Shown: piece by piece, positions 1-44,396 of the stretch
Position numbering within the stretch: the first letter of the stretch is position 1
Layout: each line of letters starts with the position of its first letter
The notes under the pieces: model-generated
Databases searched by the model: none
Told to the model about the DNA's origin: nothing
Seen by the model: the letters and a program-made list of their open reading frames with translations, nothing else
Source: Aminicella lysinilytica
GTDB lineage: Bacteria; Bacillota; Clostridia; Peptostreptococcales; Anaerovoracaceae
Assembly (NCBI RefSeq): GCF_004362975.1
Contig: NZ_SNXO01000018.1
Location: 1-44,396, forward strand
Direction of reading: 5' to 3'
DNA length: 44,396 nucleotides
Position numbers and translations under genes: made by a program

Positions 1-31
1 GTATGAGCTTCACATTGATTTTATTGGCCAT
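1..31 (-). CDS. Start of a probable IS21-family transposase IstA (partial)
   Basis: Ten codons are visible before the window edge, beginning MANKINVKLI and read leftwards. A good ribosome binding site (GGGAGG, 9 bases upstream) marks the ATG at 31. The opening residues match what I recall of IstA proteins of IS21 elements from gut Firmicutes, but ten residues cannot prove this. If right, the DNA from 32 to about 165 is the terminal region of that insertion sequence. No other function can be argued from so short a piece. Confidence 0.4.
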   Translation of the reverse strand, partial: MANKINVKLI

Positions 32-165
32 TATTGTTGGCCTCCCTTCTGTATATTTGAGTTATCACTCATGTATATTGTACAGAAGTTCTGTATAAAA
101 GTGGAGCTAATGTGCGTATTGATGTCAAGTAGGGCTATCAACTATACAGGTGGGGCCATAAAGAG
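32..165. mobile_element. Probable terminal region of the IS21-type element
   Basis: Non-coding DNA between the putative istA start and the 31-bp repeat at 166. On the minus strand it contains the 12-mer TGACATCAATAC, which occurs again on the plus strand at 8347-8358 beyond the right-hand repeat. Both copies therefore point away from the 166-7682 block. The exact IS tip cannot be placed. Confidence 0.3.
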
Positions 166-196
166 TATCACTGGTGCTTATGACGCGAAATATTCA
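166..196 (+). repeat. Left copy of perfect 31-bp inverted repeat
   Basis: Begins TATCACTGG and ends AAATATTCA. Its exact reverse complement is at 7652-7682. Identity stops abruptly on both sides (G/C mismatch outside, C/A inside). The GMP synthase-like gene loses similarity to its family exactly at the inner edge; the last residues read from this repeat are a foreign tail. Confidence 0.9.
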
Positions 197-1203
197 CAAC
201 CGGGACAAACGGTAAAATATTGCCAAATTGATTGATCAAGACCAGCCTTTGCGATTTCCTCTCTTAAAATAGCATCGGATTCTCTAACAAATTCCAATTT
301 GTCTCTAGTTATTGCGCCAACTACCCTAACTCCAAGGCCAGGGCCGGGGAATGGTTGTCTCCAAACCTGTTCATGTGGGAGCCCTAGAGCCTCTCCAACA
401 GCTCTCACTTCATCTTTAAATAACCATTTTACAGGTTCAAGGAGCTGGAAGTCTATGTCTTCTGGTAGTCCACCAACATTATGATGGGATTTTACTACAC
501 CCTTATTAGAAACACTTTCGATTATGTCAGGATATATGGTACCCTGAACCAGAAAGTCCATTTTACCTAGTTTCCTTGATTCCTCTTCAAAAACCCTAAT
601 AAACTCTTCGCCGATTATTTTACGCTTTCTTTCAGGCTCATCTATGCCATCTAGTTTCTCTAAAAATCTATCTACCGCATTTATTGTAATAAGAGGCATT
701 CCAAACTGTCTTCCAAAAATCTGATCTATTAGTTCAGGCTCACCTTTTCTCATAAGTCCATGATTTACAAACATACATGTTAACTGATTGCCAATAGCCT
801 TATAAACTAGGGCTGCACACACCGAACTGTCAACACCTCCAGATAGTGCACATAAAACTTTTTTATCTCCAACAGTTTCCCTAATCTGCTTAACTGCATC
901 TTCAATAAAGGCATCCACTGTCCAATCACATGTGAACCCACAGACTTTAATAAAACTTTCAATTTCTTCGACGGATTTTAAATTACCCTTTTCTAAAACA
1001 GGTACATTTAAAGATTTCACCTTTGATAGATCTGCATCAACTTCATCATCACCTACCACAATCACTGCCTTAGGATTAAGTTTTTCTAAATCCTGGTTAT
1101 CTGGCTTCACTTCACAGTAAACTTTGGACTGTCTGGCTATTTTTGCCACCTGTTGATTATTATGTGCCCCAAAGTCAACTACTAACAATAGTTCTTTATT
1201 CAT
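178..1203 (-). CDS. GMP synthase-like protein, glutaminase domain gutted and C-terminus truncated
   Basis: The ATP pyrophosphatase half is intact: the P-loop SGGVDSS near residue 120, the [11 protein letters not shown] stretch, and [13 protein letters not shown]. The N-terminal glutaminase domain is reduced to about 80 residues instead of about 190: it opens like GuaA ([13 protein letters not shown]) but the GxCxG nucleophile segment and the catalytic His/Glu part are absent. The C-terminal dimerisation domain (about 80 residues, normally ending KPPxTIEWE) is missing: similarity stops at QYFTVCPG and the last few residues come from the 31-bp repeat. Start at 1203 is supported by AGGAGG 8 bases upstream. 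An intact guaA lies at 21389-22957. The internal shortening is in frame and may be an ancestral variant; the 3' truncation is a rearrangement, so the product is probably inactive. Confidence 0.85.
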
Positions 1204-1242
1204 GGCTTTGCCTCCTGTATTTTTATTTATGTGAAAATTATA

Positions 1243-1709
1243 CTATATAGAATTTTGGTTCGCAATGAATTGCGCCATTATTTCCGCAGCATTCCTTACA
1301 AGTTGAGAACACGGCCTTTTCCTGTAATACTCTTTTGTTCGAGGTTCCGGTACCGGACTTTGCCTCTTTTCTTCTAGCCCTAATAGATTCCTGCATATCA
1401 AATTCCCGTTTTCTTTTTCAAACTCTTTTGCCAATTGCTGGATTCTCTCATAGTGGTTCTTTTTCCCTTCTCTATCATCAGGGTCAGCATATCCATAAAT
1501 CATGCCGGCAACCATAAACATTCCGGTTACTGCACCACAAACCTCCCTTAACCTTCCCATTCCTCCACCAAAAGATGAGCTGATTTTAAGAGCTGTTTCC
1601 TCATCCATATCATACATGTCACTAAAAGCTAAAAAACAGATTGCGAACAATTATATCCTTTTTCAAAAAGCGCTACAGCTATATCTCCGTACTTCCTATC
1701 TTCGTTCAT
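1243..1709 (-). pseudogene. C_GCAxxG_C_C family protein, frameshifted
   Basis: The downstream frame encodes a putative redox-active or metal-binding protein with the family's spaced cysteines: CGAVTG near the middle, then GNLIC and RPCSQLV. The true start is the ATG at 1709 (ribosome binding site GGAAAG). It reads MNEDRKYGDIAVALFEKGYN, then CSQSVF, and hits TAG. A run of six T (1631-1636 on the other strand) is one base short: seven would join the N-terminal piece, including the first conserved Cys, to the LAFSDMYDMDEETA frame. This is either a genuine phase-type or inactivating frameshift or a sequencing error in a homopolymer. Family members are usually 130-160 residues, as the repaired product would be (about 155). 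Confidence 0.8.
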
Positions 1710-1775
1710 ATATCTTTCCTTTCAATTTTTTTCATTATATATCATTTAGCAACCTTTAGCAAAAATAAATGAAAA

Positions 1776-1814
1776 ACCTCACAATCACTTCTAGAAGTAA
1801 CTGTGAGATTTTAC
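1776..1814. terminator. Bidirectional rho-independent terminator
   Basis: CTCACA and TGTGAG arms enclose the palindrome ACTTCTAGAAGT, giving a near-continuous stem of about 15 pairs. A T tract follows on the minus strand (GTTTTTC) and a shorter one on the plus strand (ATTTT). It lies just downstream of the small gene 1830-2030. Confidence 0.75.
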
Positions 1815-1829
1815 ATGATTTTGACTTTA

Positions 1830-2030
1830 TTAGAGACCTATTTTTTTTCCTTCTTCAATTATCTTGTAGTATTTAAGAAAACCTTCTGCATTCTTTATCG
1901 AAAATCCGTGGGGACTAATGATCTCAAGCATGAGGTTCGGCTCTGTTACTACACATTTGCAGCTTTGAAATCCAGGCATGTACAAAATATTGTCATTACT
2001 GGCTCTAATTAAATTCTTTCCAAAATGCAT
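1830..2030 (-). CDS. Small hypothetical protein, 66 residues
   Basis: I do not recognise the family. The ORF has a strong ribosome binding site (AGAGGATAG, then ATG at 2030), a good promoter upstream (see 2064-2092) and a terminator downstream, so it looks like a real monocistronic gene. The protein contains a CKC pair near residue 24 and a charged C-terminus. No membrane segment or signal peptide is seen. It could also be the surviving part of a longer decayed gene. Confidence 0.5.
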   Translation of the reverse strand: MHFGKNLIRASNDNILYMPGFQSCKCVVTEPNLMLEIISPHGFSIKNAEGFLKYYKIIEEGKKIGL

Positions 2031-2063
2031 TTTGTCTATCCTCTTTTCGTTATTGTAATACTT

Positions 2064-2092
2064 ATTCTACCACCATAGAGAGAATATTCCAA
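2064..2092 (-). promoter_or_regulatory. Sigma-A-type promoter for the 66-residue gene
   Basis: Minus-strand -35 TTGGAA (2092-2087) and -10 TAGAAT (2069-2064) with a 17-base spacer, about 35 bases ahead of the ATG at 2030. Confidence 0.55.
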
Positions 2093-2298
2093 TAATTATT
2101 TACTGACAAAATGTTCTGATTATTGACAATATGTGTTAATGTTATAATTTTTTTAGAAATATCAGCCTCATATTCACTGCCATCTGCACTCTGCATTTTG
2201 CTCAGGGTACATTTACACCATTCGGGAGATGTTTGAAGTCACATAAACGAAAATATTACTCTCCGTCTATATTCTCAATTCGAATTTGGTATTCAGGA
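2093..2298. other. Gap with a possible gene remnant
   Basis: No complete gene. On the minus strand an open frame from about 2245 to 2062 contains EWCKCTLSK and DGSEYEADI, ending at a TAA inside the promoter above; it has no start with a ribosome binding site and looks like the tail of a decayed gene. Confidence 0.3.
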
Positions 2299-2790
2299 TC
2301 ATTTTTCTTTTGCCCGCACAAGCTCTATAGCTTCTTTTCCACTCATATGTTCAATGTCAAGTTCAATAAGACATACTTGATCAAATTGATTATCAATTAC
2401 CTTTAGCCTTCCCTCTTCCTGCATAGGAGAATATCTTTCTGCAATTTTTTCGATGGCATGTCTTTTTTCTACTGGATCAGAAATAATATGTGCTTTCCCA
2501 AAGACAATTACACTCCTAAAGTAAGTAGTATACTCTTCCGGTACTATCTGATCTTTATCTATTACACAGAAGGATACTTTTTCATTACTAGTGATAGCAT
2601 CAACCTTATGACCTGTTTTTGCACAGTGAAAGAATACTTTTTCCTCCTGATACACGTAGCTGAGAGGTACAGAATATGGATATCCATCATCCCCGTGTAC
2701 TGCCAACACTCCTGATGTTCCATTTTCTAAAACTTTTACACTATCTTCCTTTGATAAGACTTGTTTTATTCGACGCATTTCTCGAAACAT
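2299..2790 (-). CDS. Pyridoxamine 5'-phosphate oxidase-fold (NimA-like) flavoprotein
   Basis: A 163-residue protein beginning MFREMRRIKQ. It has the split-barrel FMN-binding pattern of the NimA/PNPOx-like family: GTSGVLAVHGDDGYPYSVPL near the N-terminus, then VFFHCAKTGHKVDAI and VSFCVIDKD, and YFRSVIVFGKA. Members of this family in anaerobes are often named nitroimidazole resistance proteins or flavin-dependent oxidoreductases; the substrate cannot be read from sequence. The start at 2790 is preferred over an upstream ATG at 2844 because GAGGTG lies 6 bases before it and family similarity begins there. It sits alone between gaps and is probably monocistronic. Confidence 0.85.
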   Translation of the reverse strand: MFREMRRIKQVLSKEDSVKVLENGTSGVLAVHGDDGYPYSVPLSYVYQEEKVFFHCAKTGHKVDAITSNEKVSFCVIDKDQIVPEEYTTYFRSVIVFGKAHIISDPVEKRHAIEKIAERYSPMQEEGRLKVIDNQFDQVCLIELDIEHMSGKEAIELVRAKEK

Positions 2791-2872
2791 ATGGTCACCT
2801 CTTTCTTTTATTTCTGTGATAAAAATATAACGTCTATTATCCATTCCTTCAAAGGCCTAACGGAACAAATAA

Positions 2873-2902
2873 AAGACGTTACCCGGCGGTAAATTATTTT
2901 TT
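2873..2902 (-). terminator. Possible terminator downstream of the NifB-like gene
   Basis: A short hairpin, TTACC-CGGC-GGTAA (2879-2892), with T-rich sequence on both sides (TCTTTTATTT on the minus strand). It lies between the NifB/NifX-like gene ending at 2948 and the flavoprotein gene. The stem is short, so the call is modest. An 8-bp inverted repeat TAACGTCT/AGACGTTA (2828-2835 and 2874-2881) overlaps it. Confidence 0.4.
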
Positions 2903-2947
2903 TCAGTTTACCACATTAATAAATCAAAATCAATAGACGACTGACTA

Positions 2948-3307
2948 TTAGTGCTTTCCACATTCATCTGCATGCTGATGCTCGTGACATACAGATCCAG
3001 TTGACTTAAGCTTTCCATCTAAATATGACAATACATTTCCCTTTGCTTCGCCTGCTGCACCAACGATAACTTCGATACCTCTCTCGTTAAAAATATCAAT
3101 GGCACCGCCACCCATTCCGCCGGAGATAATTACATTAACACCTAATTCGTATAAATAATTAGGTAAAAATCCTGGTTTATGGCCTGGGTTAGGAATAGAC
3201 TCTTCTTTTACTATTTCTTTATTCTCTACCTCGTAGATGTTAAAATTCTGGCAATGTCCAAAGTGTCCTGCTGTCATCTTTCCTTCACTTGCTACTGCTA
3301 TCTTCAT
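2948..3307 (-). CDS. NifB/NifX-family metal-cofactor binding protein (distal)
   Basis: 119 residues with the dinitrogenase iron-molybdenum cofactor family fold: an N-terminal MKIAVASEGKMTAGHFGHC, a central VIISGGMGGGAIDIF, and a His/Cys-rich tail ending HEHQHADECGKH that could bind metal. Proteins of this family carry Fe-S or Mo-containing clusters in anaerobes that lack nitrogenase. It is the last gene of the 5434-2948 operon, after two MinD-type ATPases. Strong AGGAGG-like ribosome binding site before the ATG at 3307. The His-rich tail distinguishes it from the first NifX-like gene of the cluster. Confidence 0.85.
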   Translation of the reverse strand: MKIAVASEGKMTAGHFGHCQNFNIYEVENKEIVKEESIPNPGHKPGFLPNYLYELGVNVIISGGMGGGAIDIFNERGIEVIVGAAGEAKGNVLSYLDGKLKSTGSVCHEHQHADECGKH

Positions 3308-3340
3308 AATTTTTTCCTCCTATAATCTTCCATTTATAAT

Positions 3341-4210
3341 TTAATTTTTTTCTGACTTATTCATTATTTCCAGAGTGTTTTTTAGAATACTCTGGAGTTC
3401 TCTGCCGGCGATACAATCTATCTGGGCAATACTTTTCCTGCTGTTAATGGCCACCGATGCCTTATGATCAAAAGGGATTAGCCCGGCAATCTCTGTTTGA
3501 TTTTCTTGGCAAAACTTTTTTATTCTCTCAGTGTTCTCTTCATTGATATCATATTTATTTATGCATACCGCATGTTTTACATTAAAAAGTTTTGCTGTTT
3601 TTAGGATTCGCTGTAAGTCACTGATTCCAGATACCGTAGGCTCTGTTACAATCAAAACCATATCAACCCCACTGATGGAGGCAATAACAGGACATCCAAT
3701 CCCGGGAGAGCCATCAATTATAGAAATCTCTTCCTCTCCAACATCCTTCATGCTTTTCTTCACCTCGGTTACAAGCTTGCCCGAAGCCCCAGCTCCCATT
3801 TTTAATTTTGCAGTTGCAAAGTTTGAACTTCCGTTATATACAAGAACCTCTCCATTTACAGCCTCTACCATGGTTATGGCCTGAACCGGACAAACATAGG
3901 CGCAAACTCCGCAACCTTCACAAGCATAAGGGTCCATGATAATCTTTTCTTTTAATGATATTGCACCAAAATTACAATTATCTTTGCACAAGCCGCACTG
4001 AGTGCATTTTGTGTAATTTATACTGGCCTTAGGCAGTCCGTAAAAATCTCTTTTATCCGGTTTCCCCTGCGGAGGCACTGTAATATGAAGATTTGGGGCA
4101 TCTACATCACAGTCTGCATATGATTTTGATTTAAGTAAATAAATCAACGCAGAAGCCACTGTAGTTTTACCGGTTCCACCCTTTCCACTTAAAATCAAAA
4201 GCTTTTTCAT
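3341..4210 (-). CDS. MinD/Mrp-type P-loop ATPase with ferredoxin insert (second of pair)
   Basis: About 289 residues. A deviant Walker A motif, SGKGGTGKTT, is at residues 7-16. Two 4Fe-4S ligand sets follow (CTQCGLCKDNC and CEGCGVCAYVCP, about residues 70-115), then the ATPase fold resumes with IIDGSPGIGCPV and VLIVTEPTVSGISDL. This arrangement is typical of the paired ATPases of Orp-type clusters, thought to help assemble or deliver Fe-S or Mo clusters. The ATG at 4210 is preferred over the in-frame GTG at 4216 because AAGGTG is correctly spaced. It overlaps the stop of the upstream paralogue by 4 bases, indicating translational coupling and probably a heterodimer. Confidence 0.9.
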   Translation of the reverse strand: MKKLLILSGKGGTGKTTVASALIYLLKSKSYADCDVDAPNLHITVPPQGKPDKRDFYGLPKASINYTKCTQCGLCKDNCNFGAISLKEKIIMDPYACEGCGVCAYVCPVQAITMVEAVNGEVLVYNGSSNFATAKLKMGAGASGKLVTEVKKSMKDVGEEEISIIDGSPGIGCPVIASISGVDMVLIVTEPTVSGISDLQRILKTAKLFNVKHAVCINKYDINEENTERIKKFCQENQTEIAGLIPFDHKASVAINSRKSIAQIDCIAGRELQSILKNTLEIMNKSEKN

Positions 4211-5043
4211 TGGCACACCTTCTTTTCCACTATTCCACTTAAGACATTAAATATTCTTTTAGCTTTATCATTTGAATAGTATACTATCTCACCATTAGAA
4301 TTATCCCTGCCCAAGTCTTTATCAAAAGGTATCTCTGCCACAATATCAATCTTGTTTTCTAGGCAAAAATCTTTACTTGGGTTTTCCTCTTCGGTACATT
4401 TATTTAAAACAATACCTAAAGGCTTTTCAAAAACAGTTACAAGCTGGTGTACCATTTCCAGGTTATGCCTACCAAACTCTGTAGGTTCTGCAACCAAGAT
4501 GCAGTAGTCTACATCCTTTATAGATTCCATTACCATACACCCGCTTCCCGGAGGGCAATCGATAACAGTGTTTCTATTATCAGGTATGCTTCCTAAAAGC
4601 TCTTTAATAACAGGCACTCCCGACGCTTCCCCTATATTCATTATCCCTGATAAAAAGTGAGTCTCTCCAGACTTTCCAACTAATACTTCTCCAACTTCTT
4701 TTTTCTCTTCAGATACTGCATCATACTTGCAAACTATTTTACAGCCTCCGCAGGGATGACAAATCTCCGGAAAAACAATCGGAGTACCTTTAATAAAAAC
4801 CAATGCATTAAATCTGCAAAAATCCACACACTCCCTGCATCCTACACACTTTTCTTTATCAAAAGCAGGAAGATATATGGTTACTTTCTTCTTTTCAATA
4901 ATTTCTGGCTTAAAAAACAATTTGCCATTTGGCTCCTCTACATCACAGTCCACATAGGTGCTCTTTCCTAAGGCCGCTGCCAGATTTACCGCTACAAAGG
5001 TTTTTCCGGTTCCTCCTTTACCACTTAAAATAGCTATTTTCAT
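4207..5043 (-). CDS. MinD/Mrp-type P-loop ATPase with ferredoxin insert (first of pair)
   Basis: 278 residues, same architecture as the following gene: SGKGGTGKTF at residues 7-16, then ferredoxin ligands CVGCRECVDFC and CHPCGGCKIVC (about residues 63-105), then VIDCPPGSGCMV and ILVAEPTEFGRHNL. The two paralogues are diverged but collinear, as in known anaerobe clusters where both are needed. Ribosome binding site AAGGAA lies before the ATG at 5043. The gene lies 25 bases after the NifX-like gene, in the same operon. Confidence 0.9.
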   Translation of the reverse strand: MKIAILSGKGGTGKTFVAVNLAAALGKSTYVDCDVEEPNGKLFFKPEIIEKKKVTIYLPAFDKEKCVGCRECVDFCRFNALVFIKGTPIVFPEICHPCGGCKIVCKYDAVSEEKKEVGEVLVGKSGETHFLSGIMNIGEASGVPVIKELLGSIPDNRNTVIDCPPGSGCMVMESIKDVDYCILVAEPTEFGRHNLEMVHQLVTVFEKPLGIVLNKCTEEENPSKDFCLENKIDIVAEIPFDKDLGRDNSNGEIVYYSNDKAKRIFNVLSGIVEKKVCQ

Positions 5044-5068
5044 CTTATCATTCCTTTCAAGTCAAAGG

Positions 5069-5434
5069 CTATTTGGAAAACCCATGGTTATGAAAACCTT
5101 CATGAATTTCACTTAGTATTTCTAACTTTCCTTGATTGAATTTTTCTATTTCTTTCTCAACATCTTCTGAAGTTGTCTTATATATTTTTATTTCTGCTGC
5201 ATCTAAAACAATTGCGGCATTCTGTCCACATCTTGGAGTCAAAACAGCGTCTGCTTTCTTGTCTACAATAAGCTGTGCCGCCTTAGTACCTGCACCTCCC
5301 GCTGCATCTGCCGCCGGGTTAACAATAAATTCTCTCTCTTTAGTTTCTAAATCCACCATAAGGAATAATGGCGTTCTTCCAAAAGACACACAAACTGTAC
5401 CCTTGTCTTCATTTACCGGTATTATTATTTTCAT
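5069..5434 (-). CDS. NifX/NifB-family metal-cofactor binding protein (proximal)
   Basis: 121 residues. The family fold is visible: MKIIIPVNEDKGTVCVSFGRTP at the N-terminus (C15 in a position often used for cluster binding), AQLIVDKKADAVLTPRCGQNA in the middle, and a His-containing tail (GFHNHGFSK). It is the first gene of the operon running to 2948. GAGGGGAA before the ATG at 5434 is a good ribosome binding site. It may be the cluster-carrying protein of an Orp-like complex; the metal is unknown. Confidence 0.85.
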   Translation of the reverse strand: MKIIIPVNEDKGTVCVSFGRTPLFLMVDLETKEREFIVNPAADAAGGAGTKAAQLIVDKKADAVLTPRCGQNAAIVLDAAEIKIYKTTSEDVEKEIEKFNQGKLEILSEIHEGFHNHGFSK

Positions 5435-5475
5435 ATTTTCCCCTCATTTCATCATCCATTCATCTCATAGCATTA

Positions 5476-5527
5476 TGAGCATATGTTTATTATGATATAA
5501 TTCTACCACGTTTTGAACATATGTCAA
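5476..5527 (-). promoter_or_regulatory. Promoter of the NifX-MinD-MinD-NifB operon with twin CATATG boxes
   Basis: Minus strand -35 TTGACA (5527-5522), spacer 16, -10 TAGAAT (5505-5500). Two similar boxes flank the -10: TGAACATATGTCA at 5514-5526, overlapping the -35, and TGAGCATATGTTT at 5476-5488, just after the start point. The spacing suggests a dimeric repressor; the DUF134 protein next door is a candidate binder (inference). Confidence 0.6.
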
Positions 5528-5571
5528 TAACCTATTTTATTTTTTCAAAAAAAACACTTTAAACCCTCTAA

Positions 5572-5610
5572 AAAAAAGAAAAACGCACCAGCAAAAGCTT
5601 GTGCGCATAA
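5572..5610 (-). terminator. Rho-independent terminator after the CoA-binding protein gene
   Basis: Minus strand: GCGCAC and GTGCG arms with an inner AGC/GCT pair, followed by TTTTTCTTTTTTTT. It separates the DUF134/CoA-binding unit from the NifX-led operon, which therefore has its own promoter. Confidence 0.8.
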
Positions 5611-5618
5611 TTAAACTT

Positions 5619-5975
5619 TTATTTACAATATAATCTTAATCCTACCAGTAAACATCCTTCTACATAATTAAGATTTTTTTCTTCTAGATACTCTATTAAT
5701 TCCTCACTTTCAGCTCCCGGCTGAATAACAATACACTTAAAATCTTTATTGCATTCTTTCATAAGCTCTAAACCTTTAACAGGATTAATACACAAATCTA
5801 CAATGTCGATATTGTCATCTATTTCATTTAAAGATTTTAGTTCTTTCCCTACTCCATAAGTGCGGTAACCGTGTTGTTCTAGTCCATCCTTTATTTTGCA
5901 AGCATATTTTTCTTCATTAATAGTATTTCCCACTACAGCAAATACTTTTTGGTCCATGATTTCCTTTAATTCCAT
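5619..5975 (-). CDS. CoA-binding domain protein
   Basis: 118 residues forming one Rossmann-like CoA-binding domain: VFAVVGNTINEEKYACKI at the N-terminus, GYRTYGVGKEL, DIVDLCINP, and FKCIVIQPGAESEELIEYL. This matches the YccU/succinyl-CoA synthetase alpha-like small family. Its role is unknown; members commonly accompany DUF134 and NifX/MinD genes in anaerobes. Ribosome binding site AAGGAG lies 7 bases before the ATG. It is 24 bases downstream of the DUF134 gene and ends before a strong terminator. Confidence 0.8.
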   Translation of the reverse strand: MELKEIMDQKVFAVVGNTINEEKYACKIKDGLEQHGYRTYGVGKELKSLNEIDDNIDIVDLCINPVKGLELMKECNKDFKCIVIQPGAESEELIEYLEEKNLNYVEGCLLVGLRLYCK

Positions 5976-5999
5976 CTTTTTTCTCCTTGATTAATAATT

Positions 6000-6464
6000 T
6001 TACTTATGCTTCCAACAGTTTTTATTGCAAAATTTACCTCTGCATTTTTTTAGGCAGTCAATTTTTATGGAGCCACATGTTGGGCATGCATACTTACCCT
6101 CTTTTATTAACTGTAAATTTTCAAAACTCTCTTTCCATTGGGTGTTGCAATCATCACACATAACGTTACAGATATACCGGGTATAATTACCACCGTCAAT
6201 ATGTATTGCCATACCATTTATAAGACTGTCTGCAATTTTTTTACGTGCAGAAAGTAATATTCTCTGGAAAGTAGGACGTGAAACTTCCATGCGCTCTGCA
6301 CATTCAGCCTGCTCTAGTCCTTCTAAATCTTTTAGTCTAATAGCTTCAATTTCCTCAACAAGAAGAACACTTACTTCAACACCTTCAATTCCCTCTTCAG
6401 ATGGGACAAAATAAGGAGCTGCAGGTATTTTTTCAATTTTACGTAATTTTATAGGTCTAGCCAT
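6000..6464 (-). CDS. DUF134 (UPF0251) family DNA-binding regulator
   Basis: 154 residues from the ATG at 6464, chosen because MARPIKLRKI is the usual start of the family and AGGAG precedes it. The N-terminal half has the family's helix-turn-helix: IEAIRLKDLEGLEQAECAER, then MEVSRPTFQRILLSARKKIA. The C-terminal half is cysteine-rich (CDDC, CPTC, then CLKKC and FCNKNC) and probably binds zinc or an Fe-S cluster. DUF134 proteins are recurrent neighbours of NifX/MinD clusters in anaerobes and are presumed transcription regulators. It heads a two-gene unit and is the best candidate regulator of the adjacent operon. Confidence 0.85.
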   Translation of the reverse strand: MARPIKLRKIEKIPAAPYFVPSEEGIEGVEVSVLLVEEIEAIRLKDLEGLEQAECAERMEVSRPTFQRILLSARKKIADSLINGMAIHIDGGNYTRYICNVMCDDCNTQWKESFENLQLIKEGKYACPTCGSIKIDCLKKCRGKFCNKNCWKHK

Positions 6465-6497
6465 AGTCTTTTCTCCTATTCTTATATGACTATTCCA

Positions 6498-6526
6498 ATG
6501 ATACCCTAAAATTCGCCTAATTGCAA
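6498..6526 (-). promoter_or_regulatory. Promoter of the DUF134 gene
   Basis: Minus strand -35 TTGCAA (6526-6521), 17-base spacer, -10 TATCAT (6503-6498), 34 bases ahead of the ATG at 6464. This supports the shorter start. Confidence 0.55.
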
Positions 6527-6548
6527 TTCTTTTACGGAACTGCAAAGA

Positions 6549-6592
6549 AGAAAAAGAGGACCCTTCGAAACGGAAGCTCCTCTTTTCTAAGT
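6549..6592 (-). terminator. Terminator after the amidohydrolase remnant
   Basis: AAAAGAGGA and TCCTCTTTT arms with an inner CTTC/GAAG pairing and a T tract on the minus strand. It ends transcription from the amidohydrolase pseudogene and insulates the DUF134 promoter. Confidence 0.8.
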
Positions 6593-6622
6593 TTATATGT
6601 ATGACTAATGCAAAACTATTTT

Positions 6623-7651
6623 TTATGCTTCGTAAATGGTTTCACCACCGATAATAGTTTTCAAAACCTTAATGTCCTTTATTTCTGAAATATTACAGTT
6701 CATGTAATCGTGATCTATTACTGCGAAATCTGCAAGTTTTCCTTCTTCTATTGAGCCTTTAATATTCTCTTCAAAACAGCCATAAGCGCCATCTAAAGTG
6801 TACGCTCTTAAAGCTTCATATCTAGTAAGTGCTTCCTGCGGGTTATATCCTCCTATAGGCTCTTCCTTTATGGTACAACGACTTACCGCATAATATAGAG
6901 ATTCAAAAGGATTTACAGAGTCAACCGGATAATCTGTGCCTGCTACTATTTTGATGCCTAAATTAAGAGCCTTTCTCCTATTCCATGAATTGTTGTTTGG
7001 AATCCTGCATCATAAGCTTTCTTTACTAGGGACTCTAACTCCTCAGAAGACATACGATTGTTGCCCTTGTGACCAGGTCTGTCTGAATAGTCTTCCAATA
7101 ACCAAGCACTTCTTGCACCTAAAGTTCCATCAGCAAAAATCTTTTGTCCTCTTACTGTTAATCTATCATCATACAATCCTATTTCCGGGCCATTTTTATA
7201 GTATTCGTCCAGCAATTCTCCTGGTCTAACATAGACATATGAACGAAGTTTAACTTTGTCTTCTTCGTAGGACTTTTTTAATGCCTTAATCATAGTATCT
7301 CCTTGGGCCGGTCCTGCCGGAGATAAAAATCCTGCACCTAAGTCAACAACTGTTGTTATTCCATTCTTAAGATAAGTCTTTTCAATAAGAGGAAGCATGT
7401 GCATTACATTATCCACAGTGTATGGTGGAATTATTTTGTCTACGGCTTGTGTAGCTGCATCTGTTAAAACTCCTGTTGCAACTCCCTTTTCATCTCTGAT
7501 AATTTCTCCACCAAGTGGGTCCTTAGTGTCATCAGTAATTCCGGCAAGTTCCAATGCCTTAGTATTAACCCATAAACAGTGCATGCAAACTCTATACATA
7601 ACTACAGGATTATCAGGACATACCTTATCTAAATCTTCTCTTGTAGGGAAT
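6623..7651 (-). pseudogene. Amidohydrolase (YtcJ-like) pseudogene
   Basis: Zinc-dependent amidohydrolase of the YtcJ/AepA type. The 5' third is missing: similarity starts at QFPTREDLDK, exactly at the inner edge of the right 31-bp repeat, so no metal-binding HxH region remains. The first frame (to 6958) runs through CLWVNTKALELAGI and LTVRGQKIFADGTLGARSAW to TTIHGIGER and then stops. The C-terminal part is present in another frame: LNLGIKIVAGTDYPVDSVNP, then EALRAYTLDGAY and SIEEGKLADFAV, ending at 6623. Compared with the family about 75-80 residues are absent at the junction (the RIEH...HASD section), so there is an internal deletion of about 240 bases with loss of frame. The gene is dead at both levels. 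Confidence 0.85.
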
Positions 7652-7682
7652 TGAATATTTCGCGTCATAAGCACCAGTGATA
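7652..7682 (-). repeat. Right copy of perfect 31-bp inverted repeat
   Basis: Exact reverse complement of 166-196. Its outer end lies within the serine recombinase reading frame (KLYGYHW), its inner end abuts the amidohydrolase fragment. Confidence 0.9.
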
Positions 7683-8210
7683 GCCGTACAGCTTTCGTTT
7701 GTAGAGTCCAGATGTTCCATTTGCAGCTTTCATGGCAAGTCCCATGCGGATATTTTCGCTTCGGCTCTCATTTTCAGCTTGAGCAAAAGACTCCATCACC
7801 GAAATCATAAGATTGCTGTCAACCTCATCGGTATCCAAATTTTCTTCTTCAAATATGATTCTGACTCCTGCTGTCTTCAATCGATTGATTGCTGATAATG
7901 TCTCTACAGTATCTCTACCAAATCGACTGATGCTTTTGGTAAGGACAACAGAGATATTGTGCGCTTCACATTCTCTAATCAATCGATCAAATTCTCTACG
8001 TGGAACTTCGCCTTTGGCAGACGCAATATCAATAAATACATCTGCCAGCCTCCATTGACTCACATTCGCAACTGCTCTCGTTAAAGCAGAAATCTGTGCT
8101 GCGAGGCTATAAAGCTGTTCTTTTTCGTTCGTACTTACTCTGCAGTAGATTCCAACATTCTTGTCCAAGCGGTCATTCCTTGCTGGAATATACCAAATCT
8201 TTGAATCCAT
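7665..8210 (-). pseudogene. Large serine recombinase, N-terminal half
   Basis: The catalytic resolvase domain is complete: GIYCRVST carries the nucleophilic Ser at about residue 25, followed by VFIDIASAKGEVPRREFDRL, VLTKSISRFGRDTVE and AENESRSENIRMG. The protein then enters the recombinase domain (GTSGLYKRKLYG) and is cut off after seven or so codons at the right 31-bp repeat, reading into a stop. The matching continuation (FRYSKNKDGD...) is found at 9439-9837, upstream instead of downstream. GGAGGTGAG before the ATG at 8210 is a strong ribosome binding site. Catalytic half alone is unlikely to recombine DNA. Confidence 0.85.
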
Positions 8211-8226
8211 CAGCTCACCTCCACAT

Positions 8227-8245
8227 TATAATTAGCCTAATTATA
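8227..8245. promoter_or_regulatory. Perfect 9-1-9 palindrome at the recombinase promoter
   Basis: TATAATTAG-C-CTAATTATA, 17 bases before the recombinase ATG. A minus-strand -10 TATAAT lies in the arm, with TTATCA 17 bases further up as a weak -35. Serine recombinases bind short inverted sites, so this may be an autoregulatory operator or crossover-type site (inference). Confidence 0.5.
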
Positions 8246-8671
8246 TTGCAAATTGGTGCCAATGATAAGTAGGCAATACATAACCCTAAAACGCGCAAAA
8301 AACCAATATATTGTGTTCGCGTAATTGTTTTTCGCTACATATCGCGTGACATCAATACTACGCACTCAACGTGGCTCGATACCTCGATTATGATGTCAGG
8401 TTACCAGGGTAGTCGCTGCCTGTTCGTGGAAACATATCGAGACGATTTTTCGTTTGCGGGAACATATCCATCGGCACGCTTGTACCTATATTATATGCAG
8501 CAGGGAATATCGGCTTTTTCGGCAATCGTCTCAACTTGCCGTTTTCACCGTCTCAACTTACCGCAACTGTTGCAAAATCTGCAACAGCTCACACCAACTC
8601 ATTCGAATTTTCCATGTGTTGCTCACCGTAACGAAGTCATCATGCATATCCATCAAGATGTAGCCTCTATA
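8246..8671. mobile_element. Non-coding debris with IS21-like end repeats
   Basis: I see no convincing gene here. Two imperfect 20-base direct repeats occur (around 8424 and 8453), both containing the core GGRAACATATC, plus a second pair GTCTCAACTTRCCG around 8529 and 8550. An 8-bp inverted repeat CTGTTGCA/TGCAACAG is at 8567-8587. TGACATCAATAC at 8347 matches the left IS-like end (32-165). Multiple short terminal repeats are typical of IS21 ends, so this is probably an IS remnant without its transposase. The 119-residue plus-strand ORF across it (8390-8749) resembles nothing and lacks a ribosome binding site. Confidence 0.35.
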
Positions 8672-8839
8672 TCAAGCCAAGTCTATCAAGACCACGTTTT
8701 TGATACAAAGATTTCTGTAGTAAAAAGGCCGAAAAAGCCCAGCAAATAAAGCATTTTCAGCAGTTCTTCGATAATTCCGGCTCTTCCTGCTCCTGTAAAA
8801 AGGTGTTTTTGGACGGGCCGTTACTGCTATTGCTGTCAT
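8672..8839 (-). CDS. Very small ORF, 55 residues, mobile-element type
   Basis: It begins MTAIAVTARPKT and has a perfect ribosome binding site (AAAGGAGG) before the ATG at 8839. I do not recognise the product. Codon use late in the ORF looks poor, and a one-base shift near GTAACGGCC would give a shorter, more hydrophilic peptide, so a frameshift is possible. Genes of this kind often sit next to recombinases in clostridial elements. Confidence 0.25.
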   Translation of the reverse strand: MTAIAVTARPKTPFYRSRKSRNYRRTAENALFAGLFRPFYYRNLCIKNVVLIDLA

Positions 8840-8911
8840 ATTTTCCGGGCCTCCTTTCGGTCGTAATAGGTAAAATTAAAAGTGGAGCAAAATTAAAATG
8901 TGTAATAAGCG

Positions 8912-9415
8912 TTACTCCTCATACGGCTTAACGCTATCTGTTTCTGCATCATACACCGCCAAATAACCAGTGTTATCGTAGTCAGTAGCATACAAATCCA
9001 CAGTATTGATTTTGGTCTGAGTGTTATATCCGTATTTCAGTTTTCCTGACCAAGCGCTACGATACCATCCATAGCTGGATATTTCTTCTTTCCACCCAGT
9101 AATCTGAACATAGAAGCACTCACCATTGTCTGTTGTAAAATTAATCTGATGGTTTTTGTAGGTGCAGGCATTCGCTTGGAGTGTGCCATTTTTGTTAATG
9201 TTCCACATATCATCAACTTTAGGAATACCCACATTGGCTAATATCGTTGCAATAGCGTTGGTTTCTTCTTTAGAATAACCAAGCGCATCCAGGCCCTCTA
9301 TTAGCGAAGTATCCTCGCTTAATTGAGGCACCGAGGTATTCTTAACATTCCCACCACATGCACTCAAGCTAAAAATCATTACCACACATATAAGAAAGAT
9401 GATTATTTTCTTCAC
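8912..9415 (-). CDS. Hypothetical secreted lipoprotein
   Basis: About 167 residues. The N-terminus is a lipoprotein signal: Lys-Lys, a hydrophobic stretch IIIFLICVVMIFSL and the lipobox SLSAC-GG. The rest is soluble, with YSKEETNAIATILANVGIP and a C-terminal beta-rich part (VDLYATDYDNTGYLAVY); no named domain recognised. The start is taken as the GTG at 9415, because GGAGGT lies 7 bases before it; the ATG at 9430 is itself part of that ribosome binding site. It follows the recombinase C-terminal fragment with overlap, suggesting a cargo gene of that mobile element. Confidence 0.7.
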   Translation of the reverse strand: MKKIIIFLICVVMIFSLSACGGNVKNTSVPQLSEDTSLIEGLDALGYSKEETNAIATILANVGIPKVDDMWNINKNGTLQANACTYKNHQINFTTDNGECFYVQITGWKEEISSYGWYRSAWSGKLKYGYNTQTKINTVDLYATDYDNTGYLAVYDAETDSVKPYEE

Positions 9416-9438
9416 GTTCGTTACCTCCATAAAATTCG

Positions 9439-9837
9439 TTATTTCTTTTTAGAACTATATTTCTTACTGCTGCGATGCGTACCATCGTCGTCAGTAATGA
9501 TATTGCTTCGCTTCTTCTTTTCTTCCTGAACAGCCCTGAACTCGCTCTCCGTAATGATCGGCGGATGACATTCTTTCATTTGGAACTCATATTGCTGTGT
9601 AGCAGAATCCAAAAGAGTTACCGTGCCTGTGTACTTCTCATTTTCAAGAATCTTCTCTACAGAACGCTTGCTCCACGTTTCTTTACCGGTAGGGGAAGGA
9701 ATACCTGCGTCTGATAGTTTCTTTATGATACCAAGCACGCTGGCGCCATCCAGATACCATCTGAAAATGTCCCGCACAACCTTAGCCTGTTCATTGTCAA
9801 TTACAAGGTCCCCATCCTTATTCTTAGAGTAACGGAA
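9439..9837 (-). pseudogene. Large serine recombinase, C-terminal half
   Basis: Open frame from about 9837, beginning FRYSKNKDGDLVIDNEQAKV, then VRDIFRWYLDGASVLGI and GKETWSKRSVEKILENEKYT, the recombinase domain, followed by a short Lys-rich tail. There is no start codon with a ribosome binding site and no catalytic domain. The start of this piece fits directly onto the end of the N-terminal half at 7683: joined, they read KLYG-FRYSKNKDG, a normal recombinase sequence. The halves therefore seem to come from one gene, now in swapped order on the same strand. Confidence 0.75.
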
Positions 9838-9953
9838 TTGATTTAGACCACATGTCTCATATTACAAATCCCGTCTCTCAATATATCTATTCTAAATCAG
9901 AATGTTAAAAATGACAATATATTTGATGCCTTCTTGCTATTTGTATATGTACT

Positions 9954-9971
9954 GGGCAGTTTTACCTGCCC
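9954..9971. repeat. Short hairpin downstream of the small peptide gene
   Basis: GGGCAG-TTTTAC-CTGCCC. It is placed like a terminator for the peptide gene but has no T tract, so termination is uncertain. Confidence 0.35.
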
Positions 9972-9976
9972 TGACC

Positions 9977-10126
9977 TTACCCAACTATTGTATTCAATAT
10001 TTCCTTTGCAACCCCAAAATCATATGCATTCGCATTCTCGGGATGCATACGCAACCCGTGAAACGATGCTCCAACTATCAAAGCAAAAGCGCATACAACA
10101 AGTGGGATTTTCCAATATTTCTTCAT
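9977..10126 (-). CDS. Small secreted or membrane peptide, 49 residues
   Basis: Reads MKKYWKIPLVVCAFALIVGA, then SFHGLRMHPENANAYDF and ends AKEILNTIVG. Two Lys, a hydrophobic core and a short polar tail form a signal peptide or single membrane segment. A clear ribosome binding site (GAGGTAA) precedes the ATG at 10126, which supports it as a real gene despite its length. It lies about 110 bases downstream of gajB on the same strand, with its own possible -10 (TATACT). Size and layout recall secreted pheromone precursors of RRNPP systems, but no cognate regulator is in the window; a phage-sensing or anchoring role is equally open. Confidence 0.5.
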   Translation of the reverse strand: MKKYWKIPLVVCAFALIVGASFHGLRMHPENANAYDFGVAKEILNTIVG

Positions 10127-10233
10127 CGTATTTACCTCAACAAACTGTAAGTTGTCGTTCTAATCTACATTTAACAGTATAAACATAATGGGAAATTCGA
10201 AGATTAAGAGCCAATAGCAAAGAAACCATCAAA

Positions 10234-11856
10234 CTATTTTTGTAGCGTTGTTAATTCATGAACATTTTCAGCTCCAAACAGTTTTTTAGCTCGTTCGATA
10301 ATTTGAACAGTCGGCTTGGGATAATATACAACGAGATTATCTTTTGCCCTGGAACAACAAACATAGAAAATCCTCTTAGTTCGTTGTATTATAGATTCTT
10401 TTCCAGGAGTTTCTTCGAAGTAATATTTAAAATTGTACATATTCCATTTTCCATTATCCATTATTACCAAAACATTATCAAATTCAGCGCCTTTTATCCC
10501 ATGCTGCGTTGAATATGGTGAAAAATCATTATAGTATTTGAAATAGGCAAGCACTTGAGACGCAGGCAAGGTCTTAATTTTGTCATACGTTTCAGCATGG
10601 TGTTCAATGAATTCATTAAATCGATCATCTTTACGGATTAAATGCTCCTTGTCAAATCCATTTATCAATTCTTCGATACATATGTCAAGATTTTCCGAAA
10701 AGTAAGTCAGTGCAGAACTAATTTTCTGCTTATCATCATTTGTTCGTATTTTTCTCTGGATTTCATCAATTACATATGAAAACTCCTTTTTACTGTAGTG
10801 AAACAAAACACCTCCGATTTTTAATAAATGCTGGGCTAAACGGTCAGGCTCATTACCAATCAGGCTTTCAGTATATTTATATGCTGCTAACAATTCTGCA
10901 AAGCCTAAGCGCATAGCACTTAGCTTATGCGTTAAAAAGAGCACCTTCGTTTCCCGAAAGTCATCAAAGTTCCAGCTCGCTACAAAGTCACTCGTCTTAA
11001 ATTTTCTCAAATCGAAATCACTATCAGAATATACAAAAATTGCACTGCCGATTTTATTGGCAATAGAACCATCTGGATTTTTCTTTGCAGGACGTTGAGT
11101 TATATCAGAACGTACATGATTTAGTAATTCAATTACATTAACAGCACAACGATAATTATCATCTTTGATTATTTCATGAACATCGCCAGCGATGATATAG
11201 GACTGAATATTACCAATTCCAGTTGCATAAATGGATTGTAGTTTGTCACCAAAAAACCCAACACACAATGAGCCTTTCGCAGGTGTTTTTATATGCTCCA
11301 AAAAGATTTCAATCACCGGCTTCTGTGTATCTTGATACTCGTCTATAAAAATATAGTCATACTTATCACACAATATCTTAGACAGCAGTGGGTATGTTGC
11401 AAACATGTGATTTGCGACTTTTAATAGATCATCATGAGAAATAATTCCATGCTCCAAGTCTCGATAATTTTGATACTCTATACAAGAAAAACTTTCTTCA
11501 TTAATCTCTGCTTCACTAGAATATGATAATCTGCTTTCTTTGTCCGACTTTTCGGCAGAAATCAAAGATAGTACCGTTTGTTTTAAATTCTTTTGATAGT
11601 CCTTAATTTCATCCCACAAAAAATCATGAATTGTGGATACGGTAAGCTTTGAATATGGCGACCTTTCTTTAATTTCATCAGCTGCTACATTGGTATAAGT
11701 AATACATGCGACACGCGCCTTTGGGTCGTTCTTAAAAACATGATGAAGTGTTTGTATAAGCGTGTAAGTTTTACCACTTCCTGCTCCGCCACTTAGGAGA
11801 AAGTTAATCTTGTTATCTAAGCATTGGCTGATTTGATCCATTACTGTGCCAGCCAT
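10234..11856 (-). CDS. gajB: Gabija protein GajB, UvrD-like helicase
   Basis: 540-residue superfamily 1 helicase. Walker A LSGGAGSGKTYTL is near residue 20, Walker B FIDEYQDTQKP near 170, motif III GFFGDKLQSIY near 205, motif V QHGIKGAEFDNVLVI near 450 and motif VI FYVCCSRAKDNLVVYY near 500. In Gabija, GajB associates with the GajA nuclease and helps activate it when phage depletes nucleotides or exposes DNA ends (known for the Bacillus system). The ATG at 11856 follows GGAGGG and overlaps the gajA stop by 16 bases, the usual coupled order. Length is slightly above the approximately 500 residues of the type example. A general repair helicase is unlikely given the partner. Confidence 0.9.
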   Translation of the reverse strand: MAGTVMDQISQCLDNKINFLLSGGAGSGKTYTLIQTLHHVFKNDPKARVACITYTNVAADEIKERSPYSKLTVSTIHDFLWDEIKDYQKNLKQTVLSLISAEKSDKESRLSYSSEAEINEESFSCIEYQNYRDLEHGIISHDDLLKVANHMFATYPLLSKILCDKYDYIFIDEYQDTQKPVIEIFLEHIKTPAKGSLCVGFFGDKLQSIYATGIGNIQSYIIAGDVHEIIKDDNYRCAVNVIELLNHVRSDITQRPAKKNPDGSIANKIGSAIFVYSDSDFDLRKFKTSDFVASWNFDDFRETKVLFLTHKLSAMRLGFAELLAAYKYTESLIGNEPDRLAQHLLKIGGVLFHYSKKEFSYVIDEIQRKIRTNDDKQKISSALTYFSENLDICIEELINGFDKEHLIRKDDRFNEFIEHHAETYDKIKTLPASQVLAYFKYYNDFSPYSTQHGIKGAEFDNVLVIMDNGKWNMYNFKYYFEETPGKESIIQRTKRIFYVCCSRAKDNLVVYYPKPTVQIIERAKKLFGAENVHELTTLQK

Positions 11857-13883
11857 TCCAATCCCTCCTTAATATATTGTGGAGTGGTCCACCCCTCATT
11901 ATTTTCACCGCCATACAAAAGAATATCAAGTGCAAATGAAGTTTTGCTGTCAATGCACCGAGCAGCTATTTCGTAATAATCTGGCGGAGTAGTTTGTAAA
12001 ATGTCTTTGTTCTTTAAGCTAGTAAAGTTATCTATATTATCAACAATGAACTGTAAATTATTATTGATAAAGGCATCTTCAAAACTGCGTGCCTGGTATC
12101 CACCTTCTTCTTTTTGAAACAATAATCGTAATTGTCCGTCACTGTCAGCGTTCCATTTTGCTGTAGCACTGTCATAGCTGAAGGTTATTGGTTTTGCAGA
12201 CAAGTCTACAATCTCATCAAGTTTTTCAAGCTGTGTGAAGAACTTAATGGACGCGTTCGTAGTTGTTGTTCCATCAGAAAATCTACATTTGCACTGCCGA
12301 CCATTTTCCCCAAGCTTTGCACAATCAAGATCAGTAATAATTAGCGTCTTAATGCCTAAAAATCCCAAGAAAACGGCAAAGATATGTGAATATGCCCCTA
12401 CCTCAATTATAGAAATATTTTGTGATAAAAGCGGCTCATATTTTGTTGCCCCTGTTTTTTCCGCATCAAGTTTTTTCATCATTGCAGAAAGCAACATTCG
12501 TTCGGTGTCGCCCTCAATCAAGATAGCTTTATTGGCAAAGAATAGCTCCGCACGATTCAAAGTCACATATTGCTTTACGAATCTATAAGAACGCTCTTGC
12601 TCTGCCTTAGTCGGGGCATCCTGTGCTGTAACCATTTTAGAGTATAGCTTTTTTAAACTGCGAGATTTCACGCTGACTGTCGACTCTCGGTAAAAATATT
12701 TGATATCGTTAAAGTCACATTGAGATACAATGTGAGATGAATGTGTACTGATGATGGTTTGCAACGAAAAGTCTTTTCCTGATGTGGCACTATGTTGCTT
12801 CAGTATACGCTTTATATTGGTAATAAAAATGTATTGCATTTGTGGGTGCGTATGTGCTTCTGGTTCCTCGATGAAAAGTAGATTTAGCGGGGTGGGGTTT
12901 TCGTCTGTCCGATTTTTTTTGGATAATTGGTCCAGCTTAATCCGTAAATTAAATATGATTGCAAACAAATTCAAATATCCCAAACCGTTATAGTCTTCTG
13001 GCAACATGGTGTTCTCATGCTTATATTTAACGGTTGTGTTATCTTGGAATATTTTCTTTTCGCTCAATGTTGAAAGAACAGAAAGTTCTGCTTCGTTAGG
13101 GTTGTATGACATCTCCGCGATTTCTTTCACAACGGGCTCAAAGAGCTTCTCATATATTTCAGATAAGCTCTCATCGGTATCTTGCAATTGTTTTTGTAGT
13201 TCAGGAAACTCCTCTTCCGACGAAACGCTAGCATTATAGTATTTACCAGCCAGTAATGATAATGCGTTGCTGTGTCCCTGCTCATTATCGACATCTCGTT
13301 TGGCGCCAATTGTTTGCATTGATATAACAGATCTTACAATATCACCTGAAACTATTTTGAAATTTGTCTCGTTTCCACATTCCAATGCCTTTACGCGCAC
13401 AGAAAAATATTGATTGATATTGTTACTGATGTAGTAAGAAAAATCACGATTGATGCCTTTTGCCGTATATGAAGCGTAATCGGTCACCAACTTCTGATAT
13501 TTTTCATATGTCAAAACATATTCAAACAACACAACAAGGCCATGTTTACTGTTATCCAAATCCAACAGGAGGGCAGCGGCATCACCTAGATTGTCTGTTT
13601 CTTCATAAGCTATATATAGTTTAAGTGATAGCGCAAGCTCAGTATAGTCTTCAGGTGGCTTTACGCCACCCTCAAGTGCAAGGATAGTTTCTTGTGCCTT
13701 AATACTAAAATCCTCAAATGCAAATTCTGGTTTGTTTTCTGAAAGAAATTTTTGCAAAATCGATAAAAACGATGTTTTACCGGAATTGTTTTTCCCTATG
13801 ACTAAAGAGAGGACATCTTCAAAATCAATATCCATTTCAGTCAACATTCTAAAGTTTCTTATTTGTGCAAACTCCAATTTCAT
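11841..13883 (-). CDS. gajA: Gabija protein GajA, OLD-family ATPase-TOPRIM nuclease
   Basis: 680 residues. The N-terminal ABC-type ATPase shows Walker A GKNNSGKTS at residues 30-38, Walker B LLFIEEPEAHTHP near 334 and the H-loop TIISTHSSHI. The C-terminal TOPRIM domain shows AILIEGDTERML near 450 (catalytic Glu) and IITDLDCAKL near 516 (DxD). GajA of Gabija is a sequence-specific DNA nicking endonuclease restrained by ATP; a pairing of an OLD protein with a UvrD-like helicase defines the class 2 OLD/Gabija system. The start at 13883 is preferred over 13901, because GGAGGG sits 6 bases before it. It is larger than the classic approximately 580-residue GajA, with the extra length after the TOPRIM core. 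Confidence 0.9.
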   Translation of the reverse strand: MKLEFAQIRNFRMLTEMDIDFEDVLSLVIGKNNSGKTSFLSILQKFLSENKPEFAFEDFSIKAQETILALEGGVKPPEDYTELALSLKLYIAYEETDNLGDAAALLLDLDNSKHGLVVLFEYVLTYEKYQKLVTDYASYTAKGINRDFSYYISNNINQYFSVRVKALECGNETNFKIVSGDIVRSVISMQTIGAKRDVDNEQGHSNALSLLAGKYYNASVSSEEEFPELQKQLQDTDESLSEIYEKLFEPVVKEIAEMSYNPNEAELSVLSTLSEKKIFQDNTTVKYKHENTMLPEDYNGLGYLNLFAIIFNLRIKLDQLSKKNRTDENPTPLNLLFIEEPEAHTHPQMQYIFITNIKRILKQHSATSGKDFSLQTIISTHSSHIVSQCDFNDIKYFYRESTVSVKSRSLKKLYSKMVTAQDAPTKAEQERSYRFVKQYVTLNRAELFFANKAILIEGDTERMLLSAMMKKLDAEKTGATKYEPLLSQNISIIEVGAYSHIFAVFLGFLGIKTLIITDLDCAKLGENGRQCKCRFSDGTTTTNASIKFFTQLEKLDEIVDLSAKPITFSYDSATAKWNADSDGQLRLLFQKEEGGYQARSFEDAFINNNLQFIVDNIDNFTSLKNKDILQTTPPDYYEIAARCIDSKTSFALDILLYGGENNEGWTTPQYIKEGLEWLAQ

Positions 13884-13977
13884 ATAATATCCCTCCATCA
13901 AAAAACTATTTTTCTATGTGAATTGCACCTAATTGCTACAATAGTCCCCTACAAGTTCCGATTTACAGAGCTGACCA

Positions 13978-14018
13978 TTGTAGTCCTGCGATAAAAATAT
14001 TATACCACAGGACTACAA
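13978..14018 (-). promoter_or_regulatory. Gabija promoter inside an 11-bp inverted repeat
   Basis: TTGTAGTCCTG (13978-13988) and CAGGACTACAA (14008-14018) flank a 19-base spacer. On the minus strand the spacer carries an extended -10, TGG-TATAAT, just inside the upstream arm. No good -35 is seen. The design fits a repressor operator over the promoter of gajAB, with about 110 bases of leader before the ATG. Confidence 0.6.
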
Positions 14019-14038
14019 ATAACAGCTGTATACTTAGA

Positions 14039-14320
14039 CTACCTCTCCCAACCTTTGGATTTCTTTTCCGTAAACTTTGCCATGGCAACTTTTTCTCTGC
14101 CGTCCATGAGTCCTCTAAGCGACTGCATGTCATCTTCAGAAAGCGTTATGCCTCTTGACATGTGTTCATGATCCGGATCCCAGTCGCGAATATCGTACTT
14201 GGCCGGGCCATCGTTCCAGGAAACAACATTGATTTCCTTCTGCCAGCCGTTCTGATATTTTGCTATTACTCCAACATGCTCTATGACCTCAAATGAGATC
14301 TCGTTCCTTTTGTTCTCCAT
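14039..14320 (-). CDS. YdbC-like (PC4-fold) single-strand DNA-binding protein
   Basis: About 93 residues from the ATG at 14320. ISFEVIEHVGVIAKYQNGW, KEINVVSWNDGPAKYDIRDW and GITLSEDDMQSLRGLM match the YdbC family, which has the PC4 transcription-coactivator fold and binds single-stranded DNA or RNA as a dimer. Such genes are frequent in clostridial integrative elements. The start is set by GGGAG and by the start of family similarity; an upstream ATG at 14386 would overlap the preceding gene by 44 bases. It is the last gene of the element's operon on this side. Confidence 0.8.
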   Translation of the reverse strand: MENKRNEISFEVIEHVGVIAKYQNGWQKEINVVSWNDGPAKYDIRDWDPDHEHMSRGITLSEDDMQSLRGLMDGREKVAMAKFTEKKSKGWER

Positions 14321-14342
14321 TTTGTTTTCTCCCTTCGTTTTC

Positions 14343-14840
14343 TTAACGTTCCATTGCTTTTGACATCTTTGAAGACGTGTGATCATCGAGAAGACCTTCT
14401 GCCTTGAAGCTCATCATCTGGCCACTCTCACCTGCCACGATGATATGATCCACCATCTTTATATCAAGCATCCTCCCGCATTCAGCAAGCCTTCCGGTGA
14501 CTTCCCTGTCTTCTGCGCTTGCGATAGGGGTACCTGACGGATGGTTGTGGATCGCGATGAATGCAGCTGCATTTGAAAGTATGCTGCTCTTGAACACCTC
14601 TCTCGGACTCACCATAGATGAGTTGAGAGTCCCTACGCTGCAGACATTCATGTTGATCACCTGCCCGTTGGACTTGAGATTCAGTATGGCAAAGACCTCT
14701 CTGTCATAGTCCTTCATCTCATTTGCTATCACATCAAGCACGTCCTGCGGCGAGCTTATGGGATCCGCACTGTATAAAGAAGGCTCTTTCACCATGCGGA
14801 TATTGACCACCTTTATCTCATTTTCTTTCTGCTTCGGCAT
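14343..14840 (-). CDS. RadC-like JAB-domain protein
   Basis: 165 residues with the JAB/MPN metalloprotease-like fold: AFIAIHNHPSGTPIASAED near residue 92 carries the HxHPSG...D metal-binding motif, preceded by LNSSMVSPREVFKSSIL and followed by DHIIVAGESGQMMSF. It lacks the N-terminal helix-hairpin-helix of chromosomal RadC, as do the versions carried by mobile elements and phages. Function is uncertain; nuclease or anti-restriction roles have been proposed for relatives. GGGAGGTGA precedes the ATG. Confidence 0.85.
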   Translation of the reverse strand: MPKQKENEIKVVNIRMVKEPSLYSADPISSPQDVLDVIANEMKDYDREVFAILNLKSNGQVINMNVCSVGTLNSSMVSPREVFKSSILSNAAAFIAIHNHPSGTPIASAEDREVTGRLAECGRMLDIKMVDHIIVAGESGQMMSFKAEGLLDDHTSSKMSKAMER

Positions 14841-14955
14841 GTGATGTCACCTCCCGTATATCAAACGACAGCACAGTGCCGTCGGGAAGATCCTCTATGA
14901 TCTCCTTCACTTCATCAAGGTTCTTTACCTCAATAGTCTTCTCCTTCTCGTCCAT
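14818..14955 (-). CDS. Tiny acidic protein, 45 residues
   Basis: Begins MDEKEKTIEVKNLDEVKEII and continues EDLPDGTVLSFDIREV, a highly charged sequence. An ideal ribosome binding site (AAAGGAGG) lies before the ATG at 14955, and its stop overlaps the start of the radC-like gene by 23 bases, so the two are coupled. The family is not recognised. Its pattern resembles other short element-encoded accessory proteins in this operon. Confidence 0.6.
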   Translation of the reverse strand: MDEKEKTIEVKNLDEVKEIIEDLPDGTVLSFDIREVTSHAEAERK

Positions 14956-15196
14956 AGAACTCGTCCTCCTTTTCTGTTTTCTTTGGCAGATCGTCAGTCC
15001 CCTGTCCCAGGTAACTTATGACCTTGTGCTTCTTCACCGCATCCTGCAGCTCCGTTATTATATGGATCTCCGATACCGTCACTCCCTGCATGGACAGTAT
15101 ATCCTGTATGGTGAGTGCTGTAAGCTTCTTCTCAGTGTCCACTTTCATGTCTATCAACCTGTTCAAAGTCCTTACTGTCTGCTTGTCCATTCCCAT
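14930..15196 (-). CDS. Small element-encoded protein, about 88 residues
   Basis: From MGMDKQTVRTLNRLIDMKVD on, with TEKKLTALTIQDILSMQGVT, a helical protein with a predicted DNA-binding feel but no named domain. It overlaps the next gene by 26 bases. The start is uncertain: the ATG at 15196 or the one two codons later are both served by GGGAG; the longer ATG at 15220 has no ribosome binding site. Confidence 0.6.
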   Translation of the reverse strand: MGMDKQTVRTLNRLIDMKVDTEKKLTALTIQDILSMQGVTVSEIHIITELQDAVKKHKVISYLGQGTDDLPKKTEKEDEFYGREGEDY

Positions 15197-15302
15197 TCTT
15201 TTTTTCACTCCCTTCCTCAAGTATTTTCTTCATGCAGTAACCGCAGAAAGGAGCATCGTGGCTCCTGTATCTGCAGTTATCAGGGCAGTTTTCTTTTCTC
15301 AT
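15132..15302 (-). CDS. Cysteine-rich small protein, 56 residues
   Basis: Begins MRKENCPDNCRYRSHDAPFC and continues GYCMKK, giving a CxxxC...CxxC pattern like a small zinc ribbon. The start at 15302 has a weak GGGGCGG ribosome binding site. The C-terminal third overlaps the following gene in another frame, so the real stop may be right but the tail is probably unconserved. Confidence 0.45.
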   Translation of the reverse strand: MRKENCPDNCRYRSHDAPFCGYCMKKILEEGSEKKNGNGQADSKDFEQVDRHESGH

Positions 15303-15304
15303 GT

Positions 15305-15628
15305 CTACCGCCCCGCTTCCATCATTTTCTTTCCATAGTCAGTAAAGGCGTACCAGTTCGTATGATCGAACCTATTGTCATTGAAACAGCCCTTCCTGAT
15401 ATATCCCTTGCCTACAAGGACATTCACGGCATCCTTTGCCATGTGGATGCTGAGATACGGGAACTCTCCCGTCATCATCCTTGCCGAGCATCTGTACCAA
15501 AAGCGTCCGTGCCTTTCAAGCACGCCGTCTCCATCGCCGTCATCCTTCAGGTGATCCCAGAGGAATTCTGCGATGACGGCTGCGTTGACTCCGCACTTTA
15601 CCGCTATGTCATTTCTGAATCCTGTCAT
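15305..15628 (-). CDS. Winged-helix-like element protein
   Basis: 107 residues: MTGFRNDIAVKCGVNAAVIA, then EFLWDHLKDDGDGDG, RHGRFWYRCSARMMTGEFP, and VNVLVGKGYIRKGCFNDN. The layout (recruitment helix, wing with KGYI) looks like the helix-turn-helix proteins of phage and element replication modules. AGGAGG precedes the ATG, which directly follows a terminator. No firm function. Confidence 0.6.
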   Translation of the reverse strand: MTGFRNDIAVKCGVNAAVIAEFLWDHLKDDGDGDGVLERHGRFWYRCSARMMTGEFPYLSIHMAKDAVNVLVGKGYIRKGCFNDNRFDHTNWYAFTDYGKKMMEAGR

Positions 15629-15638
15629 TTCATCCTCC

Positions 15639-15671
15639 TGTTAAAAGAGGCGGCACATAACGCCGCCTCGA
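15639..15671 (-). terminator. Terminator after the VaFE surface-protein gene
   Basis: GAGGCGGC (15647-15654) and GCCGCCTC (15662-15669), 7-base loop, followed on the minus strand by TTTTAA. Confidence 0.85.
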
Positions 15672-15681
15672 TACTTTTGCA

Positions 15682-18246
15682 TTACTCTTCTTTGTTGTCA
15701 TCGCCTGTTTCTGTTCCGTCATCAGCTTTCTTTTTCTTTGAAAGCGCCATGATAGCGGTGCATGCTGCAGCCATTATGATCACGAATATCCAAATGTTTG
15801 AATGATCTCCTGTCTGCGGGGTATCTCCCGTTAGCAGCGGCTTAGGGTATTTCACGCTCTGTCCATAGTCATTTATGTCGGAATGCGTCGTTACCTTTAT
15901 GCCCTGGTGATACAGATCTTCGAAGACTACTACAGTCTTTCCTTCAAGCTTTCTGGAATCGAAAGCATATCTCAGTTCTACAGTACCGTTTGCTTTCTCT
16001 GCAGTGAATGTCTTTTCAGCCGTGACTTCTTTTCCATCCACTTTGAGAGGCTTGCCTGTTTCTTTGTTCATGAGCACGCCTTTGACTGTGTACTCTTTTC
16101 CCGGCACTAGATTACTGTAGCTTACCGTGTCCACTATGACAGCGGTCTTTTCAACAGTTCCTCTGTGAGTCCCGGTCTTTCCGTCTTTAGCTGTAGTGCG
16201 GATCTGCGGGTAGTGGATCGTCTGACCTTCGTCAGTTATGTCTGCATGCATGGTCACTCTGATTCCTTCATACCAGAGCTTCTCGAATACTACTACGCTC
16301 TTTCCTTCAAGGCCTTTGGAGTCGAAGGTGAAGCTCATATCCACTGTTCCGCTTTCTGCTTCTGCAGTAAAGGTCTTCTCGGCTGTGACAGTCTTGCCAT
16401 CCACCTTGAGCGGCTCTTTTGTCGCTTTATCCATAAGAACGCCCTTGACAGTGTAAGTCTTTCCCGCGATGAGGTTGCTGTAGGATACTGTATCAACTAT
16501 GGTCGTTTTATTTCCTATCGTTCCGAGATTATCCTTTGTCTTTTCATCCATTGCCGTCGTCTTGATCTCAGGATAGTGGATGGACTGACCCTCGTCTGTT
16601 ATGTCGGAATGAGTCGTAACATTGACATCGCCCATATACAGGTCTTCGAATACTACCGTTGTCTTTCCCTTCAGCGCCTTCGAGTCGAAGATGAACTTCA
16701 TAGTTACTGTCCCGGACTTTTCCGATGCCGTGAATGTCTTTTCCGATGTCACTTCTTTACCGTCTACCTTTATTGCTTCTCTGGTATCCTTATCCATAAG
16801 AACACCTTTGACTGTATAGGTCTTTCCGGCTATGAGGTTGCTGTATGATACTGTATCAACTATGACAGTGTCTTCTCCTGTCACTCCCTGATGATCCTCT
16901 GTCTTGATATCCTTTGCTGTCGTCTTGATTTCAGGGTAGTAAATGGTCTGGCCTTCATCAGTCAGATCCGCATGCGATGCGATCTTCAGATCTCCATAGT
17001 AGAGCTCCTCGAATACTACAGTTTTCTTTCCCTTGAGAGTCGATGCGTCAAGGTCGTATTCAAGCGTTACCGTCCCTGCGCTTTTCTCTGCAGTGAATTT
17101 CATCTCAGACGTGACTGCCTTGCCGTTTACTGTTATCGCTTTTCCTGTGTCCTTGTCCATGAGAGTTCCTTTGACAGTGTATTCTCTTCCCGGAGTCAGC
17201 TTCTGGTATGACACGGTATCCGTGAACTTTGAATCCGCATATGTCGTTCCCTGGCTGCTGTCTGTATGGGAATCCTTTGCCTCAGTCTGAAGTCTGATAT
17301 CCAGCGGTCCAAACTTTACTGTGAAGCTTGCCGTATCCGCTTTGTCTACTGCAAAGAATGCCATGTTCTGTGATCCGCTGTCTGTGATCTTGTATGCGGC
17401 GTAGTCCTGCAGGTTCCCCGAAAGAGTCCCTGAAGAATATGTCGTATTTGCTCTGCTGAAATCGGACGTCTTGAGATAAAATGTCTTTCCGCAGTCTATC
17501 TCAAGGCTTGTTCCTGCGCTGTATGTCTTGCCGTCCATGACGAGACTCATACCGCTTGGTACTTTATAGTCGACATGATTGTCCTCATGGCCTTTGAGCG
17601 TTATGTTGTCGCTCTTGAACTCTCCGTCATCCGTCCATGTCGTAGATGCCGATGATCCGCTAGTCGATGAAAATGATATGGCAGAATCGAATCCTGCCGG
17701 ATCGTCCAGTGAATTTACGTATGCAGCCGCTGCTTTGACCATGCTCTGATAGGACTCGCTTATCTGTCCGCTTACCACACCGCCGGACCATCCAACGAAA
17801 GCCGTGCTCGAATCATACTGGTATGAAAGCAGCACATGCGATAGCAGGTAAAAGTTCATGCCTGAAGCATAGCTGCTGTGCCCGTGGCTTGAAAGCCATG
17901 ATGCCAGTTTCTTCTGCCCCGGATATCCGTAGCAGTAATACATGGTCTTGGCCACCTTGCTGCTGTCGGACATCGCCGATGCTTTTCTCGATCCTGTGTC
18001 CGGAGGCACTTCGTTCGGCTGCAGGCAGTACGCCTGTCTCGTCTTTCCGTTGACTGTCACTGTGTAGTGATGAGCAAGTCCTGATCCTCCGTAGGTATAC
18101 GACGCGCTGCTCTTGTCAAGTTTGACAGATATGGTATCTGCCGCATACGCATTCTCGGTCCCTGTGAGCATTGCGACCGGCATATATGCTACTGTGATCA
18201 GCACTGCCATAAGCGCCGCGAACCATTTTTTCTTTGTGATGCTCAT
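15682..18246 (-). CDS. Sortase-anchored VaFE-repeat surface adhesin
   Basis: 854 residues. A signal peptide of 35 residues ends AYA. An N-terminal thioester-type domain follows (about 40-300), with AYCLQP at Cys74 as the probable thioester cysteine. Four VaFE repeats of about 120 residues begin near 320, 437, 559 and 680; each has a TxAxD start, DTVSYxxLxPGxxYTVKG and VVFExL end, the residues known to form internal isopeptide bonds (Lys/Asn with Glu). The C-terminus has the sortase motif TPQTG near 803, a membrane segment, KKKK and an acidic tail. Such pilus-like adhesins are often carried by conjugative elements. It stands between a ParB terminator and its own terminator. Repeats 2 and 3 are the most similar, consistent with duplication. 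Confidence 0.9.
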   Translation of the reverse strand: MSITKKKWFAALMAVLITVAYMPVAMLTGTENAYAADTISVKLDKSSASYTYGGSGLAHHYTVTVNGKTRQAYCLQPNEVPPDTGSRKASAMSDSSKVAKTMYYCYGYPGQKKLASWLSSHGHSSYASGMNFYLLSHVLLSYQYDSSTAFVGWSGGVVSGQISESYQSMVKAAAAYVNSLDDPAGFDSAISFSSTSGSSASTTWTDDGEFKSDNITLKGHEDNHVDYKVPSGMSLVMDGKTYSAGTSLEIDCGKTFYLKTSDFSRANTTYSSGTLSGNLQDYAAYKITDSGSQNMAFFAVDKADTASFTVKFGPLDIRLQTEAKDSHTDSSQGTTYADSKFTDTVSYQKLTPGREYTVKGTLMDKDTGKAITVNGKAVTSEMKFTAEKSAGTVTLEYDLDASTLKGKKTVVFEELYYGDLKIASHADLTDEGQTIYYPEIKTTAKDIKTEDHQGVTGEDTVIVDTVSYSNLIAGKTYTVKGVLMDKDTREAIKVDGKEVTSEKTFTASEKSGTVTMKFIFDSKALKGKTTVVFEDLYMGDVNVTTHSDITDEGQSIHYPEIKTTAMDEKTKDNLGTIGNKTTIVDTVSYSNLIAGKTYTVKGVLMDKATKEPLKVDGKTVTAEKTFTAEAESGTVDMSFTFDSKGLEGKSVVVFEKLWYEGIRVTMHADITDEGQTIHYPQIRTTAKDGKTGTHRGTVEKTAVIVDTVSYSNLVPGKEYTVKGVLMNKETGKPLKVDGKEVTAEKTFTAEKANGTVELRYAFDSRKLEGKTVVVFEDLYHQGIKVTTHSDINDYGQSVKYPKPLLTGDTPQTGDHSNIWIFVIIMAAACTAIMALSKKKKADDGTETGDDNKEE

Positions 18247-18265
18247 TGATTATTCTCCTTCCGGG

Positions 18266-18303
18266 CATAAAAAATAGCGCATGCATTTGATGCATAACGC
18301 TTT
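18266..18303 (-). terminator. Terminator after parB
   Basis: AGCG-ATGCAT and ATGCAT-CGCT arms with one-base bulges and a CAA loop, followed by ATTTTTT on the minus strand. It lies about 125 bases after parB and ahead of the surface-protein gene. Confidence 0.75.
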
Positions 18304-18422
18304 CTCGCTGCCCATATATGTTTTTGTTTTTCCGTAAGTTAACTGCTGGTAGTTACATGAAGTAGGGGTGTGGGGAAGAACGGTCTAAGGTACTCCTCAT
18401 GTGACCGTCTATCTTCGCATCC

Positions 18423-19364
18423 CTATCTCTCGTTATCGCGTTCCTTCCTGCTGAGATACCTGCCGTAGTATTCCATTGCTGCTGCAACGAAGTCCTCCCT
18501 CTTTGATACAGGAAGATCCTTTGGAAACAGTTCTTTGAACCTGTCTCCTCTGAGGACTATCCTCTCCTTCTGGTTGGGCTTTTCCTCCAGCATTATCGCT
18601 TCGATCGCTTCAGGCGTGAGTTTGCCTTCCTCAGACATTTTTCTCATCCTTATCGCCTGTGCATGAGTAGGGGTGCATTGCTCCATCTCTATGCTTTCGC
18701 AAAGATCTTTCTGCTGCTCCTTTGGAAGATACGACAGTTCTACAGCCGGTCTAAGAGCTATCTGCCCTTCGTCGACCAGATCAAGAAGCTCCGGTTTCAG
18801 TTCAGCCAGGCGGATATATCGCTTGATTTGGCTTGCACTTTCGTTCATTTCATTTGCCAACTTTTCATTAGATCTCGACTTCGGACCCACTGGGACCGAA
18901 GTTAAGTCTGTTCTCTGTCCCTGCCTATTCATCGCTTCAAGCCTCATCTTATATGCAAAGGCTTTCTCGCTCGGAAGAATAGTGGTCCTCTGAAAGTTCG
19001 ATTCCACCATGAATATGGTTGCCTCGTCTCTTGTCATATCCACTACCTCTGAACGAAGCGTCTCTAGGCCCGCAAGTTCGCAGGCTCTCTTCCTTCTGTG
19101 ACCTGATATTATCTCATATCTACCGTCTTCCTTTTTTCTGAGAGTAGCAGGAGTGATTATCCCGTTTGCCTTTACACTTTCCACGAGATTCATCATGTCC
19201 TCGTCATCCTTCACCTTGAAAGGATGCTCCGGAAACGGGTCTATCTGATCCAGAGGTATCTCATATATCTTCTTCAGTTTGGCTTCATCTCTTTCCGCCT
19301 GTGTTGAAAATATATCATCTATCCCCGGAAGACCGAAGTCTATCGGTTCTCGCTTTTTCGCCAT
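18423..19364 (-). CDS. parB: ParB-family partition protein
   Basis: 313 residues. The ParB/Srx-type domain is clear: IPLDQIDPFPEHPFKVKDDE, then NGIITPATLRKKEDG and YEIISGHRRKRACE (CTP-binding GHRR), followed by MVESNFQRTTILPSEKAFAY and a helix-turn-helix (NEKLANEMNESASQIKRYIR). It segregates or positions the element's circular form with ParA. The start overlaps the end of parA by 50 bases in another frame. No chromosomal parS palindrome was found in the window, so the site it binds is unknown. Confidence 0.9.
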   Translation of the reverse strand: MAKKREPIDFGLPGIDDIFSTQAERDEAKLKKIYEIPLDQIDPFPEHPFKVKDDEDMMNLVESVKANGIITPATLRKKEDGRYEIISGHRRKRACELAGLETLRSEVVDMTRDEATIFMVESNFQRTTILPSEKAFAYKMRLEAMNRQGQRTDLTSVPVGPKSRSNEKLANEMNESASQIKRYIRLAELKPELLDLVDEGQIALRPAVELSYLPKEQQKDLCESIEMEQCTPTHAQAIRMRKMSEEGKLTPEAIEAIMLEEKPNQKERIVLRGDRFKELFPKDLPVSKREDFVAAAMEYYGRYLSRKERDNER

Positions 19365-20145
19365 CCTTAAGCACCTCCCTTGTCAGCTCCGCGTATGCCG
19401 CAGCAGGTTTACTGTCCGCGTCATATGAATATATGCTCTCTCCTCTTCCGCTTGCCTCGGCAGCTTTCACTCCCACAGGGATCTGAGCGCTGTATATCCT
19501 GATGCCTGCCCCATAGTTCTTTCTGATAGCCTCGATAGTTTCCTTTGCAAGGCTCGTCCTCTGATCTATGAGCGTCATCACGATACCGCCTATCTTCAGA
19601 TCCGGATTGAGCTGTCTCTGTACCTTCGCTACATTGTACAAAAGCTGCGTCATGCCCTTTGCCGGAAGATACTGTGCCTGTACCGGTATGATGACCTTAT
19701 CCGCTGCTGTAAGCGCATTGATGGTCAGCATCCCAAGAGACGGCATGCAGTCGATCACGACGTAGTCATAACCGCTTTTCACCTGTCTCAGGTAGTTCTT
19801 CAGTACGTTCTCTCTGCTCATGACATTCACAAGACTCAGCTCGAACTGTGACAGCTCGATATTCGACGGAAGCACGTCCATTCCTTCGTTGTGATGGAGT
19901 ATCCCTTCCTTCGGATCGAACGGTTCATCGTTTCTCACCTTGCTAAGGACCGACACTATGGTCTCATCCAGTGCATCGGTGTTCTTCCATCCAAGGCACG
20001 CGCTAAGGTCTGCCTGCGGATCTGCATCGATAAGCAGTACCTTCTTGCCGCTCATTGCGAGTCCTGCTCCAAGGTTCACGGCTGTGGTCGTCTTGCCGAC
20101 GCCGCCCTTCTGATTACATATAGCTATAACTTCTGCTTGTTTCAT
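19315..20145 (-). CDS. parA: ParA-family partition ATPase
   Basis: 276 residues. Deviant Walker A CNQKGGVGKTTTAVN is at residues 10-24, Walker A' LIDADPQADLS near 40, and Walker B YDYVVIDCMPSLG near 128. This is the Soj-like ATPase acting with the adjacent ParB. GGGAGGAG precedes the ATG at 20145. The basic C-terminal tail overlaps parB and may be longer than in relatives. Confidence 0.9.
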   Translation of the reverse strand: MKQAEVIAICNQKGGVGKTTTAVNLGAGLAMSGKKVLLIDADPQADLSACLGWKNTDALDETIVSVLSKVRNDEPFDPKEGILHHNEGMDVLPSNIELSQFELSLVNVMSRENVLKNYLRQVKSGYDYVVIDCMPSLGMLTINALTAADKVIIPVQAQYLPAKGMTQLLYNVAKVQRQLNPDLKIGGIVMTLIDQRTSLAKETIEAIRKNYGAGIRIYSAQIPVGVKAAEASGRGESIYSYDADSKPAAAYAELTREVLKDGEKARTDRLRSSGDR

Positions 20146-20272
20146 CTGGTTCTCCTCCCTTCAGTTTGATATCATCGCGACACGCTTCGCTTTTGAACGC
20201 GCCGGATGTATGCCTGCCTGTCGGCAGACTTCTGCAAAAACCAATACGAAAGAAATTCTTATCTAAAAAAAA

Positions 20273-20728
20273 TCAAGATAAAAACTCTGCTTTCTTTCCT
20301 TCAAGACTTTTTTCCATCTCTTGTTTTTTTGCAATGATTCTTAAATGCATTTCCATCAGATATTCATCGATCTCATCGGTGTCAAGAAACAAAAGCAGGA
20401 AATCCTCATATGCATCGTCATATACCTCATCGAATCCCGAAAGGAGTTCCAGGCGTTCGGTGACATCTTCTCTCCCTGCATAGCGAAATATCTCTCCAAG
20501 CATTTTTGTCCCTTCAAAATACGCTTCTCTTCTGTACATGCTGTCTACAAGACACATGAAATGGACTGCCGCTTCAGGATCTATCATTTCTTCCTGTACA
20601 CAAAACTCAAAATCTTCCACTGCCTCTGCTGCAAGGTGTTCGATCAGCGGACAGTATTCGCTTTCGTCATCCTCTCTGCTGCAAAGCCCTGTCATTATTA
20701 CTTTTATTGTTTCTTCTGTAGTTTTCAT
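20273..20728 (-). CDS. Hypothetical acidic element protein, 151 residues
   Basis: Begins MKTTEETIKVIMTGLCSRED. It is very acidic and helical (LIEHLAAEAVEDFEFCVQEE, then FDEVYDDAYEDFLLLFLDTD). I recognise no family. The ATG at 20728 has a good ribosome binding site (AGAGGTAAGG) and is preferred over the upstream one at 20767. It lies between ParA and a 48-residue gene in the element. A DNA-mimic role is possible from the charge but unproven. Confidence 0.65.
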   Translation of the reverse strand: MKTTEETIKVIMTGLCSREDDESEYCPLIEHLAAEAVEDFEFCVQEEMIDPEAAVHFMCLVDSMYRREAYFEGTKMLGEIFRYAGREDVTERLELLSGFDEVYDDAYEDFLLLFLDTDEIDEYLMEMHLRIIAKKQEMEKSLEGKKAEFLS

Positions 20729-20763
20729 TATCCTTACCTCTTCCTTTCCTCGGCGATGCCGAT

Positions 20764-20802
20764 CCAAAAATTACTAAAGCTCTGCATGTTTCAGCAGAGC
20801 AA
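20764..20802 (-). terminator. Terminator after the 48-residue gene
   Basis: GCTCTGC (20779-20785) and GCAGAGC (20794-20800), then TTTAGTAATTTTT on the minus strand. Confidence 0.7.
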
Positions 20803-20849
20803 TGTAATATGCCTTAGGCATCATTATTCAGGAAAGGATATAAGTTTCT

Positions 20850-20996
20850 CTATCCAAACAGCTTCAGGATGAGATCATCCACGGCATCAGTATATCTGCC
20901 CTCTTTTATGAGGTTGTTTCTTAGTTCAACCAGGCTGAAGAGTATGAGCTGGCTCTCATCGTCTGTTACGTTCATCTTTATCTTCTTATCAAACAT
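20850..20996 (-). CDS. Small element protein, 48 residues
   Basis: Reads MFDKKIKMNVTDDESQLILF, then SLVELRNNLIKEGRYTDAVD and ends LILKLFG. It has an ideal AGGAGGTGG ribosome binding site and a terminator after it. The helical EGRYTDAVDDLILKL end is typical of small proteins of clostridial conjugative elements that I cannot name. Confidence 0.7.
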   Translation of the reverse strand: MFDKKIKMNVTDDESQLILFSLVELRNNLIKEGRYTDAVDDLILKLFG

Positions 20997-21240
20997 AATA
21001 TCCACCTCCTGCTTTGTTCTATGTGGAGTATCTTTTACTAGATTTTACTAACAGAAATATCAAGTTGCAATTATACGATTTCTCATGCCATCTTTGACTT
21101 TGAGTACATTTGGCATCACAATGGCAATGAGGCATGCGCAGTAGATCGCATTGCGAAGCAAGCTTCGCGCGATCCTTGCGGCTGACCTGCCTCTGCTCTG
21201 GCTTCGCTTTGTTTGCCAGTCGCAGGGCTAGGGACAAGCA
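20997..21240. other. Non-coding element end with strong palindrome
   Basis: No credible gene. An inverted repeat GATCGC-GCGAAGC / GCTTCGC-GCGATC spans 21143-21174 with a 2-base loop and one 3-base bulge. The 72-residue minus ORF here lacks a ribosome binding site and homology. The region may be the element's end or origin-like sequence; no tyrosine integrase is present. Confidence 0.4.
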
Positions 21241-21283
21241 AAAAGCAGCGTATGCATTGAAATACCAACGATACGCTGCTTAA
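21241..21283 (-). terminator. Terminator of guaA
   Basis: AGCAGCGTAT (21244-21253) and ATACGCTGCT (21271-21280), 10 perfect pairs, then TTTTTGC on the minus strand. Confidence 0.85.
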
Positions 21284-21388
21284 TAAATTCTATGAAATTG
21301 TAGAACCATAGTAGAACCACGGCATTTTGCTGAATCGCTGAATCCCAGTGATTTCAACGGTTCTATCGACTATGAAAACCTCGCTCGT
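21284..21388. other. Candidate attachment-site region 3' of guaA
   Basis: Between the guaA stop and its terminator lie two direct GTAGAACCA copies at 21299 and 21311 (reverse GGTTCTAC) and an inverted TTCTATCG partner near 21360. guaA 3' ends are known integration sites for genomic islands; the change from element to chromosome occurs here. The exact core cannot be set without the other junction. Confidence 0.35.
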
Positions 21389-22957
21389 CTATTCAAACTC
21401 GATCGTTCCTGGTGGCTTACTAGTGCAATCGTACATCACTCTGTTGACGTGCTCAACTTCGTTGACGATGCGGTTTGTCACTTTGCCCAGGACGTCCCAC
21501 GGCAGCTGCGCTGCCTCGGCGGTCATGAAGTCTGAGGTCATGACTGCTCTTAAGGCAATGGCGTAGTCGTAGGTCCGGAAGTCGCCCATGACGCCTACGG
21601 AACGCATATTGGTCAGAGCCGCAAAGTACTGGCCGATGGTTCCCGGCTGGCCGTACTTCGGAATCACGCCGCCCTCCATGGCTTTGGCGATCTCCTCCCT
21701 GTAAATGGCGTCAGCTTCCTGAACTATCTTAACCTTTTCCGGCGTCACATCGCCTATGATGCGAATGCCCAGGCCCGGTCCAGGGAAGGGCTGGCGATAT
21801 ACCAGCTTCTCCGGAATGCCCAGTTCCAGTCCGGCGCGACGCACTTCATCCTTGAAGAGCATACGGAGAGGCTCGATTATCTCTTTAAAATCCACGTAAT
21901 CCGGCAGGCCGCCAACATTATGGTGCGACTTGATCACAGCCGAATCGCCTAATCCCGATTCAATGACATCTGGATAAATCGTGCCCTGGACCAGATAGTC
22001 CACTGCACCGATTTTCTTAGCCTCCTCCTCGAAAACGCGGATAAATTCTTCACCGATTATTTTGCGCTTTTGTTCAGGCTCAGTAACGCCGGCAAGCTTT
22101 TTATAAAAGCGTTCGCGAGCGTCCACATGAACAAAATTCAGATCGTATGGTCCGTCCGGGCCGAAGACAGCGTCAACAGACTCGCCTTCATCTTTGCGCA
22201 GAAGGCCGTGGTCGACGAAGACACATGTCAGCTGTTTGCCGATGGCCTTGGACATCATAACGGCCGCAACCGACGAATCAACGCCGCCGGACAAAGCGCA
22301 CAAGGCTTTGCCGTCGCCGACTTTCTCTTTAATGGCCGCGATGGTGCTGTCCACGAAGTCTCCCATTTTCCAGTCGCCCTTACATCCGCAAACGTCATAG
22401 ACGAAGGCTGACAGGACTTTCATTCCCTCGACCGTATGAGTGACCTCCGGGTGGAACTGCACTGCGTAGAGTTTTTTCTTGTCATCCTCGAATGCTGCAA
22501 AAGGGCACACAGATGAGCTGGCGGTCTTCCTGAAATCTTCAGGAAGAGCTGCAATATAGTCCGTGTGGCTCATCCAGCCAACAGTCTTCTTGGAGACCCG
22601 GCCGAATAATGTGCCAGTCGTATCAATGTCGATGTCCGTTTTCCCGTACTCGCTGACAGGAGCAGTCTCGACTTTGCCGCCCAGACTCCAGGCCAGAAGC
22701 TGAGCTCCGTAACAGATCCCCAGAATAGGTATTCCCGCCTCGAAAAGCGCAGTATCGTAATGTGGTGATTTCATATCATAAACGCTGTTAGGTCCGCCGG
22801 TCAGGATGATCCCTTTCGGATTCATAGCCAGCAGTTCGTCCAATGGCGTCGTATATGGATGGACTTCGCAGTAAACGTTGCACTCACGCACCCGGCGGGC
22901 GATGAGCTGATTGTACTGACCACCGAAGTCCAACACGATTATCATTTCTTTTTCCAT
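21389..22957 (-). CDS. guaA: GMP synthase (glutamine-hydrolysing)
   Basis: 522 residues from the ATG at 22957 (GAAGGAAG ribosome binding site; the 23002 start is an over-extension). The class I glutaminase domain has [15 protein letters not shown] with the catalytic Cys and FHPEVTHT with the His. The ATP pyrophosphatase has [12 protein letters not shown] and the dimerisation domain ends KPPGTIEFE. It converts XMP, glutamine and ATP to GMP. It lies downstream of guaB, so IMP to GMP is covered by neighbours, though a 262-base gap separates them. The 3' end is the border of the integrative element. Confidence 0.97.
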
Positions 22958-23219
22958 AGTACTTCCTTCTCTATAAAGCATAAACAACCTCGCTCGCCAC
23001 AAAGGTTACCTGTAAAAGCAAAACACCAAGCATCTTACAAGTTTAAGATAACATCCTTGTGTGAACGATTCCACAGCGGCAGCTTTGTTTTCACGATGAG
23101 CGAAGCTTATGCTTTGTAAGAATTAAATAGCATCAAACTATTGGCTTTATTTAATGCTCAAAGCATTGCGAGCGATTCGTAGAAAACAAATGCCGCGAGG
23201 ACAAGTGAGCACAAGAATG
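22958..23219. other. guaB-guaA intergenic region
   Basis: 262 bases without a gene. I looked for a purine riboswitch and found no conserved junction sequences. A minor AAATAGCATCAAACTATT hairpin is at 23126-23143. The region must hold any guaA promoter or simply a leader. Confidence 0.4.
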
Positions 23220-24728
23220 TTATCTAATGGCATTCTGGGAGGAATCGCGCAGTATAACATCATGAGCTCCGCCCTCAACGATAGATGTAGCCGAAACCAG
23301 CGTCATCTTGCCGTTCTGCTGCAGATCCTTAATAGAGATGCAGCCGCAGTTACACATAGTCGATTTCACCTTGTTCAGTGAAAGGTTTACATTATCATGG
23401 AGGGAGCCGGCGTATGGAACATATGAGTCCACGCCTTCCTCGAACTTCATTCTTGGATCGCCGCCCAGGTCATAGCGCTGCCAGTTGCGGGCTCTGTTAG
23501 AACCTTCGCCCCAGTACTCTTTCACGTAATTTCCGTTGACATTCAGTTTGTTTGTCGGTGACTCGTCGAAACGGGCGAAATAACGGCCCATCATGAGGAA
23601 GTCAGCGCCCATAGCCAGTGCCAGTGTCATATGGTAGTCGTAAACTATACCGCCATCTGAGCAGATAGGAATATACACGCCGGTCTTTTTGAAATAGTCA
23701 TCTCTGGCCTGTGCCACCTCTATGACTGCCGTAGCCTGCCCGCGTCCAATTCCCTTTTGTTCACGGGTGATACAGATAGACCCACCGCCTATGCCGATCT
23801 TGACGAAGTCAGCCCCGGCTTTGGCAAGATAGTCGAATCCTTCTTTGTCTACGACGTTGCCTGCGCCGATCTTGACCGTGTCGCCATACCTGTCGCGGAC
23901 CCACTTCAACGTCTCTCCCTGCCACTCGGAGTAGCCCTCGGAAGAGTCGATGCAAAGAACGTCAGCTCCGGCTTCTACCAGGGCAGGAATCCTCTCCTCG
24001 TAATCGCGGGTGTTGACGCCGGCGCCTACTACATAGCGCTTGTGAGCGTCCAGCAGTTCGTTTGGATTGGATTTATGATTATCGTAGTCTTTTCTGAATA
24101 CGAAATGTGTCAGTCTCTGCTGGTCGTCAATCACGGGAACGGCGTTCAGCTTATTATCCCATAGGATGTCGTTAGCCTCGCTCAATGTGCAGCCATCCTT
24201 GGCGTATATGAGTTTATCAAAAGGAGTCATGAAGTCGCTGATCTTAGTGTTCGGATCCATTCTGCTGACTCTGTAGTCGCGGCTTGTGACAAGGCCGAGG
24301 ACCTTGCCTTCGGCGGTGCCGTCGTCAGTGATGGCTATAGTCGAATGGCCGCTCTTGGCTTTCATGTTCAGCACGTCCTGCATAGTCTGGTCAGGTCGCA
24401 GATTGCTGTCGCTCTTAACAAAACCTGCCTTGTAGGCTTTCGCGCGCTTGACCATTTCTACCTGGCTTTCGATAGGCTGGGATACAAATATAAAAGAAAT
24501 CCCACCCTCTTTTGCCAGCGCTACAGCCATGTTGTCATCTGAGACAGCCTGCATCACGGCAGAAACAAGTGGAATATTCGCTTGAATTTCCGATTCCTCA
24601 CCTTTCTTATATTTGACTATTGGTGTTTTCAATGAGACATTTTCAACTCTGGTATCCTTGGCAGTGAAGCCTGGAATGAGCAGATACTCGTTGAATGTCC
24701 TTGACGGTTCGTTACAATATTGGGCCAT
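23220..24728 (-). CDS. guaB: IMP dehydrogenase, Tritrichomonas-like type
   Basis: 502 residues with two CBS domains inserted (about 100-220) and the catalytic loop [18 protein letters not shown] near residue 318 (Cys nucleophile). It oxidises IMP to XMP with NAD. Unusual: the active-site flap reads [20 protein letters not shown] instead of the usual bacterial YRGMGS... form, and [13 protein letters not shown] and VEGGAHDV near the C-terminus also match what I recall of the Tritrichomonas foetus enzyme, including its start [20 protein letters not shown]. This suggests the less common lineage shared by some Firmicutes and the parasite. AAGGAGG precedes the ATG. Confidence 0.95.
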
Positions 24729-24787
24729 GAGTTCCTCCTTTTCTCTCCTTTTTCCTCTTCGTTTTTCATTTAATTATTAGGGATTAT

Positions 24788-24825
24788 TTTATACCATTTT
24801 CGCCCATAAAGCAAGGGCGAAAATG
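24788..24825 (-). promoter_or_regulatory. guaB promoter region with 11-bp inverted repeat
   Basis: CATTTTCGCCC (24795-24805) and GGGCGAAAATG (24815-24825) lie directly upstream of a minus-strand -10 TATAAA (24793-24788). The repeat covers the expected -35, so it may be an operator. The T run is on the plus side, so it is less likely to be a terminator for the dacA-like gene. Confidence 0.45.
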
Positions 24826-24856
24826 TCTTTTTTTCAATGGTTTTCTAGTTTTTCTA

Positions 24857-26173
24857 TTAGTTGAACAGACCGTCCTTGAAACTGTAGGTTTTTACCATGT
24901 AATAATATGTATGGTCTGACTGTGAATTCGGATCTGTATAACTGGATGTATCAGCTGATTTGATCTTCTTGATAAGCTTGTAACTTCCGCCTGTAGACCT
25001 GTAAACCTTGTAACCGTCTACGCCGGAGACAGGGCGCCAGGAAATATTGACCTTGGAGCCTGAGGTTACCTCCCCCGTGAGGCCCTTCACCATTTCGATC
25101 TTTGTCGATCCGTAGAAAAACTCATAGACCGAGTCAGGGAAGACCTTGTCAATTACCTTGGCAAACCACGACTGGTTCGTAGCCTCCTTCTCGATGCCCG
25201 AGGCTGAATCATTGCTCTCCGTAAGGGCTATAGACGACAAAGCCCTGCGTCCATAGGCGATCAGGTCCACAGTGTCGGAATAGCGCTTGGCCGATGTATC
25301 ACCCAGAACAACCGTGTAGATCGTCCTTCCATTGAATCTGAAAGCCTCAATGAGCGTTGCGCTGCCGGAATCCCAGGTGCCCGTCTTGCCGGCAATGATA
25401 TTGTAAGTCAGATACGGCTTCTTTATCTTCTTATCCTTATAAAAGAACGGATTAGTCGTGCGCACATAAAATGCATCGCTGAGATTGTCCTCTGGTATCT
25501 TGTACAGTTTAGTCTGGCAGACCTTCTGTATGAACTCGTATTTAGTGGCCGCCTGCAATATAAGCGCCATATCGTGAGCCGTTGTGTAGTGACCGCTGAC
25601 CTTGACACCGTTAGCATTGACGAAATGCGTATTGGTGCAGCCCAGGGCAGCCGCTTCTTTGTTCATGATCTTGGCGAATGACTTGGTGTCACCGCCGACA
25701 GCCTCGCCGAGAGCCGCCGCCGCGTCGTTGCCCGAGTGGAGCAGCGCCCCGTAAATCAGATACCTGACCTTGATCTTCTCGCCCACCAGCAGATACAACT
25801 TGGACTCCATCTGTTTGGCAGCGTACTTGGAAACCGTCACCGTGTCGTCCAGACTGATCTTGCCCTTGTCCACATATTTCATGACCACATAACAGGTCAT
25901 CATCTTGGTGATGCTGTATGGATCCATCTTCTTGTTGATATTTTTCCCGTACAAAACCTGACCTGTCTCGCCGCAGTATGCGATGGCTGCGTCGGCCGTC
26001 AGGCTGGGCTTGTTAGCATAAGTTGTCGAGGTTGTCACCTTGACCGTGCCTGTCTGGGCGGGTTTGATGTTGTAGGTAGTCGCGCCGAAGCTCTGGCCGG
26101 CGCACATAGAAAACGCCACCACAGTGGCTAAAATTACAGTTATAACTGTCTTGCTTGCTGATTTAATATTCAT
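24857..26173 (-). CDS. D-alanyl-D-alanine carboxypeptidase with fibronectin-like C-terminus
   Basis: 438 residues. A signal peptide of about 30 residues is followed by the PBP5-type (peptidase S11) domain: SITK at 87-90 (nucleophile Ser), SGN in LLHSGNDAAAAL, and KTG in IIAGKTGTWDSG. All three motifs are intact. The C-terminus, in place of the usual amphipathic anchor, ends in a fibronectin type III-like domain (KVNISWRPVSGVDGYKVYRS). It trims peptidoglycan stem peptides outside the membrane. It sits next to a second S11 enzyme (26214-27122), 40 bases away and probably co-transcribed. Confidence 0.9.
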   Translation of the reverse strand: MNIKSASKTVITVILATVVAFSMCAGQSFGATTYNIKPAQTGTVKVTTSTTYANKPSLTADAAIAYCGETGQVLYGKNINKKMDPYSITKMMTCYVVMKYVDKGKISLDDTVTVSKYAAKQMESKLYLLVGEKIKVRYLIYGALLHSGNDAAAALGEAVGGDTKSFAKIMNKEAAALGCTNTHFVNANGVKVSGHYTTAHDMALILQAATKYEFIQKVCQTKLYKIPEDNLSDAFYVRTTNPFFYKDKKIKKPYLTYNIIAGKTGTWDSGSATLIEAFRFNGRTIYTVVLGDTSAKRYSDTVDLIAYGRRALSSIALTESNDSASGIEKEATNQSWFAKVIDKVFPDSVYEFFYGSTKIEMVKGLTGEVTSGSKVNISWRPVSGVDGYKVYRSTGGSYKLIKKIKSADTSSYTDPNSQSDHTYYYMVKTYSFKDGLFN

Positions 26174-26213
26174 AGGTATTATTATAAGCGTTGGAAGGTG
26201 GCTTTGGCAAGGG

Positions 26214-27122
26214 TTAATGGGAATTTTTACGTATATACCTGTACAAAGCTTCCTGATCGCTGATGTTAGGGTACTCGTTGAAGACGGTCTGCTTGGCTTC
26301 CGTGCTTACACAGATATATTCCGTGCCATCTATCCTGGCATTGCTGGCCAGGCATTTCTTGGCCAGAGGCGTGTAGCCCGTCTTGCCGCCAAGGATCATG
26401 GAATTATCGCCGGTCTCATACCGTATGCTGTGAGTGATGACAGTATCACTGCTGCGCTTATTGTCCGCCTTGATGGTATACTTGACGCCGTCAAACATTT
26501 TGCGAAATTCTTTGTTATTCATGGCGTACCTGACCAACCTGGCGTAGTCCAGGCATGTGCCGTAATTGCCGGCGGAATCCACACCGATAGGATTGTCAAA
26601 GTGGCTGTTCTTCATGCCGATCCTCCTGGCCCAGGCGTTTTCCCTGATGGCAAAAGTTTTCAGGCTGCCGTCGCCGAAATATCTGGCTACTGTCATGGCT
26701 GCGTCGGCCTGAGATTCAAACATCATACCATATAGATAATCGCGCAAAGTAGCCTTTTCTCCAGGTTCGAAGCCTGCGGATTCGTATTCGCCCACGGTTT
26801 TCATATAATCATAGTCTGACGCCAATGTGGCCACGCGTATATCCATATCCGAAGCCTTCATGTGATCCAGTGCATAGACGATCACCATGATCTTGGCCAA
26901 AGACGCTGGCCTGGTCTTCTCGTCGGCGTTCCTCTGATATACTATTTCCCCGGTTTTCAGATTCTCTACCACAGCGCACTTGCTCTTTATAGCCGGAGGA
27001 TCCTCTTTGGTTATAGTGCTGGATTCGCCGCCGTTGCAAGCAGACACAGAAACTATGACCGCTGCAGATAATAGCAGCGCCAAAGCCTTTTTGATTTTAA
27101 TATGATTGCCTCTACTGAACAT
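26214..27122 (-). CDS. S11-family D-Ala-D-Ala carboxypeptidase-like lipoprotein, SxN motif altered
   Basis: 302 residues from the ATG at 27122 (GGGAG, 5 bases). It has a lipoprotein signal with lipobox SVSAC (Cys29). The S11 fold has SLAK at 74-77 and GGKTGYT later, so the nucleophile and KTG are present. The second motif reads ESQADAAM where relatives have SxND; the Asn is replaced by Ala (S137-Q-A139). Activity may be weak or lost, or this may be a subfamily variant. It is the first gene of a pair with the classical enzyme downstream. Confidence 0.85.
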   Translation of the reverse strand: MFSRGNHIKIKKALALLLSAAVIVSVSACNGGESSTITKEDPPAIKSKCAVVENLKTGEIVYQRNADEKTRPASLAKIMVIVYALDHMKASDMDIRVATLASDYDYMKTVGEYESAGFEPGEKATLRDYLYGMMFESQADAAMTVARYFGDGSLKTFAIRENAWARRIGMKNSHFDNPIGVDSAGNYGTCLDYARLVRYAMNNKEFRKMFDGVKYTIKADNKRSSDTVITHSIRYETGDNSMILGGKTGYTPLAKKCLASNARIDGTEYICVSTEAKQTVFNEYPNISDQEALYRYIRKNSH

Positions 27123-27186
27123 CACAACTCCCTAGTCTTGATAATATCAATTATAAACTTATTTCGACCTATGTCCATTCCTTTGT

Positions 27187-27270
27187 TAGAAAAAACAGAA
27201 ATACCTGCGGGGCGAGGCGAACGCTTTACCCTTAAGGCAAATGTCCGCCCTGCTCTCGCAGGTATTCTTT
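27187..27270 (-). terminator. Structured terminator after groEL
   Basis: AATACCTGCG (27200-27209) and CGCAGGTATT (27257-27266) enclose a smaller GGGCG/CGCCC stem. TTTTTTC follows on the minus strand. Confidence 0.8.
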
Positions 27271-27308
27271 ATTTAAAGTTATTGTTACGAGTATACTTCA
27301 GTCTGAGC

Positions 27309-28955
<1,647 letters not shown>

Positions 28956-28967
28956 CTACCTCCCCGA

Positions 28968-29252
28968 TTACTCTACAACAGCCAGAATATCTGACTGACT
29001 CATTATTGTATATTCTTCGCTATGGAATTTAACTTCAGTTCCAGCATATTTGGAAAATACGACCTTGTCTCCGGCCTTCAGTTCCATGTCCTCGTCCTTA
29101 GTTCCCGGACCTACTGCAACTACCTCAGCCATCTGAGGCTGTTCCTTGGCAGAACTTGTGAGGATGATCCCACCTTCTGTCTTCTCTTCTGCTTCCAGCT
29201 TCTTGATCACTACTCTGCTTCCAAGCGGTTTGATACCAAAACTCATTTTCAT
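28968..29252 (-). CDS. groES: Co-chaperonin GroES
   Basis: 94 residues: IKPLGSRVVIKKLEAEEKTE, the mobile loop GGIILTSSAKEQP, and VVFSKYAGTEVKF. First gene of the groES-groEL operon. AGGAGG-like site before the ATG. Confidence 0.98.
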   Translation of the reverse strand: MKMSFGIKPLGSRVVIKKLEAEEKTEGGIILTSSAKEQPQMAEVVAVGPGTKDEDMELKAGDKVVFSKYAGTEVKFHSEEYTIMSQSDILAVVE

Positions 29253-29337
29253 TACCTCCTGATTTATATTTATTATTTACTCATCTTATATGGCCACCAT
29301 GGAAACGCCCTGTAGCGACCCATCGGCCTGATGGCTG

Positions 29338-29364
29338 TTAGCACTCATTCTGTCTGAGTGCTAA
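29338..29364 (-). promoter_or_regulatory. CIRCE operator for HrcA
   Basis: TTAGCACTC-N9-GAGTGCTAA, a perfect 9-9-9 match to CIRCE, between the promoter and groES. Confidence 0.98.
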
Positions 29365-29375
29365 CCATCTTCTTC

Positions 29376-29404
29376 ATTGTATGACCTATGGGCACTATTG
29401 TCAA
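29376..29404 (-). promoter_or_regulatory. groESL promoter
   Basis: Minus-strand -35 TTGACA (29404-29399), 17-base spacer, -10 TACAAT (29381-29376), with CIRCE immediately downstream. Confidence 0.9.
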
Positions 29405-29466
29405 CACATTTTTGCAAGTTTTTTATGTTTTCTGGATGAAGTTTTCCCCCACGAAAAAAAGCACCG

Positions 29467-30546
29467 CTACTCTGCGATGCTCCTCATATAATAGAACAGA
29501 TACTGCTGCGCGAAACCGCCCAGGTCCCCGAATTTCTCCCGGGCAAAAGCCGCCATCTGCTTTTTGTTGTTCTCGTCCAGGCCGTACAGCTCGTGCATGA
29601 CCCGGCGCACCCACACGTCTATGGGGAAGCTGTCGTACTTTTTCATGCCGAAGAGCAAAATGCAGTTTGCCACTTTCGGGCCTATGCCACAAAGTTCAAG
29701 CAGCTGCTCTTCATTCTCGGGCAGTCCCTGTTCGCAAACGCTTCTGGCCGTCTCCATGAGATATCTGGATCTGTAGCCAAGCCTGACCTCGGCCAGATCG
29801 GCCTCGCCCAGTCTTGCCAGGGCCTCCGGCCCGGGAATCTCGTATGCCGGCGCCTCAGACCGGATCGCGCCGGCCGCGGCTCTGCCAGGGTTACCGGAAT
29901 TGCCGGCGTCGCCATCCTTCGCGCCGGCCGCGGCTCTGCCAGGGTCACCGGAATTGCCGGCGTCGCCATCCTTCGCGCCGGCCGCGGCTCTGCCAGGGTC
30001 ACCGGAATTGCCAGCGTCGCCATCCTTCGCGCCGGCCGCGGCTCTGCCAGGGTCACCGAAATTGCCGGCGTCGCCATCCTCCGCGCCGCCGCTGATCGGC
30101 TCCCCCGCCGCAGCGCAAAGCCGCTCGATGCAGCCTTTGATACGCGGAATGTTGTTGTTCTGAGAAATGATGAAAGAAACTATGGTCTCCCAAAGATCCT
30201 GATCCAGAAGCCTAATGCCGTATCCAAAGTCCGCCGCCTTCCTCATGATCGGATCATCTGCGCAGAGAGTCTCCTTGATTTTCCCGTAATCTCTGTCCAG
30301 ATCCAGGTACGGCCTCCAGATTTCCCGGAATTCCTGCTCAGTGCATGGTGTAATGGTCAGAGCTCCGGCGGCCTCCCGCGACGATTCACTATCGAGTCCG
30401 GCGGTGAACTGCATGTTGACCTTCCGGCCCATGGCGATTCCAGTGTAGGAACCGTTTGGCTCTTTGTTCCATCTGAAACACTGACCACAGTCGAAGATGT
30501 GATCCAGGTTGAAATCCTTAATGTTATCTACTGTAAATGAATTCAT
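29467..30546 (-). CDS. 8-oxoguanine DNA glycosylase (OGG type) with tandem-repeat insert
   Basis: 359 residues from the ATG at 30546 (GAGGAAAA ribosome binding site). The N-terminal OGG domain has FNLDHIFDCGQCFRWN; the HhH-GPD part has ELCGIGPKVANCILLFG (catalytic Lys near 287) and FPIDVWVRR (catalytic Asp near 306). It removes oxidised guanine. Odd: residues about 155-226 are four copies of an 18-residue Gly/Ala/Asp-rich unit (GDAGNSGDPGRAAAG) placed between the two domains; without them the length is normal. The insert keeps the frame, so the enzyme may still fold with a flexible loop. Confidence 0.85.
   Translation of the reverse strand: MNSFTVDNIKDFNLDHIFDCGQCFRWNKEPNGSYTGIAMGRKVNMQFTAGLDSESSREAAGALTITPCTEQEFREIWRPYLDLDRDYGKIKETLCADDPIMRKAADFGYGIRLLDQDLWETIVSFIISQNNNIPRIKGCIERLCAAAGEPISGGAEDGDAGNFGDPGRAAAGAKDGDAGNSGDPGRAAAGAKDGDAGNSGDPGRAAAGAKDGDAGNSGNPGRAAAGAIRSEAPAYEIPGPEALARLGEADLAEVRLGYRSRYLMETARSVCEQGLPENEEQLLELCGIGPKVANCILLFGMKKYDSFPIDVWVRRVMHELYGLDENNKKQMAAFAREKFGDLGGFAQQYLFYYMRSIAE
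29867..30082. repeat. Four tandem 54-bp repeats (minisatellite) inside the glycosylase gene
   Basis: Units start at 29867, 29921, 29975 and 30029, each beginning GCGCCGGCCGCGGCTCTGCC, with only a few differences. A fifth, degenerate start is at 30083. The period of 54 preserves the reading frame. Much higher GC than the flanks. Confidence 0.95.
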
Positions 30547-30843
30547 ATTTTCCTCGCTACTGACCTCCTGATGTGTTTTATGACAAATCGCCATTTTCAT
30601 GGTCAAAAATACGAAATGCTTTCCAATTTCTTGCTTATTCAAGTAGTAATGAATTAATATACTGGATTATACAGCTATCCGCATCGATATTTCGACTCTG
30701 GTTCACATAGTCATCACACTTATTAGTTTTAGGTTAACCATCTGCTGCCAATTTCTATACTAGTGTTCAAATATTATTGTCGGATCCATGGATATTCGGA
30801 TTTTTGATGCCTTATTTCGTGATTTATCATAAAACACCTTTTT
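30547..30843. other. Intergenic gap
   Basis: About 300 bases, AT-rich, with no gene, clear promoter or terminator that I can support. It precedes the 18-bp repeats. Confidence 0.5.
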
Positions 30844-30933
30844 GAAATCCGGTCCCAGCACGCAATCCAGCCCCAGCACGAAATCCGGTCCCAGCGCGAA
30901 ATCCGGTCCCAGCACGAAATCCAGCCCCAGCGC
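30844..30933. repeat. Five tandem 18-bp repeats
   Basis: Consensus GAAATCCRGYCCCAGCRC, units at 30844, 30862, 30880, 30898 and 30916. They end 4 bases before the stop of the 30938 gene, so are untranslated on the minus strand. The unit is one third of the nearby 54-bp period but unrelated in sequence. Confidence 0.95.
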
Positions 30934-30937
30934 GTCT

Positions 30938-31747
30938 CTACACTACCTGCTTAACTTCCACATCGACTTTGACCACGTTGAAGGCGGTCATGTTTTCCAC
31001 CTGTTCGCGAAGGGCCTTCTGATAATCCATGGCGCTTTCCCAGATCAGGGTGTTCCGCTCCACAGCCAGGGACACTGTAAGATGCAGCGCGTCCGGCGAA
31101 GTGTTTTCGTAGACCTTGATTGCCTGAGCGACTCCCGGCGTTTCCTTGGCTACGCAGGAGGCTATATCCGTTATAACCGAATCAGATATATAGAATTCCC
31201 CCATATAGCTGAAAGTCGGCCGGACTACTGTACGCTCTGAATAGGGACTGCCCCCGAAGAAGTTTCCGCCTTTGAATATGCGGAGAGGATCCATGAAGTA
31301 GCCGGCGAAATCGCGCTTCAACTGCAGTGTCGGCACAGGTATTACGTGCTTTCCCTGAATATGGCGCTGTCGGTCGGCCACATCGCGCTCCTCTTCAGTG
31401 GTGATGTCTTCAATGTGGATCTGACGGATGGGTGCCGGCAGGCCAAGGCGCTCAACTATGCGGCTGGCCATCTTGTCAGAAGTCCCCAGAACCAGAATGC
31501 TGTCAGGGGCAAGTTCCTTGATGCGGTCAGCTACGGCAGCCTGATGCTCCGGCTTGTTAAATAAAGCCGTCTTGATGGCGCCCACCATGGTCTGCTGGCG
31601 TTTGGCGGATATCCCCGCCTCGACGCGATTGCGATATATGAACAGGCCGTCATCTATTACGCTCTCTATATTCAACTCTTTACACAGGTTCATAGCCTGA
31701 AAACTCTTTCCTGTGCCGCTTTTACCGGTCAAAGTATAAACTTTCAT
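30938..31747 (-). CDS. P-loop NTPase fused to an Asp23/Gls24-like domain
   Basis: 269 residues. Walker A GKSGTGKS is at residues 8-15; the central part has VIDDGLFIYRNRVEAGISAK and ILVLGTSDKMASRIVERLGL. From about residue 183 the protein changes to an Asp23/Gls24 envelope-stress type domain: YISDSVITDIASCVAKETPG, then VYENTSPDALHLTVSLAVER and the C-terminal FNVVKVDVEVKQVV. The function of this fusion is unknown; Asp23-like domains are linked to the cell envelope. The gene is divergent from the ferredoxin gene and shares its intergenic region. Confidence 0.75.
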   Translation of the reverse strand: MKVYTLTGKSGTGKSFQAMNLCKELNIESVIDDGLFIYRNRVEAGISAKRQQTMVGAIKTALFNKPEHQAAVADRIKELAPDSILVLGTSDKMASRIVERLGLPAPIRQIHIEDITTEEERDVADRQRHIQGKHVIPVPTLQLKRDFAGYFMDPLRIFKGGNFFGGSPYSERTVVRPTFSYMGEFYISDSVITDIASCVAKETPGVAQAIKVYENTSPDALHLTVSLAVERNTLIWESAMDYQKALREQVENMTAFNVVKVDVEVKQVV

Positions 31748-31748
31748 C

Positions 31749-31777
31749 TTTACTTAGTCCCGCCTTTCTGTTATAAT
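31749..31777 (+). promoter_or_regulatory. Promoter of the ferredoxin gene
   Basis: Plus-strand extended -10 TGT-TATAAT (-10 at 31772-31777) with a weak -35 TTTACT (31749-31754) at 17 bases, 49 bases ahead of the ATG. Confidence 0.65.
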
Positions 31778-31825
31778 TAAGACCGAATTTAAATTCAAGA
31801 CATGTCTTAAAGGAGGATTATACCA

Positions 31826-31996
31826 ATGGCTTACAAAATTACAGATGCTTGCATCAAATGCGGAGCTTGCGAACCTGAGTGCCCAACAGAGGCAATCACA
31901 GAAGGCGAAGACGCTTATGTAATCGACGCTGAGAAATGTATCGATTGTGGTTCTTGCGCAGATGCATGCCCGGTAGACGCACCAGTTGAAGGCTAA
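31826..31996 (+). CDS. 2[4Fe-4S] ferredoxin
   Basis: 56 residues: two CxxCxxCxxxCP sets, [12 protein letters not shown] and [12 protein letters not shown], with the usual pseudo-symmetry. This is the low-potential clostridial electron carrier. AAAGGAGG before the ATG at 31826 is strong. It is one of only two plus-strand genes in the window and has its own promoter and terminator, so it is monocistronic. It lies beside the redox repressor Rex, a natural but unproven regulatory link. Confidence 0.95.
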
Positions 31997-32015
31997 TCTA
32001 CATTATTGAAAACGA

Positions 32016-32052
32016 TAACCGTTTCGCAAAAGCGAAACGGTTATTTTCTTTA
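32016..32052 (+). terminator. Terminator of the ferredoxin gene
   Basis: AACCGTTTCGC (32017-32027), AAAA loop, GCGAAACGGTT (32032-32042), then ATTTTCTTT. Confidence 0.9.
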
Positions 32053-32118
32053 TGCTCCCGCGTCTGATGTTATCTGCATCTCGACTGTCATTATACATCT
32101 GGGAAATCAGGCTCCCGC

Positions 32119-32805
32119 CTAATCTCTCAGATTTTCTTCTTCCCTGTGCTTGTCCTGAGCGACTTCCTTCTTCTGTATATCATTCATGTGATATGCCAGG
32201 GAATGAAGACTGTCAGAAAGATGTACAACTTCTAGGGCTACATGAGTCGGAACCTCGATATCCGTCGGAGCGAAGTTCCAGATTCCTTTGACTCCGGCGA
32301 AGGACAACTTATCTGCCACTTCCTGAGCATTATCCCGATTGACGCAGATGATACCTATATCGATTTCTTCCTCTTCAACATATTCCACAATGTTCTCATA
32401 ATCCAGAATCTCTATGCCGTCCAGATCCTTACCGATCAGGTTAGGATTGATATCGAAGGCCGCACAGACCTTGAACCCCTGCTTGTGGAAATGCGTGTAT
32501 TTTGCTATAGCCTGGCCCAGATTGCCTGCGCCGACTATGACCATTCTATATTCTTTATCCAGGCCCAGGATGGCGCTTATCTCTTTATACAGGCCGTCTA
32601 CGCTGTAGCCGTAACCCTGCTGGCCGAAACCACCGAAATTGTTCAGGTCCTGCCTGATCTGTGAAGCCGTGTACCCGATCAGACTGCTGAATTCCTTGGA
32701 AGAGATCTTCTCTACTCCCTTTTTCTTCAACTCGATCAGATAGCGCCTGTATCTCGGCAATCGTTTGATGACTGCGTTTGATATCTTTGCATTATTTTTC
32801 CCCAT
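32119..32805 (-). CDS. rex: Redox-sensing transcriptional repressor Rex
   Basis: 228 residues. The winged helix is SNAVIKRLPRYRRYLIELKK through SLIGYTASQIRQDLNNFGGF; the Rossmann NAD(H) site is VIVGAGNLGQAIAKY; the C-terminus has FAPTDIEVP and VHLSDSL. Rex binds operators at low NADH and releases them when NADH rises, controlling fermentation genes. GGGAGATG precedes the ATG. No TTGTTAA-type Rex box was seen by eye in the window. Confidence 0.95.
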   Translation of the reverse strand: MGKNNAKISNAVIKRLPRYRRYLIELKKKGVEKISSKEFSSLIGYTASQIRQDLNNFGGFGQQGYGYSVDGLYKEISAILGLDKEYRMVIVGAGNLGQAIAKYTHFHKQGFKVCAAFDINPNLIGKDLDGIEILDYENIVEYVEEEEIDIGIICVNRDNAQEVADKLSFAGVKGIWNFAPTDIEVPTHVALEVVHLSDSLHSLAYHMNDIQKKEVAQDKHREEENLRD

Positions 32806-32829
32806 CGTTACATCTCCCGTTCTATAAAA

Positions 32830-32864
32830 AAAAGTCGAAAACCCGCCATGGCCGGCGGGTTTAA
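32830..32864 (-). terminator. Terminator after the acyl carrier protein gene
   Basis: AAACCCGCC and GGCGGGTTT arms, 6-base loop, then TTCGACTTTTTTTT on the minus strand. Confidence 0.85.
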
Positions 32865-32867
32865 TCT

Positions 32868-33101
32868 TTACTCTTCAAAATTTTCGTCTACGTATTTGAC
32901 CAGGTCACCGACCAGTTGGAATTTCTCTGCTTCCTCATCCGGTATTTCTATATCGAACTCTTCTTCGATCGCCATGATGATCTCTACGGCGTCGAGGGAA
33001 TCAGCTTCCAGATCCTTCATCAAATTTGTATCCATCGTAACCATTGACTCATCAACGCTCAACTGCTCGACGATGATGTCTCTAATCTTATCAAAAGTCA
33101 T
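32868..33101 (-). CDS. acpP: Acyl carrier protein
   Basis: 77 residues from the ATG at 33101 (TAGGAGG ribosome binding site). The phosphopantetheine attachment motif is ADSLDAVEI. It carries acyl chains for fatty acid synthesis, but no fatty acid genes are next to it here. The upstream ATG at 33128 adds residues not found in the family. Confidence 0.95.
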
Positions 33102-33184
33102 AATAAACCTCCTATAGTCTATGATCAATTACAAAACTTATTATAGTGTACCCTCTAATGTATTGCAAGTGAAAATTTAATTTT

Positions 33185-35248
33185 TCACAAATTCAACCAC
33201 TCGTCATACACGAAATCAAGTTCTTCCTGGGCGCTGTCCAGCTTTTCCTGCATTTCCCGCAGAGCCTTGGAATCGGACAGGTTGGCTGGCTTGCACATAT
33301 CCTCCTGGATCTCCTTGATCTCTGTTTCCAGGGAGTCTATGGTGTCTTCAAGTTCTTTTCGCTGACGCTCGTTTCTCCGGTGCTCGGCCTGTTTCTGCTT
33401 CTTCAAAGCCCTTTCCTCCGCCGGCGACAGAGCTTCCTGCCCGGCCGGGGCCACTTCCATTCCGGAGGCTTTCTGTGCATCGCGCAGGCCATCTACCAGA
33501 TCGTCATTAGGCGATGCCTTGCTTTGGCCGCCGGTGTGGAGGCCGGCAGTCACAACGCCCGCGCTGCCTTCGTCCTTAAGTTCTTCTATATACTTCTTAC
33601 CTGATTGTATGGAAGCCTTCTTTTCCTCATAGTAGTCATAGCCGCCTACATACTGAGTTATGCCCGAAGGTCCCAGCTCAAATATCCGCGACGCCACCTT
33701 GTTCAGGAAATATCTGTCATGGGATACGGCGATGACCGTACCAGGATAATCCTTCAACGCATCCTCGAAAACCTCCTTGGAATCTATGTCCAGGTGGTTA
33801 GTAGGCTCATCCAGCACCAGAACATTGGTACCGGACATCATGAGCTTAAGCAGAGCCAGGCGAGCCTTCTCGCCGCCGCTGAGTGAGCCTACAGGTATGA
33901 ATACCTGATCGTTGGTGAACAAAAATCTGCCCAGGATGGCTCGTATCTCGCTGTCTTTGTAAAGTCTGTAGGAATCGTGGACCTCATCCATAACGGTCTT
34001 GCTGTCGTCAAGCATTTCCTGCCGCTGGTCGTAATATCCGAAGGTCACATTGTGCCCGATCTTCAGGTAGCCGGCCGTCGGCGTCAGGTCGCCCATCATG
34101 ATCTTCAGCAAAGTAGTTTTGCCGATGCCGTTAGGTCCGACGATACATATGCGCTCGCCCTTTTTGATATCGAAATCCACATTTTCAAAGAGGTCGCGCC
34201 TGTCAGCGCCGAAGCCGAAGGACTTAGACAGATCCTCGCCGAAAAGCACGTCATTTCCACTTTTGTACTCCTGACGAAAGTGTATCTTCATGGAACCCAG
34301 TTCTTCCTCGGGCCTGTCCATAACATCCATAGCTGCCAGCTTCTTCTCGCGGGAAGCCGCCCGCTTGGCCAGATGCTCCGTGCCGCGCTCCTTGAACTTT
34401 CTGATTATGTCTTCCTGGCGCTTTATCTCGTCCTGCTGCTTGCCGTAAGCCCTGATGTCAGCCTCTCGCTGCTCACGCTTCTTGATGGCGAATTCCGTGT
34501 AATTTCCCTCGTAGCTCTTAAGCCTGCGATGCTCCACGTCGAAGATCCTGGTGGCCATCTGATCCAGAAAATACCTGTCATGGGACACCAGCAAAATAGT
34601 GCCTGTGTAGGCTTTCAGGAACTGCTCAAGCCATTTGAGCATGCCTATGTCCAGGTGGTTGGTCGGTTCGTCTAACAAAAGGATGTCCGGCTTTTCCATC
34701 AGAAGGCAGGCCAGGGCCAGTCTGGTCCGCTCGCCGCCGCTGAGGGTGTGTATAGGCTTATCATAGTAGTCCTCGCTGAAGGCCATGCTGGTAAGTATTC
34801 CCTTCATTTCGCTCTTATACGAGAAGCCGCCTTCGTTCCTGAATCTGTCCTGCAGATCTCCCAGGCGATGAAGGGCTCTGTGGTATTCGTCGCTGTCCAG
34901 TTCTCCATCTGACGCCATTTCCGCCACCTTGTCGCTGAGCCTGTGTATCTCATTTTCCAGTTTCTCGAAATGGCCGTATATTCTGTGGACCTCTTCAAGA
35001 AGAGTGCTGTTATCGTCGAAGGTATCCTTTTGAGCCAGGTAGCCCATGGATATGTCCTTAGACACGAAAAAATCGCCGGAATCAGCATGGTCCCGGCCTG
35101 CGAGGATATTCAACAGGGTGGTCTTCCCGGCGCCGTTGGCTCCGACTATGCCCACTCTGTCACCGCTGTTGACGTGAAAGGACATTCTGTCCAGGATCAC
35201 GTCGACTCCATATGCTTTTGTAAGGTCAGTTGCTGACAATACTATCAT
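33185..35248 (-). CDS. ABC-F family ATPase
   Basis: 687 residues with two ABC cassettes and no membrane segments. The first has Walker A GANGAGKTTL (near 36) and LSGGERTRLALACLL; the second GPNGIGKTTLL (near 374) and LSGGEKARLALLKL, both followed by VLDEPTNHLDI. Between them lies the charged inter-domain linker (about 235-310). The C-terminal 120 residues are a coiled coil (RRNERQRKELEDTIDSLETE). ABC-F proteins act on the ribosome, as translation factors or in antibiotic resistance; the long C-terminal coiled coil fits the Uup/YdiF-type housekeeping group. It closes the TsaE-TsaB-RimI-TsaD cluster, 12 bases after tsaD. Confidence 0.93.
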   Translation of the reverse strand: MIVLSATDLTKAYGVDVILDRMSFHVNSGDRVGIVGANGAGKTTLLNILAGRDHADSGDFFVSKDISMGYLAQKDTFDDNSTLLEEVHRIYGHFEKLENEIHRLSDKVAEMASDGELDSDEYHRALHRLGDLQDRFRNEGGFSYKSEMKGILTSMAFSEDYYDKPIHTLSGGERTRLALACLLMEKPDILLLDEPTNHLDIGMLKWLEQFLKAYTGTILLVSHDRYFLDQMATRIFDVEHRRLKSYEGNYTEFAIKKREQREADIRAYGKQQDEIKRQEDIIRKFKERGTEHLAKRAASREKKLAAMDVMDRPEEELGSMKIHFRQEYKSGNDVLFGEDLSKSFGFGADRRDLFENVDFDIKKGERICIVGPNGIGKTTLLKIMMGDLTPTAGYLKIGHNVTFGYYDQRQEMLDDSKTVMDEVHDSYRLYKDSEIRAILGRFLFTNDQVFIPVGSLSGGEKARLALLKLMMSGTNVLVLDEPTNHLDIDSKEVFEDALKDYPGTVIAVSHDRYFLNKVASRIFELGPSGITQYVGGYDYYEEKKASIQSGKKYIEELKDEGSAGVVTAGLHTGGQSKASPNDDLVDGLRDAQKASGMEVAPAGQEALSPAEERALKKQKQAEHRRNERQRKELEDTIDSLETEIKEIQEDMCKPANLSDSKALREMQEKLDSAQEELDFVYDEWLNL

Positions 35249-35259
35249 TTCTACTCCAT

Positions 35260-36276
35260 TTACAGAGACAGGTCTGCGTAAGCGTCCAGATGCAGATCGT
35301 CCGCCCCCTCTTTCTTATACTTGTAATATGCCGCCGCGGCGATCATGGCTCCGTTGTCCGTGCACAAAACCGGCTCCGGCGCATATAGTCTGATACCTTC
35401 TTTATGGCAGGCTTCCTTAAGTTCCCGGCGCAGTTCCGAATTAGCCGCAACGCCGCCGGCAATGACAAGCCTGTCTTTGTTCATGTTCCTTACTGCCATC
35501 ATGGTCTTATCCACGACTACATCAAGAACTGCCTGCTGGAAGCTGGCGGAAACATCCGCAACATTTATCTCCCTGCCGGCCATTTTCTCTGTGTTTATAT
35601 AGTTCAGAACGGCCGTCTTCAGACCGCTGAAACTGAAATCCAGGCTGTCCTTTTCCAGATAGACACGCTTGAAGTGGACCGCCTCCGGATTCCCGTCCTT
35701 AGCAGCCTTATCCACCTTGGGACCGCCGGGATAACCCAGGCCGATGACCCTGGCAACTTTATCGTAAGCCTCGCCTACGGCATCGTCTCTGGTGCCTCCG
35801 AGGACCTTGCATTCGTTGTAATCTGTCACTTCCACGATATTAGTGTGACCTCCGGAAACTATGAGTGCCATAAATGGCGGCTCAAGATCCGGGTACTGGA
35901 TATAGTTGGCGCTCACATGACCGTGCATGTGATTGACGCCTACCAGGGGAATGTCCTTGGCGAAGGACAAAGCCTTAGCCGTTGCAACTCCAATTACTAC
36001 GGCGCCGATGAGTCCCGGGCCGTTAGTGACTCCTATAAGATCCACGTCGTCCAGTGTAACTCCCGCTTCTGACAGAGCCTCATCCAGAACGCTGTTTATG
36101 TTCTGCAGATGATGCCGCGAAGCCAGTTCCGGCACTACGCCGCCGAAAACAGTGTGAAGTGCTATCTGTGATGAAATAACATCAGACATCAGCTGGCGGC
36201 CGTCGGCCACTACAGCTATAGATGTTTCATCGCAGCTGGATTCTATTCCCAATGTAATAAATTTCCCGTCTTTCAT
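35260..36276 (-). CDS. tsaD: tRNA threonylcarbamoyladenosine transferase TsaD
   Basis: 338 residues from the ATG at 36276. Family marks: GIESSCDETSIAV, the metal-binding NHMHGH, VSGGHTN, and CTDNGAMIA near the C-terminus. With TsaB and TsaE it adds threonylcarbamoyl to A37 of ANN-decoding tRNAs. The start overlaps the rimI stop; the upstream ATG at 36318 lies inside rimI. Confidence 0.97.
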   Translation of the reverse strand: MKDGKFITLGIESSCDETSIAVVADGRQLMSDVISSQIALHTVFGGVVPELASRHHLQNINSVLDEALSEAGVTLDDVDLIGVTNGPGLIGAVVIGVATAKALSFAKDIPLVGVNHMHGHVSANYIQYPDLEPPFMALIVSGGHTNIVEVTDYNECKVLGGTRDDAVGEAYDKVARVIGLGYPGGPKVDKAAKDGNPEAVHFKRVYLEKDSLDFSFSGLKTAVLNYINTEKMAGREINVADVSASFQQAVLDVVVDKTMMAVRNMNKDRLVIAGGVAANSELRRELKEACHKEGIRLYAPEPVLCTDNGAMIAAAAYYKYKKEGADDLHLDAYADLSL

Positions 36277-36749
36277 TATGATTCCTCTGTGATTTTGTCC
36301 GGATCGCCCATGCGCCACATTATTATGGCGTCCTCGCCGTTGTCCTCGTAATAACCCTTACGCCTGCCGGATTCCTTGAAACCGAATCTGCCATAAAGGC
36401 TCTGGGCAGCCTCGTTGCTTGCCCGCACCTCCAGGGTGTGACTGACGATGCCGGCCTCTTCAGTGGCGTTTATCATGGTATTTAACAAAATAGTGCCTAC
36501 GTGCATGCGTCTGTACTTGGGCAGTACGGCTACGTTATTTATGTGGCCTTCGTCTGCGATGCTCCAGACGCCGATGTATCCTATGAGTTCCCCCTCCAGG
36601 TCAGCCACTATATATGTGGCCAGCTTGTTTTCCGCTATATCGTGGCGCAGGGATTCCTCAGACCAGGGAGTCTCAAAGCATTCCTGCTCTATGGTCTCCA
36701 GTCCCGGCACATCGCTGACCGTTGCTTTTCTGATTGTTAGTTCTGACAT
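36276..36749 (-). CDS. rimI: Ribosomal protein S18-alanine acetyltransferase RimI-like
   Basis: 157 residues, GNAT fold: VAVLPKYRRMHVGTILLNTM is the acetyl-CoA binding loop, and LEVRASNEAAQSLYGRFGFK is typical. Position between tsaB and tsaD, with overlapping stops and starts, is the usual home of rimI. Substrate inferred from context. Confidence 0.92.
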   Translation of the reverse strand: MSELTIRKATVSDVPGLETIEQECFETPWSEESLRHDIAENKLATYIVADLEGELIGYIGVWSIADEGHINNVAVLPKYRRMHVGTILLNTMINATEEAGIVSHTLEVRASNEAAQSLYGRFGFKESGRRKGYYEDNGEDAIIMWRMGDPDKITEES

Positions 36750-37465
36750 TATTTACTCCTGAATTTAGCCATTTTCGCCGCTCTGGCCCTGGCAAGGGAT
36801 CCGTCCCTGAGTTTCTGCTCTGCTTCTGTCTCACGCATGTAGTCGGGCAAAAGCTCCTCGTATGTGCAGGTCTCGCCTGCCTCCAGTTTATCCATGGCAA
36901 AGGCAGCCGTCATGGTGGCTGTCTGGTATCTGTCTTCTTCCTGAGCGCATTCGCGGCCCTGAAGTTTGTCGGCGTAAGCGTCTACGCCGTCGCCGTAAAA
37001 GATCGGCGCTATGCCGGCCTTATCGACTGCGTCCAGAACATCCGTAAGCATGTACGGTCCCGGCTTCAGAATGTCCTTTTTATCCTTGTCAAAGACTGCT
37101 CCGTAGACCTGCCCCCTGCGAGCGTTGAATATGACCGCTACGGGCCTGTTTCCGCACTTGAGGCGGAATGTATCCAGTGTCGGCACCTGTATGCACGGCT
37201 TATGCAAGGCCTGAGCCACGGCTCTGGCCGATGATACGCCTATGCGTATGCCTGTGAAAGAGCCCGGACCCACCGATGCGGCTACGGCCGCAATATCGCT
37301 GCCGGTCACCTTTTGTTCCCGGAAGAGTTCCTGCGTCATGGCCATGAGGTTTTTCAGATGGCTCATGTCTTCGGTGGTGGTCTTCATGGTCATTTTATAT
37401 GTTTCCAGGTCGGCAAGAGCTACTGAGCCGATTTTTCCTGTTGTTTCTATGGCTAAAATGTACAT
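36749..37465 (-). CDS. tsaB: tRNA threonylcarbamoylation protein TsaB
   Basis: 238 residues from the ATG at 37465. ILAIETTGKIGSVALADLE opens; AAVAASVGPGSFTGIRIGVS is the signature. It dimerises with TsaD. The gene overlaps tsaE by 13 bases; the longer ORF start at 37555 is inside tsaE. Confidence 0.95.
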   Translation of the reverse strand: MYILAIETTGKIGSVALADLETYKMTMKTTTEDMSHLKNLMAMTQELFREQKVTGSDIAAVAASVGPGSFTGIRIGVSSARAVAQALHKPCIQVPTLDTFRLKCGNRPVAVIFNARRGQVYGAVFDKDKKDILKPGPYMLTDVLDAVDKAGIAPIFYGDGVDAYADKLQGRECAQEEDRYQTATMTAAFAMDKLEAGETCTYEELLPDYMRETEAEQKLRDGSLARARAAKMAKFRSK

Positions 37466-37872
37466 CTGTAAACTCTCTCTCCTTCCTTTTCTCCGTATTC
37501 TATGAATATGCAAAGGGTCTCGTCGGGCAGCACCTCGGCCACCTGATCGGCCCACTCTATGATGCAGATGCCGCCGGCGTCGAAGTACTCATCTGCGCCG
37601 ATATCGAACATGTCCTCGCCGCTTTCCAGGCGGTAGACATCGAAATGATACAGGGGCAGCCTGCCGGAATGATGCTCGCCGACAATAGTAAAAGTAGGGC
37701 TCGTGATCCTTTCGGTAACGCCAAGCCCTTCAGCTATATACTTTGTCAATGTGGTTTTCCCTGTGCCCAGGTCGCCTATGAGGGCGACTATATCGCCGGC
37801 CTTCAGTTTCCCGGCCAGGTCCAACCCAAAGCGTCTCGTATCTTCTTCGTTTTTAATGGTAACCGTTCTCAT
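37453..37872 (-). CDS. tsaE: tRNA threonylcarbamoylation ATPase TsaE
   Basis: 139 residues: Walker A GDLGTGKTTLTKYI, SPTFTIVGEHHSGRLPLYHF and DVYRLESGEDMFDIGADEYF. The small ATPase of the t6A complex; first gene of the cluster. Confidence 0.96.
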   Translation of the reverse strand: MRTVTIKNEEDTRRFGLDLAGKLKAGDIVALIGDLGTGKTTLTKYIAEGLGVTERITSPTFTIVGEHHSGRLPLYHFDVYRLESGEDMFDIGADEYFDAGGICIIEWADQVAEVLPDETLCIFIEYGEKEGERVYRCTF

Positions 37873-37881
37873 AAGTATTTC

Positions 37882-38451
37882 CTACTTCTTCGGTACGGAC
37901 GGCTTGTTCTCGGCTCTGTGTATGAGCTTGGATATCCTCTTGTATATGAGGAATGTCAGCAGAGCGTTGATACCGGCCTTGGAAAGGTTGAAAGGAATTA
38001 TCGCCGGCAGCATGAGTGCTACTACGGCTTTCTTCTGCATTCCGTAAAAGAGCGGATCCATTATATAATTCGCTGCGCACATGACCACTGTCATGGTTAT
38101 GACGCCTGCAACCAAAGCAACGACGGCCTCTTTCTTGGTCTTTTTGTGCCTGTAAAGGTTGCCTGCAACAATGACGAATGAGCCCGTTGCCAGTACATGC
38201 ATGACGAAGCCTATCCACGTGTCCTGTCCCATGATGAATGCTTCTATGAAGCTTGCAAGGAACGTAACGATAAGTCCTGCCACAGGTCCGAAGGAAAATG
38301 TGGCTATGAGGATAGGAATGTCGGCCAGGTCGTATTTGAAGGCCGGCATCAGCGGATATGGTACGTATATCATTACCAGGACGCAGGCAATGGCCGTAAG
38401 CATGGCCAGGGTCGCCAGTTCCACCTGATAATATCTGGAATTTTGCTTCAT
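37882..38451 (-). CDS. ECF transporter S component, RibU-like
   Basis: 189 residues and about six membrane segments. FKYDLADIPILIATFSFGPV matches the RibU-type substrate-binding region, so riboflavin is the likely ligand. It relies on a shared energising module (EcfA/A'/T) that is not in the window. No FMN riboswitch was noticed upstream. Lys/Arg-rich loops face the cytoplasm (YRHKKTKKE). Confidence 0.85.
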   Translation of the reverse strand: MKQNSRYYQVELATLAMLTAIACVLVMIYVPYPLMPAFKYDLADIPILIATFSFGPVAGLIVTFLASFIEAFIMGQDTWIGFVMHVLATGSFVIVAGNLYRHKKTKKEAVVALVAGVITMTVVMCAANYIMDPLFYGMQKKAVVALMLPAIIPFNLSKAGINALLTFLIYKRISKLIHRAENKPSVPKK

Positions 38452-38467
38452 GTTCTCTCCTAATGTT

Positions 38468-39901
38468 CTATAGTTCGAAGTCCGGCTGGCTCATCTTGTA
38501 AATGGCGTCAGCGTAGATCTCGATCATCTGGTAATACCGTTTGATTTCAAGTTTCTCATTTTTCTGGTGCATGATATCCGGGTCGCCCGGGAACAGTCCG
38601 CCGTAAGCTACGACGTTATCGAAGGCCTTGGCGTATGTGCCGCCGCCTACAACTATAGGCTGGCTCTCCATGTCGCCGGTCTTATCTCTGTACACTCCCA
38701 CCAGCGTTCTGATTACATTGCTGTTGGTGTCGAAGTAGATAGGCTTCATGTCCCCCTGCTTGACCACGCCCAGATCGTACTTGTCGATGAAAGGCATAAC
38801 AGCTCCGTAGATCTTATCTGCGTTGGCAGAAATCGGATATCTGATGTTTATATTAACTGAGATCGATTCGCCGTCGTAATTGACAAGTCCGTTGTTGAAT
38901 GATAGTTTTCCTGATTTTTCATCATGGAAATCCAAGTTCATGTTCTTGCCGTAAACATTGAATCCAACGCATTTATTATAAAAGTCTATGAATACGTTCA
39001 AGTCGTCGTTAACAAAGGTTAGCTTTCCAAGGAAGGCGAACAAAATGGAAATTGCATTGAGTCCGTCCTGAGGTGCTGCTCCGTGGGCGGCTACTCCCTC
39101 GGCCGTGATTTCCAGGGACTTGCCTACGCCTTTAGTCTTTACTTTATATCCTGTCTCGTTTCTGTATTCCTCTACCAGGTCCTTGATATGGTCATAGGCC
39201 TCCGGGTCGTTGCTTCTGACTACGGCTCTCGCGTGCTCCGGCACCATATTGGCTGCCGTGCCGCCGGAGAGCTTGCTCAGGAGCAGGCCTTCCTTAGGTG
39301 AAGGTGAAAGTTTCTTGGCTATATCAAATCCAATCATGCCCTTTTCTCCGTTGAGAATAGGGAAATCTCCGTCGGGAGTGAACCCATAGTCAGGGTTGCC
39401 CAGTTTTTCCTTATAATGCTGTACTCCGATCCAGTTGGTCTCTTCGTCCAGCCCCATGATCAGACGTATGCGGCGCTGTGGCTCATAGCCGGCGTCCTTC
39501 AAGGCCTTCATGGCAAAGAAGCACGCAAGGAGCGGGCCTTTGTCGTCTGTAGTTCCGCGGCCGTAAATATATCCATCGCTCTCCGCGCCGCTGTACGCAT
39601 CGAAATCCCAGCCGTCTCCGGCAGGTACTACGTCCAGATGGCCGATGATGCCAACGGTTTTATCTCCGCTGCCAAAGTCGATATGCCCGCCGTAATTGTC
39701 TGCATTAGCTGTCTCAAAGCCATACTCCTCAGCCTTTTTCAGCATGTACGCAAAAGCATCCTGCACGCCCTGCCCGAAAGGATATACCTCACCGGATGGT
39801 GTCGTAACAGGATCTCCTGCATCACTTCTGATTCTTATCAGCTCTTTTAGAGTATCGACAGCCTGGCTCTTATTTTCTTCAATATGCTTTGCCAAGTCCA
39901 T
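38468..39901 (-). CDS. pepV: Dipeptidase PepV (M20 family)
   Basis: 477 residues. Metal ligands: GIIGHLDVVPAGDGW, GRGTTDDKGPLLA and MGLDEETNWIG; the lid domain (about 190-380) has AEGVAAHGAAPQDGLNA. A cytoplasmic zinc dipeptidase that recycles imported peptides. GAGGTATT precedes the ATG. Near the family's usual length (about 470). Confidence 0.93.
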   Translation of the reverse strand: MDLAKHIEENKSQAVDTLKELIRIRSDAGDPVTTPSGEVYPFGQGVQDAFAYMLKKAEEYGFETANADNYGGHIDFGSGDKTVGIIGHLDVVPAGDGWDFDAYSGAESDGYIYGRGTTDDKGPLLACFFAMKALKDAGYEPQRRIRLIMGLDEETNWIGVQHYKEKLGNPDYGFTPDGDFPILNGEKGMIGFDIAKKLSPSPKEGLLLSKLSGGTAANMVPEHARAVVRSNDPEAYDHIKDLVEEYRNETGYKVKTKGVGKSLEITAEGVAAHGAAPQDGLNAISILFAFLGKLTFVNDDLNVFIDFYNKCVGFNVYGKNMNLDFHDEKSGKLSFNNGLVNYDGESISVNINIRYPISANADKIYGAVMPFIDKYDLGVVKQGDMKPIYFDTNSNVIRTLVGVYRDKTGDMESQPIVVGGGTYAKAFDNVVAYGGLFPGDPDIMHQKNEKLEIKRYYQMIEIYADAIYKMSQPDFEL

Positions 39902-39918
39902 TTCAATACCTCTTTTTA

Positions 39919-40143
39919 CTAATCTACTGCTTCTACGCCTTTAACTTCCGGAACAGCTTCCTGAAGGATCTGTTCTACGATTCCTTTCAGAGTCATTCTG
40001 GCTCCCTGGCATCCTGCGCAATGTCCCTGTAATCTTACCTGAACAATGTTGTCCTCTGTAATACCGACCAGTTCGATGTCTCCGCCGTCTCTGCGGAGTA
40101 CCTGTTTAACGTCCTCTAAGGCTGCATTGATTTTCTCTTCCAT
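39919..40143 (-). CDS. NifU C-terminal domain Fe-S protein
   Basis: 74 residues: VLRRDGGDIELVGITEDNIV and the cluster ligands GHCAGCQGARMTLKG. A stand-alone NifU-type Fe-S carrier. AAAGGAAA before the ATG; between pepV and the transporter lipoprotein on the same strand. Confidence 0.92.
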   Translation of the reverse strand: MEEKINAALEDVKQVLRRDGGDIELVGITEDNIVQVRLQGHCAGCQGARMTLKGIVEQILQEAVPEVKGVEAVD

Positions 40144-40192
40144 TTGTAATTTTTCCTTTCTATTTATCTGCTTTCGGTTTTCACCGGTGCAG

Positions 40193-41470
40193 TTATTTCA
40201 CTTTATAAACGTATACGGTCTTGAATGCTCCGTCCTTGATAACATCTATGTTAACAGGCTTGCTCGGAACTCCCAGCTTATTGAAAGTTATGACGCCTGA
40301 TGCGCCGGAGTAATCCCTGGTTTTCGCCAGAGCATCTCTGACCTTGGCGCCGTCAGTAGATCCGGCCTTTTCGATAGCCTCTATGGCAAGCATATATGCG
40401 TCATAGGCCATGACCGTTCCCTGATCCTGATTCTTATTGCCATACTTCTTCTGGTAGGCTTCTGTGAATTCTTTATAGTTTTTCGTTTCAGCAGTCTCAC
40501 CGTTAAAGTCAGATGCCACCGCTATTTTTATACCCTTTAATCCGCTCTGCAAACTCAGTAATTTATTGTTATGCCACTCTTTCGGGCCTATGAGCGTAAC
40601 TCCATTGACCTTCAGTCTGTCTAACTCCCCGGCAAAGGTCTTGCCGCTGTCAAAGGATGTCGCCATGAAGATGGTCCTGACGCCGCTTTTTCTGATCTGC
40701 TCGATGCAGGCGTCCAGATCGCTGCCATCCTGCTTGATCTGTATTTCCTGACAGGTGACCGGATGTTTCTCAGCGACTGTGATAGTCTGCTTAGTCGTGA
40801 CCTTCTTCTTCTTGACTTTCTTAGTAACTTTAACGACCTTTTTCGTCTTTGTCACCGTATAAAGGCCCTTGCATTTCCTGGTAAAGTTATTGACCATATC
40901 GCTGACGGTATCGTCTCCTTCAACGGAAACCACTGCTACCTTATTCTGATTCAGGGATTTTACAGCATACTCTGCTGTAGCGTAACCCTGGATGGCCTCG
41001 GAAAAACTGGTACGGAAATAGTACTCATTGTTTTCTGTAACCAGGGGATTAGTCGCCGATATGGTTATTCCCGGCACCTTGGCGTCTCTCAGATATTCGC
41101 CGGCAGCCAGAGAACAGGCGTCTCCGTAAGTTCCCAGTACTACAGCAGGCTTCTTCTCAAGTATATTCTGAATCGCACTCTGCGTAGTATAAATGCTGCT
41201 CTGAGTATCCTCATAAACCAGCTCGACCTTCTTCCCAAGGACCTTGCCGTGAAGTTTGTGGGCGATCTCGATGCCTCTGATTTCCGCTTTACCGTAACTG
41301 CTGTTTTCACCCGTCGTAGGTTCCAGAACGCCGATCTTGATAGTATCAGCCCCGGCTCCTTTGTCAGTGAAAAATGTATCTTTGAAATTGTCATAGGTGG
41401 CGCACCCGCTCAGGCCTGCAACCATGCAGACAGTGATCAGGATCACCATAAGTAATTTCTTTATTTTCAT
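40193..41470 (-). CDS. Branched-chain amino acid-type ABC substrate-binding lipoprotein
   Basis: 425 residues from the ATG at 41470. Lipobox GLSGC gives Cys23. The periplasmic-binding type 1 fold is clear: IKIGVLEPTTGENSSYGKAE, PGITISATNPLVTENNEYYF, and RTSFSEAIQGYATAEYAVKS. A strongly basic insert (VVKVTKKVKKKKVTTKQTIT, about residues 200-227) is unusual and could be a surface loop. No permease or ATPase genes follow it here, so it is an orphan. The alternative start at 41545 would precede the signal peptide and is rejected. Confidence 0.9.
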   Translation of the reverse strand: MKIKKLLMVILITVCMVAGLSGCATYDNFKDTFFTDKGAGADTIKIGVLEPTTGENSSYGKAEIRGIEIAHKLHGKVLGKKVELVYEDTQSSIYTTQSAIQNILEKKPAVVLGTYGDACSLAAGEYLRDAKVPGITISATNPLVTENNEYYFRTSFSEAIQGYATAEYAVKSLNQNKVAVVSVEGDDTVSDMVNNFTRKCKGLYTVTKTKKVVKVTKKVKKKKVTTKQTITVAEKHPVTCQEIQIKQDGSDLDACIEQIRKSGVRTIFMATSFDSGKTFAGELDRLKVNGVTLIGPKEWHNNKLLSLQSGLKGIKIAVASDFNGETAETKNYKEFTEAYQKKYGNKNQDQGTVMAYDAYMLAIEAIEKAGSTDGAKVRDALAKTRDYSGASGVITFNKLGVPSKPVNIDVIKDGAFKTVYVYKVK

Positions 41471-41592
41471 TATTTCCCCGAATATAGCTTTCGATTCCAA
41501 AAAGCGGTGAGAGGTCATGGACCCTTCGCCGCATTTTGTGTGCAAACGTACTCTTTATTATACTACATTTGCCTGAAAAGTAAACATTTTTG

Positions 41593-43812
41593 TCACCTTA
41601 CCGTGACCTTGCACTTATATACCTGTGTGTTTGTAGAATCTATTACCAGCACTACTGCCTTGCCCTTTTTCTTTCCTCTGACTACTCCCGCCGGAGATAC
41701 TGAGGCGATGGAATTATCAGATGAAACGAATTTCAACCCCGTATATACAGGATAAAGAGCATCTGTCTTAATATTGATCTTACCATACGAACCGGCCTTT
41801 ACTTTCATAGACTTGCGAGTCAGTTCTATATATGGGGCTACGACTGTACTGTCGATATCCACGACATTCAGGGTATATGATGCTGATACCTTGCCTATCG
41901 TAACGCTTATGACAGTCTTTCCTTTCTTCAGAGCTTCTACATTGCCGTCACTGTTTACCGTTGCTACGGCTGGAACAGACGACTTCCACTTCATGCCGCT
42001 GGTGTCCGCTGAAAACGGCACGGCCGTGTAAGGATTGTCCGACACAACGCCTGCCACACCTGCAAAGGACTTTTTGTTCAAAAAGTATATAGCCTTGATT
42101 TTACTGCTGTCGGCTTTACCGGAGCGTATTTTCTTCCACTTTGCGTGAGCCGTTAAACTACTGGTAGCAACGGTATCTTTGGTGAGTTTTATCATAGAGC
42201 CGCCGTTATTATAATACCAGCCCTTAAACTCATAACCCTTCTTTGCCGGGTTCTTCGGGAATCCCGTGATGACCCTCTGACTGTAGGCAGTAATGGTCTT
42301 GACGGGCTTCTTTCCATTTACGAACTTTACCTTATATTCCTTAAGCTGAAGTGTCTTGTAATTGGCGTCGATCCAGGCGACACGCTTGTTGATCCATGTC
42401 TTCAGCTGAGTGACTTCCTCGCTGTATGGTCTGTTGCCTTTTACTGTAGTATCGCCGTCTATATCCATGGCGTAGGTGCCCCACTTCTCCATGTCGTACT
42501 TCTCCGAGATGCCTACCTGAGCAACATACTTATCCAGCTGGCCGCCGTCTCTGGTCAGTTCCTCAAGTTTAGCCTTGATGACCGGCCATCTATCCACGAC
42601 CTTCTTAGAGAAGGTTTTGTCCTCGAAAAGCCTGCCGTACCATACGTTCTGATTCTGTGAGAACTCTGTGGTATTCATGTTCTTGCCGTATTCCAGATCT
42701 CCCCAGGCTACGAAGTCGAAGTCCCACAAAGGTCCCCAGCACAGCTTGCCGTTCCTGGCCTTGTAGAGATATGTGCTGTTGCTGCCAAAGGCATCCCCGT
42801 TGTATGAGATTTCCTGAAGCCAGTAATAGTCCACGGCCGAATCCACATCCATATAATCTTTGTAGGATGCGCCGCTGCTTTCCTTGAAGTCCTTGCCGTA
42901 TATGGCGTCCTCGGTTTTCTGGAAGTAATCCTTGATATAGTTGTATTGAGCGTCGTTAGTATAGCCCTCGAAATCCGGACTCTCTATGAGGAACCTGTTG
43001 CCCTTCTTGGTTGTGAAGTCCCTCTTGGTCGATGTCGGATCCTTGGTTTTCTCGTCATCGGCGCTGCCCATAGAAAGGAGATAGCCGCCGGTGATGGTAG
43101 GCTCTGTAGTCGCGCTGCTTGACGTCTTATCTGTCAGATCGTCTATGTTGACGCTGTTCTTGTCGACTCTCACCTGAGTGCTTAGATAGTAACTCCCATA
43201 ATATGTGCCGTTCATGACCACGTCCACGAACTGGCATTTCGGCGTGTAAGCCATGCCCAGCTGACCGCCCAGCCAGTATGTCAGCTTGTTGCGTAAAAGG
43301 CTGTTATCGAATCTGTTTGCCAGCAGTACCCAGTTCTTGCTGGTGCCCATGCTCAGTAGATTCTGTTTCTTGTCGAATTTCACCTTATAGGGCTTCTTGT
43401 CTGCGTCCCAGGTGGAATTGCCCCGGCCCCTGATATAGTCCAGAGAATAGGTGCTACTTGAATCTGCAGCCTGGGTCTTCCCGGAATATTCGTCATAGTA
43501 CCCGGCCGGCACCTGCATAGTCATGTCACCGAAACACTCTGTCTGGTGGCTGCCGTCGGAATTCATGTCCGATATGGTCCCCTGTGATTCATCTATGTTG
43601 AAATACAAGGTCGGCAGTGAACTTTGGACGAACTCGACTGACCTGAGCAAAAAGCTCTCTTTGTTGCCGCTGTCGTCTCTGTCGTCTCTGACCTTAAATG
43701 ACAAAGTGTGCTTGCCTACGATGTTCTTCCCAAGTGTGTCGGTGGTTATGTCCGCGGCCTTGGTCCAGAAGTCTTCTCTGTTTTGATTTTTGATTTTTAC
43801 AGACGCAAAAGG
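41593..43812 (-). pseudogene. CotH-kinase family protein, 5' truncated by an IS
   Basis: The frame is open from 43812 (just after a TAG in the junction palindrome); about 739 codons remain and no real start is present. CotH marks: DYIRGRGNSTWDADKKPYKV, KNWVLLANRFDNSLLRNKLT, and LCWGPLWDFDFVAWGDLEYG. The C-terminus carries an InlB-type repeat (GYEFKGWYYNNGG) and two bacterial Ig-like (Big_2) domains ending KCKVTVR. Related proteins are surface protein kinases of spore coats or large cell-surface proteins. The 5' end, including any signal peptide, is lost where the IS30-type element begins. Confidence 0.88.
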
Positions 43813-43901
43813 CTATTCAATTGAATAGTTAACTTCCATGCCCCAACATAGTGTATGATGCGTGGGCCGAGAAACGGAAGTTAACATTGCAAACAGATAA
43901 T

Positions 43902-43930
43902 AGCTGACATTTAATCGTGTCAGCTTTTTT
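43902..43930 (+). terminator. Terminator ahead of the transposase
   Basis: AGCTGACA (43902-43909) and TGTCAGCT (43918-43925), then TTTTTT. It blocks read-through from outside into the transposase gene, common in insertion sequences. Confidence 0.8.
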
Positions 43931-44001
43931 GCGTTTTATATCTTAATGATGTAAAATATCATAACTTCAGCAGAGGAGGTGGCGGAGCAAAGGAGAAAAA
44001 A

Positions 44002-44396
44002 ATGAAATACAAACATTTAACATTAGATGATCGAATCGAAATACAGCATGCGTTAAAAGATCGCACATCGTTCATAAAGATAGGTGCTGTTCTTAACCGT
44101 GATGCATCAACGATCTCAAAGGAAATCAAGGCACATGCACATGTGACAAAGACCGGGACAAAATCGAGGCCACACAACTCATGTGTACATAGAAAGACCT
44201 GTATGCATGAAGGAGACATATGTGAGTTGTGCATACAGACATCATCGTGGCATGAAAGCAGGTATTGCTCGGTTTGTGGAATGTGCAATGATGTTTGCCC
44301 GGAGTTCAGGGAATATCAATGCAAGGTCCTGAAAAAGCCTCCGTATGTCTGTAACGGGTGCAAAACTCGGAGGAGTTGTACACTGAGTAAATGTAC
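44002..44396 (+). CDS. IS30-family transposase, partial
   Basis: The first 131 residues are in view. The N-terminal helix-turn-helix is MKYKHLTLDDRIEIQHALKD through VLNRDASTISKEI, typical of IS30. A cysteine-rich segment follows (CVHRKTCMHEGDICELCIQ, CSVCGMCNDVCPEF, VCNGCKTRRSC), as in the IS30 transposases of Lachnospiraceae and relatives. The DDE catalytic domain lies beyond the window. AAAGGAG before the ATG at 44002. Confidence 0.85.
   Translation, partial: MKYKHLTLDDRIEIQHALKDRTSFIKIGAVLNRDASTISKEIKAHAHVTKTGTKSRPHNSCVHRKTCMHEGDICELCIQTSSWHESRYCSVCGMCNDVCPEFREYQCKVLKKPPYVCNGCKTRRSCTLSKC

Follow-up and report, generated by a model that had tools for sequence, protein, structure and literature searches.

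In the ISApl1-mcr-1-ISApl1 structures and their single-ended decay products, as far as these are described in PMC5821093, a segment of donor chromosome lies between two copies of one IS, and after loss of one copy its last 42 or 90 bp can be kept as a terminal stub. Such an arrangement, with a stub of 31 bp, is probable in the window analysed here, a stretch of 44,396 nucleotides of Aminicella lysinilytica (contig NZ_SNXO01000018.1). It differs from the ISApl1-mcr-1 structures of that description in that the IS is a different one, its copies are inverted, the cargo is metabolic and seemingly decaying, and an outer target duplication was not seen. The right border also recalls the archaeal suicidal integrases, within what PMC8371274 describes, as the N- and C-terminal parts of a recombinase gene stand apart and in permuted order (7683-8210 and 9439-9837). 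Unlike those integrases, the recombinase is of the serine type, the organism is a bacterium, and codon 176, where the gene is cut, shows no sign of being an attachment site.

The segment is bounded by a perfect 31-bp inverted repeat, whose identical copies occupy 166-196 and 7652-7682. Perfect inverted pairs of this length are expected by chance 1.7×10−10 times in the window, and all exact inverted 20-mer pairs of the window are part of this repeat. Three genes end at it: guaA, whose guaA_Cterm match covers positions 2-237 of 310 and stops at the 31-mer; an amidohydrolase gene, matched by PF07969 only from position 75, with an open frame starting at the 31-mer; and, outside the block, a halved serine recombinase gene, whose N-terminal part (8210-7683, minus strand) stops at the 31-mer. 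In its account of the repeat and of the genes cut there, the first-pass annotation was accurate. It had also taken the repeat as the edge of the block itself, which has to be abandoned: the 31-mer is an IS end, present on five other contigs of the same genome, one copy each, and it therefore belongs to the flank.

In total, the genome holds 7 exact copies of the 31-mer, with no further copy at up to 3 mismatches. Six of the seven have the same inner DNA, and the DNA after each copy is different. The 31-mer forms the outermost portion of the right end of an insertion sequence with several copies in the genome, labelled ISx here, that makes 5-bp target duplications. Positions 1-165 (plus strand) belong to the right end of one ISx, copy A, of which they form the inner portion, and this copy runs off the contig start; the same DNA precedes the 31-mer in contigs C15, C25, C27, C56 and C65, with 0-2 substitutions over the reach of each contig. 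The outer 31 bp of copy A (166-196, plus strand) terminate in ..GAAATATTCA. Of a second ISx, copy B, only 31 bp of the right end remain, at 7652-7682 (minus strand) and in the opposite orientation to copy A; the ISx interior is absent from the inner side of this remnant. Both sides of the block thus carry ISx right ends in inverted orientation, one as a remnant only, so that the block proper, 197-7651, is what lies between two ISx right ends that both point inward.

The left end of ISx, TGAATATTTCACAGTAGG, was found at 5 places within the genome stretches examined, and 4 of the 7 right ends were paired with a left end through an identical 5-bp target duplication. The left end was recognised from the pairs with CCTGT (C65/C11) and GATAC (C25/C22), and those with ATAAT (C27/C6) and GCAAT (C15/C67) were located afterwards using its sequence. 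Four matching duplications were obtained in 0 of 200,000 random sets, a randomisation that leaves out the screening by which the first two pairs were revealed. None of the five left ends adjoins CAACC (copy A) or ATTCC (copy B), so that no outer target duplication is demonstrable for the block; the C56 right end is likewise without a left partner. The two ends of ISx have the motifs TGAATATTTC, ATGGCCCCAC and TTGACATCA in common. TG..CA termini, and short target duplications in whose size range 5 bp falls, are traits of the IS21 family. ISx has such termini and 5-bp duplications, and in the repeated motifs ATGGCCCCAC and TTGACATCA of its two ends it may resemble the family as described in PMC10122671; its istA and istB were not seen. 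Because seventeen contigs below 3 kb were masked in the genome searches, neither the body of ISx nor its transposase came to light, and remainders of genes located there could be missed; the body presumably lies in these small contigs. Four IS21 transposases are present in the unmasked contigs, none of them adjoining an ISx left end.

Beyond this genome, the 31-mer was not found in viral contigs, nor in named genome contigs, a set from which this genome and its closest kin may be missing. In viral contigs, two shorter patterns of the ISx ends gave nothing either; window positions 1-240 had no match to plasmids in distant mode, and positions 1-8400 none to plasmids or phages in near mode. When the 196-bp ISx end was compared with 149 genomes, own included, one other match was obtained, of 31 bp at 87%, upstream of an unrelated gene.

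The genes of the block all lie on the minus strand. The guaA gene (197-1203, within an open frame at 178-1203; NF000848, TIGR00884) misses about the last 73 model positions, and its glutaminase part is short, with 120 aa ahead of the synthetase motif. Next to it are a C_GCAxxG_C_C redox protein (1243-1650), matched by TIGR01909 from profile position 8 and by PF09719 from position 7, whose start is apparently in another frame (the frame change was read by eye); a PNPOx-fold flavoprotein (2299-2844), NimA-like and below both curated Nim cut-offs; a NifX/NifB-like FeMo-Co domain protein (2948-3307, PF02579); two ferredoxin-MinD/Mrp-type ATPases (3341-4216 and 4207-5043, PF01656 plus Fer4 in each); a second NifX/NifB-like protein (5069-5434, PF02579); a CoA-binding protein (5619-5975, PF13380); a DUF134 regulator (6000-6545, PF02001); and the amidohydrolase (6625-7651, PF07969 positions 75-285 of 472), whose N-terminus is cut by the repeat. 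The order DUF134-NifX-MinD-MinD-NifX is conserved in other genomes. The amidohydrolase frame is broken near 6960, in a three-frame reading whose second piece has no profile score; with this frame and that of the C_GCAxxG protein broken, the cargo seems to be decaying.

That the cargo is foreign to its present location is supported by an own guaA, the GuaA tree, the missing guaA remainder and composition. The host genome has an intact guaA of its own (21389-23002). In the tree, the GuaA of the block clusters with those of two f35 genomes (support 99/97), and the own GuaA, a long branch, is placed elsewhere (100/100); this phylogeny puts the block guaA outside the host's lineage. The missing guaA tail matched, in the unmasked genome and the stretches examined, the own intact gene only, four further matches being at E 1.1-6.6. 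The proposal, made from the letters alone, that this is foreign chromosomal DNA is thus upheld, and composition fits with it. GC is 0.366 in the block, 0.380 in 7683-14000 and 0.487 in 14001-44396. Of 184 genome windows examined, only 3 were lower in GC; the tetranucleotide distance was larger in 3, and in 3 the correlation was lower. This comparison shows the block to be atypical, yet AT-rich islands elsewhere in the genome (C15, C24, C43 and C61) are of similar tetranucleotide make-up, so that composition alone proves little.

Block DNA had some match in 305 of 391 genomes of the class, own included, the best non-own match covering some 720 bp of guaA at 70%. Among 206 f51-family genomes there was one match at 1e-95, 73% over 663 bp, and among 22 f31 genomes none at 1e-90. 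The 12 f35 genomes gave two matches at 1e-30, both to guaA, and the block without guaA, compared with 6 of these 12, had matches in 2; f35 is no more than the nearest family for guaA. A protein scan of named genome contigs returned one weak locus, at 39% over 50 residues. In the class, f51, f31 and f35 DNA searches, neither a genome with the block nor a close donor was found.

We think it probable, on balance, that the block is a 7.5-kb chromosome segment which came from a different family within the class, as part of a composite-transposon-like structure. This would have consisted of two ISx copies, inverted with respect to each other and each turning its right end towards the block. In the donor, guaA and the amidohydrolase gene would each have taken an ISx insertion, so that both would have arrived cut, their remainders left behind. 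A deletion must further be assumed because the recombinase occupies the place of copy B's interior; it would have come later, leaving of copy B only the last 31 bp, fused to codon 176 of the recombinase. Copy A is probably whole and collapsed in the assembly. Since neither IS copy is complete in the contig, the right one being reduced to 31 bp and the left one running off the end, we speak of a composite-transposon-like relic and not of a composite transposon. The block seems to be a recognisable kind of gene-transfer relic rather than a new system. If this reading is right, a piece of chromosome with everyday metabolic genes, bounded by an IS, passed from one family to another within a class and is now decaying, one IS being already worn to a 31-bp stub. 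It would also show that, by pairing contig ends, an IS can be recovered at either end from a fragmented assembly, together with the target duplications.

Alternatively, though we find it unlikely, the block came by another route, such as a conjugative element or transformation, and two ISx later hit its edge genes in the host, deletions then removing the outer parts. ISx has indeed spread through the genome, and of the five right ends on other contigs, four are followed by AT-rich DNA (C15, C27, C56 and C65, not C25). Extra deletions are nevertheless needed, and the guaA remainder did not turn up in the unmasked genome or the stretches examined. An assembly chimera, with the block or its right neighbour misjoined via the 31-mer, is distinctly improbable. 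The 31-mer does occur seven times, and the recombinase stands in for the expected ISx interior; yet the commonest contig-end overlap among the 80 pairs listed, 95 bp, is longer than the repeat, the right-hand 31-mer, shorter than 95 bp, sits within an unbroken contig, and the recombinase side would also have to contain the 31-mer or part of it.

It is very improbable that the right border was produced by the serine recombinase splitting its own gene on integration. Positions 7683-9837 would then be a 2.15-kb circle that comprised the recombinase gene, a lipoprotein-like gene and a 26-bp repeat; codon 176 of the recombinase would be the exact point of its opening, and it would have integrated next to the IS remnant, with a TA core in common. 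If this were true, the suicidal integrases of archaea would have a bacterial counterpart of the serine type. The N-part (7683-8210, minus strand, PF00239; homologues L187, L190, L198 and L199) comprises the N-terminal 175-176 residues, cut between RKLYG and Y, and meets the C-part at residue 174-176. Five other genomes matched the recombinase DNA; in three of them the homology begins at window position 7680, and in two further inside. Compared with a view to a common origin in one gene, the N- and C-parts are 86.3% and 76.9% identical to L199 (between L198 and L199, the values are 80.0% and 77.9%), but 65.7% and 69.0% to L187. A continuation of the C-part upstream as a decayed gene was rejected, its alignment scores being equalled by 66-136 of 200 shuffles.

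The idea that the block is an invertible or excisable segment, run by the neighbouring recombinase through the 31-bp repeat, is hardly credible in spite of the inverted repeat with a recombinase gene adjoining, since five further contigs carry the 31-mer as an IS end, so that it is not the recombinase's own crossover site, the recombinase gene stands there without its C-terminal part, and its homologues are flanked, outside the gene, by a different repeat, which is direct and 26 bp long. Capture by a recombinase-type element, the other origin first put forward, is likewise not supported, as the bounding repeat is an IS end with 5-bp target duplications. The recombinase N-part matched 390 plasmid and 249 phage records, all below 60% identity among the best 40 of 390 and the best 15 of 249, and three viral-contig loci were nearer to it than these plasmid and phage matches.

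The perfect 31-bp inverted repeat described in the first-pass annotation is real: its copies, at 166-196 (+) and 7652-7682 (-), are identical, only 1.7×10−10 such pairs are expected by chance in the window, and all exact inverted 20-mer pairs of the window are part of it. Gene truncation at the repeat was likewise recovered, for three genes: guaA (178-1203) and the amidohydrolase gene on the block side, and a serine recombinase in the flank. Positions 238-310 of the guaA model are missing, the amidohydrolase match to PF07969 begins only at position 75, and the N-part of the recombinase stops at residue 175-176. The claimed AT-richness of the block (197-7651, GC 0.366) holds against host DNA (0.487 at 14001-44396), but its right neighbour is almost equally AT-rich (0.380 at 7683-14000).

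Seven exact copies of the 31-mer were found in the window's own genome (2.29 Mb in 91 contigs, 74 unmasked and 17, below 3 kb, masked), and none additional at up to 3 mismatches. Six of the seven, each at a contig end, share the preceding 63-165 bp, up to the contig limit, with at most 2 substitutions; the remaining one (7652-7682) is preceded by the recombinase, not by the interior of the insertion sequence ISx. The DNA after the 31-mer is different at every copy. As insertion duplicates the target, each copy should have the same bases 3′ of its right end and 5′ of its left end. Right-end flanks were screened against the termini of all 74 unmasked contigs, where many short matches were noise. 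A new sequence, TGAATATTTCACAGTAGGAGCCCC, was present at two contig ends with distinct duplications (CCTGT, contigs C65/C11; GATAC, C25/C22). Searched in the fetched stretches at up to 3 mismatches, it occurred at five places in total, and two of the three newly found left ends also pair (ATAAT, C27/C6; GCAAT, C15/C67). C27 and C6 resemble a single phage portal gene split in two. In a simulation that leaves out the initial contig-end screening, four duplication matches were reached by none of 200,000 random sets. Among the five left ends searched, no partner was found for the right ends of C56 (ATCCT), window left (CAACC) and window right (ATTCC). The unpaired left end on C29 (C29:27156, position 8157 of stretch L130) is another truncated ISx remnant, in which, by reading, about 120 bp of ISx left end are followed by unrelated DNA. 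Left and right ends have TGAATATTTC, ATGGCCCCAC and TTGACATCA in common; ISx is an insertion sequence whose ends look IS21-like. No transposase of ISx was found in the unmasked contigs: they hold four IS21 transposases, none adjoining an ISx left end.

The block, lying outside both 31-mers, is the DNA between two facing ISx right ends. The left one (copy A) continues 165 bp further into ISx up to the contig start; the right one (copy B) consists of the last 31 bp only, with the recombinase fragment behind it in place of the ISx interior.

An intact guaA is present in the same window (21389-23002), and its product is 55% identical to block GuaA over 259 residues. In a tree of 18 synthetase domains (stretch L043 gave no row), block GuaA clusters with that of two genomes from the f35 family (99/97), and the window's own GuaA with family f67 (100/100), the latter on a long branch that makes its exact position unsure. 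With counting begun at the first Met of each open frame, a method that gives too low a figure for some other rows such as L040 and L051 (actually long), 139 and 140 residues precede the synthetase motif in the f35 genes, 120 in the block and 222 in the own gene. The short-glutaminase GuaAs of the two f35 genomes (L057, L191) are 429 and 428 aa long; that of L052 is nearly without glutaminase part. Since the f35 genes share the short glutaminase of the block, its shortening looks like a lineage trait rather than decay, and these short proteins are possibly ammonia-dependent GMP synthases. For the guaA tail, the own intact gene was the sole match in the genome search and in the fetched stretches, apart from four hits at E 1.1-6.6 in the latter.

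The structure combines IS ends, target duplications, their orientation and a guaA from another lineage. ISx would have inserted on both sides of the segment in the donor, the IS-block-IS unit would then have moved, and copy B would afterwards have been deleted down to 31 bp. The ISApl1-mcr-1 transposon offers a close parallel to this stub: single-ended forms produced by its decay still carry the terminal 42 or 90 bp of one IS (PMC5821093). Judged from homologues, TA or TAT is common to recombinase and ISx at the deletion joint.

In a composition comparison of the kind proposed in the first-pass annotation, with 184 windows from fetched stretches, some overlapping, lower GC, larger tetranucleotide distance and lower tetranucleotide correlation than in the block were each found in 3. 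Closest in composition are other islands of the same genome, for instance C15. L041, L045 and L055 have the whole order DUF134-NifX-MinD-MinD-NifX, and L194 and L195 show four of its five genes; this conservation in relatives indicates that the block middle is a natural gene cluster. DNA searches of class and family genomes found no genome carrying the block. Two genes within the block seem to be broken: the amidohydrolase gene changes frame near 6960, and the C_GCAxxG gene, by reading, has its start in another frame (models begin at position 8 and 7). A NimA-like flavoprotein at 2299-2844 scores 214 bits, below the cut-off (260), and is not named a resistance gene.

Outside the block, the serine recombinase is indeed halved, with an N-part and a C-part that lie in permuted order and meet at residue 174-176. 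The N-part (8210-7683, minus strand) is joined to the ISx remnant, and the C-part (9837-9472 within 9439-9837, same strand, 1.26 kb away) starts at the residue where the N-part stops. We favour two truncated tandem units. Intact homologues exist in L198 and L199 (306 and 308 residues), and L198, L199 and L200 carry 1.8-1.9-kb units of serine recombinase and further DNA, bounded by a 26-bp motif, GACATCAATACTACGCACTCAACGTG, that is repeated in direct orientation (1-7 mismatches) outside the recombinase gene (L198 265 and 2190; L199 154 and 1933; L200 3862 and 5650). The window has the motif at 8348-8373. The L200 recombinase is degraded; L200 and L186 are probably the same sequence, their alignment figures being identical. 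The N-part is also clearly more similar than the C-part to L198 and L199, but not to L187. Both this difference and the position of the 26-bp motif speak for tandem relics. That one circle opened at codon 176 of the recombinase has a low probability; it would be a novel case, because PMC8371274 limits recombinases that disrupt their own gene to archaea. A chimeric assembly, falsely joined through the 31-mer, is unlikely since the contig runs unbroken across the right-hand copy, which is also shorter than the commonest overlap among the 80 contig-end pairs listed (75 shared 21-mers, or 95 bp, consistent with repeats in a de Bruijn graph of k = 95).

A Gabija-type defence pair (10234-13901) adjoins the recombinase relics, with a GajB-like helicase (540 aa, 602 bits) and a GajA-like OLD nuclease (686 aa, 789 bits). 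Further on, an 854-aa surface-type protein is encoded at 15682-18246; it contains a thioester domain as well as four T-Q ester bond stretches.
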